Source: Chrysophaeum taylorii
Lineage: Eukaryota; Sar; Pelagophyceae; Pelagomonadales; Pelagomonadaceae
Assembly: GCA_029834535.1 (NCBI GenBank)
Contig: JAQMWT010000395.1
Coordinates: 1-50,802 of the forward strand
DNA length: 50,802 nt
Direction of reading: 5' to 3'
The notes under the pieces are model-generated. The model saw only the letters and a program-made list of their open reading frames with translations, searched no databases and had not been told where the DNA came from. The translations under genes were made by a program, and so were the position numbers. Of the stretch, positions 1 through 50,802 are shown piece by piece. The first letter of the stretch is position 1. Each line of letters opens with the position of its first letter.

Positions 1-1
1 T

Positions 2-939
2 CATACTGTTATCCAATCGTGGGTACAACACCTTGACGACTACGTATCATCCCCAGATGATACAAAGCCACCATCACTCTTGGATGTAATGTTCGGCCCC
101 ACCTATACTCCGGCCGAACGTCAAGACTTTCTGCACTTCCTAAACACGAAATACCCCCTACTTGCACAGCATGTGTTGACAGAAACGTCATTTAGCTACT
201 CACTTCCCTCATCCGAATCTACTCTGGAAATGTCTTCGCCATCGACACACCCTGCTCCTTCTGCCTCGCCTGATGATGTCGATGCATTGCGTCAACAAGT
301 CGAACAACTCCAGGAAACTCTTCGCCTATATATTCGAAAGGTCAACACCCTCATCGCTGAGAATCTATCTCTGCGCACAGATCTACAGGCTGCCATTGCT
401 TCAATTACCTCCCTGGAAAACCGGCTCTTTCCTCCTACAGGCAATGCACACGTGTTGCTTGTAACACTGTTCAAGATCACAGAGCTACTGTCTCGCTTTA
501 CGCTAACAGCTTATGACCAATATGCCGCCAACCATCCCTCCCCGGACGATCACCTCCATCGTCTGCGTGATAATTTGCTCTCGTGTATTCAAAGCACATT
601 CCCTTCGCATGTGAATCGGAAGACCCTTCTATCCTCTCGGATCCGTTCGCTGAGTCCAACTCGTTGGAAAACCAACTGGACACCTTAAAACTTGACTCAC
701 TAGTGCCATCCCTACTGAATGCTTTACTTGCACTCACGTTTCGTATGGTACCACACCATTCTGCTATTGGCGTTCACCACCTGACAGCAGAAGCTGACGA
801 AGACGATACCGATACTCTCGAACCAGTAACGTCCACCACCTCAGATAGCTTTAACACACTGTCTGCCGTACCTGTGTTTCGTAATGCTCTGTTCAAAAGC
901 GCCAAGTCGACTCTCAGCTCCACCAAGTCCAAGCCCTAA
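2..939 (+). pseudogene. Coiled-coil ORF, 3' part only, frameshifted (gag-like?)
   Basis: The frame is open from base 2, so the 5' end lies outside the window. The visible part starts with a helical head, passes through a Ser/Pro-rich linker and enters a leucine-heptad stretch at about 290-420 that looks like a coiled coil. This frame stops at 686-688 (TAA), but the neighbouring frame is open at 583-939 and continues with acidic, natural-looking sequence (LENQLDTLKLDSL), so I infer a one-base shift near 600-650. The order head, linker, coiled coil, acidic tail is the same as in the ORF at 2373-3851, which suggests paralogues. Gag proteins can look like this, but no gag family motif is recognised and a host origin is not excluded. 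Confidence 0.5.
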
Positions 940-1391
940 GACACCCTGCTATACTCTTGATGCTTCTTATGTGACCTCTGCGACCATCAAGACTGTATTC
1001 TCCTTCCTTTCCTTTTTTTTTCTTCATCATCATCTTTCTCAAGAGATGCTCTACAGTCGCACCTTGCGCTTAAGACATCTCGAGGGGGTGCAGAGAAATC
1101 TGCTGCCTCTTACCCTTATCCGTCCGTTGAGAACGTGATCTCTTCCTTACCCTTCTTCTTCCTTTCTACACAATCTAATAGTCCTCTGATTTGTGCCTAC
1201 GCTCATCATCATGGTCTAGCCCGTCCCGATGTATGTAGCACTATACACTTAACCTTCCTCGTGTAGTACTAGATGCCGCCTGTCGTGTTCTGAGGATATA
1301 GGGAACATAACCTTTCATTCCCCGAATTAACCTTCCAGACGTTCACGATGAGACGGGATGGTTTCCCAGGTGACTTATCACTGCTTGATAA
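940..1391. other. Spacer without a convincing gene
   Basis: Pyrimidine-rich sequence with no persuasive ORF. It contains CGAGGGGGTGCAGAGA at 1081-1096, which recurs with one mismatch at 4031-4046 in a second spacer of nearly the same length, also just after a coiled-coil ORF. A purine tract of this kind could be a polypurine primer, but no LTR follows it. The right edge reads CTGCAG then G, resembling a 3' splice site directly before the RNase H fragment; no matching donor was identified. Confidence 0.4.
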
Positions 1392-1835
1392 ATGCTCTGC
1401 AGGTTACGCAAATTGCTAACGGAAATGGCATTCGTTATAAATCCTCACTTCTACCTCCACCAACCTCCAGGGGAAGATCTGCTACTAGACTATGATGCTC
1501 ACGACAATCCCCTCCCATCGGACATGTCGTTCATACGTAACAGTCCTATACTTGGAGATTCGGCCTCTGCTATTCATCTATCAAATAACCCCGACAGCGC
1601 GACTAAGGCTAAAGCTATCAGCACACGCTGGTTCCGTATACGCGACTACGTACAGTTAAAACGAATCCGCCTACATCATGTTCCCGGTACCCACAATATC
1701 GCCGATGGATTTACCAAACCCTTTGGAGCTCCACTCTTCAGCAGATTTCGCACGTTACTCGGCTTACAACAACCCATAGCTCAACAAGATGGTCAATCAT
1801 TACCCTCCATTATGTCCGATATGACTTTAAACTAA
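1392..1835 (+). pseudogene. pol: Ty1/copia RNase H, C-terminal fragment
   Basis: This 147-codon ORF begins in the middle of a copia RNase H domain. It shows the alpha-helix entry (RLRKLLTEM), the aspartate block GDSASAIHLSNNP, the basic block RWFRIRDYV and the terminal signature HVPGTHNIADGFTKP, which in copia elements closes the polyprotein. It is homologous to the tail of copia A (44900-45217) but clearly divergent. Reverse transcriptase and the first half of RNase H are absent upstream; a stop sits immediately before the first codon. It is therefore a truncated pol end, or a last exon if the CTGCAG boundary upstream is a real acceptor site. Confidence 0.8.
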
Positions 1836-1881
1836 CCCTGCTATGCGCAGGATACTGGCTTGCTAAAATGTGAAATGCTAC

Positions 1882-2331
1882 ATGAAATGCGATTTGGAGA
1901 TTCCTCTCATGATGAATCCCACTAAAAACAAAGATGCTGCGAGCCGACGCCATTCTACCATGAACCGTGGTCGCGGTGGTGGTATACTGTCACTGTCTCC
2001 ACCTTTTAATGCTCTAACTCCAGGCGCTGCACCGACTAGCTCCCCTAATCGTAAACATCAAACCTATTTGTCGGTGGCGCAAGGACATCAATCTACGCCC
2101 GTGGCACCCAAAGCAGCTGCCCAACAACAGTCTAAATCGCAAGCAGCAAAGTCTGAGTATTTCCAGCTCAAACACTGTAAATTTGACGTATTAGCGATGA
2201 TGTCCGGGAACGTTACTGCTCTTGGTTCATCACCACCCAACTTTCTTATTCCGCAACACAAGGACCCCCAGTGCTGGCTTAAGTCTTTGCAGCAGCTGCT
2301 TACGGAAGCACAACAGACAGAGTTTGTATAA
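1882..2331 (+). CDS. Hypothetical Gln/Ser/Ala-rich protein
   Basis: Open frame of about 150 codons starting 46 bases after the RNase H tail. ATG at 1882 is the first methionine; ATGs at 1909 and 1912 are alternatives. The N-terminal half is basic and low in complexity (Gly/Arg, Ser, Pro), the middle is Ala/Gln-rich, and the C-terminal part (about 2140-2331) is more globular, ending in QQLLTEAQQTEF. The next ORF in another frame begins 42 bases later, so the two could be one gene split by a frameshift or a short intron. No known family is recognised. Confidence 0.4.
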   Translation: MKCDLEIPLMMNPTKNKDAASRRHSTMNRGRGGGILSLSPPFNALTPGAAPTSSPNRKHQTYLSVAQGHQSTPVAPKAAAQQQSKSQAAKSEYFQLKHCKFDVLAMMSGNVTALGSSPPNFLIPQHKDPQCWLKSLQQLLTEAQQTEFV

Positions 2332-2372
2332 AATGTACAATATCTCATATCAGTGTTGTGTGTCAAAACTAA

Positions 2373-3851
2373 GCGTATCCGAAACGCCCCCGCTATTTCT
2401 CCTACGAGGGCATACGTCTTCATCGCTTCCCACCCATTAAAGGGGTTGTCAAAGTACATGTGACGTGTGCAAAGTGCTACAATAAAACTGATATGCCGGG
2501 CACACCAGTCGTGCTCATCACCTGCAATGAAGATGAACTTAAAACTGACAGGATTCGCCAAATTATTGAGGATCATCTCGCGTCTGAGCAACACGCATCC
2601 CACTGCTTTGACGTACCGCGCCCTTTCTTTTTGTTGATTTGTGCGCTGTGCGATCGGTCACACCATGGGATAGCCTTAATTCGCAACAGTCAGCAGCCAT
2701 TCCAACTGTCTTGTTTTAATGATCCGGCTGCTCACACTAGAGCTATAATCCTCCGCCTTGGAAAGTCAATTGCTATTAATAAGCAGCTCAAAGAGGCAAT
2801 CATGCAGACTGCGACATCCCTTAAAGTTGATGCCTCTAAAATCATTGTTAACCTTGACGATAGCACCATGCTTTTACTTCAGCTGCCCTTTATCTCGAGT
2901 GTAAATCTCGAGATTCTTGTAGCATCTTGGTCTTTGTTACATTCTGTTGAAAATAAAGTATGTGTAGTAACCAACCCGGATGAGCTGCTTAACGTGCTTG
3001 TCGAGCGCTTCGTTAATGATGTTTCCCACCAATTTAACGCAATATCCTCAGAGACATTACCGCCAATGCTTAATTATTTTCGTCAACTATCACCTGTACT
3101 GCAAACTGCCTTTAAAAACGTGTTAGTCCAAGTTGGCTACCCATCCAAAATAATTGATACCTTTTCAGATAATACCTCTTCTGAAGATGTGTCACCAGCG
3201 CCGATCGACAATCCACCCGCTGAACCCACGCCAGATAAAGCTAACGACAATATGGCTGAATCTTTACTCCAATTAAAAGAAGAGGTTCGGTCTTTATCCT
3301 TACGTCTCACTAACACCGAACAGCAATTGATGGCACGAGATCAACAACTATCGCTTGCACTAACTTCTCTCACACAGATGCAAGAGGCTTACGGAACTTT
3401 AAATACTCAAGTGACCGAGAACATCAAGCATGTGTCTTTGTTAGACAACATCTTGTCGAGTCTTCAGATGCATCAGGACACTATAATCCCGACCTCTGCT
3501 GTATTTGTCCATATCATCTCTCGCTCGCTCATCTCGTCCATTGGACAGTTCCCTCCAGATACGTATAATGAGGCACAGCGAGCTCTAATCGACGACGCAG
3601 CTCACAGTTTACATACAGCTATGTCTGATGTACATGATCGTGTTATTCCTGCTTTGGATCTACCCGCTCTTACACCAGATGCTGCTATGTCCTTCCTCTC
3701 GTCTGTTATGGCACCCTTGGTCACCTTGGGTGATGCAATGACTACGCACAATACTGTTAACGACCTATCTTCCGATGATCACAATTCGTCTTCTCCAGAG
3801 TTAAAGGAACTGGACGATAATAGCGAGGATGAATTGGACCACATCAGATGA
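2373..3851 (+). CDS. Coiled-coil protein of unknown family (gag-like?)
   Basis: The frame is open from 2373 to the TGA at 3849-3851, about 490 codons. The first ATG of the frame is internal (about 2490), so the true start may lie upstream or in the previous ORF. The N-terminal 230 residues look globular. A Pro/Asp/Asn-rich linker (about 3180-3250) leads into a predicted coiled coil (about 3260-3450), then a helical segment, and the protein ends in a strongly acidic tail (SEDELDH). It aligns by architecture and local similarity with the broken ORF at 2-939. A structural Gag-type role is an inference from shape and from the retrotransposon surroundings; no catalytic motif is visible. Confidence 0.55.
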   Translation, partial: AYPKRPRYFSYEGIRLHRFPPIKGVVKVHVTCAKCYNKTDMPGTPVVLITCNEDELKTDRIRQIIEDHLASEQHASHCFDVPRPFFLLICALCDRSHHGIALIRNSQQPFQLSCFNDPAAHTRAIILRLGKSIAINKQLKEAIMQTATSLKVDASKIIVNLDDSTMLLLQLPFISSVNLEILVASWSLLHSVENKVCVVTNPDELLNVLVERFVNDVSHQFNAISSETLPPMLNYFRQLSPVLQTAFKNVLVQVGYPSKIIDTFSDNTSSEDVSPAPIDNPPAEPTPDKANDNMAESLLQLKEEVRSLSLRLTNTEQQLMARDQQLSLALTSLTQMQEAYGTLNTQVTENIKHVSLLDNILSSLQMHQDTIIPTSAVFVHIISRSLISSIGQFPPDTYNEAQRALIDDAAHSLHTAMSDVHDRVIPALDLPALTPDAAMSFLSSVMAPLVTLGDAMTTHNTVNDLSSDDHNSSSPELKELDDNSEDELDHIR

Positions 3852-4303
3852 CCACACATCTGATGTTGTGGATACCGATACCGCTTCTTTACGCAACATC
3901 ACAACACGCTCGACATCATAATTAATTTGTCTTGTTTTGTTGTTGTTTGTTCCATTGTTCACTGTTCTCATGTATATTGCACAAGTTCCGCCTCAAGAAC
4001 GTATGAAAAGCATAAACCGTTTTCACACGTCGAGGGGGTCCAGAGAGCTACACTATTATGTGTACGACACTGGAACATTTCACGCCTTTCACCTCTATCT
4101 CTGGAAGAGGGTTTTCACTCCGTAATACGGCTTTCCCTCTTTCCTTCCTTACCCCTTCCGCCCTTATCATCTCAGATTATGAAGAATTAGATCTGCAGTT
4201 CACTTCCAACAAGGAGTAGACCTCCAGGTGCGTACCGTCAGGTATGGGGTTATCTGTTTAATTAACAGAGGCTTCGTTCCTCGTTGTCAGTGTAAACGCT
4301 TCT
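3852..4303. other. Spacer without a convincing gene
   Basis: About 450 bases between the coiled-coil ORF and the next frame, the same length as the spacer at 940-1391. It contains CGAGGGGGTCCAGAGA at 4031-4046. Short open frames within it are not persuasive. Apart from the shared purine motif and a T-rich stretch near 3920-3960 I see nothing else in it. Confidence 0.4.
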
Positions 4304-4866
4304 ATGGGACCTAATGTCCTTAAGGAGTTAGGGCTTAAATCCCTACCTTGTGTAGTAGCATGTGACAAGCGGAATGGTCTGTACACGCCTAAGACTGCAC
4401 GCAGTCTCTACCATGTATCCGAAGAGGGTCAAATCTCTCCAGATTCAGCCCCCTGGTATGATGCATACAACGAAGAAACAAGACCCACTTCACTAGTCTC
4501 GAAGATGGTCTCCTCGACATTCCAGATGAGCCGCCTGATCCAATCACCACCAATGACCCCGCAATGCCGAATCCACAAGGACAGGACACGCTGTCAACGG
4601 TCCCACGGTCAACATACTCGCAGGCACTCACGGCACCTGCAGGTATCATCTCAGATTCACCAGGCACTCCCGCCTTGTTCGATATCTCTCGATCAGCAGC
4701 TCCCGATCACTTCGAAGCTGGTTCCGCCTCGCCGCCTCCCCTCCTCGAAGACAGGCGCGCACTGCCGCTCACCGGCGCTTGCTGCTGCACCCACCATCCA
4801 CCTTCTCGGTTGGATGCACTGGATGACACTGCTCAGCAGGTGGACCCATATGCGACCACCATGTGA
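4304..4866 (+). pseudogene. Retroelement-like ORF broken by a frameshift
   Basis: An ATG at 4304 opens about 60 sensible codons (GPNVLKELGLKSLP, CDKRNGLYTPKTAR) and then, near 4485-4495, the better frame moves one base back. That frame contains an acidic, proline-rich linker (EDGLLDIPDEPPDP) running to the TGA at 4864-4866. Acidic Pro-rich linkers of this type occur between integrase and reverse transcriptase in copia elements, but neither enzyme is visible here, so the assignment is weak. It lies directly upstream of the very long frame at 4878 and may be its damaged N-terminal part. Confidence 0.35.
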
Positions 4867-4877
4867 CGATTTGATGG

Positions 4878-7800
4878 ATGTCTTCGCGAGCACCAGTCGC
4901 AACATCTGATCACCCGCTCCCCAACTCTCAGTCAGAGGACGCACTCCTTTTGACTGCCGATCCTTATGTCTCACCGCGACCAAGTCTCTGGAAAGCTTTC
5001 CCCATGGCTGCAGTAACAGACACAGATTTCGAGAAATCTGAACGACCCGACCAGCCGCAAACTATGCACGATTCCATTGCGACCACTTCGGTCCTGTATG
5101 TCCCCTTGCATAGCTCTCTTCTTGACGCCACACGCTTGCGCTGCCTCCGGAAAATCGACGTTGCGCTCTCAGGAAACATTCTCCGCGCACTATGCACAGA
5201 CTCGCTCCAACTGAACCACTTTTGTAAGTATTTTCGCATCACTGGAATGCACGACAAACGCTCCATGCCAGCTGCCGGCTCTACCACAAACACGCACCCT
5301 AGTCACGTTCGTTGCCTCCCTCAAAAGCGTCTTGTCGCTCAGCACGTCACTCCTCATTTGAGGACGCATGTCGCATGCCCGCACCTTCGAATGCTCTACA
5401 AGCCTAAGGGCAACCCTGGTCACTACGGCACTCACTGCTCTGGTCCCAGCATCTCCGCTATTAAGGATGCACCCAGCAGGACTGACCCTTACATCGCCCT
5501 TGGTTCAACTGCACTCTCCTTCGGCGACCCCTCTTTTCGAATTCCCGCACTGGACCCCAAGCATTTCAGGCCGGATACTCTCCACCACGGGATCTCAGCT
5601 CACGCGCCCATCTGCCCTACCTTGCAGACAGGTCAGCCGCGAGCCACACTCCTTTTGGCACTGACTTCGGACCACCCGCATCACGCGCTTTCGCTCTTGG
5701 AGCATGACACGCTTTTCGATGCTCTCCGCGTCACCGCCTCTAACACCACGATACTCGTCATTTCCACCGACACTCCGCGCCGCAACGTATCTCACGACCT
5801 TCAGATCACCAACCCAAGTCGCTCGCGCAGGCACCACGTCGCGCACGCCTTACGAGGGCGTATTTCAATTGGTGACCTCACAGGTCTTTCGATGCATTTT
5901 CCGACGTCCGACTTTGAACTTGCGAATTACTTTATGGCAATCCCCAATGCCAAGACGTTTGAAGCTGCGCAATCGTGTCTCTGGAACTCCAAAGCAAAAG
6001 AAACTGCCAGACAAGAGAGCACTCAGCTCTCAACAGCTGCTCAGCAGCTACTTACAGTCTCGCACATAGCAACGAGTACTACCTCGCTGTCTCTATTGGA
6101 CGACAAGACGAAAGATAAGACCACAACGGCCAGCTACACCAGCCAGCTCATTGATGTAGCAGACGAGACAACGCAAACCAACTGCACAGCACGGTTCCAG
6201 ACTATGCAGACGATGCTCAGGTCCAACGCTCAATTACTCGACCACGCCAACGTTCTGTCACCTGACCTTGCACTGCTACTGGCTCCTGTCTCATTCATAG
6301 CTGATACACCCCATCCGATGGACCAATCATTAAGATATGTCCCGCTCGCAGAAGCACCACCAAAGGACACAAAGGTACATCATGAAGACTCAGGTAAGCG
6401 CACCACGATCATGTTCACAAGCTCATTTCGCCTATCCGATCACGACCAGACGAAGCTACAGCTTTGCTTGACCCCTTCGCCTCTGGAAGACAAAGGCCGC
6501 CTCTCAGCCCCCCAGGCACCTGACCCTTCCCTGTCGCTACAATTCGTGTTAGCACAGACGATCTCGCCTCCCTGCACGACTGCAGATCAGGCACAAGCCA
6601 ATGTCAGCACTCTGCAGAGTTATGCGCACCCGCTGGAATCTTACCAGCACGGCTACCTCAGCCAGTCAGGTCACTGCACCACCTCGGTCTCCCTTGACAC
6701 CAGGTCGACGTATCGCTCGTTCGCGACCATCTCAAGTCATCTAATGGACGAGTACGAGTATGATCTCGAGCATGAACTCATCGCAACGCTTGAGTCATAC
6801 GCAACAAGGAATCCTACTTTGGAGTCACCTCAGCCACTCCCACAGGAACTTTGGCCACCAGACGCCACCCATGTGCTCGTGGTTTCTCCATTGGTTTCCT
6901 CCAAAGCTTTTGACTGCAGCAGAGACAAAATGCAACCTTCCCATGCGACTATACCCGCATTGTCGTTTGGGACACAAGCACTTACTTCATGTCCGTTGTT
7001 TACGTTCATAGTACCGCGACACACGGCAACCAAGATAGAAGTGGACTGCGATCCACCCTCATCTCTGAGCGCCACCCCCGACATGCTGCTCCCGGCACTA
7101 CTAGCCAGTCCCATCACGTCCGATTCAGCTCCCATCGCCTTGTGTGACGTCATACGTCATATTCCGATTACAGCTCAGACACCGCACAGGCTACTATGCA
7201 CTCGCGACGGCACGCTCACCGCCCCTCTCGGTTTAGACTACGAACATTGCGCCGTACCCATGGTACACTCACAGTCAACTGGGACGCACGCTCGCTTGTC
7301 ACACAGTACGATGCCCGACCACCTTTTGATTCAAGATACGCAGAACACTGTCGTCTCTGCCACCGCTGACGCGCCTCCTCCGACCGCCGCCCGGCTCTGC
7401 GCTCATTCCGCAACCATGGTCTCTCCGTCACACAGGCAATTCGAAGATTTCACCCAGTTCGAATTACGAGGGCGCATTAGTTTTCCACCGGCGACAAGAT
7501 TCGTTTCGATTCGTATCAGTCATGCCTCCTATGGCTACTCTGGCTACATCGGAACTCAATTCAAGGCACGTACCGAAGTCCCTCTTTCTAAGGACCTCTG
7601 TCACACGCCAAGACCGGAGGAGCATTCGTCGTTCCTCCCCGCTTCAACGCGACTCCCGACGACCAAATCCCCGACGATTTGTGATGACACTAAGTTCCGT
7701 CATCAATGCAATTCAGAGCCTCCCACCCTCTTCCGTCCGTCTCTTGCAGGTCACACCTCTCAAGTTTCAGCTCGCTCGATTTTATCCTGCACGCTATCAT

Positions 7801-9425
7801 ATGCAAACGAAGTTCTGTCACGCCGAAGCCAAACGTCGCAGTTATCGCAAGTCTCGCGCTAGAAATGCCCGCCACCAAATGATAGCCGCACGCAGAGTCC
7901 TTTGCTCACATCTTTTCACGTCCCTCCCAGCACTATGGTTGACGTTGAAGCTCTGCACCACTACGGTTCGGTTACAACACAACTTCACGCGAAATCCTCG
8001 TCCAGTTCTGATCATATCTCGCATCTGTCGACATTACCATCAGAATCATGCTTCGGACACAGCTCAGACTACACTCGCGTATTACGCTCTTATGACGCAC
8101 CCGGTTCGCTCCTCTCCGTTCGCACTGCAGGTTCCATCTTGCAGAACTCTGACCCCAACAGCCGCCATTGCGATTCGCACCCAGTCGACACTTTCCGTAG
8201 CACCCGCGAGGATAGCCCCCAATCTCCAGCGGTTGGACACGTGCTCTGCCGCACACCGCTAGCCCCACCCAGTTGTGTTACGAATCAAGGAAAGTTAACT
8301 GCCATGCCTATCTACTTCTTCATTCCCACACACTCGCTGCTAGCCACTGTCTCGCATGACTCATTGTCGGACAGTTATCGCATTACGGACATTACCTCAC
8401 ATCATGTTCATTCTTCGGACATCTCCCGTCCACAGACCAATCCTCTCTTGAAACATACGCTCCCTACACGTTGTATACTGTACAGCTCTCGGATATCGAC
8501 AACACCCTCCTGTCGAATGTCTCATCTTTCAGTCACTGCACGATTCACCAGGGATGCACCACGCTCCCTCGCGTTTGTACATCAATAGAAGTTTGATTCT
8601 GGCGAAAACGACTCCGGGTATGAAATGCATACTGGATCAGTCGATTGTCACAGTTCAGGATTACTTTGCCAAATAGAACACGAAAGATGCGACTTTTACC
8701 ATACCTTCGAAGTCAACTCTCCCCCTGGCACGGACAATATCTTCAAGCAGTCCATCGCCTTGTGGCATTTTCTTCTGTTGCCCGACTCTTCTGCATTTTC
8801 TGCACAGGGCACCGACTCTTCAGCACAGGACACACGCCTGTATCCACCATCATACGCGATACACTCGCAAACCTCAGTCTCCGCCCAATCATCTTTCGAT
8901 GATAGCCACTGGCGACTTACACGAGACTACCACCCCGAGTCTACAGCAAATTTGGAGTTTTCATATTTATGGCCACCCCCAGAGAACTTTATCCCGATAT
9001 CTTCATCGCGCTACGATTATCCGCATGTTACTTTACACACTCATAGCCTAGCTTCAGCTGTCCCACGCTACACTCGGGACGACAGCTTCGACACGTATGT
9101 GGCAGGCAATCCTGGTTCTCTCATCTCCCAGGAACAGCTCCGCCTTACTCGCTATCATTACGACGATTACCTTACCATGTCGAAACCGATTTGGTTAAAT
9201 GGTCATATCTCTTCATGGGACAACGCTGGCGCTCAGTCACATCGTCACACCTTTCCTAGCCCAACTTTAGTCACGATGGAATATCATTCCTACGGCCGCT
9301 CTCGCTATTCGCCTTTCAATCAATCATTGGTCTGCTGCACAATCCCCGACTGCCTGACCCATGATTCCTACTGTTGTTATCAGTTAGACCACCCGTTCTA
9401 CTACGAGGATCCCCCAGCCACTTAG
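4878..9425 (+). CDS. Giant ORF (~1,515 codons) with two in-frame TAG codons, unknown function
   Basis: One frame stays open from ATG 4878 to TAG 9423-9425 except for TAG at 7860-7862 and TAG at 8586-8588. The two other frames and the opposite strand are full of stops, so this is unlikely to be chance even though the strand is C-rich and G-poor. The product would be rich in Ser, Thr, His, Pro and Leu, with no transmembrane segment, zinc finger, reverse transcriptase, integrase or protease motif that I recognise. A six-residue block LRGRIS occurs twice (about 5850 and 7465). It ends about 420 bases before LTR C and so lies in the interior of that element. It could be element cargo, a highly diverged polyprotein, or a host gene with readthrough or recent decay. 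Confidence 0.45.
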
Positions 9426-9843
9426 GATTTATCCGCCGGCACGCACCGTACCCTATCTCATCAGTCACTGAACAATATGATGATCTGATCTCTCGAACAG
9501 AATTCGCTATACTTCGCCATTAGCCTACATAGCATTTTCCTCCACGTATCCTCTTAGCATCTTCTTCCACTTTTCTTCTTCATTACGATCGATGCCTTTT
9601 CTTTTCCTCGATCATTCGCCTCTTCTTGCCATATACTTTTTATTTTGCTTCCCTCCTCAACCTATTCCATATTCCACTTCGCGCTCTTTCTCCTTTCTCA
9701 CTCACACTTACCAGCTATTTCGCTCTACTCTATCTCTCTCATGCACTTCGCGCACTTTCCTTCCACGCCTCCTCGCAACTCAACGTCTATTTGTTTTGTT
9801 TGTCCCAGATTTCGCTCATCACCGAGTTCAATCTACGACGGCG
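9426..9843 (+). other. Pyrimidine-rich 3' region and conserved pre-LTR segment of element C
   Basis: No gene. The sequence is strongly C/T-rich; the overlapping short frames in it encode only Phe/Leu/Ser-rich strings. The last 50 or so bases (about 9793-9843: CAGATTTCGCTCATCACCGA, then GTTCAATC and GGCG) match the segment directly upstream of the copia A 3' LTR (45226-45259), which identifies it as the 3' end of a copia interior next to the LTR. Confidence 0.65.
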
Positions 9844-10030
9844 TAGAGATAGAACTTCCATTTAGGGTTAGGACCCCCCCCCCTTAGTCTCACACTCACA
9901 CCTAAACACCCCAGAATGGCTGTGTCGAACACCGTGCTGCTCTTTGTGTCGTTAGAGACAGGGCAATAAGAGTGGCACTACCACTGCCACCATTCTCTAC
10001 CAGAGGCACATTGATTTTTACTGTTATCTA
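9844..10030 (+). repeat. LTR of element C (copia A/B superfamily), plus orientation
   Basis: A 187-base relative of the copia A and B LTRs. It begins TAGAGATAGAA, has the TTTAGGGTTAG block followed by a C-run, and ends ACTGTTATCTA. It diverges in the middle. The conserved pre-LTR segment on its left shows that this is a 3' LTR; the base after it (10031) continues into copia D protease in the opposite orientation, so C appears to have inserted in D. The partner 5' LTR is not in the window, so the expected 5-bp duplication (GGCAG on this side) cannot be tested. Confidence 0.8.
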
Positions 10031-10481
10031 GGCAGTGACAGGAGGCCATTTGACTGTCTGTGAGCGACGATTACAGCAGTGGTACCTAAAAGGGTTTTGT
10101 AGTCGTGTGGATCTGAGGTGGAATGTTTCAGAAGCTCATACAAGTAGGGGGGGTGTGGAAGTGGCGGGTCTGTTGCCTGAACATTGAGAGCCTTTAGTTG
10201 GGATGTTGCTATGACCTGTAAACCTGGTCGAAAATCTGGAACGACAAGGAAAACCAAATATAGCGCGTAACCAGTAGAGCCTTTGGTGTCATGTGATGAG
10301 AGACCTGCGGCCTGCAGATACAACGGTTTTATGCCGATGAAGTTGCTAGTGAGGGTTCCACGTCCCATTCGGATGGTGTGTTCGGGAATTCTGTGGATAG
10401 ATTCGGGAACAAAATTTTTGATGGTTCGAGTGAAACAAAAGGATGCGCATCCATCAAGCAAAGAAAATTCGGTGCCGGGCC
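10031..10481 (-). pseudogene. pol: Copia D aspartic protease, fragment
   Basis: Minus-strand fragment of the same protease found in copia A and B. It contains the active-site region (LLDGCASFCFTRT; A has LIDGGAS and B has LIDSGAS), the NFVPESI and RMGRGTL blocks and the region ending SNGLLSLP. The left end is cut off by LTR C and the right end by the GA 3' LTR. The interrupted codons resume at 45731 on the far side of GA, which shows that this piece and the gag at 45736-49334 are one element. Gly to Cys in the active-site block and the truncation make it non-functional. Confidence 0.85.
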
Positions 10482-10802
10482 TGTGGCGGCTGTAAAAACG
10501 TTCCCGACCCGCTTACGCTGGGGGTACTCACCAACACGCCGGAGACCTCAACACTCGAGGTCAATACGGACTTGGGGTCGGCTACGCGTCGCCACAATAC
10601 TTGTTCACGCTCGCTAAGCCTCTCGACTTGAGGCTGGCTAGTTGCTTTATGATAACAATATACTCTTTACAGATAAAACAGTGTGACGTCAACAGAATGA
10701 CATCACCTGACATCACAAGGAAAATAGGGAAAGGCGTCCCGTTGAACGGGCGCAAGAATCGAGAAGTGGGGTGAGCCTTAGGGAGCAGGAGTTGCCGCCA
10801 CA
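10482..10802 (-). repeat. GA 3' LTR
   Basis: 321 bases, bounded by TGTGGCGGC and GCCGCCACA as perfect terminal inverted repeats when read on the minus strand. It matches the split LTR at 35669-35720 and 45461-45730, including the inverted block CCCGTTCAACGGG (10738-10750). The gag-pol side is on the right (integrase codons run into it), so this is the 3' copy. Confidence 0.9.
10684..10715 (-). promoter_or_regulatory. Cluster of three CRE-like octamers in the GA LTR
   Basis: TGACGTCA at 10684-10691 is followed by TGACATCA at 10698-10705 and 10708-10715. The partner LTR keeps two TGACATCA copies (45625-45632, 45635-45642) and a degenerate CGACGTCA (45611-45618). G3 LTRs keep one TGACATCA. Such octamers are the classical target of CREB/ATF-type bZIP factors, so this may be the element's enhancer; this is inferred from the motif only. 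Confidence 0.45.
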
Positions 10803-12800
10803 GGACTCCCCTAGTGAAGATATGAGCTGCCCTCGGCGAGTGGCCCGGCGAGAATCACGAGCTTTGGCTGGTTGGGCATCTCTCGAGCGGATTATCTTGT
10901 AAACGCGCGCGATGACGGGTTCAGAAAGGCGTCCACTGCGCAAAGTAAACTTGGGGATCAACACATCGATCTCGTGCGGAGCGAAGTCGGTGACACAGGG
11001 AGTGGTACTGTTGGTGACCTTGGACTTGTCGGTGAAACTGCGACCGTCCACGTCCTTGTACTCCGGCTTGAGCTTGCGAGTAGAGAGATGTGAGGTTGGC
11101 TTGTAGTAAGAAACCTTGTCTTGCGGACCGAGATCAGAGTAGAAATGCTGGCTACTCGATCGTTCGCGTAATCATAAGGCTCATAAACTTCAGCAACGTA
11201 GATCTTCTTGCGCCAATCGGACCGGTTGCGATCGGGGATCCGAAAGACAACGAACTTACGTGCTTGAAATCGTCCCGGAAGGTTTCCTTGGGCTTAGGCA
11301 CGGCTCGATCGACCACTGGAGAAACCATCGCAGGGGTGATCTGACTAACATGAACACAACGTCATTCAGGCGGAGAGTCGAGAGACTCAATCCTATAGGT
11401 GACCGGAGACAGGCATTCTAACTAACTAACTAACTAACTTCAGACCTCTCCCGAGCATGGGAGCCAGGCCGGACCGACAGGAGCCAGTCCGGAATCACGG
11501 GCCTGTAGACGAGGAGCGCCGAAAGGTCGGTCGGCGGAGAGTGACCATCAAGCTTGTCGCCATGCGACGAGGAGACCACGATGTGACTGACAACCAACTC
11601 GTCGATAACCTTCCGTCTGCGCCCCGCGGCCATACCCCGTCCCACTGCGAACGTTCCGGCTGCCAACCGGCCCGCCCGGGAGGCGAATAGGTGCCAACCT
11701 ACGCCGGGAGGGCGGATGCCCTCGCAAGGCTCAGGATTCATGAGGCACCGTCCTCCATCGCAACCGCAGTCGGCGATCAGGCATTCCACGATAATAAACG
11801 GGCCGCGCCATTCTGGTCGAAGCTTGTTCTGAAGAAAAGGAATGTAGAGCAAAACATGCGACTCTCCCTCGTACTCAACATCGACATGGTGAGCATTGTA
11901 AGCAAGCCTTCGTTTCTTGAGAGCTTTCTCACGAGCTTCATTCTCCGTTGCGGCGTAGAATCTCAAGTTCTCGCGAGTCTCTGCCACAACATCGGAACGA
12001 GTTTGCGGCATGCGTCGGACATCGAGATCCATGATCATATAATCAGTCGGCAACAGAGGCTGACGATTGAGACGAAGCATAAAAGGAGAGATCTGCGTGC
12101 ACGGAAAGAACTTGCGATTGTAGCAAAATGCGACGTACTCTGCAAAATCTGCCAGTCCGTGATGTTCCTATCCTGGAGACAAGCACGGAGAAAAGCCTTG
12201 ATAAAGCGGCTGACCCGTTCAGCCGGATTGGACTGGGCATGATGCGGAATCGTAGTACTATACCGAGTGTTGAAGAGGCGACAAAACTCTTCCATCAAAT
12301 TGGTGACGAACCCTTTACCATTGTACGTATCATCAGTGGCAAATACCCCTTGAGCAATATAGTCGCGACGAAAGACTCGAGGATCGGCCCAGCAGTCTTG
12401 TTGTGCAGCACGTCGAGAATCAGGAAAGTCGAGAATCAGGAAATGAGAGAATGGATCGAAAAACACAATGAGATACGTCACGGGACCGGCACAACAAGTC
12501 TATGCAGAGAACAGCGCAATCGCCATCGTACACAGGCTGTTGAAGGAAACCAGCTCTCTTGGGTTCCGGCGTGCGAGCTTTCTGACATACCAAACAGCCG
12601 GCAATGTAGGTGCCCAATTCGTTAGACACGTGGGGCCACCAAAAACGTTCAAGTATCGATTGCACTGTACTGTGACGACCCATGTGACCACCGTTGAGAG
12701 GGGTGTCATGGTAAAGTCGGATGATGCGCGATCGTAAGGTCTGGGGGGCGACTATCATCGGGTGCAAATCGGGGGCGCCATGGTAGAGGGCTCCCTTCAC
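10713..12800 (-). pseudogene. pol: GA integrase (split by a SINE, frameshifted)
   Basis: Read right to left. The HHCC zinc-binding domain is at about 12770-12570 (H in LYHDTPLNGGH, C in CLVCQ). The catalytic core follows in a shifted frame: CIDLLC, FATDDTYNGKGF, and the Glu in HHAQSNPAERVSRF at about 12240. The C-terminal part has the GPF signature (RPEWRGPF), where the SINE at 11419-11777 interrupts it. Beyond the SINE a long C-terminal extension continues to the LTR, and the frame enters the LTR, stopping at 10713. G3 carries the same extension uninterrupted. Several frameshifts and the SINE inactivate it. Confidence 0.85.
11419..11777 (-). mobile_element. SINE copy 1 (in GA integrase)
   Basis: A 359-base insertion flanked by the 9-bp duplication CAGGCATTC (11410-11418 and 11778-11786). 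On the minus strand it starts near GATCGCCGAC and ends in GAGGTCTGAA followed by (GTTA)n, seen on the plus strand as TAACTAAC repeats. It is nearly identical to the copy at 41275-41636. No conserved protein is encoded. A simple tandem-repeat tail and target duplications of variable length are typical of SINEs copied by a LINE; clear Pol III A and B boxes were not recognised. Confidence 0.85.
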
Positions 12801-12845
12801 AACTTGATAGCGAGTGTTAGCTCCGTACGGGCGAATAGAATGGCC

Positions 12846-13888
12846 CTAAGCCATGCGATAACGTATGTCTTCGCAGGTGGCGTCAGTGATCTGTTCTTTG
12901 GCTATCTCTTCCAAAGTCAAATTATCCGGGATCTTGTCGATGTACTCTTGGTAATCACCAGCATCTCGGAAAATACTCGGCTGGGATCGCAGACGATGCT
13001 TCTGACGTTGTCTCGTAGCGTGAGACGTGGCCAATTGCATGGGGTCGTCGCGACAATCCTCTTCTTCCTCCTCAGCTAACTCAGTCGTGATAAACGACAA
13101 TATGACATGGCATCCAGCTAGTGGTACTCCTTTGTCATAAATGGGCCGAGGGAGTTCTTCGCGCACCAAATAAGCGTGATTCAAGGGTTCGCCAAACTCA
13201 TCCGTCTCGATGACGTGATCGATAGGATTGCGGGAGAGGCAGTCAGGGATGCTCATCCCTGGTGACTTCCCTGGTTTGTAGCCCAGTTCAGGATCAAAAT
13301 TGGCAAGTCGCATAGCCCATCGAGCCATTGCCCAGGTGAGTGCGCTGCCTTCCGCAAAAACGTCAGGTTGCGGTGATCCGTCTCGAGGATCGTCTTATGC
13401 CCTTCAATATGAGAGCGAAAATGTTCGAGAGAGAGAATAACTGCCAGTAGCTCCAGCCGACGGGGCTCATAGTTCCGCATCTCCTTCGGCACAGCTCGGC
13501 TCCAATACTCGATCACTCGTTCCTCTCGTGTCACCTTTCCGGTGTCGTCTTTGACTTCCACGAGTTGGAAAAGATACGCGCCCAGGCCATCTTTGGAAGC
13601 ATCCGAGCGGATCTGAAAGGGAAGATCGTAGTCAGGGTGGTAGACTCCGCGAGAGTCCACTAAAGCTTCGATGATCGTGTCCCACGCCTTTTGGCATTCG
13701 GGCGTCCACTTGAACGTGACACGTTTAAGACGCAACCGCCTCAACGGTTCCACAATCTTCGAATAATTCTTCACATATCGGCGGCAATAGTTGCTCATGC
13801 CAATGGAAGATCGGACCTGGGTCTTCGGAGACGTATTCGGCAGAGTTCCGGGGATCGGCATCGGCTACAGCGCTTCTAACGTCCTGGG
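12846..13888 (-). pseudogene. pol: GA RNase H and C-terminal part of reverse transcriptase
   Basis: The right edge carries the thumb/connection motif of gypsy reverse transcriptase (MSNYCRRYVKNYSKI) after a TAG at about 13870. Next comes RNase H with IRSDASKDGLGAYL, the Glu region RRLELLAVILSLEHF and the Asp region ETDHRNLTFLRK, then the terminal DCLSRNP block and a charged linker (KIPDNLTLEEIAKEQ) that leads to integrase. The N-terminal reverse transcriptase is on the other side of copia B, at 23892-24623. A frameshift near 13290 joins the two main open stretches. Confidence 0.88.
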
Positions 13889-14085
13889 TAGAGAACAGTA
13901 ATTTCAACTGTGCTACCCTTCAGCACAGTGAGAGCAGTGGTAGTCCGCCCTCGTTCTGTCTATAGCAACGAGGACAGCACGGTGTGGATAACACAGCGTT
14001 TTTCTGAATTAAAAATGTGCCAAAAGTGAGAGAGCTAACCCTAGGATAGGGGGGTACTAACCCTAAATCGAATTTTGTATCTCTA
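13889..14085 (-). repeat. Copia B 3' LTR
   Basis: 197 bases from TAGAGAACAG to GTATCTCTA on the plus strand, the reverse complement of the copia A LTR. It includes the CCTAGGATAGGGGGG and CTAACCCTAA blocks. The RNase H end and the conserved pre-LTR segment (GAACTCGGTGAGCGAAATCTG) lie on its right, so this is the 3' copy. Confidence 0.92.
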
Positions 14086-14127
14086 CGCCCTCATAGATTG
14101 AACTCGGTGAGCGAAATCTGGATCAAA

Positions 14128-15929
14128 CTAAGCAGGAAGTGACTTCCCATCGACAAGAATATAGAGAGTGCTCTGGACGGAGTCGTACGGTGGAAGAGTA
14201 GCAGAAAGAGCAACCTGACGAGATGGTGGTGAAGAAGATGTAGAGTGAACACCGTAGGCGTTCTTGAACTTGTGGAATAAATTGCGGGGGAGAAGCTTGG
14301 GAAAATTATCGGCTATCTGGTAGTGAGTAGGACAACAGAGGGGACGAATGACCGAGATGGCATGGTAGTCACGAATCCGAAATTCTCGTAAATTGATATG
14401 ACAAGAGAGAGCACTGACTTTTGGGTGATTAGCGACATGTAATGCGCTAGCGTTGTCAATATGCACGGGAATGGAGTGAGCTTGATCACGTGAAAACAGA
14501 TAAGGGTGAGAAGAGAAGATCTTGTGAAACCATTGACATTCATCCGCGGCTGCGCTAGCGGCGATGAGTTTGGCTTCCATGGTGCTTTTGGCAGTAAGAG
14601 TTCGGCGTTTGCTAGACCAGAATACGAGATTGCCAAATACGAAAATACATGCACCAGGATGAGATCTTAAGCGAGGGTCAGAACGGTCAGCGAAACTGGC
14701 ATCAGTAAAACAAATAATGGGCGAACGAAGGTGATGCAATTCTGGATAGTTGCTGATCAGATGCTGAATAAAGGGCGCAATAGAGGGGCTGTCGGATGAA
14801 TAGTCGAGAGAATCATTCGGAGTACCCTTCAAATAGCGAAGTAAAACATACAAGTGGAGAAGATGGGTCTGCTCATGATTGTGCATGGCTTTGCAGCATT
14901 TGTTGCACAGAGTGGTGATGTCTGGACGACAAGTCACAGACAACTATATACTAGTGCCACTGTAATGGGGAAAATGCCTGTGTAAAATTTATAAGGTAGG
15001 AGCCAAGTCGCAAAAGAGCTTACCATAAGGTTTTTGTGTGAGAATGTCCGAGTAGGGGACGTCAGTAGTACGGAGGTTGAGTTTATGCTCGGCGAGCATC
15101 TTGTTTATCTTCGCGGCTACATTCATAGTGAGATGACCAGCGGAGACGTTGTGGTGTACATCGATACCAAGAAAGGATCGGATGTTATCGTGCCATGTAC
15201 CTTTGCCATATTTGTTCTCCAGAGCGGTGCGAAGAGATGTGATTTTGGCGGTGTTTGTCGATGATCTCAGTAGATCATCGACAGAGACGGATAGGAGAGC
15301 CCATCTGTTGATAGATCGATCCCAACTGATATAGAGGCAAGCGTCGACTTGTGAGCGTTCGAACTCATGTTGTCGAAGAAACGAGTCAAGCTTAATGTTC
15401 CACAACAAAGCTGGCTGTTTGAGACCATAGAGAGCCTTGACGTGTCGGAAAGCTAGCTTGGACTCTGGGTGGTTCTTCTCTATCTGCTGGACAAGGTTCT
15501 GCGAGACACGAATCCCTCGAGGTAAGTCTATCCATACTGGGCGATCGAGTGCCGATTGGATGAATGCCAGGGGGATGTCTGCATGCGCGACCGGGAGCCT
15601 GTGCTTCATAGCGATGGCGAGCAATAACCGGTTGGTGGCGAGCATCGCGGTCGGCGAAGATGTGGCTTAAAGTCAATGCCGACACGTGCCAAGAAACCTC
15701 GGGCAACTAGACGAGCTTTATAGCGGACTGGGGTGCCGTCAGCAAGATACTTGATCTTCAGCACGAGTTTCGTCGAGATAGACGAACGGTCTGGCGGTAG
15801 AGGTTCGAGCTTAAAGACGCCGTTGGAGCACAAGCCTTCAATTTCTTTGCGAATCGAAGCAATAAGCTTAAGCTTGTCTTCTTCGCTGAGTCCTTTTAGT
15901 TCGACAATCTTTTCAGGCTCATTAGACAA
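14128..15929 (-). pseudogene. pol: Copia B reverse transcriptase and RNase H
   Basis: From the right: the copia RT entry (EEDKLKLIASIRKEIEGL), KARLVARGFL in one frame, then after a frameshift at about 15620 ATNRLLLAIAMKHRLP, KALYGLKQPALLWN and the catalytic SVSVDDLL. Another break near 14940-14990 precedes RNase H, which has TDASFAD, the MEAKLIA block and IDNASALHVANHP. The second catalytic residue of RNase H is Lys here (MEAK), whereas copia A has the expected Glu (MEAEL). The linker is upstream and the 3' LTR downstream. Confidence 0.88.
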
Positions 15930-17328
15930 AGTCTTCCGTAGTCACTAGTTGTACCACGACATGGTCGATGTGCTGCAAGTCATAGTCCATGACTTCTTGG
16001 AGAATGTCTTGGTTCGGATCACTTTGACTTAGAAAGAGGTGTCCGAGTTCGCCAGAATCCTGCATGAAGGCATGTCTGTGACGAGAAGCTAGGTGGTAGT
16101 GCTGATGCGCTGAGATGTCCCATAAGAGAGAGGAACTCATACAACAAAATTCTTGGTTCAATTGACGCGCATAGTTCTCTGCCGGTGACAGTTCGTCGTG
16201 GCACATGTGGTTCTCGAGAACAGAATTTTCGTTGTCCAGGTGGTCGACCAATACAGACGAGTGGTACGGCTTCCTTGGGAAGTCAACGTACAAGAGTTCT
16301 GCGTCGGTTTCTCTCAGCCGATCCAGTGCAGTGCCGCCCATGATACCTGTGTCTTGGGTGGTATTTGCGAGGAGACATCCTTTCGGGACATCATCTGGCG
16401 GCTTAGCGTCCCTTCTAATGTTGAGATCAGATGCGATGCTGGCGGCATGGCCCTGGTGCAGAGCGCTGACACTGATGAGGAACATCAATGTGCTGGACAT
16501 GCTGGCTCTGGCGCGAGCTGTGGGTTGCTCCTGCTGGTATTTCCAGTTGCGACCATACTCTGAAGCGATAATGCGTATAGTGAAAAGTTTTCCATCGTCG
16601 ACACGTTTCACGATATAGAGTTTATCCATGGGGATGCGGAATCCGCGCTCGTCCTTGAGATCTGCTTTGAGGTTGTCACTCTGGTTGCGATGCACGAGGA
16701 CTGGAGTAAAACCTGCGTCATCGAGAACAACTTCTAGGCGATCCTTTCGCTTGGGCATCGGTATGCTACCGTCCGGCGGAGGTGGCCGGTTGAGGAACGA
16801 AAAATCCTGTTGAGGTGTCTCGTCGCTGACGGGACTTGGATCAGCAGCCGAGGTTGGTTCCGGTTCTTTATCCTCGTCGTCATCGTCGGGTTTATCATCC
16901 TGGTTGTCATCATGAGTCTCGCCCTCATTTTGCGATTCCTGTCTAATTTCCGGCATTTGCTGTTCGCTTATAGCTGGGAGAGGGTCCTCTTGCCGCGCCT
17001 CTGTTGGGATCTGCGTGAGTGCTTTGATCCGCTCGATCTCCTTGTTGCGGTTGACTGGCATGTCTGCATCAACGTGGAAGTCGCTCGAGGTGACGATTTT
17101 TCCATATCGCCCCTGATGTACAAGCATGATATAGCTGTGAACATCACGGATAAATCGGTCCGTGCCGGGGAGGTTCGGGAGGTAGTTGTTACTATGAAAG
17201 CAAGAGGCGGAGACGCTGGAGGGTCCCCGTTTGTGACTTTGAAGAAAGACAAAGGTGACAGGTTCGCCAAAGGGGAGGAGCTTCAGAAGTCGTGCCGTGG
17301 GTGACATGATGCGCCGGGGGCGGTGCAT
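15922..17328 (-). CDS. pol: Copia B integrase-to-RT linker region
   Basis: An open frame of 468 codons, collinear with 42050-43430 of copia A. The first part resembles the region after the copia integrase core (FGEPVTFVFLQSHK, HQGRYGKIVTSSDFHVD). A very acidic stretch follows (DDNQDDKPDDDDED), then PPPPDGSIPMPKRKDRLEVV and a long module (YIVKRVDDGKLF, SEYGRNWKYQQEQ, HQGHAASIASDLNIRR) before reverse transcriptase begins. The module of about 300 residues after the acidic stretch is longer than in typical copia elements and I do not recognise it. The N-terminal residues overlap the end of the integrase frame. Confidence 0.65.
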   Translation of the reverse strand: MHRPRRIMSPTARLLKLLPFGEPVTFVFLQSHKRGPSSVSASCFHSNNYLPNLPGTDRFIRDVHSYIMLVHQGRYGKIVTSSDFHVDADMPVNRNKEIERIKALTQIPTEARQEDPLPAISEQQMPEIRQESQNEGETHDDNQDDKPDDDDEDKEPEPTSAADPSPVSDETPQQDFSFLNRPPPPDGSIPMPKRKDRLEVVLDDAGFTPVLVHRNQSDNLKADLKDERGFRIPMDKLYIVKRVDDGKLFTIRIIASEYGRNWKYQQEQPTARARASMSSTLMFLISVSALHQGHAASIASDLNIRRDAKPPDDVPKGCLLANTTQDTGIMGGTALDRLRETDAELLYVDFPRKPYHSSVLVDHLDNENSVLENHMCHDELSPAENYARQLNQEFCCMSSSLLWDISAHQHYHLASRHRHAFMQDSGELGHLFLSQSDPNQDILQEVMDYDLQHIDHVVVQLVTTEDFV

Positions 17329-18270
17329 GTCATGTTAGTGCGCGAGGGCAGTCCATGGGAGCGCGGATTGTCTGCTTGGGTCTTATGCAGCAGAGCAAAC
17401 GGGTGATAATACTCGGCGGCAATAGGCTTTCCTTCGATGCGGACACTGCGCAGGTTGAGGAGGCGAACGACAGTGCCTCTTGTATTTTCTTTGATTATGT
17501 TTTCCGCGAAGTTCCGCTGGTGTAGATGGCGACCGGTGATTTGAAACTGGATGCCGAGTTGTACCTTGGGCTGGTGGAAGGCTTCGGAGCGGAATGTGGA
17601 AAAGGCATCAGATGAGAGGATTTTCACACGTACATCGAATTCGACCTTAATCACATTGACCACGTAGAGGATGCTCGCCATAACGTCCTGCGCGTCTAGT
17701 TTCCTCAGGAAGTATACCCCTTTGTGTGCCAAAATAACACACACAATATGCATGATGTAACGAAAGCCACCATAGCATTTGCTGATACTCGGGTATGAGA
17801 CATCCATGTGGAGATGTTGGACAGGAGCATAGGCTAGTTCATCCTGTGACCAGGAAGTGTTCTTGTGACGGAAGCTGACATGCGATTGGCAGCGCTTGCA
17901 TTCGCTGCAGTCTTGCGGATACCGATCATCACCTGGGCGGAGATTCGTTACATTGGCGGCAATCGTGCGGCGAAGAATCTCTGGTTGCTGGTGGTGTATG
18001 CGGTGCCAGCGAGTGACCAAAAGCACTCTTTTTGCGTGCTGAATATGTGCCGGGCTTGTGCAAGGGGGGCAGAGCCGCGGTTGATGTCCGAGGAGGAGTG
18101 GATCGCTTGTCGACTCGGACTTTAGCAACTGTAGCCTCAGCGAGTAGCGTCTCGAGGTTTTTCGATTTGCTTGGCTTGCTGATCGCAGCATGGTGAGCAT
18201 CTGCAACGGCATTGAAGAGGGAGGTGAGGTTGAGGTCCTCCTCTGCTATAAGACGGCTGGTGATGTTCAA
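17283..18270 (-). pseudogene. pol: Copia B integrase
   Basis: The zinc-binding domain shows WHRIHHQQPEI, ECKRCQSH and the first catalytic aspartate in HLHMDVSYPSI. The second aspartate lies in KILSSDAF and the Glu in HQRNFAENIIKEN. The joint between the methyltransferase tail and the integrase N-terminus (SKSKNLETLLAEAT) is in one frame here, while copia A has lost a base at that spot. A frame change near 17930-18100 moves into the zinc finger. Unlike copia A, this integrase has no SINE. Confidence 0.85.
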
Positions 18271-18330
18271 TAAGAATTCTGCAACCTGGTTGATGTCTCC
18301 GGGACTAGGAAAGCCCTTGCGTGTTGTTGC

Positions 18331-20275
18331 TCATTCGACGTGAAGGTTCACGTGGTGATGCGATTCGTGAAGTGCCAGGACAGCGCTGTATTTAGCCTGC
18401 AGCATGTTGTGCGGGACGGCGTTGGCCAGTGCCTCAAATGCGAAGTACGGCGGATGCTTTTGGAACAAGCGGAGCAGTTCCGGGTCCGAGTGGTGTCCAA
18501 ACTTTGCGATTTCGTTGAGGGTCGCGTATCGGATGTGGTCGGGTGAGATCAGCAGCAAGGCGTTTGAGTAGCTCGTGTTGGTTGGGTACGAGCCAGTGAC
18601 CGAGTAGCACTTGGTGCTTTTCTGGAGCGTGTCGCCGATGTGGCCGACGTAGTCCGCGTAAGTGGGACGTGCTTCGGACATTATGAGTCCCGTGGGGTCA
18701 TCGAGTGTGATTCGCCCTTGTGAATCGATCACGGCAAAGTCAGGATGCGAGCGATTCATGTAGTGGACCCACGTGGAGGGGCGCGAGCAGCTGTGAGCTG
18801 CGGCCAAAGAGTTGGTATATACGACGACCACAAAGGCGGTGCCCTTGGGAACATCCAGGGATAAGGTGTGCGTTGGGGAGAAGACAGCGGGTTGGTGGGA
18901 ACAGTCCAATATCCGAGGGGGCCTTGAATGTAGGGTGAGGGAGGCGCCCGGGAAGTAGCCACATGCGACGGCAGTAGCGACAGTGCCGGTGATGGCTCCA
19001 TCCAAATGATAAACTAACTAACTAACTTCAGACCTCTCCCGAGGCATGGGAGCCAGAGCATGGGAGCCAGGCCGGACAGGCAGGAGCCGATCCGGAATCA
19101 CAGAGGAAATTCGCGCAGTTGGGGCAGAGGCGAGGGACGAGGACGAGGACTCGTTGATGACGGACCGCCACTGCGCACGGTCTTGTGCGAAGTCGTGCAA
19201 AAGCGTCGCAGGCCGCGAACGTGTTGGTCCACGAACAATCGACCTGTCCGTCGCGTTCTGCCCAACCGAGCGAACCCCATCCCAGCGCGAACTTTCCGGG
19301 TGCTGACCGGCCAGCTCGGGAGTCCAAATGATAAGCACATTGAGACTCTGAGGCGTGAAAACAGCGGAGTGTGTTCCAGGCGGCGAGAGTAGGATGTTGC
19401 GACAAGTGATTGTGCTGCAATGTGAATGCCAAGAGATGGGAGATATTGGTCATCGAGGCGTAGGGGGTGCCGTCGGCGTCGAGTCCTAGATCCGTAAAGG
19501 GCTTCTTCGAGCGTGCGAGCATTTGGCAGATGCGTGCATTCTCGGAAATCGAGAGTTTTGAGGCGTTGGCGGGTTTGTATGAGAAAGTGGCCTTGTTCTG
19601 GTAATAGTCCAAGACGGAGCGGGTCACTGTGCCACGAAGGGCGGGGTTGGCGATCCAGAGATCGTCGGGGATAGTGTGACTGGGGTCCAGTAGGGGAACC
19701 ATGCTCGGAGGAGATATTAACCAATGAGAAGCGGCTTTTCGAGGTTGTAATCGGTGAGCGGGTGTCGGGCATAAACAGCGAGGTAGCGGTTCTTGCTTAT
19801 GACGTCACCAAAAGCGGAGGCATTGTAGACACCGGAGTGTCGGAAGTAACCGATGTGCTGATAGCATTTGGCGAGTTCAGTGTACTCGTGATGAGTTCGG
19901 GGGTTGGGTGGTACATTCTCGACAATGGTGTATGTCGGGAGTGTGCTACGAACAAAGCGGATTTGTTCTTTGACGAAAAGGTCGGCGGTCACCGGAGTGG
20001 CATAGCCGTCATATTCTTTCATTACACTCAGATGTTGACAAGGCAGGGTGAAAACAGCCAGGTCAAGTTGAGGTAGGCGTATTTTGCCGGTTTGCAGAGC
20101 GGCAGTGAGCTTTCTTAGATCCGCATAATGCTGAGCCTGCGGGAAGCGTTGTTGCGCGCGGGCTCGCATAATAAGGTTGATTTCACAGGTGGCCACGACA
20201 GTTGTCGTTTGTCGAAGCGTTTGCGAAAAGAGTCGAAGCCTTCTTGGTGGAGTCCACCTGCAATAATGGCTGTGT
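18331..20275 (-). pseudogene. Copia B C5 cytosine-DNA methyltransferase, split by a SINE
   Basis: Homologous to the domain in copia A. Read right to left: motif I (IIAGGLHQEGF) is fused in frame to the protease; motif II (TCEIN) follows a frameshift at about 20195; motif IV carries the catalytic cysteine (LPCQHLS, about 19950); motif VI is TIVENV; motif VIII is ASAFGDVISKNRY. The target-recognition region is interrupted by the SINE at 19013-19322, inside a 12-bp duplication. Motifs IX and X (YATLNEIAKF, ALANAVPHNM) lie at about 18500-18400. Enzymes of this family transfer a methyl group from S-adenosylmethionine to C5 of cytosine. The SINE and frameshifts make this copy inactive, although the catalytic residues themselves are retained. 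Confidence 0.85.
19013..19322 (-). mobile_element. SINE copy 2, divergent subfamily (in copia B methyltransferase)
   Basis: 310 bases with a 12-bp target duplication TCCAAATGATAA (19001-19012 and 19323-19334). Removing it restores the uninterrupted copia A sequence. The tail is (GTTA)n on the minus strand. The last 60 or so bases before the tail match copies 1 and 3 closely, with a small duplication of GCATGGGAGCCAG; the upstream body is only loosely similar, so this is a different or shuffled subfamily. Confidence 0.85.
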
Positions 20276-20997
20276 GTAGCGGAGGGGGTTGTGCTTGCAC
20301 AGAGAGGTCCGCTGAGCCAGTGAATGCATATTGGACGACAGTACGCGGGAGGCTGATGAGTTCCGTCAAAAATATAGAATGATTCTGTAATTTTGCGAAA
20401 TCTAACATGTGGGATTGCGAACGTGTCTTTGCGACGTTCTGTGTGATGTGTGCGAGCTCATCCTTGAGGGACATTCTCGTTCCGGTGTGAAAACTAAGCA
20501 CAGCGCGGAATGTTTGCTTTGGATGGGATGGCAGGGACAATAGACCATTAGTTTGGCGATTGGCGAGAACTACTGCGGTTTTGCCTAGAAGCGTCTTATA
20601 ATCATGGGGGTCTGATGTCGAGGTGGTCAGAAGTTCATATAAGTAAGGTTCGTAGGGCAGTGGTGGGTCTGTTGCTAGTTGAGAGGTCGCTATAACCTGT
20701 AGACCTGGTCTGAATTGCGGGACGACCAGAAAGACGAGGTATAAGACGTAACCTGTGGGGTCTTTGATATCCTTTGAGGAGAGACCTGCGGCCTGCAAAT
20801 ACAACGGTTTGACACCGATGAAGTGGCTGGTTAAGGTGCCTCTGCCCATGCGGATGGTATGTTCGGGAATCCGGCGTATGGACTCGGGAACAAAATGTTG
20901 TATTGTGCGAGTGAAGCAAAATGATGCGCCACTGTCAATTAGAGAAATTTCAGTGCCGGGTCCATTGCACCCGTGTAGCCAGTTAGTCTTTGTGGGG
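20276..20997 (-). CDS. pol: Copia B aspartic protease
   Basis: Carries a canonical retropepsin-type active site LIDSGAS at about 20936, preceded by GCNGPGTE and followed by FCFTRTIQHFVPES, RMGRGTLTSH and the beta-strand block YVLYLVFLVVPQF. Compared with copia A it lacks six codons in the middle (after VIATSQL). It continues without a stop into methyltransferase motif I, which shows that protease and methyltransferase were translated as one polyprotein. The group II intron fragment sits immediately upstream and keeps the frame. Confidence 0.85.
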
Positions 20998-21306
20998 GTC
21001 AATTTCCTTAGGAAGCTCCACTGTACGTATAGGACTAGCCTTGTACAAATGTGGGTTCTTTGTCAGCTTTTTTAGTAGTTTCACAGCATCTTCCTTTTCG
21101 CTTTTAGTAGCCCATGTTTTTCCATCAACGCCAGGGGTATTTCTACCTTTATTAGACGTAACAATTGACACAGCTACATAAATAGCACTCCAAGACGTGA
21201 CTAGGTTATCTTGAAGCTGTTTGACTCTATTGAGGTCTTTCTCCTCGTATGCCGTTGCAATTTTAAACTGAAGATCTAGTACCTTTTTCTTTGCCAAAGC
21301 AAAGTC
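20998..21306 (-). other. Group II intron reverse transcriptase (maturase) N-terminal fragment, in-frame insertion
   Basis: Copia A reads straight from its gag-protease joint (TPEK) into KTNSLRGCNG. In copia B about 303 extra bases lie between two GTC triplets (20998-21000, 21304-21306). The insert encodes, in the same frame and sense, NRVKQLQDNL, TSWSAIYVAV, VTSNKGRNTPGVDG and SPIRTVELPKE, the diagnostic N-terminal and RT0 region of group II intron-encoded proteins. It looks more A/T-rich than its surroundings. Such introns live in organelle or bacterial genomes, so an organelle DNA fragment captured at a break is the simplest explanation. No catalytic RT motif is included. Confidence 0.85.
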
Positions 21307-21315
21307 CTTTCCTGG

Positions 21316-23607
21316 AGTGTAAGTGGCACAAAGAGTATCTGCGACTCTGGGGGAGATGGTCGATGAGGTCGGGAAATTCTTCATCGTGAGGCTTGGTGGC
21401 TGATTTGATAAGGTGTGGTTGGCGGCACAGGCGTCGTCGGCAACCATCAGCGAAAAAGCTTACTATGGTGCATAGCACGCATGTAGTCGCTGTGACGTTG
21501 TGCGTGATCTTCGGCGGAGTCGTCTTCATCATCAATTTCGGGGATGGTATCGTCGTAGAGGCCTAGGTGTCCGTGGTCGTCATAGAAACCGAGTTGGCCT
21601 TGGTCATCTTTTTCGTCGGCCGCGCCCTCATCTGGTGGATCATCCTGAGGATCGGACGATAGCACCTGAAGAAACTCGGCGGCATCGGAATCGGCCTCGG
21701 AGAGAAGTATCTCATCGGAGATAGTGGTGATGAGGTTGATGAGCTTGGTCATATGCTCCGAGTTGGACGTGTGTTGGCGACCGGCTTGACTCAGGTTCCG
21801 TATGGTCTGGAGCTTGCGACGAACATCACGGTGGGGGACCTTGAGTCGTTGGTCTGGAGTTGATGGCTTTGGGGGATGCGGTTGAGTGGGGAAAGTGACA
21901 TTGCGGAGGTGCGGGTGCTCGCGTTTGTCTGGGGTGACAGGAGAAGCACGGGGTTTTGTTTGTTTTTGGTTGGGGTGACAGGGGCGACCTTGGGCTTAGG
22001 GCTGTCATTTATATCGTAGTACGACGGGGAGCGAGGGTTTGGCGATTTTTTCGGGGGGGTCTTCTTCTGGTGGCGGGACATCTGTTTCTTTCGGTAGGCG
22101 TGTAGGTGTTGGATGATATCGGTGTCCTCATCTTGATCGAGGTTGGCTTCAGTGAGGAACATTGCAACAGCGTCGTTGGTTTCGGGGAGGCTTCAGCAGG
22201 ATCTGGCGGAATTTCATCTTCAGAGGGTGAGGTGTCATCATCATTTTCGGTGAAGTGGAGACCACGACGGCGGGAGCGAAAACGTGGATTATCTTAGTCC
22301 TTTGTCGGCAGACGACCGAAGTCTGTGACGAATCGTAATGGTTTGAAATTCAGAGCGGGGTGCGGCTTGAGATGAGCCCAAAAGTTGCGCTCGAAGGTGG
22401 AGATAACCGTGATGCGGGCGATCAACTTGGGAACGTGGTTTATCGCTTCTTTTTCTTCGTCGAGTAACAGCGAGTCGTTGGGGGTGCGAAGACAATTGGC
22501 AAGACGCGCGAAGCCCTTGATGTGGGTTGGGGCGCGGGAGTCAAGCAAGCTTGGAGGGTACTTGAACCGTAGCATTTGGTGGATTTCTTGGAGGATCTTG
22601 TCATCGGGAAGTTGGAGAGAGGCATCGTCCGTGATTTGACGAAGCTGTTGCTGAACGTGGCGCATATAATCGATATAATGCGCAGGCTCATGGATCTCAG
22701 GGTTGAACGGCGTGTCCAGGAAGGCATTATAAACATAATGCGCATGGTGGACGTGGTTCTGGCCCGTGTGCTTGTCAAGTGCGAGGCGGACTTGGAGCAC
22801 AAATTCGAGTCCTATCGGATGGGAGGATCCGAGTGCATCGATTTCGTCGTATGCTGGGTGCTTGACGGAGTCGCTACCGGCATGCAGGAAACGGCGAAAA
22901 AGGGGGTGCACGGTCTCGCGGAGGTACACGATGAAGTCGGCTTCTTTTCCTTGGAGGTGAGGTTGTGTGATCGGATACAATTTGCCTTGCGTCGTATCGG
23001 TCGTGTCTTTGTCTTGGTCTTTAAGTTATTGGAGTTTTGGCTCATAGACGTTCTCAAGGAAGTGTTTGCCGAACTTGCGGTAGACGCCCTTGTAGTAGAC
23101 GAAACGGGCTTGGAAATCTTGGGTGTTACCAGCAGTTGAGTGGGTATCGGGGTCCTTGTCATATTCCTTGATGCAGTGGCTTAGGAGAGCGTCAGCTAGA
23201 TCATTAGATCCGCGTAAGACGGATTCCCATGTGTAGAAGCCCTGAAGGAAGTATTGCGTTATGCCTGTTTCTCGTATAAGATGTTCGACGAGCACCTGCA
23301 TGACGCGAAACGAGAGCATTCGGGGGGTGATTTGAGCGGAGTCCATTGACTTGAGGACAGCGCTGGGTGGGTCACTAAAAGTGTTGGTCTTGTTTTTGGG
23401 ATCTCGTGGAGCTGGAGTGGGGGGAGCAGTCGCTGCGGCGACGGCAGGTGGTGTCTGCATGGCATTGAGTTGTGCTTGAAGTGCTTGTAGCGCTTGAGCT
23501 TGTGCTTGTATCATTTGATGTTGTGCTTGCATCTCCCTTGTATGCTTTGCCTCTATGCAAGCTTCTTGGTCTTTTATCTCCTTTTGGAGTTCTTGATTGG
23601 CTGGCAT
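21316..23607 (-). pseudogene. gag: Copia B gag
   Basis: Starts MPANQELQKEIKDQ at 23607, then a Gln/Met/Ala helical segment, a Pro-rich stretch (PPAVAAATAPPTPAPRD), and a conserved core seen also in A, D and E: DSAQITPRMLSF, ETGITQYFLQGFY, YPITQPHLQGKEADF, LDKHTGQNHVHHAHYVY and SRAPTHIKGFARLANCL. The C-terminal third is acidic and proline-rich. Frames change near 23030, 22290 and 21790, and the acidic segment ends in TGA overlapping the ATG of the next frame (TGATG at about 21447). I see no CCHC knuckle. Role: structural capsid protein, by position and homology within the window. Confidence 0.8.
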
Positions 23608-23691
23608 CTTGTTTGGTTCAGGAACGTCAGGGAGCGGAGCTCTTCTGGAAATCCCGGGACTCTGCTGATACCGGGACTGGAGCCCAATACC

Positions 23692-23886
23692 TAGAGAACA
23701 GTAATTTCAACTGTGCTACCCTCCAGCAGAGTGGGAGCAGTGGTAATCCGCCCTCGTTCTGTGTCTAACAACGAGGACAGCACGGTGTGAATAACGCAGC
23801 GATTTTCTGAATTAAAAAGTGCTAAGAATGAGAGAGCTAACCCTAGGATAGGGGGGTACTAACCCTAAATCGAATTTGTATCTCTA
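23692..23886 (-). repeat. Copia B 5' LTR
   Basis: 195 bases on the minus strand from TAGAGATAC to CTGTTCTCTA with TAGAGA/TCTCTA inverted ends. Gag begins about 85 bases inside it. The first interior bases are GGTATTGGGCTCCAG, close to the equivalent position in copia A (GGTATTGGGCACCAG), and are the likely primer region, though the tRNA is not identified. Confidence 0.92.
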
Positions 23887-23891
23887 TTGGG

Positions 23892-24623
23892 ATTCGGCTT
23901 TAAGCCTTCCGGAGTCGAAATGTGTCCCAGAAACTCGATATAATCTTTGAGGAGGTGAAACTTCGCTGCTCGTCCACTATATCCTCCTTGTGCTAAGTGG
24001 CACCGTTCTCCAATCAAGACTTGTAAGTGACGATGGAGGTCGTCCGATCCCATCATAATGTCGTCGACAAACGCGACCAAGTCCTTGTACATCCATTTCG
24101 ATAAATCGCTGGCCATCTGCTTGCAGAAGAGAGCTCCTGCTGTTTTCACTCCCAGAGGCAAGCGCAAGAAACTGTGTGCTCCGAGTGGGCTAACCATCGT
24201 GACAGCGTCCTGAGCGGCGGTGTCCAAACGCAGGTTGTGGTATCCCCATCGAATATCAATGCACGTCCGCCAACGGCGCATGGCAAGGAAAGCCAAAGCA
24301 TCATATTGACGAATGTTCGGCCAGCTATCATTGACCAACTGATCGTTGAGCTGACGTAAGTCAACTGCAGCACGAAAAGCGTTTGACGTCCCGATCTCTG
24401 CTCCTTTCTTGGGCAGCATCAGCACAGGAAATCCCCACGGAGAATTCGCCGGTCGGATGACTCCATCGCGACACCACTCGGTGATCTGCTTTCTGAGACA
24501 ATCGAGCTTTGCTGGCGTCAACCGGTAAGGCGTCATCTTGATCGGTCGTGGGTTTGCGTCTTTAAATCGTAGAGAAACCGGCGGCGAGTCCACGGGTCTC
24601 ATAATCGGGTCAAAAAAGGCCAC
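23892..24623 (-). pseudogene. pol: GA reverse transcriptase, N-terminal and palm part
   Basis: Gypsy-type RT: SLRFKDANPRPIKMTPYRLT, DGVIRPANSPWGFPVLMLPK, RAAVDLRQLND, IDIRWGYHNLRLD, LPLGVKTAGALFCKQM and the catalytic FVDDIMMGS at about 24060, followed by IEFLGHISTPEGLKPNP. At that point copia B interrupts it; the continuation is at 13870-13290. The stretch itself is one uninterrupted frame with the aspartates retained, so this part of GA is well preserved. Confidence 0.92.
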
Positions 24624-25100
24624 GCGTATTGCGCGCAGTGGTTCAACATCATCTTCGCATCTTCATCTAAATGCGGATTGTCGGGAATTCCCAGTTCGTG
24701 AGCGACTTTCTCAACTTCTTCTTTCATCGGAAATTTGACTTTTATCGCTTCGTTATCCTTGACGTGCTCTGGAGTCTGCGGCAGCGGCGCTCCGTCCGCA
24801 TCGCGCGGTGCATCATTCCACGGCACATCGAACTTTTCTTCGTATTTGAATCTCACTTCAGGATGGCTCTTATTGGTCTTTTCACCTTTGACGCGCACAC
24901 TCGGTTCGCTCCTCGCTTTCGGCTCCCGATCAGGCTCAGGATCCGGCGGAACGTCCAATTTTGGTTGTCGGGGGGGGGGCAGCATAAGAAGTATGAGCCG
25001 TCCCTGGCGCATCTGTTGGAAGCGGAAGCAAATGTACTTCTGGCGGTTTCCATTTGGTGCTATTCCGGAGATCTGTTGTTGACACCCACTTAACGACACG
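24624..25100 (-). pseudogene. pol: GA linker between methyltransferase and reverse transcriptase
   Basis: A charged, proline-rich segment (QPKLDVPPDPEPDREPKARS, KGEKTNKSHPEVRF) followed by an acidic helix (EEVEKVAHELGIPDNPHLDE) that leads directly into the reverse transcriptase. A frame shift at about 24600 separates it from the RT frame. It looks like the flexible pre-RT region common in gypsy polyproteins. Nothing catalytic is visible. The right end overlaps another frame coming from the methyltransferase C-terminus. Confidence 0.6.
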
Positions 25101-26010
25101 GGTGCGCGTATTCAACAGCGGAACCTGTACGTGACGAAGGATGGTGTCGGTAATTCGCCGATACTGCTCAGAGGGTCGATCTGTAGGGCTCAACGCGTCG
25201 GCAAGACTTCGCCACTTTGACAGAAATCTCTGGTCACGAAGTTGTGCAGATCGAGTGCTAAAATAGCAAGAGTGTCTGGGCACGATGGACGCCAAGTGTT
25301 TGAACGAGGCTGTCCTGGACAAGCCGGCCCAATCACAATCAAGCGGCATCGTGCAAATCAACTGTCATTTTGAGGTCAAAGGCTGGGTGTCCGAACGGTG
25401 GGGTCCTATGCGAAGATGAACCCGCGCAACGGTGTAAGCCGTATCCGTAGCTTCTCGGGACGAGCGGCGCATATTGGCACAAGTTTTGGGAGCTTCTCGC
25501 AGGTGCAACGGGTGACTGGAGACCAACAATCACACGCGACAGCTCATCAAATTGGGCGTAATGCCGTGAAAATCGACGACGTACACATAGGGGTGTAAAC
25601 GCGCAATGTAAGATATGATCGAAGCCTCTTGTTCAATCAGCCACATCATGAAGCCAGCCCTTTTGCACAGCTTCATCGTCCAATGAGTGGCCGAAACTCA
25701 CTTGCCGACATCTCTGGATGTCAAATTGCGGAGTGCTGAATGAACGCAGGGCGGGGACGCGATGCACATCGACGATGACCATGCCGCTCCGGGCAAATAG
25801 GCCTTTATCAATCGAAAGGTCGTTGAGTAGCGTCCGCAGAGCGTGTGCTGAACCACAGGCACCATCGGAAAATTCTTATGATGGATCTTGTTGGCAGCTT
25901 CTGAAGAGTCAAGAGCGAGGACGACTCGAAACGACGTCCCGCACATCTCGTTCGCTCGTTGCAGCCCTAAAGTACTGCCACTGGCGCCGCGGAATAGCAT
26001 CACAACCTTG
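25101..26010 (-). pseudogene. GA C5 cytosine-DNA methyltransferase-like domain
   Basis: Right to left: motif I VVMLFRGASGSTLGLQ (about 26003), motif II VLALDSSEAANKI, the block KNFPMVPVVQ, motif IV with the Pro-Pro-Cys nucleophile (IASPPCVHSALRNL; PPC at 25746-25754), a motif VI-like WLIEQEAS, a motif VIII-like DFHGITPNLMSCRV (about 25574-25533), and a motif X-like QYRRITDTILRHVQVP (about 25166-25115). Stops and frame changes occur after the PPC block and near 25530. It lies between the gypsy protease spacer and the RT linker, so it was part of the GA polyprotein. It does not resemble the copia domain beyond family motifs. Motifs VI and IX are weak, so some uncertainty remains. Confidence 0.75.
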
Positions 26011-26792
26011 CGATACGTGATCGGCAGCCATTGAACTTTTTCGAATCTTCGGCGAATCTCGCTCTCTGTGGCCTCTCGGCACTTCTTTTCTTCTTCGTCG
26101 GATCGTCGGTCGAAATCATCGTTGCCAGGCGATCTTTGACGGGAGGTCACGTCCTTTTCGGCGGAGTGGGCCGTCTTTTGTACCGAGCTCAAAAGCATCG
26201 GTGAGGGGACTGCGTCGCATTGCGTCATATGGCTTGCGACCGAAACAGTGAACGACAGGCTTGCCTTATCGTAGGTTGCTTCACAGTCCTTCGTCAACTC
26301 TTCGACCGTATAGACGTTCAACTCGTCCTGGTAACGAACAATGTCGCCGAGTGCGAGCACTTCGCCTTGAGTAACCACGGTCGGCACATCTTGGGTGGAT
26401 GAAATCGCCACGCGAGCGGCGGACTTGTCGTGATCCTCGCAAGAAGAACACATTCCATCGACTACCCCTAGCTGCTCGTATCCAGAGGACGTAGCAACAA
26501 AAACTTGCCCATCTTCCAAGGGCTCCGAAAGTGTGACTGGTACGCTGTAAGTGCGTCCAGGCTCGACCTTCATCGTGCGCGCAGCGTAGGCAACCACTTC
26601 ATGGGTAGTGCTGCTCGAAACTCGAGAAGGAATAACAGTTGAAACTCCCCAGGTCGTCGAAGCTTCCGCTCGTTCTGGCGGTGGACGATGGAGGTCTTTA
26701 ATCGTGCACAAGCGAGCGTAAACGCGATCCTCGACCGTGTTCAGGCTCTGTCTCATCGCGGGGTGCTGGTTGCCGTAAATCGGAAGTACCAC
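26011..26792 (-). CDS. pol: GA protease-to-methyltransferase spacer (beta-rich pre-RT region)
   Basis: Continuous with the methyltransferase frame. It begins VLPIYGNQHPAMRQSLNT and contains VEPGRTYSVPVTL, DGQVFVATSSGYEQLG, SSTQDVPTVVTQGEVLALGD and YTVEELTKDCEA. This succession of short beta strands matches the region usually found between protease and reverse transcriptase in gypsy polyproteins, where no enzyme is encoded. A Glu/Arg-rich helix (DEEEKKCREATESEIRRRFE) then leads into methyltransferase motif I. That helps place the methyltransferase as an insertion between this region and the RT. Confidence 0.65.
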
Positions 26793-26821
26793 GGGATTGC
26801 GCTCATAAGTCGATCTGAACG

Positions 26822-27300
26822 TTAAGACGACGAATCGACTCGTTCATCTTGCACCCATGGCCATTTGCGCCCATATGCGATTTGCGTGCGGTGAAACGCA
26901 ATGCGATTGTGCGGGTAGTCCACCACGGCTCCCAGCACTCGAATGTCGCGCGCTCCCAATATAAATAAATGATTCGTATCAGCCACAATGGCAACCACCG
27001 GGACTGCAACGTCGTCCGCAAGAGCGATTCGTAACGCGACCCATTTGTGGATAGTCGTCGTATTCAACCCCGACCCATCATACAGGGTGCGCTCGATTGG
27101 GAGTTCGAATTGGTCGAAGATTATCTTGTCCTTCGCCAACTTGGCGACCATCTCGCGGCAAATATAGGAGACATCAGCCATCCCACCAACACCCAATGGC
27201 CGTGGCGAATTTCGGCCCGTCTCTTCTTATGTAAATATGTCCAACCATGAACGTCAGCGTGCCAGTGTCCAGACAGCCGATGGTCACGAGGTCATCCTCG
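26822..27300 (-). pseudogene. pol: GA aspartic protease
   Basis: After a segment with DLVTIGCLDTGTLTFMVG, the protease-like fold continues with ADVSYICREMVAKLAKDK, YDGSGLNTTTIHKWVALRIA, VPVVAIVADTNHLFILGARD and VDYPHNRIAFHRTQ. The ILGARD block corresponds to the conserved flap/C-terminal hairpin (ILG.D) of retropepsins. The expected DSGA or DTGS triad should sit just before ADVSYI but falls exactly at a frame change (about 27180), where only a broken Val-Gly-Gly or Asp-Gly is readable. The identification rests on position and the ILG motif. Confidence 0.65.
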
Positions 27301-28476
27301 ATTGTTTTCCCGTCGCGCGGCGACAGAGCGGTATGATGGCATCGCCCTTTCGGATCCGCGTCGCCCGGCATCTGCATCGTCACAGCTGCCATCTCGTGCG
27401 TCACGCGTCTCGCCTCTGAATCTACATCGGCGCCCGCCGCCGTATCTTTGTCTGGTGGCTTTCTCTCCTTTTCTATCGCGAACTCGGGTGGGCTCGGCGC
27501 TTCGGCGGCTTCCTCATCTCCGAGTTTCGCTGGTGCCTCAGGGTTCTCCCATATGGCGTTCATTTCGTCTTCCCACGACACTTCCATCGACTCGTCCCCG
27601 GGTCGTCGATCTCCGCTTCCGTTTCCAATCTGGTCTCGGTTCTTCGCGGCATCTTCGCTGCAGCTGAGCGATCGACTCCTTCTTTGTTCGGGCGGTTTCT
27701 TCAGCAGGTAGCTCTGAGCCTTAAAACACAACTGCTAAAAGCTCCACGTCCTCTCATTTCCGCGAACGCTGTATGATTTTATCCAGCTCACGTACTCTTC
27801 ATTCGTGCCCTTCTCAGCTTCCTTTTCGCTTCGACTGTTCTCATCGGTCCCCGGTAGCGAGTTCTGACAATTCTCAATCGGAGGTACATTTGCTTCCTCC
27901 TTCGTTTCATCGGACGTTTCTTGCAATCGCTCGTCCGTCAATTTCGGCGTGTCTGCCTTCTTCTCTTCCATCGGAGTGCCCGTGGTCTGATCTCCCAGGA
28001 AAAGAAGACGTCGTCCCCGACGTCAACTCAGTTGGCATGACGTCGTCAACGTGATCGTCCCTGAACGACGCACACTTTGACAAAATAGGGGACACTGGAT
28101 CCTGAAGCGCTGGTTCATCATCCTCCGAGTCTGAGTCTTCCCAGTAGCGCGGAGATTCCAAAGCTTCGATTGACATTCCTTCCATAGCCTTTGTGGAGGG
28201 CCACCGAACGATCCGAGCGTCGGTGGTCGTTTCCTCCGGTTGCAAACGATGGCTGCTCGTCACTGCGGCATCGGCAACATCATCGGAGGGTCGGGCGGAG
28301 CGTGCCTTGGGGTAAATAACAACCCCCAATGGTAACTGCGCTTCGCACGGGGTTTGGAACGCAAAAGTAGCGCTCGAATAACCCGAATTATCTTGGTATC
28401 GGCCTCCGTCGTATTCGTCGGCGCGCGATCGGCGTCGTCGGCGCCGGCGCGAATTTCGACTGGGGCTCCGGCTATC
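27301..28476 (-). pseudogene. gag: GA gag C-terminus / acidic linker
   Basis: Right of this segment is G3; the frame resumes at 28481 with an Arg/Ser-rich stretch (SRSPSRNSRRRRRRRSRADE) that continues the RS-rich tail left at 31995. It then becomes acidic (YWEDSDSEDDEPALQ), shifts frame near 28000 (EEKKADTPKLTDERLQET) and again near 27735, and ends in WEDEMNAIWENPEAPAKLGD before the protease. No enzyme motif is visible. It is probably the C-terminal domain of gag plus the gag-protease hinge. Confidence 0.6.
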
Positions 28477-28481
28477 CTTGC

Positions 28482-28785
28482 TGTGGCGGCAACTCCTCAC
28501 CGCTAAGGCTTACCCCCCCCTCGCTCGAGGCTTGATGCCCGTTCAACGGGACGCCTTTCCATATCTTCCTAGTGACATCATACCTCTCTCTTGTGAGAAG
28601 CATTCTTGCTATCGTATACCATCTCTCCATCTTGTTGAGAGGCTTGGTGAGCGTGAGCAAGGTGTGTGGCGAGCATATCCGACCCCGAGTCCGTGTTTTC
28701 CTCGGTCAGTGAGGTCTAGGACGAGTCGGTGAGTACCCCCTTTGTCATCCGGGGGTCGGGAAGGTTTTTTTTTTGTGCCGCCATA
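28482..28785 (+). repeat. G3 5' LTR
   Basis: Starts TGTGGCGGCAACTCC, includes CCCGTTCAACGGGACGCC, GTGACATCA and CTAGGACGAGTCGGTGAG, and ends TGTGCCGCCATA after a T-run. It is almost identical to 31694-31994 apart from scattered substitutions and small indels, which is consistent with a relatively recent insertion compared with GA. Confidence 0.92.
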
Positions 28786-29216
28786 CGTGGTGGAGTACAC
28801 GAGATCGTGCGACTACATCGGTCGCCGACGAACGAGTGCTGCCGTACGTATTGTATTACGTGGTCCGGATTTGTACGTGCGCCCTGATCAAGCACACGGA
28901 GTTCCAGTGGACCGGTTTGCGTTGATAATATACGCGAACGTTGTTTGTGTTCGTGTGATCCGAGTGACGATGAACACGCGTGCGAGTAGGAAATCGCAGC
29001 GCATTCTCCCGGGAATTGATTTTGGTATAGCTGAACGGTGGAAGCTGTTTGGCGAGTGGGATCGCTACCCACGGGCATTTTTGAATTGCCAGCGGATTGG
29101 AATTCCGCGAGTGCTGTTTTTACAGCGACAGATAGCGTTGTTGGAATCAACGTGCATTACGTCGAGTGATCGGATCCGGACGTGTTTCGAGATTCCTGAT
29201 CGATATTCTGATACAG
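28786..29216 (+). other. G3 primer-binding site and gag leader
   Basis: Two bases after the LTR, TGGTGGAGTACACGAGA (28788-28804) matches the GA primer site TGGTGGAGGATACGAGA except for two adjacent positions. The rest of this 430-base stretch up to the gag ATG at 29217 has no persuasive ORF and matches the GA leader (35245-35649) in parts, for example CGGTCGCCGACGAACGAGTG. It is the untranslated leader of the element RNA. Confidence 0.75.
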
Positions 29217-30902
29217 ATGGATATAAGCGCAGACGTGCGTGAGGAAGAATCCCCTCCAGTTCTTCCCGCCGCCCCTGAGATAGGCCGCGAGAAAGGTGAA
29301 TTAAGAGAGGCCGAGGCAGTCGACGTTGCTGACGTGCCCCCTGACGTGCCTCCGGATACTGCCATTTTCCCGCCGTTGAGTCCAACGACCCCGGACCGTG
29401 GCGAGCGTGTTACTATTGAGCGCGGATCTGCAGCCCGAAGTCGACTTCGTGAAGACCTCGAGCGGAGACGTCGCGAAAATCAACGATTTGCTGAGCTTTT
29501 TGCTCGTGAAAGGGCTGAAGCGAAAGAGGAAGCGGCCCGACGAGAAGTTGATATGCTCAATGATGCTTTACAGCAAGAGATTGAGACCTCGAAGACCCTA
29601 CGTGAAGAGGTTGAAAGATTTCGTCGTGAACGAGATGAATTGTTAGCCGAACGTACGCGTCGAGAGAGTAGCCGCGAACGACCCGTGAGTCGACCCGAAC
29701 CGGAAACGCCCGTGAGGCCGCCTGAACCGGAAAGGAACACCGAAACGGGGAATGAACCTCCGTCCCGAGTCGATACGGAGACTGAGGGTAGGGCGGAAGT
29801 TGAGAATGAAGGTACGAAAATTTTACGGGAATTAGCGCGGGGAATATCGCAGACGGTTGCGGACGCCTTCGAAAAGGGCAACTTGAGCCGATCCCGTCGA
29901 CCCACCTCCAGTTTGAAGCCTGACAACTTCAAACTCGTCATCGACGGCTGAGACCAACGGCAATTCAATTTGGATTCGGCGGCGATGGTGCATACTTTGG
30001 CAGATGACCATTACTCGGTCGAGAAATTACGTTACCTACCACCTGTGCATCTACGGGACACCGTTGCACCAATTTTTGAGGAACACTTGCAGAAATACGA
30101 AGAGCTCTGCGATGAGCTACCGCACGGTCCGTCGTTTTAGTTGAAATTGGATACTGACGATGAAGAGCATGGAGCCTCGGTTCGTCGCATCCGTCGTCTT
30201 AACAAGACGTATTGCGATAAGATTTTGGATTATTTTAGATCGACTTGCCGACCTCCGCGCACGCAGCAGGAGCTGCTCGACAAGCTGCGGAAGGTCACCC
30301 AGGCTTCAGTTCCGAAGAAGTCTGGGGAGCGGCACGTCCAGACTTATTGTACCAGATTCCAATCGGAAGCCTTGGAGTTATGTTCCGTGTCCAGCCGCAC
30401 GATGGATGATGTCGATATCCTCGACCAGCTTATCAGTGGATTGACATCCAAGGAGTTGAGGAACCGTGTGCGGACTATGAGGAGCGGGAGCGGACATCCT
30501 GATAGCCACGTGACTCTTAAGTCGATGGTAGCGCTTATCACGCGACTCGAGAACGACGTACCCAAGTTGATGGAAGAGTTTTGTCATCTCTTCAATGTCC
30601 GGTATAGTACCACGATTCCGCATCATGCTCAGGCTAATCCTGCGGAAAGGGTCAACCGCTTTATCATGGCTTTCCTCCGTGCGTGCCTTCAAAACCGCAA
30701 GATCGCGGAATGGCCCGAATTCGCGGAGTACATTGCTTTTTGTTATAATCGTAAGTTTATTCCGGGGACTCAGATCTCACCTTTCATGCTTCGTCTTAAC
30801 CGGCAGCCTTTAATCCCAACCGATTACACGATCATGGATCTTGATGTCCGCCGCTTGCGAAAACTCGCTCCGATGTTGTGGCAGATACTCGCGAGAGGCT
30901 GA
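29217..30902 (+). pseudogene. gag: G3 gag fused in frame to integrase core remnant
   Basis: ATG 29217 (MDISADVREEE) opens a gag with an acidic head, a long charged coiled coil (LREDLERRRRENQRFAELFA, about 29450-29690), an RE/PE-rich linker and a capsid-like part (SLKPDNFKLVIDG, TYCTRFQSEALEL). One frame runs to 30902 with two in-frame stops, TGA 29949-29951 (where GA has an Arg codon) and TAG 30138-30140. At 30570-30583 gag (RLENDVPKLMEE) runs directly into integrase (FCHLFNVRYSTT, HHAQANPAERVNRF), skipping over 5 kb of pol. The catalytic Glu region is present; the zinc finger and both Asp are gone. Confidence 0.88.
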
Positions 30903-31711
30903 AGTTCTATACCGCTACGATGAACGAAGCTCGTGAGAAGGCTCTTCGTAAACAACGTCTCGCCTATAATGCGGACCATGTTGATGTGGAGTATGAAGAA
31001 GGTTCACATGTTCTGCTCTACATTCCTTTTCATCAGAACAAGCTTCGACCGGAATGGCGCGGTCCATTCGTTATTTTGGAACGTTTGTCCCCGGTCACTT
31101 ACAGGATTGAGTCTCTTGATTCTCCTCCTGAACGCCGTTGTGTTCATGTTAGCCAGATCACCCCTGTGATGGTTTCTCCAGTGGTCGATCGAGCTGTGCC
31201 CAAACCCAAGGAGACCTGTCGGGATGATTACAAGCATGGTAAGTTCGTTGTCTTTCGGATTCCGGATAACAAACGGTCCGATTGGCGAAAGAGGATTTAC
31301 GTCGCTGAAGTTTATGGGCCCTATGATTTTGTGAATGATCGAGTCGCTCCGCATTTCTATGCTGATCTTGGTCCCCGTGACAAGGTTTCTTATTACAAGC
31401 CTACCTCACATCTCTCTACTCGCAAGCTCAAGCCGGAATACAGGGACGTGGACGGTCGCAGTTTCACCGACAAGACCGAGGTCAACAACAGTACCACTCC
31501 TTGTGTCACCGACTTCGCCCCGCATGAGATCGATGTGTTGATTCCTAAGTTCACTCTGCGTGGTGGACGCGCTCCTGAACCTGTCGTCGAACGTGTCTAC
31601 AAGAAAATTCGTTCCCGAGACGCTCATTCAGCCAAGGCTCGTGCTTCTCGCCGGACTCGCGGAGGGCAGCTCGTGTTCTCACCAGGGGAGTCCTGTGGCG
31701 GCAACTCCTAA
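30878..31711 (+). CDS. pol: G3 integrase C-terminal domain with long extension
   Basis: After a frameshift near 30880 the integrase continues: helix (NEAREKALRKQRLAYNADHV), GPF module (RPEWRGPFVILERLSPVTYR), then an extension of about 180 residues containing FVVFRIPDNKRSDWRKRIYV, AEVYGPYDFVNDRV and TPCVTDFAPHEIDVLIPKF. The extension is kept in GA. I do not recognise it; targeting modules such as chromodomains occupy this position in other gypsy elements, but no chromodomain signature is seen. The frame enters the 3' LTR and ends six codons inside it (TAA 31709-31711). Confidence 0.75.
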   Translation: MADTRERLKFYTATMNEAREKALRKQRLAYNADHVDVEYEEGSHVLLYIPFHQNKLRPEWRGPFVILERLSPVTYRIESLDSPPERRCVHVSQITPVMVSPVVDRAVPKPKETCRDDYKHGKFVVFRIPDNKRSDWRKRIYVAEVYGPYDFVNDRVAPHFYADLGPRDKVSYYKPTSHLSTRKLKPEYRDVDGRSFTDKTEVNNSTTPCVTDFAPHEIDVLIPKFTLRGGRAPEPVVERVYKKIRSRDAHSAKARASRRTRGGQLVFSPGESCGGNS

Positions 31712-31994
31712 CCGCAAAGGCTTACCCCCCCTCTCTCGAGGCTTGATGCCCGTTCTACGGGACGCCTTTCCTTATCTTCCTAGTGACATCATACCTCCCT
31801 CTTGTGAGAAACATTCTTGTTATCGTATACCATCTCTCCACCTTGTTGAGAGGATTGGTGAGCGTGAGCAATGTGTGTGGCGAGCATATCCGACCCCGAG
31901 TCCGTGTTTTCCTCGTTCAGTGAGGTCTAGGACGAGTCGGTGAGTACCCCCTTTGTCACCCGGGGGTCGGGAAGGGTTTTTCTGTGCCGCCATA
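31694..31994 (+). repeat. G3 3' LTR
   Basis: 301 bases, TGTGGCGGCAACTCC to TGTGCCGCCATA, preceded by the short purine run AGGGGAG, which may act as the plus-strand primer. The last codons of integrase overlap its first 18 bases. The partner copy is 28482-28785. Confidence 0.92.
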
Positions 31995-33308
31995 CTTGCG
32001 ACGGCGAGGGCTCGGACTGGGTGTTCGGCTGTTGAGCCGGTGGGCGGGGCTCTTACTTCGGCGTCGATGCGACGATCGTGTAGAAGACGATCGACCGTCT
32101 CTCGATCTTGTAGACGACGACTTGCCGTCTCTCATACTTTTGAACTCATCCATCATCGTCGCCATCGTGGTTCCGATCTCGGAGAGCGCCGTTTTAATTT
32201 CTTGGGTGGATTCCGATCCGCGCGTAGCATGCGCACTGGCTGCGTCTTCTTTCTTCTGCCACTCTGTGCGGGGTATCGGTCGTTTCTTCTCCTTCTTGAC
32301 GCGCTTAAACATAGCACAATAATATGGATCCGGGTCGCGATTGCAAATCACGCGATTCCCATGCTCATCTTCGTCGTGTGTAGACCAGAAGAATCCACAG
32401 TCTTTACACGTTCGCCGGCACCACTCAGCGGGATCTTGCTCGATTCGTACGGCTGCGTTCCCTGGCGGCTTGTCCGGATTATCTTTATTCTGTTGAGCCG
32501 AGGCCATAGCTCGAGCTCCCCGCCCTCGAGGCGGTTTGTTGGATTTCGGGTTCGAGGATGGCCGCGCTCCTTGGTCATTTTCCTCTTCCATCATTTTTCG
32601 AAAGTCGTTTTCTAATCGCGCAATGAGCGCCATCGTCGACGTAAACGTAAGATAACTGTCTGGATGGCCGCTCCGCATAGTCCGCACTCGGGTCCGTAGG
32701 TCCTTAGATTCCAACCCGCGGATGAGGTGGTCGACGATATCGACGTCGTCCATCGTGCGTCCGGATTCGGTACAAAACGCTAATGCTTCCGTCTGGAACT
32801 TGGTGCAATACGTCTGCACATGTCGTTCCCCACTCTTCTTGGGGACCGAAGCTTGGGTGACCTTCCTCAGCTTGTCGAGTAGCTCTTGCTGTGTACTCGG
32901 CGGCCGGCAGGTCGACCTGAAATAATCTAAAACTCGATTGCAATACTGCTTGTTCAGTCGTCGGAGTCGACGAACCGCGGCTCCGTGGTCCTTGTCGTCC
33001 GCATCAAATCAGAGATAAAAGGATGGAGGGTGCGCTAAATCGTCGCAAAGCTCCTCGTATTTCTTCAAATGCTCCTCGAAAATCGGGGCAGCCGTATCGC
33101 GCAAATGCACGGGTAATAAGTATCGTAACTTTTCGACTGAATAGTGGTCATCTGCTAACGTGTTCATCACGGCGGCAGAATCCAAATTGAATTGTCGCTG
33201 ATCGCGACCATCAATCACCAATTTAAAGTTGTCGGCCTTCAAGCCAGAGCTAGGGCGGTGGGTTCGGTTTCGATTGACCTTCTCGAAGGCGCTCGTAAAA
33301 GTTTGGCT
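31995..33308 (-). pseudogene. gag: GA gag, middle and C-terminal part
   Basis: Continues from the inverted-repeat element at SQTFTSAFEKVNRN. The capsid-like region (LKADNFKLVIDGRDQRQFNL, VEKLRYLLPVHLRD, APIFEEHLKKYEEL) is followed by a TGA at about 33009, then LRRLNKQYCNRVLDYFRSTC, ELLDKLRKVTQASVPKKSGE and TMDDVDIVDHLIRGLESKDL. A Cys/His-rich stretch (WCRRTCKDCGFFWSTHDEDE, then VICNRDPDPYYC) could bind zinc but is not a standard CCHC knuckle. The end is Arg/Ser-rich (RSSHRRRSKSPAHRL) and is cut by G3. Role: RNA-binding capsid protein of the element. Confidence 0.8.
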
Positions 33309-34613
33309 TGGCGACAGCCGCATCCGGGGGGGGGGGGGCGCGCGAGAACACGAAAAGAACGCCCCCCCCCGCACGTAAGCTTATCGCTGGGGGGTCGGTG
33401 TCCCCTCCCCTAGCCCTCCCCTATAGCGCGGAGGGATCGGTGCCCCCCCCCTAGGACGACGGGCACCGCAGCTATAGCGGTATAAATGTGTGTATGGGCG
33501 GCTTCTCCGGATTAGCCTATTTGGACCATACACTTCTCGCTACATAAAGCTGTAGTAACCGCCACAGGCGCCCCCTTTTTAAGAAAGGACGCCGACCCCG
33601 GCGGTATATTCTCTGATTCGATCGCTCGCCACAGGCGCTACCATGGCGCCGCCTCGGCGTAAATCTGGAGGCTATTTCGTCCCGGCCAGAAACGTATTTC
33701 TCGCGGACGTTTTCGTCAACGCTCGACGGTCTGGACACGAGGGAACAGTAAGAAAATCGAGACATATAAGTCAGGGGTAGATTTTAACCAGGGACCATGA
33801 GTTCGGTCGCGAATCCTCCGCCATCTATAGCGGTATAAAAGTGTGTATGGGCGGCTTCTCCGGATTAGCCTATTTGGACCATACACTTCTCGCTTCATAA
33901 AGCTGTAGTAACCGCCACAGCAGCACCTGAGTGGCTCTACAATGTAGGCTACAGTTTGGCAGGGAAATTGGGTTTCGAGGGGCGTGTTTGGCGACGCTGA
34001 ATGGGTCGTAAGGAATGTGACGGCCGCATGGTTGAATGTGGGGTCTCCGAGGTCCATGAGGTAGTCGCGGAGGTTCTCCTCGGGAGCTGGGCTCTCATCC
34101 TCCTCCTCATCGAGGGCGGCTCGTCGACGGAGTCTGGCTCGTTGACCTCGCCATGTTCGCGGGGGGGGGGTCCTTGTCGTCATCATCGTCGTCTTGAGGA
34201 CAGGACGCGTACAATATCCCGACAAGTTTTGCGGCTCGGAGTCGCGCGTATGGCCAAGCCACAGTGATTTTCCTGCAGCCGCGCCCCCTCTGGTCCGATT
34301 CTTTTAACGCCTACGCCCGCGAAGAGCGCGAGGCTAGCAGAGGCGCTCCCTCCCGGCCGAGTCGCCGGCACCCAGTCCGAGGCCGTCCGTAGTTCTATGG
34401 CTCTGCTGACCACCTGGGCGCTCGGCAAGCATTCGAGGCCTCTTCTAGAGTGCGTGCGCTGTGGTCAGACACCCCCCTAGCACGAAACTTTCGTGCTGGG
34501 AGGTCGCAGACTCCCCCCCGGACACAAAACTTCAGCGCTGGGGGGTGGCGCCCCCCCCGCCCAGCAAAACGCTGTTCTCGCGCCCCCCCCCCCTCGGATG
34601 TGGCTGTCGCCAG
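33309..34613. mobile_element. Inverted-repeat DNA element with poly-G terminal repeats (non-autonomous)
   Basis: The ends are inverted repeats: TGGCGACAGCCGCATCCG at 33309 and, read from the other strand at 34613, TGGCGACAGCCACATCCG, each followed by a G-run and then CGCGAGAACA. GA gag reads continuously (GLSE then SQTF) if it is removed. The flanks GGCT and GGCCT suggest a 4-bp duplication with one added or changed base. Subterminal G/C runs recur inside (near 33360, 33395, 34500-34560). No transposase is recognised; the only notable reading frame (minus, about 34225-33925, acidic EEEDESPAPEE) has no known match. A second element is nested at 33473-33919. Confidence 0.75.
33473..33919. mobile_element. 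Miniature LTR element (TRIM-like), 447 bp
   Basis: Two nearly identical 94-base direct repeats (33473-33566 and 33826-33919) start TATAGCGGTATAAA and end GTAACCGCCACA, with GCAGC at 33468-33472 and 33920-33924 as a perfect 5-bp target duplication. The ends are imperfect inverted repeats and resemble gypsy LTR ends (TGTGGCGG / CCGCCACA) after two G-to-A changes. The 259-base interior has no coding capacity. This fits terminal-repeat retrotransposons in miniature, which are moved by other elements. The strand is not determined. Confidence 0.75.
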
Positions 34614-35244
34614 GCCTTTCCGATAGTCCCTTGAAAAATTCCGCGCCTCTATCTTCGGGTTCCGTTTTATCGTCGTCTCCCGCTGTGGTTCTGGAACGGG
34701 GTTCATCCCTTGTTTCCGTGTTCTTTTCCGATTCGGTCCGCCTCGCGGGAGATCGACTCTCCCGCTCCGTACTACGTGATCGTCTCGCGGATCGTTCGTT
34801 GCTGCTCGATCGTCGAGCTGCTCGTTCGGCTTTCAACGCTTCCTGATCGCGTCGGAATTGGTCGACCTGCTCGCGCAAGGCCTTGGAGGTGTCGCGTTCC
34901 TGGCGTAGCGCCTCCTTTAAATCGAGAAATTCTTGGTGACGTTCTCGTTCTTCTGCTTCTGCTCTTTCACGTGCAAATTGCTTGGCTAACTGTTCATTCT
35001 CGCGCCGGATCCGCTCGAGGTCCTCTCGAATCTGTCCTCTGCGGGCCGTCTCCTGCTCGGTCGTAGCGCGCTCACCGCGGTCGGGGGTTGCCGTACTTAA
35101 CGGCGAAAAAATAGCGATCTCTGCAGGTACTTCACTAGCGTCGACGTCTTTGTCGTCGCGAACGTCTCCTTCCTCGCGGCTTGCTTCAGCGGCCGCGGGA
35201 GGCATTGGAGGTTGTTCTTCTTCATGCTCGTCAGCTTCCTCCAT
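34614..35244 (-). CDS. gag: GA gag, N-terminal coiled-coil part
   Basis: Starts MEEADEHEEEQPPMPP (ATG at 35244), homologous to the G3 gag start. An acidic head is followed by a long charged coiled coil (REDLERIRRENEQLAKQFA, KEALRQERDTSKALREQVDQ; about 35050-34850) and an Arg/Ser-rich linker (SARRSRSTERESRSPARRTE). It runs to EDRGAEFFKGLSE, where the inverted-repeat element interrupts it. The frame is undamaged over this stretch. Such coiled-coil heads probably drive Gag multimerisation; this is inferred from the heptads only. Confidence 0.8.
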
Positions 35245-35649
35245 TGTGTCGATGATGAATCTCTAAGTCTCGTTAGGATTCGTTCACTCGTAGCACACGT
35301 CGTCAACAGTGGCGTGATCCTTCGCTGCCCAATCCAAATCTGGGAACAGCGGTCGCGGAACTCTTATCCGCTCGGCACTCGATTGATGCCGTGTGGGTAG
35401 CTAGTCCACTCGCTAACAGCTTCCGCCGTTCAGCTACAAAATCCCGGGTTTCGCGCTGCGATTTCCGACTCGCGCGTGTTCGTCGTCTCTCGGGACGTAC
35501 GAACGAAACAAATTTCGCGTGGAACTTTCCAACGCGAATCGGCCTTCTGGAACTCGGCACGCTTGATCAGGGCGCGCACTTGGATCCGGGCCGCGTAGTA
35601 GTAGTGCACCGCGGGCACTCGTTCGTCGGCGACCGATATAGTCGCCGAA
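35245..35649 (-). other. GA untranslated leader
   Basis: About 400 bases between the primer site and the gag ATG. Short open frames on both strands are not convincing. Segments match the G3 leader (28805-29216). No gene seen. Confidence 0.55.
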
Positions 35650-35666
35650 TCTCGTATCCTCCACCA
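35650..35666 (-). other. GA tRNA primer-binding site
   Basis: On the minus strand TGGTGGAGGATACGAGA begins two bases after the LTR end. Its complement reads TCTCGTATCCTCCACCA and is preceded by CGAA, as in a tRNA T-loop (TTCGAATC), T-stem, acceptor strand and CCA. This is the expected primer for minus-strand synthesis. The tRNA species is not assigned. Confidence 0.8.
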
Positions 35667-35668
35667 CT

Positions 35669-35720
35669 TGTGGCGGCTGTAAAAACGTTCCCGACCCGCT
35701 GACGTTGGGGGTACTCACCA
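35669..35720 (-). repeat. GA 5' LTR, inner part (split by copia A)
   Basis: TGTGGCGGCTGTAAAAACGT through GTACTCACCA, identical in layout to 10482-10533. The LTR is cut at CACCA by copia A and resumes at 45461. Confidence 0.9.
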
Positions 35721-35922
35721 TAGAGATAGAAAATTTGAATTAGGGTTAGTACCCCCATATCATAGGGTTATGGTTAGCTCTCTTACTTTTAGCACTTTTT
35801 GATTTAAGAAAACGCTGTGTTATTCACACCGGCTGTCCTCGTTATCGGAGACACATACGACGGCAGATTGCCACTGCTCTCTCTCTGCTGAAGGGTAACA
35901 CAGTTGAAATTACTGTTCTCTG
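35721..35922 (+). repeat. Copia A 5' LTR
   Basis: 202 bases from TAGAGATAGAAAATT to ACTGTTCTCTG. It shares the TTAGGGTTAG block, CTCTTACTTTTAGCAC and TTATTCACACCGGCTGTCC with the 3' copy, from which it differs by a short indel near 35770 and scattered substitutions. The interior begins GGTATTGGGCACCAG, the likely primer region. Confidence 0.93.
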
Positions 35923-36008
35923 GGTATTGGGCACCAGTCCCGGTATCAGCAGAGTCCCAGGATTTCCAGAAGAGTTCCGCTCCCTGACGTTCCTGAACCA
36001 GAACAAGA

Positions 36009-38161
36009 TGCCTACGAATCAAGAACTCCAAAAGGAGATGAAAGATCAATAGGCAACGCATCAAAAAGAGATGACCAACATGCAAGCCAAGCACCAACAA
36101 GACATTCGAGATCTTCGCGATATGCAGAGACAAATGCAAGCTACGCAAGGAGCACCACCACCTGCCGTCGCTGCTGCGACTGCTCCCCCCACTCCAGCTC
36201 AACATGACCCTAAGCACAAGGCTAACACCTTTAGTGACCCACCTAGCGCCGTCCTCAAGTCAATGGACTCCGCCCAAGTCACACCCCACATGCTTTCGTT
36301 TCGCGTTATGCAGTTGTTCGTCGAACATCGGATGCCCGAAACAGGCATAACGCAATACTTATTGCAGGGCTTCTACACGTGGGAATCCGTCTTACGCGGA
36401 TCAAACGATCTCGCTGACGCTCTTCTCAGCCACTGCATCGAGGAATACGATAAGGACCCCGACACCCACTCTACCGCCGGGAACACGCAAGATTTCCAAG
36501 CCCTTTACGTCTACTACAAGGGTATTTACCGCAAGTTCGGCAAACACTTCTTGGAGAACGTCTACGAGCCAAAGCCCCAAGAACTTAAAGACCAAGACAA
36601 GGACACGACCGATACGACGAAAGGAAAGTTGTATCCGATCACACAACCTCACCTCCAAGGAAAAGAAGCCGACTTCATCGTGTACCTCCGCGAGACAGTG
36701 CACCCCCTCTTTCGCCGTTTCCTGCATGCCGGTAGCGACTCCGTCAAGCACCCAGCATACGACGAAATCGACGCACTCGGATCCTCCCATCCGATAGGAC
36801 TCGAATTTGTGCTCCAAGTCCGCCTAGCACTTGACAAGCACACGGGCCAGAACCACGTCCACCATGCGCATTATGTTTATAATGCCTTCCTGGACACGCC
36901 GCTCAACCCGGAGATCCACGAGCCTGCGCATTATATCGATTATATGCGCCATGTTCAGCAACAACTTCGACAAATTACAGACGATGCCTCTCTCCAACTT
37001 CCCGATGACAAGATTCTCAAGGAAATCCACCAGATACTTCGGTTCAAGTACCCCCGAGCTTGCTTGACTCCCGCGCCCCAACGCATATCAAGGGCTTCGC
37101 GCGTCTTGCCAACTGTCTGCGTACTCCAAACGACTCGCTGTTACTCGACGAAGACAAAGAAGCTATAAACCATCTTCCCAAGTTGATCGCCCGCATCACG
37201 GTTATCTCCACCTTCGAGCGCAACTTTTGGGCTCACCTTGAGCCTCATCCCACCCTGAACTTCAAGCCGTTGCGATTCGTCACTGACTTTGGTCGTCTGC
37301 CGACTAAAGAAAAAGACAATCCACGTTTTCGCTCCCGCCGTCATGGCCTCCACCTCACCGAAGACGATGATGACACCTCTCCCTCTGAAGATGAAATTCC
37401 ACCAGATCCTGATGAAGCATTCCCCGACACCAACGACCCAGTTGCCATGTTTCTCACGGAAGCCAACCTCGATGCAGATGACGACACTGATCTCATCCAA
37501 CATCTTCACGCCTATCGAAAGAAGCAGCTCACACGCCACCCCAAGAAGCCTCCACCAAAAAGCCTCCAAATCCTCGCTCCCCGTCGTACTATGACATCAA
37601 TGACAGCCCTAAGCCCAAAGGCTCCCCCTGTCACCCCAACAAAGAACAACACAACCCCCGTGCTTCTACTGACCCCCAGACAAACGCGAGCACCCGCACC
37701 TTCGCAAGGTCACTTTTCCCACTCAACCGCATCCACCAAAGCCACCTACTCCTGACCAACGATTTAAGGTCCCCCTTCGTGAAGTTCGTCGCAAGCTCCA
37801 GACCATACGGAACTTGAGTCAAGCCGGTCGTCAACACACGTCCAACTCAGAGCGTATGAACAAGCTCATCAACCTCATCACCACTATCTCCGATGAGATA
37901 CTTCTCTCCGATGTCGATTCTGATACCGCCGAGTTTCTTCCGGTGCTATCGTCCGATCCTCAGGATGATCCACCTGATGAGGGCGAAGCCGACGAAAAAG
38001 ATGACCAAGGCCACCTCGGTTTCTATGATGACCACGGACAGCTAGGCCTCTACGACGACACCATCCCCGAAATCAATGATGAAGATGACTCCGCCGAAGA
38101 CTACGCACAACGTCACAGCGACTACATGCGTGCTCTACACCAGAGTCAGCTTTTTCGCTGA
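36009..38161 (+). pseudogene. gag: Copia A gag
   Basis: ATG at 36009 (MPTNQELQKEMKDQ) is followed by a TAG about 14 codons later, where copia B reads through. The long frame then runs from about 36071: KHQQDIRDLRDMQRQMQA, PPPAVAAATAPPTPA, the core (ETGITQYLLQGFYTWESVL, YPITQPHLQGKEADF, LDKHTGQNHVHHAHYVY) and, after a shift near 37110, HIKGFARLANCLRTPNDSL, FERNFWAHLEPH and an acidic Pro-rich tail. The last segment (37814-38161) is Asp/Glu-rich and ends in a TGA that overlaps the ATG of the protease frame. Structural capsid protein by position; no zinc knuckle seen. Confidence 0.82.
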
Positions 38162-39017
38162 TGGTTGCCGACGACGCCTGTGCCGCCAACCACATCTTGC
38201 TCAATCAGGCACCAAGCCTCACGATGAAGAATTTTCCGACCTCATCAACCATTTCACCCAGAGTCGCAGATTTTCTTTGTGCCACTTACACTCCAGAAAA
38301 GACACCCACGAAGACTAACTCGCTGCGCGGATGCAATGGACCCGGCACTGAAACTTCTTTAATTGACGGTGGCGCATCATTTTGCTTCACTCGCACAATC
38401 CAACACTTTGTTCCCGAGTCCATACGACGGATTCCCGAACACACCATTCGTATGGGAAGAGGCACCTTAACCGGCCACTTCATCGGTGTCAAACCGTTGT
38501 ATTTGCAGGCCGCAGGTCTCTCCTCAAAGGATATCAAAGACTCCACAGGTTACGTTTTATATCTCGTCTTTCTGGTCGTCCCGCAATTCAGAAAAGGTCT
38601 ACAGGTTATAGCGACATCTCAGCTCAAAGCTCTGAACGTCCAAGCGACCGACCCGCCACTGCCACACGGACCATACTTATACGATCTTATGAACACGTCA
38701 ACCGCTGATCCCCACGATTATAAGACGCTTCTAGGCAAAACCGCCGTAGTTCTCGCCAATCGCCAAACTAATGGTCTATTGTCCCTGCCATCCCATCCCA
38801 AGCAAACATTCCGCGCTGTGCTTAGTTTTCACACCGGAACGAGAATGTCACTCAAGGATGAGCTCGCACACATCACGCAGAATGTCGCAAAGACACGCTC
38901 GCAATCCCACACGTTAGATTACGCAAAGTTACAGACCATTATATATTTCTGTCAGAACTCAGCCGCCTCCCGCGTACTGTCGTCCAATATGCATTCACTG
39001 GCTCAACGGACCTCTCT
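38161..39017 (+). CDS. pol: Copia A aspartic protease
   Basis: The ATG at 38161 shares its A with the preceding TGA. The active-site block is LIDGGASFCF (Asp at about 38365; copia B has the more usual LIDSGAS). Then come HFVPESIRRIPEHTIRMGRG, FIGVKPLYLQAAGL, a hydrophobic strand pair (YVLYLVFLVVPQF) and NGLLSLPSHPKQTF. The C-terminal 80 residues link to the methyltransferase; a frame change near 38930 is absent from copia B, where the two domains are joined in frame. Role: processing of the polyprotein. Confidence 0.85.
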
Positions 39018-40650
39018 GTGCAAGCACAACCCCCTCCGCTAAACTCTGCCATTATTGCAGGTGGACTCCACCAAGAAGGTTTTGACTCTTTTCGCAAACG
39101 CTTCGACAAACGGATTACTGTCGTGGTCACCTGCGAAATTAACCCTATTATGCGCGCCCGCGCGCAACAACTCTTTCCGCATGCTCAACATTATGCGGAT
39201 CTAAGAAAGCTCACTGCCGCTCTACAAACCGGCAAAATACGACTACCTCAACTCGACTTGGCAGTCTTCACCTTGCCGTGTCAACATCGGAGTGTAATGA
39301 AAGGATATGACGGCTATGCCACTCCGGTGACCGCCGACCTTTTCGTCAAAGAACAAATCCGCTTTGTTCGTTGCACCCTTCCGACCTACACCATTGTCGA
39401 GAACGTACCCCCCAACCCCCGAACTTATCACGAGTACACTGAACTCGCCAAATGCTATCAGCGCCTCGGTTACTTCCGACACTCCGGTGTCTACAATGCC
39501 TCCGCTTTTGGTGATGTAATAAGCAAAAACCGCTACCTCGCTGTCTATGCCCGACACCCGCTCACCGATTACAACCTCGAGAAAACCGCTTCTCCTTGGT
39601 TAATATCTCCTCCGAGCATGGTTCCCCTCCTGGACCCCAGTCACACTATCCCCGACGATCTCTGGATCGCCAACCCCGCCCTTCATGGCACAGTGACACG
39701 CTCCACCTTGGACTATTACCAGAACAAGGCCACATTTTCCTACAAACCCGCCAACGCCTCTAAACTCTCGATTTCCGAAAATGCACGCTTCTGCCAACTG
39801 CTTGCACGCTTCAACAAGCCCTTCACGGATATAGGTCTAGACGCAGACGGCACTCCCTACGCTTCCATGACCAACATCTCCCATATCTTGGTTTTCACAT
39901 TGCTGCACAACCATTTGTCGCAACATCCAACTCTCGTTGCTTGTAACACGCTCCGCTGTTTTCACGCATCAGAGTCACCATGTGCTTACCATTTGGATGG
40001 AGCCATCACCGGCACTGTCGCTACTGCCGTCGCATGTGGCTACTTCCCGCGCGCCTCCCTCACCCTACATTCCAGGCCCCCTCGAATATTGGACTGTTCA
40101 AACCAACCCGCAGTCTTCTCCCCAACGCACGCCTTTTCCCTGGATGTTCCCAAGGGCACCGCCTTTCTGGTCGTCGCCTACACCAACTCCTTTGCCGCCG
40201 CTCACAGCTGCTCGCGCCCCTCCACATGGGTCCACTACATGAATCGCTCGCATCCTGACTTTGCCGCGATCGACTCACGAGGGCGAATTACTCTCGATGA
40301 CCCCAAGGGACTCATAATGTCCGAAGCACGTCCCACTTACGCGGACTACGTCGGCCACATCGGCGACACGCTCCAGAAAAGCACCAAGTGCTACTCGGTC
40401 ACTGGCTCGTACCCAACCAACACGAGCTACTCCAACGCCTTGCTGCTGATCTCTCCCGACCACATCCGCTACGCGACTCTCAACGAAATCGCGAAGTTTG
40501 GACACCACTCGGACCCGGGACTGCTCCGCCTGTTCCAACAGCACCCGCCGTACTTCGCGTTTACGGCACTGGCCAACGCCGTCCCGCACAACATGCTGCA
40601 GGCCAAGTACAGCGCTGTCCTCGCACTCCACGAATCGTACCACCATGCGA
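39018..40650 (+). CDS. Copia A C5 cytosine-DNA methyltransferase domain
   Basis: Uninterrupted domain of about 540 residues. Motif I SAIIAGGLHQEGFDSF (residues 10-25), II VVVTCEINP, III YADLRKL, IV LDLAVFTLPCQHRSVMKGY with the catalytic Cys at residue 88 (39276-39284 encodes PCQ), VI TIVENVPPN (ENV at 128-130), VIII NASAFGDVISKNRYLAVYA (160-178), then a target-recognition region of over 300 residues, motif IX-like YATLNEIAKFG (485-495) and motif X ALANAVPHNM (517-526). The order is that of standard m5C methyltransferases, which methylate cytosine C5 using S-adenosylmethionine. It sits between protease and integrase of the retrotransposon polyprotein, so it would be made with the replication machinery. 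The catalytic residues are intact. Motif I is somewhat unusual (AGGLH instead of AG.GG). Confidence 0.88.
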
Positions 40651-42050
40651 ACTTTCACATCGAATGGGCAACCATACGCAATGGCATTCCCAGCCCCGGA
40701 GACATCAATCAGGTTGCAGAATTATTCTTGAACATCGCCAGCCGTCTCTTAGCAGAGGAGGACCTCAACCTCAGCTCCCTCTTCAATGCCGTAGCAGATG
40801 CTCACCATGCTGCGATCCGCAAGCCAAGCAAATCGAAAATCTCGAGACGCTACTCGCCGAGGCCACATTTGCCAAAGTCCGAGTTGACAAGCGACCCAGC
40901 CCCCCTAGCGCTTCGACTGCCGCTCTGCCCCCCTTGCACAAGCCAGGCACCATTCAGCACGCGAAAAGAGTGCTTTTGGTCACTCGCTGGCACCGCATCC
41001 ACCACCAGCAACCAGAGATTCTTCGCCGCACGATTGCCGCCAATGTAACGAATCTCCGCCCAGGTGATGATCGGTATCTGCAAGACTGCAGCGAATGCAA
41101 GCGCTGTCAATCGCATGTCAGCTTCCGTCACAAGAACACTTCCTGGTCACATGATGAACTAGCCTATGCTCCTGGCCGTCATCTCCATATGGACGTCTCA
41201 TACCCGAGCATCAACAAATGCTATGGTGGCTTTCGTTACATCATGCATTTTGTGTGTATTATCTCGGCACACAATACCCTGATCGCCGACTACGGTTGCG
41301 ATGGAGGACGGTGCCTCATGAATCCTGAGCCTTGCGAGGGCATCCGCCCTCCCGGCGTAGGTTGGCACCTAGTCGCCTCCCGGGCGGGCCGGTTGGCAGC
41401 CGGAACGTTCGCAGTGGGACGGGGTATGGCCGGGGGGCGAAGACGGAAGGTTATCGACGAGTTGGTTGTCAGTCACATTGCTGTCTCCTCGTCGCATGGC
41501 GACAAGCTTGATGGTCACTCTCCGCCGACCGACCTTTCGGCGCTCCTCGTCTACAGGCCCGTGATTCCGGACTGGCTCCTGTCGGTCCGGCCTGGCTCCC
41601 ATGCTCGGGAGAGGTCTGAAGTTAGTTAGTTAGTTACACAAATGGGTATACTTCCTGAGGAAACTAGACGCACAGGACGTTCTGGCTGGCATCCTCTACG
41701 TGGTCAATGTGATTAAGGTCGAATTCGATGTTAGTGTGAAAATCATCTCGTCTGATGCCTTTTCCACGTTCCGCTCCGAAGCTTTCTACCCGCTCAAGGT
41801 GCAGCTCGCTATCCAGTTTCAAATCATTGGTCGCCACCTACACCGGCGGAACTTCGCGGAAAACATCATAAAGGAAAACACACGAGGCACTGTAGTTCGC
41901 CTCCTCAACCTTCGCAGTGTCCGCATCGAAGGAAAGCCTATTGGCGCCGAGTATTATCACCCGTTTGCTCTGCTGCATAAGATCCAAGCCGACAATCAGC
42001 GCTCTCATGGACTGCCCTCGCGCACTAACATGACCTGCACCGTCCCCCAG
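40651..42050 (+). pseudogene. pol: Copia A integrase, interrupted by a SINE
   Basis: After a helical connector (AELFLNIASRLLAEEDLNLS) and a one-base loss near 40838 relative to copia B, the zinc-binding domain appears: TRWHRIHHQQPEIL, SECKRCQSHVSF. The first catalytic Asp is in HLHMDVSYPSINKCYGGF. The SINE at 41275-41636 interrupts the core; after it come KIISSDAFSTFRSEAF (second Asp) and HRRNFAENIIKENT (Glu). DNA integration activity is destroyed by the insertion, but the DDE residues are recognisable on both sides. Confidence 0.87.
41275..41636 (+). mobile_element. SINE copy 3 (in copia A integrase)
   Basis: 362 bases with CACAA on both sides (41270-41274 and 41637-41641). The body runs GATCGCCGACTACGG to GAGGTCTGAA and ends in (GTTA)n. 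It is nearly identical to copy 1 (11419-11777). Copia B lacks the insertion and shows the empty site (GCACACAAAGGGGTATAC). It has an open frame across most of its length on this strand, which is incidental because it is not shared with copy 2. Confidence 0.88.
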
Positions 42051-43430
42051 CGCATCATGTCACCCATGGCACCGCTCCTGAAGCTCCTTCCCTTTGGCGA
42101 ACCTGTCACCTTTGTCTATCCTCACAGTCACAAATTGGAACCCTCCAGCGTCTCCGCCTCTTATCTTCATAGCAACAATTACCTCCCGAACCTCCCCGGC
42201 ACAGACCGATTTATCCGTGATGTTCATAGCTCTATCCTGCTTGTACATCAGGGGCGATATGGGAAAATCGTCACCTCTAACGACTTCCACGTTGATGCAG
42301 ACATGCCAGTCAACCGCAACAAGGAGATCGAACGGATCAAAGCACTCACGCAGATCCCAACAGAGGCACGGCAAGAGGACCCGCTTCCGGCTATAAGCGA
42401 ACAGCAAATGCCGGAATTCATACAGGCATCGAAAAATGAGGGCGAGACTCAAGACCACGACCAGGACGACAAACCCAACGATGATGACGAGCACAAAGAA
42501 CCGGATCCAAGTCCCGTCAGCGACGAGACACCTGAACAGGATTTTTCGTTCCTCAACCGGCCACCTCCACCGGATGGTAGCATTCCGATGCCCAAACGAA
42601 AGGATCGCCTAGAGGTTGTTCTCGACGATTCAGGTTTTACTCCAGTTTTCGTGCATCGCAACCAGAGTGACAAACTCAAGGCAGATCTCAAGGACGAGCG
42701 CGGATTCCGCATTCCCAAGGATCAACTCTATATCGTGAAACGTGTCGACGATGGAAAACTTTTCACCAGACGCATTATCGCTTCAGAGTATGGTCGCAAC
42801 TGGAAATACCAGCAGGAGCAATCCACGGCTCGCGCCACAGCCAACATGCCCAGCACATTTATGTTCCTCATCAGTGTCAGCGCTCTGCACCAGGGCCATG
42901 CCGCCAGCATCGCATCTGATCTCAACATTAGAAGGGATGCTATGCCGCCAAATGATGTCCCGAAAGGATGTCTCCTAGCAAATACCACACAAGACTATGG
43001 TATCATGGGCGGCACTGCACTGGATCTGCAGAGAGAAACCGACGCAGAACTCTTGTACGTCGACTTCCGAAGGAAGCCGTGTCACTCATCTGTATTGGTT
43101 GACCACCTCGACAACAACAGTTCTGTTCTCGAGAACTATGTGTGCCACGACGAACTGTCACAGGCAGAGTATTATGCGCGCCAATGGAACCAAGAATTCT
43201 GTTGTATGGGCTCCTCTCGTTTGTGGGACATCTCAGCGCATCAGCACTACCTGTTAGCTTCTCGTCACAGGCATGCCTTCATGCACGATTCTGGCGAAAT
43301 CGGACGCCTCTTTCTGAGTCAGAGTGATCCGAATCAAGATATTCTCCAAGAAGTCATGGACTACGACTTGCAGCACATCGATCATGTCGTGTTACAACTC
43401 GTGACTGCGGAAGATATTGTCTATGAGCCT
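42051..43430 (+). CDS. pol: Copia A integrase-to-RT linker region
   Basis: Open continuation of the integrase frame, collinear with copia B 15922-17328: FGEPVTFVYPHSHKLE, HQGRYGKIVTSNDFHVDADM, an acidic stretch (DHDQDDKPNDDDEHKE), PPPPDGSIPMPKRKDRLEV and an unidentified module (YIVKRVDDGKLFTRRII, YGRNWKYQQEQ, SALHQGHAASIASDLNI, ETDAELLYVDF). Copia A lacks a few residues of the acidic stretch present in B. The preserved reading frame in both copies argues that the module matters to the element, but I cannot assign a role. Confidence 0.7.
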
Positions 43431-45217
43431 GAGAAGATTGTCGAACTCAAAGGACTCAGCGAAGAAGACAAGCTCAAGCATATAGCTTCGATTTGCAAGG
43501 AAATTGAAGGCTTGTGCTCCAACGGCGTCCTTAAGCATGAACCTTTACCCCCAGACCGTTCGTCTATCTCGACGAAACTCGTGCTGAAGATCAAGTATTA
43601 TGCTGACGGCACCCCAGACCGCCATAAAGCTCGTCTAGTTGCCCGAGGTTTCTTGGCACGTGTCGGCATTGACTTTTATGCCACATCTTCACCGACCGCG
43701 ATGCTCGCCACCAACCGGTTCTTGCTCGCCATCGCTGTGAAGCACAGGCTCCCGGTCGCGTACGCAGACATTCCCCAGGCATTCATCCAATCGGCACTCG
43801 ATCGCCCGGTATGGATAGACTTACCTCTAGGAATACGTGTCTCGCACAACCTTATCCAGCAGATACAGAAAAACCACCCAGAGTCCAAGTTAGCTCTCCG
43901 ACTCTTCAAGGCTCTCTATGGTCTCAAACAGTTAGCTTTGTTGTGGAACATTAAGCTCGACTCGTCTCTTCGACAACATAAGTTCGAACGCTCACAAGTC
44001 GATACTTCATCTATTTCAGTTGGGATCGATCTATCAACAGATGGGTTCTCCTATCCGTCTCCGTCGATGACCTATTGAGCACTGGTACAAACACTGCCAA
44101 AATCACGTCTCTTCGCACTGCTCTGGAGAAGGAATATGGCAAAGGTACGTGGCACGATAACATCAGATCCTTCCTTGGTATCGATGTACACTACAACGTC
44201 TCCGCTGGTCACCTTACTATGAATGTAGCCGCGAAGATAAACAAGATGCTCGCCGAGCATAAACTCAACCTCCATACTACTGACGTCCCCTACTCGGACA
44301 TTCTCACTCAAAAACCTTCTGCTAAGCTTCTCTCCGACTTGGCTCCCACTTTAGAAATATTACGCAAAAATTTTCCTCACTACTGTGGCACTAGTATTTA
44401 CTTGTCTGTCACATGTCGCCCAGATATCACCACTTTGTGCAACAAATGCTGCAAGGGTATGCACAACCCTGAGCAGACCCATCTTCTGCACTTATATGTT
44501 TTACTTCGCTATTTGAAGGGTACTCCGAATGATTCTCTCGACTATTCATCCGACAGCCCCTCTATTACGCCCTTTATTCAGCATCTGATCGGAAACTACC
44601 CAGAGTTGCATCACCTTCGTTCGCCCATTATTTGTTTTACTGATGCCAGTTTCGCTGACCGTTCTGACCCTCGCTTAAGATCTCATTCTGGTGCATGTAT
44701 TTTCGTATTTGGCAATCTCGTATTCTGGTCTAGCAAACGCCAAACTCTTACTGCCAAAAGCACCATGGAAGCCGAACTCATCGCCGCTAGCGCAGCCGCT
44801 GATGAATGTCAATGGTTCCACAAGATCTTCTCCTCTCACCCTTATCTGTTTTCACGTGATCAAGCTCACGCTATTCCCCTGCTTATTGACAACGCTAGCG
44901 CATTACATGTCGCTAATCACCCTAAAGTCAGTGCTCCTTCTCGTCATATCAATTTACGAGAATTTCGCATTCGTGACTACCAGGCCAACTCGGTCATTCG
45001 TCCTCTCTGGTGTCCTACTCACTACCAGGTCGCCGATCACTTTTCCAAGCTTCTTCCACGCAACTTATTCCACAAGTTCAAAAACGCCTACGGTGTTCAC
45101 TCTACATCTTCTTCACCACCATCTCATCAAGTTGCTCTTTCTGCTACTCTTCCACCGTACGACTCCGTCCAGAACACTCTCTATGTTCTTGTCGATGGCA
45201 AGTCGCTTCCTGCTTAG
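43431..45217 (+). pseudogene. pol: Copia A reverse transcriptase and RNase H
   Basis: RT entry EEDKLKHIASICKEIEGL, then KHKARLVARGFLARVGIDF-type sequence (here DRHKARLVARGF), YADIPQAFIQSALDRPVW and LFKALYGLKQLALLWN. A one-base loss near 44010 relative to copia B sends the frame to a TGA at 44076-44078 just before the catalytic SVSVDDLL, which is readable in the other frame. That frame (44075-45217) continues with FLGIDVHYNVSAGHL, LLRYLKGTPNDSL and RNase H: CFTDASFAD, STMEAELIAAS, LIDNASALHVANHP, PTHYQVADHFSKLLP. All RNase H acidic residues are present. Confidence 0.92.
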
Positions 45218-45259
45218 TTTGATCCAGATTTCGCTCACCGAGTTCAATCTGTGAGGGCG

Positions 45260-45455
45260 TAGAGATAGAAAATTTGAATTAGGGTTAGTCCCCCCATATC
45301 CTAGGGTTAGCTCTCTTACTTTTAGCACCTTTTGATTTAAGAAAACGCTGTGTTATTCACACCGGCTGTCCTCGTTATAGGAGACAGATACGAGGGCAGA
45401 CTACCACTGCTCTCTCTCTGCTGAAGGGCAACACAGTTGAAATTACTGTTCTATA
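45260..45455 (+). repeat. Copia A 3' LTR
   Basis: 196 bases, preceded by the conserved segment TTTCGCTCACCGAGTTCAAT and the purine-rich GTGAGGGCG, a likely plus-strand primer. It ends ACTGTTCTATA, followed by the CACCA duplication. Confidence 0.93.
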
Positions 45456-45460
45456 CACCA

Positions 45461-45730
45461 ACACGCCGGAGACCTCAACACTCAAGGTCAATGCGGACTT
45501 GGGGTTGGCTACGCGTCGCCACAATACGTGTTCACGCTCGCCAAGCCTCTCAACTTGAGGCTGGCTAGTTGCCTTATGATAATAAGATACTCTTTACAGT
45601 GAAAACAGTGCGACGTCAGCAGAATGACATCACTTGACATCACAAGTAAAGAGGGAAAAGGCGTCCCGTTGAACGGGCGCAAGCCTTAAGAAGTGGGGTA
45701 AGGCTTAGGGAGGAGGAGTTGCCGCCACAG
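45461..45730 (-). repeat. GA 5' LTR, outer part (split by copia A)
   Basis: Continues the LTR at ACACGCCGGAGACCTCAACA and ends GTTGCCGCCACAG before the GGGCC duplication at 45731-45735. Together with 35669-35720 it equals the 321-base left LTR in length (about 322). It contains two TGACATCA octamers and the inverted block CCCGTTGAACGGG. Confidence 0.9.
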
Positions 45731-45735
45731 GGGCC

Positions 45736-47728
45736 ATTACATCCGTGCAGAGAGTGAGTCTTGGTGTGAGACTTACCTGGAGTGAAAACAGTGCATATGA
45801 AGTCTGCTACTTTGGAAGAAATTGTCGATGAAAGTGGAAATTTGTCCATCGGGAGGCTTGGTGCCTGGTTCAGTAGAGTTTGGTTGGCGGCACAGGCGTC
45901 GTCGTCACCCGTTACCGAAAAGTTGGCTTTGATGAAGGGCGCCTATGTAATCTTGATGACGTTGTTCATAATCTTCAATTGAGTCTTCGGGTTGGGCCTC
46001 GGTCTCGGAAACTTGATCATCGTATATAGTCGAGTTGACCATGACCATCGTACGTGGAGCCGTCGTCTATAACGCCCTCTGCAGCTGGATCATCCGGCGA
46101 ATGGTCGGAGGAGAGAAGCTGGAGAAGTTCGGCGGCGTCGTTATCTGCCTCAGAGAGGAGGATCTCGTCGGAGATGGTAGTGATGAGCTTGGTGAGTTTG
46201 GTCATACGATCAGGATTGGAGGTGTGTTGCTGGCCGGCTTGACTGAGGTTGCGGATAGTCTGTAGCTTGCGGCGGACATCACGAAGGGGAACCTTGAACC
46301 GTTGATCAGGAGTGTGAGGTATTGGAGGATGGGTTGGGTGGGAAAGGTGACTTTGCGGAGATGCGGGTGTTCGCGTTTGTCAGGGGTGACAGTGGGAGCA
46401 CGCGGATTTGGCTTATGCTTGGTGGGGGTGACCGGTGTTGCTTTGGGCTTTGGACTGTCGTTGATGTCCTAGTATGACGGCGAACGAGGATTGGGGGGCT
46501 TTTTGGGTTTCTTGACGTGGCGTGAAATTCGTTTCTTTCGATAAGCGTGGAGATGTGGATAAGAGGCTCATCCTCATCTGGATCGAGTTCAGCTTCAGTA
46601 AGGAAGGCGTCGACGAGGTCGGCGTCGTCGGGAGAGTCCTTATCTGGATCCGGAGATATTTCATCTTCAGGGGGTGAAGCGTCATCGTCATCTTCGGTGA
46701 GGTGGAAACCAAGGCGGCGAGGACGAATTCGTGGATTGTCTTTGTCTTTGGTGGGCAGACGACCGAAGTCCGTGACAAAGCGGAGAGGCTTGAAGTTGAG
46801 CGAATGGTGGGGCTTTAGGTGAGCCCAGAAGTTGCGCTCAAAGGTGGAGATGACCGTGGTGCGTGCAATCAACTTTGGCAGGTGATGGATTGCGGCTTTA
46901 TCTTCGTCGAGAAGCTGAGAGTCGTGTGGAGTGCGAAGACAGTTGGCAAGACGAGCGAAGCCTTTGATGTGTGTGGGGGCGCGCGAGTCGAGAAGACTGG
47001 AGGGGTATTTAAAGCGGAGGATTTTGTGTATCTCCTCTTTGATGGTTTCGTCGTGGAGTTGGAGTGAGGAACCGTCGGTGTTTTGACGGAGTTGTTGCTG
47101 GATGTGGAGCATGTAGTCGATGTAGTAGGCGGGTTCATGGAGCTCCGGGTTGAAGGGAGTGTTCAGATACGAATTGTACACGTAGTGGGCATGGTGGACG
47201 TGGTTTTGTCCAGTATGCTTGTCGAGTGCGATGCGAACTTGGTGAACAAATTCGAGACCAATGGGGTGAGTCGACCCGAGCTTGTCAATTTCGTCGTGTG
47301 CTGGATGCTTGACGGAATCACGACCGGTGTTCAGGAAACGGCGGAACCGAGGGTGCACAGTCTCGCGGAGGTACACGATAAATTCTGCTTCTTTGTCCTT
47401 AAGGTGCGGTTGCGTGATGGGGTAAAGCTTGATTCCGGATTCTTTTTCTTGATTTTGGAGTTCCGTCAGCTTGACCTTGTAGACGTGTTCGTATAAGGTT
47501 TTGCCGAACTTGCGGTAAATGCCTTGGTAATATACCGTTACCTTGAAAGTCTTGCGTGTTGCCGTTGGTGGAGTGAGTGTCGGGATCTTTGTCGTACTCA
47601 GCGGTGCAGTGGCTAAGAAGAGCGTCGGCGCTGTCGTTGGAACCGCGCAGAACAGATTCCATGTATATAAGTTCTGAAAAAATATTGAGTGATGCCGGTT
47701 TCTGGCATGAGGTGCTCGGTGTCGAGGT
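45736..47728 (-). pseudogene. gag: Copia D gag, C-terminal two thirds, to the gag-protease joint
   Basis: From the right: ETGITQYF, then the conserved core (LYPITQPHLKDKEAEF, GLEFVHQVRIALDKHTGQN, YLNTPFNPELHEPAYYIDY), SRAPTHIKGFARLANCL, FERNFWAHLKPH and an acidic tail (LTEDDDDASPPEDEISPDPD). Smaller pieces near 46205-46017 (LITTISDEILLSEADNDAA) and 45850-45736 (VADFICTVFTPGKS, HSLHGCNGP) reach the point where GA inserted. The protease continues at 10481. Frameshifts near 46310 and 46000. It is more diverged from A and B than they are from each other. Confidence 0.82.
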
Positions 47729-49035
47729 CTGAAGAACGATAGCGACAAAAGTGCCTGGGATGACGTGCGTTAGACGTTGCCACTGAGGATCGCAGCGGGG
47801 CAAAGATAGCGGAAACAAGCTGGTACATGATGGCGGTGTACCGACGTCTGATGAGAACATGGCCTTTGGGCAGATATGTTGCATGGTGACCAGGGTATGA
47901 CGATGGTCGGAGTCGACAGAATCCAAAACAGGCGTAAACAGGTTTGATGCGAACGTGGGTGTTTGGTTTTTGTGGCGCGAGCAAGTTGCCATGGGCACGA
48001 CCGCGTCCTGTACGCGAAGATGGAAGACTTCGGACGCGCCAGCGGTGTAAGGAACGAACACAGGTAGACCAGGCTGCTGTATGCCAGCCTGCTGTGACAG
48101 ATAAGAAAGTGGCCCGTTTTCGCAGTCGCAAGAACGAAATTGCCATATGGGCCAACGTTGGAGGAGCAAGCGGCGAGCTTCGCTTGTCATACTCGAATAG
48201 GCTGCGGTAGAGGTGGAGACAGTGGCAAAACAGTTGTGGCACGTAAGAACGTTGCAGATAGCGTCGCGGGTGCTGAACACGGAATTCACGTCGATAGCAT
48301 GGGATTGGTCAAGAGTAGAGGTTTCTCCGAGGGCGAGCACGCGTGATGCAAAGACCAACGTAAGAGGTGAGATCAAGATCATTGACGTCAGTGAAAGCGC
48401 GGAAACGGAGGAAAGGCTTGGTAATGGCCAATGCAATGACGAGGGTGCGCCACAAGATCATCATCAACGACCAGAACGAGACGTAGAAGGACGGTAGAAT
48501 TGAGCACGAGCTTGTAATGGCAAGTGTCACCAGATCCGCGGACGAAGCCACAGTCATTGACGAGAAAGCGTGCCAAATAAAGCCACTAATTACGACAAGC
48601 TTGTTTGCAACCATACCAAGAGCGACGGAGCTTGTAAACGATTTTGGAACCATCGGTGGGTTGTGGGAGCTTGAATAAAGGCGGAGCTGACATCCAACTT
48701 GTGCAAATCCCAGTCATGAACAGCGACAAAGGTTAGAAAGAAACGGATCGTGACGATGTTGGCAACCGGTGACGATGTTGGCAACCGGTGAGTAGGTGTC
48801 ATGATAATCAATGCCGTGAACCTGCGTGTAACCGCGGACAACGAGGCGAGCCTTGTACGATTTGAAGTGGCCAGAGTCATACTTCTTGCGGATGATCCAC
48901 TTGAGAGTAAATGTTGCCAGAAAACGTCGAAGGAAGGCGCACAACATCCCAGCAACCAAGCTGACCAAGAGAGCTGTATTCGTTAGCGATGGCTTGCAAC
49001 CAGCCAGGACGCTCAGGATTGGTCGGAGCTAAAGC
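47729..49035 (-). pseudogene. pol: Foreign Ty1/copia reverse transcriptase fragment inserted in copia D gag
   Basis: Interrupts D gag between MLSYHV and the segment preceding ETGITQYF. Read right to left it is a classical copia RT: NPERPGWLQAIANEYSSLG, KWIIRKKYDSGHFKSYKARL, VVRGYTQVHGIDYHDTYSPV, then HDWDLHKLDVSSAFIQAP in a shifted frame, WHAFSSMTVASS-type damaged sequence, a VVDDDLV catalytic remnant near 48470 and YVGLCITRARPRRN. It is closer to plant/animal-type copia RT than to the A/B family. A 19-base unit (GTGACGATGTTGGCAACCG) is tandemly duplicated at about 48750-48787, which explains one frame break. The part left of about 48250 is not identified. No LTRs or target duplication were found for it. 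Confidence 0.75.
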
Positions 49036-49334
49036 TTCACATGATAGCTCAACATCGGAGGAGTAACTTGTGCGCCGTATATTGACTTGAGGACCGAGCT
49101 TGGGGGGTCAGTGAAGGTGGTAGGTTTGGTCTTGGAATCTTGTGGAGCCGGAGTGGGGTCTGGATTCGCTGCGGTGACGGTGGTGGTGGGCGTGTCCCTG
49201 CGTCTGTGCGGCGAGAGCGGCTGCGACCGCGGCTGTAATGCGAGCGTCAATGTCTTGCATATCTTGTTGGTGTTGGGCTCGTTGGTTGGCCAGCTCTGCC
49301 GTGGATCTTGATTACTTTGATTACGAGTGGCCAT
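49036..49334 (-). pseudogene. gag: Copia D gag, N-terminal part
   Basis: Starts MATRNQSNQDPRQ at 49334, followed by a Thr/Pro-rich segment (TTTVTAANPDPTPAPQD) and PPSSVLKSIYGAQVTPPML, matching copia A and B gag (PPSAVLKSMDSAQ). It is cut by the foreign RT fragment at MLSYHV. The initiator ATG lies about 75 bases inside the LTR, as in B. Confidence 0.8.
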
Positions 49335-49408
49335 CTTTGTTGGGGTGGAGCGTCATAAACAACGCCTGGAAATCCTCCTCTACCAATACCGGACTGGTGC
49401 CCGTCACC

Positions 49409-49577
49409 TAGAGTGCAGTAAAAACACTGAGTTCCTTGGTAGAGTCGTGCAGCGGCAGGGCTGCCCTTTTGTCCTGTTCCTAACGACAAGGACAGCACGG
49501 TGTTTTAAACACTGCGATTTCTGGGTTCTTAGTGTGTGGTGGTGAGACTAACTCTAGATATGAATTTTCTATCTCCA
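49409..49577 (-). repeat. Copia D 5' LTR
   Basis: 169 bases, diverged member of the family. On the minus strand it starts TGGAGATAGAAAATTC, contains AACACCGTGCTGTCCTTGTC and ends TTTTTACTGCACTCTA. The interior then reads GGTGACGGGCACCAGTCC, parallel to A and B. The right flank (ATGGG from 49578) is the gag of element E. The 3' partner is not in the window. Confidence 0.82.
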
Positions 49578-50802
49578 ATGGGAAATGCCCCACCTCCAAC
49601 CGTCGCTGCTGCGACTCCTCCTCCTATTCCGGCACCTCAAGATCCTTCCTCCAACACCAAACCAGCTCACCACCTTCACAGACCCCCTAGTTCCGTTCTC
49701 AAGTCCATGGATGGCGCTCAAGTTGCGCCTCAGATGCTCTCCTGCCATGTTTGACAACTGTTCACAGAGCACCCCGTGCCAGAGACCGGCATCATCCAAT
49801 ACGTCAAGAACCTGCACATGGGCACCCGTCCTACGTGGCTCCAACGACTTTTCTGAAGCTCTTCTTAGGTGTATTCACCGAATACGACAAGGATCCTCAC
49901 CTCCATGCCACTGTCGGTAATACCCCAGACTTCCCAGGTCTCAAGATATACTACCAAGGCGTTTACAGCACGTTCGGCAAGGACTTCTACGAAACGCCAC
50001 GAAACGAAGTTCCAAGAGCTCGAACATCTCGCTGGGTGCGCTATCCCATCACACAGCCGCATCTGAAGGGTAAAGAAGCAGACTTCGTGGTCTACCTCCG
50101 TGAGACCGGGCACCCCTTTCCTCCGCTTCCTACACGCGCGATTCCGTTGTCTGCTTACGACGACATCGACAAGCTTGGGTCGACTCACCCAATTGGTCTC
50201 GTGTTTGTTAATAAAGTTCGTATAGCGCTCGACAAGCACACCGGCCAAAATCACGTCCACCACGCCCATTACGTCTTCGATTCGTATTTAGAAGCCCCAT
50301 TCAACCGGAGTTCCATGAGCCCGCTCACTACGACCACATGCACATGTTCAACACCAACTCCGCCAATCACCGATGATCCTTCGCTTCAACTCAGCGACCA
50401 CACCTTATGATGACCTACAAATGTCGCTTCAAATACCCTCCAGTCTCATTGACGCGCCCCTACCCACATTAGGGCGCCCGTCTCGCCAACTGCCTTCGCA
50501 CACAAATGACTCTCAGCTTCTTCGACGAACAAAGCGGCAATCATCACGCCAAAGCTCATTGCTCGCACCGTCATCTCCACCTTTGAGCGGAATTTTTGGG
50601 CGCATCTCAAGCCCCACCCAAGCGCCAACTTCGACCTCTTCGCTTCGTCACGGACTTCGGCCGTCTGAACACCAAGGACAATCCTCGCGTCCGTACTCGG
50701 CGCCGTGGTCTCCACCTTAACGAAGATGACGATGAAGCTTCACTCCTGAAGATGAGGTCCCACCTGATGAAGATGACGACCCTCCCGACGACTCCGACAT
50801 CG
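49578..50802 (+). pseudogene. gag: Copia E gag, fragment running off the window
   Basis: Begins abruptly at GNAPPPTVAAATPPPIP because copia D inserted here; the N-terminus must lie to the left of D, outside the window. Recognisable blocks in changing frames: PPSSVLKSMDGAQVAPQML, YPITQPHLKGKEADFVVYLR, STHPIGLVFVNKVRIALDKH, TGQNHVHHAHYVFDSYL, and near the end the region equivalent to FERNFWAHLKPH. A TGA at about 49752 and several frameshifts show it is inactive. It is the oldest layer of the nest. Confidence 0.82.

Follow-up and report, generated by a model that had tools for sequence, protein, structure and literature searches.

The window, a 50,802-bp stretch of the Chrysophaeum taylorii genome (contig JAQMWT010000395.1), contains two damaged copies of one family of LTR retrotransposons of the Ty1/copia type. 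In the Pol of this family a C5-cytosine methyltransferase (MTase) domain, some 540 residues long, sits between protease and integrase. Element A occupies positions 35721-45455 on the forward strand. It is bounded by LTRs of about 200 bp that are 92.5% identical over 199 columns (5' LTR at 35721-35921, beginning TAGAGA; 3' LTR at 45260-45455) and by a perfect 5-bp target-site duplication, CACCA (35716-35720 and 45456-45460). LTRs usually end in TG...CA; those of this family, in the window copies and in the genomic copy C96, start with TAGAGA and end with TCTCTA or a variant (TA...TA). The internal region consists, on the same strand, of a gag-like region in several frames, named from its position alone (36053-38161), a protease named from its motif LIDGGASFCF (38359-38388, in frame 38089-39042), the MTase domain (39042-40655), the integrase zinc-finger motif HRIHH (40991-41005, in frame 40301-41629) and an RVT_2 reverse transcriptase recognized by Pfam in two frames (43545-44266; frames 43545-44003 and 44036-44266). 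The backbone is assigned to Copia because of the RVT_2 match and the location of the integrase before the reverse transcriptase. The D-S/G-G-A-S motif of the protease is in place, and the protease gives no Pfam match. The integrase of element A is split by a SINE-like insert some 370 bp long (41266-41633, forward strand, ends approximate, from comparison with C96), and the protease, the MTase and the zinc finger of the integrase each use a different frame. The first-pass annotation, made from the letters of the sequence, had described one undamaged frame with protease and integrase on either side; this holds for the MTase of copy A, but not for its protease and integrase, which are in other frames.

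Element B (13889-23886, minus strand) has LTRs at 13889-14085 and 23692-23886 that are 92.4% identical, and its flanks, CTGGG and TTGGG, agree at four of five bases. It is more damaged than element A, with the MTase distributed over several frames: an N-terminal half that matches PF00145 (19729-20220), a middle part in frame 19028-19804 (19322-19728, ends set by eye) and a C-terminal part (18346-19017), all on the minus strand. A SINE-like insert roughly 300 bp long (approximately 19018-19321, by eye) breaks the C-terminal part. The same arrangement, in frame with the protease, had been claimed for this copy; it applies only to the start of the MTase (motif I), after which the frame changes and the insertion follows. 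Similar SINE-like repeats are present in the integrase of one element and in the MTase of the other.

In element A the domain reads without stops over 538 residues, within a 728-codon frame (38862-41048). A Pfam search with that frame, the check proposed at the outset, returns PF00145 above its cut-off (29 bits against a gathering cut-off of 22), and the isolated domain scores 29-29.9 bits against the same cut-off (E 5.1e-7); the match spans approximately motifs II-VIII only. PF00145 is matched by 13 of 14 genomic copies of the domain at E ≤ 0.1, TIGR00675 likewise by 13 of 14 (30.3 bits, far under its own cut-off of 100.65), and the PHROG MTase families 116 and 363 by all 14 (best E 7.4e-12). 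A profile of 41 non-redundant phage C5 MTases, drawn from 80 loci fetched of which 78 were long enough, gives the window domain 24.1 bits, while the highest of 200 shuffles reaches 0.6. Comparison of the family profile with this phage profile by hhalign returns 94% and E 9e-8 over columns 25-175, with a score of 61.7 that 100 column shuffles do not approach (≤ 25.0). The single domain sequence finds no PDB match at E ≤ 1; the family profile retrieves six PDB sequences, all of them C5 MTases (E 0.12-0.23 each), and aligns the family PCQ with that of M.HhaI. Structure prediction, also proposed initially, yields a Rossmann-type MTase fold, from an alignment that included the 41 phage MTases. Predicted confidence in this domain model is low over residues 1-20 (pLDDT 54-60), and a model of all 538 residues that was built on 14 near-identical family copies alone reaches a pLDDT of 27. 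Taken together, the profile matches and the fold model make it almost certain that this Pol domain is a C5-cytosine MTase. Protein-database searches returned no relative with the single sequence (E ≤ 0.001, 7993 candidates scored), with the profile (E ≤ 0.01, 7995 candidates scored) or with the polyprotein region (E ≤ 0.001, 7994 candidates scored), and scans of IMG/VR with the family, with the N-terminal half shared by three copia lineages and with the third of these lineages (see below) found none either.

The clear motifs of the domain are II (E32), III (D53), IV (PCQ, residues 79-81), VI (ENV, residues 120-122) and the final arginine of VIII (R164). Motif IV, as LPCQ, lies at 39273-39284 with the catalytic Cys80 at 39279-39281, motif VI at 39399-39407, and the motif VIII-like SKNRYLAVYAR (residues 161-171), with its invariant R164, at 39522-39554. 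The motif I-like AGGLHQEGF (residues 6-14, 39057-39083) retains the GG, but its first part departs from the full FxGxGG, and the profile matches begin downstream of it. Segments resembling motif IX (residues 476-486) and motif X (residues 510-515), together at 40467-40586 on the forward strand like the others, were placed by eye. Residues 466-538 score 1.6 bits against a C-terminal profile, a value reached by 2 of 300 shuffles; the whole C-terminal part (residues 176-538) scores -1.0 bits, which 30 of 300 reach. Thus, of the ordered series I-X originally read from the sequence, motifs II, III, IV, VI and the arginine of VIII stand, motif I is reduced to its GG, and IX and X are weak by shuffling. 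About 300 residues without known relatives separate motifs VIII and IX, the region that forms the target recognition domain in known C5 enzymes. Across 19 aligned copies, five of which contain stops, motif IV retains P in 18, C in 19 and Q in 19, the ENV glutamate is kept in 17 and Arg164 in all 19.

The one-frame layout that is lost in the window is real elsewhere in the genome. Copy C96, with LTRs and a perfect 5-bp duplication (CTCAC), has a 578-codon frame in the gag-like region and a single 1952-codon frame that comprises protease motif, MTase, integrase and reverse transcriptase; a comparable frame in copy C314 is 1868 codons long. In a Pfam search the C96 stretch matches PF00145 at residues 349-476 and rve at residues 1016-1110 (17.7 bits, under the cut-off of 32.6), followed by the reverse transcriptase (PF07727). 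The integrase part matches chain W of PDB 7z0h, titled "Integrase" and presumably that of Ty1, at E 5e-4. With the PF00145 match, the C96 frame supports the first-pass reading of a C5 MTase in the protease-integrase slot of a copia polyprotein.

The family is numerous. In the host genome (70.8 Mb, 697 contigs) at least 91 stretches match the domain, with the best 80 of 799 candidates scored and some copies yielding more than one stretch; at least 18 of the 91 cover 500 or more of the 538 residues without a stop. The pooled dN/dS of the domain is 0.19 over 14 copies that are stop-free in the domain, a few of which contain short frame-shifted stretches (median pair 0.20, range 0.10-0.62), and it lies at 0.13-0.30 in every 60-residue window. 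The flanks give 0.11 on the integrase side (three copies) and 0.14 on the protease side (five copies). Purifying selection has maintained the domain along with the remaining parts of Pol.

A homologous domain is also present in a second copia lineage. In a search with the family reverse transcriptase, 131 of 134 matches show at least 67% identity and the next three 42-44%; two of these three loci were read, and both have the domain between protease and integrase. It scores 42.0 bits against the family domain, with 1000 shuffles at or below 6.8. Because a lineage with a reverse transcriptase this divergent has the domain in the same slot, the capture of the MTase is, judged from sequence, old. 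These data bear on the view that the domain is a captured gene fragment in decay that has no role, for which the damage to both window copies and the lack of an outside relative in the protein database (7993-7995 candidates scored, E ≤ 0.001-0.01) could be cited. The pooled dN/dS over 14 copies is hard to reconcile with decay, however, and the conserved catalytic residues and the homologous domain in a lineage with a reverse transcriptase only 42-44% identical also speak against it, so that such a passenger is very improbable.

The second lineage is mostly degraded, and its motifs are altered: the best copies (L052, L053, L055 and L058) have ECT in place of PCQ, and ENV is replaced by EEM. The cysteine is kept in six of the seven copies read. 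Against the phage MTase profile the lineage scores -1.6 bits, and the highest of 100 shuffles reaches 0.9. Since even the best copies have ECT, catalysis may not be what selection acts on in this lineage.

A third lineage, which includes L051 and L065 (4840-5619, minus strand), has a reverse transcriptase 34% identical to that of the family and is abundant, with at least 148 genomic matches, mostly at 90% identity or more, the best 147 of 962 candidates having been scored. In the same slot it shows the motifs SPCTNRN, EMTPP, QARER and IANAIP, with EMT in place of ENV, and in several copies the two halves of the domain follow each other without a break in an open frame. Its dN/dS is 0.05-0.08 in 8 of 10 pairs, at a dS of 1.1-2.5 that is near saturation; one close pair gives 0.50, and the tenth yields no value. 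The match to PF00145 (E 0.19) is below the Pfam cut-off. An apparently strong homology of this lineage (tblastn E 1e-21 to 1e-23) was rejected as inflated by a shared SINE-like tail; in L053 the tail of such a repeat matched dozens of genomic places. With the tail removed, the third lineage scores 6.8-12.6 bits against the second (0 of 1000 shuffles as high for four of five copies, 1 of 1000 for the fifth) and 6.2-16.1 bits against the family (0 of 1000 for all five). A third-lineage profile gives 6.1 bits against the second lineage (0 of 1000 shuffles) and 3.4 bits against the family (3 of 1000), and the reverse comparison, family profile against five third-lineage copies, is equalled by 3, 97, 168 and 225 of 1000 shuffles in four copies and gives no match in the other. 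By hhalign the third lineage scores 18.9 against the phage MTases, inside the range of 100 column shuffles (highest 29.3), and the phage profile does not beat the shuffles for four of five copies. Since the basis is motif order, position and weak scores, the third lineage is a probable carrier of a homologous MTase-like domain. In an alignment of the three lineages, Cys80, Glu120 and Arg164 (motifs IV, VI and VIII) are invariant in 13 of 13 sequences.

The altered lineages give some weight to the possibility that the domain is a DNA-binding or structural module ahead of the integrase, such as a pseudo-methyltransferase or a target-site reader, for which methyl transfer is inessential. Such a module would fit the position directly before the integrase in Pol, the retention of the domain in the second lineage despite the changes of PCQ to ECT and of ENV to EEM, and the strong selection (dN/dS 0.05-0.08 in 8 of 10 pairs) on a probable relative that has EMT. 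However, a purely structural role would not need the three invariant residues, and in the window family the cysteine is present in 19 of 19 copies and the ENV glutamate in 17 of 19. This alternative is considered rather unlikely.

The host contributes its own enzymes. A genome-wide search with PF00145 gives at least 57 matches (introns ignored, best 123 of 474 candidates scored). Two of these, at loci L001 and L002, are host enzymes, a DNMT2 (E 3.9e-39 to the human enzyme) and a long protein resembling DNMT5 (E 3e-143 to PDB 7r76; 7r77 and 7r78 are titled DNMT5); all nine other sampled matches come from the element family. A chlorophyll-binding domain (PF00504, E 1.2e-13), whose best PDB matches are antenna proteins of the VCPI, FCP and PCPI type, lies on the opposite strand some 180 bp ahead of the DNMT2 frame. 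It indicates an algal host with antenna proteins of the chlorophyll a/c type, probably an ochrophyte or haptophyte; a perkinsid or dinoflagellate host was rejected, since the exact spliced-leader pattern had 0 matches. One study reports DNMT5a from diatoms, pelagophytes, dictyochophytes, haptophytes and other groups, and describes a diatom in which loss of the enzyme goes along with methylation being lost globally (PMC9998398). Element DNA is not depleted in CpG (observed/expected 1.01-1.04 versus 1.26 and 1.46 in two host loci) and therefore bears no footprint of long-lasting CpG methylation.

The best explanation of these observations as a whole, held with about even confidence, is that the Pol MTase of this copia family, which selection has maintained, methylates cDNA or target DNA. 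The likelier of several mechanisms, itself a tentative proposal put slightly below even, is methylation of the cDNA before or during integration. The MTase would be translated within Gag-Pol and enter the virus-like particle along with the other Pol enzymes (protease, integrase, reverse transcriptase), where cytosines of the new cDNA, or of the DNA at the integration site, would be methylated before or during integration. A new copy would thus arrive with marks resembling those of host DNA, and the host DNMT5, an enzyme with a maintenance role in other organisms, could then propagate them. Several observations weigh against this proposal: element DNA shows no CpG depletion, motif I is diverged and motifs IX and X are weak, and the changed catalytic motif of the second lineage leaves room for a structural role.

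The copia particle also contains genomic RNA and the primer tRNA, and the enzyme might methylate one of these there, much as tRNA is methylated by DNMT2. Its synthesis together with the reverse transcriptase of the particle and the common fold of DNMT2-type enzymes would suit an RNA substrate, and RNA methylation is suggested for a LINE-borne enzyme by de Mendoza et al. (PMC5890265). An RNA target is nevertheless considered improbable.

The proposal of DNA methylation can be extended, in a form that is considered unlikely, to a single capture before several copia lineages split. The MTase would then have become a standard Pol domain of an entire copia clade in this group of algae, in which one lineage would remain canonical-looking while others, one of them among the genome's most abundant copia families, would have diverged beyond profile detection; the elements would supply de novo methylation, and DNMT5 would maintain it. 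The elements are a possible de novo source because the clear non-element C5 MTases seen in the intron-blind search (best 123 of 474 candidates) are DNMT2 and DNMT5 only. Many RVT_2 matches, among the matches listed, have no MTase-like match nearby. In a host with DNMT5, selfish DNA as a supplier of de novo methylation becomes a testable idea. Element-borne cytosine MTases reverse the usual view of methylation as a weapon of the host against transposons. With at least 18 near-full, stop-free copies and the diverged relatives, canonical, altered and cryptic forms can be compared in one genome.

C5 MTases are known in LINE, DIRS and Gypsy elements, and the Copia elements of Symbiodinium are described as lacking a DNMT (de Mendoza et al., 2018; PMC5890265). 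Capture by retrotransposons in dinoflagellates and charophytes had already been named in the first-pass annotation. The DNMT borne on the Pol of a Symbiodinium DIRS element has de novo activity on CG, and methylation of cDNA is the role proposed by the authors (PMC5890265). KnitGypsy-Dnmt3 of Klebsormidium nitens likewise has a C5 MTase inside an LTR-type Pol and is also under purifying selection, with a Ka/Ks below 0.2 against the pooled value of 0.19 here; it is a Dnmt3-related Gypsy element of a charophyte host, whereas the present family is Copia and its enzyme is placed as a C5 MTase only (PMC5890265). SymbioDIRS-Dnmt3 and SymbioLINE-Dnmt are also retroelement C5 MTases present in many copies, the DIRS one in Pol, but their backbones, with a tyrosine recombinase in SymbioDIRS, differ from Copia (PMC5890265). 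The family of C. taylorii thus shares with the 2018 group an MTase in a retroelement protein, but not the LINE, DIRS or Gypsy backbone.

One sentence of a further paper puts some DNMT3s in LTR Copia and DIRS elements (PMC12344493). It gives no architecture and cites the 2018 paper, which describes Gypsy, so that the wording "LTR Copia" may be a slip or refer to an undescribed case. Searches of openly licensed papers turned up no Copia element described with an MTase in the protease-integrase slot. C5 MTases borne on Pol are already known (DIRS, Gypsy), and within that literature the Copia setting is new. Compared with the usual Ty1/copia element (Gag-PR-IN-RT-RH), the family has RVT_2, integrase, LTRs, 5-bp duplication and domain order in common, but about 540 additional residues between protease and integrase and LTRs ending in TA...TA. 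By contrast with the free-standing M.HhaI, DNMT1 and ZMET2, its MTase is part of Pol, has a diverged motif I and contains, between motifs VIII and IX, about 300 residues that lack known relatives. Other accessory functions described in mobile elements include an N4/N6 MTase in a DNA transposon of Ectocarpus (PMC12477816), TET in fungal transposons (PMC12730594) and further accessory domains (PMC6338049).

The remainder of the window holds a few other features. Two forward frames, 2373-3851 (492 aa) and 4875-7862 (995 aa), have no Pfam match at E ≤ 0.01. Because Ty3/gypsy-like RNase H and RVT_1 matches lie on both sides of element B (13256-13864 and 23868-24662, minus strand), this copy looks, from its sequence context, nested in a gypsy element. 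Fragments at 46306-47769 (minus strand) and 49691-50410 (forward strand) resemble by eye the gag-like protein that both elements encode, and are therefore taken as parts of further copies at the right end of the window.
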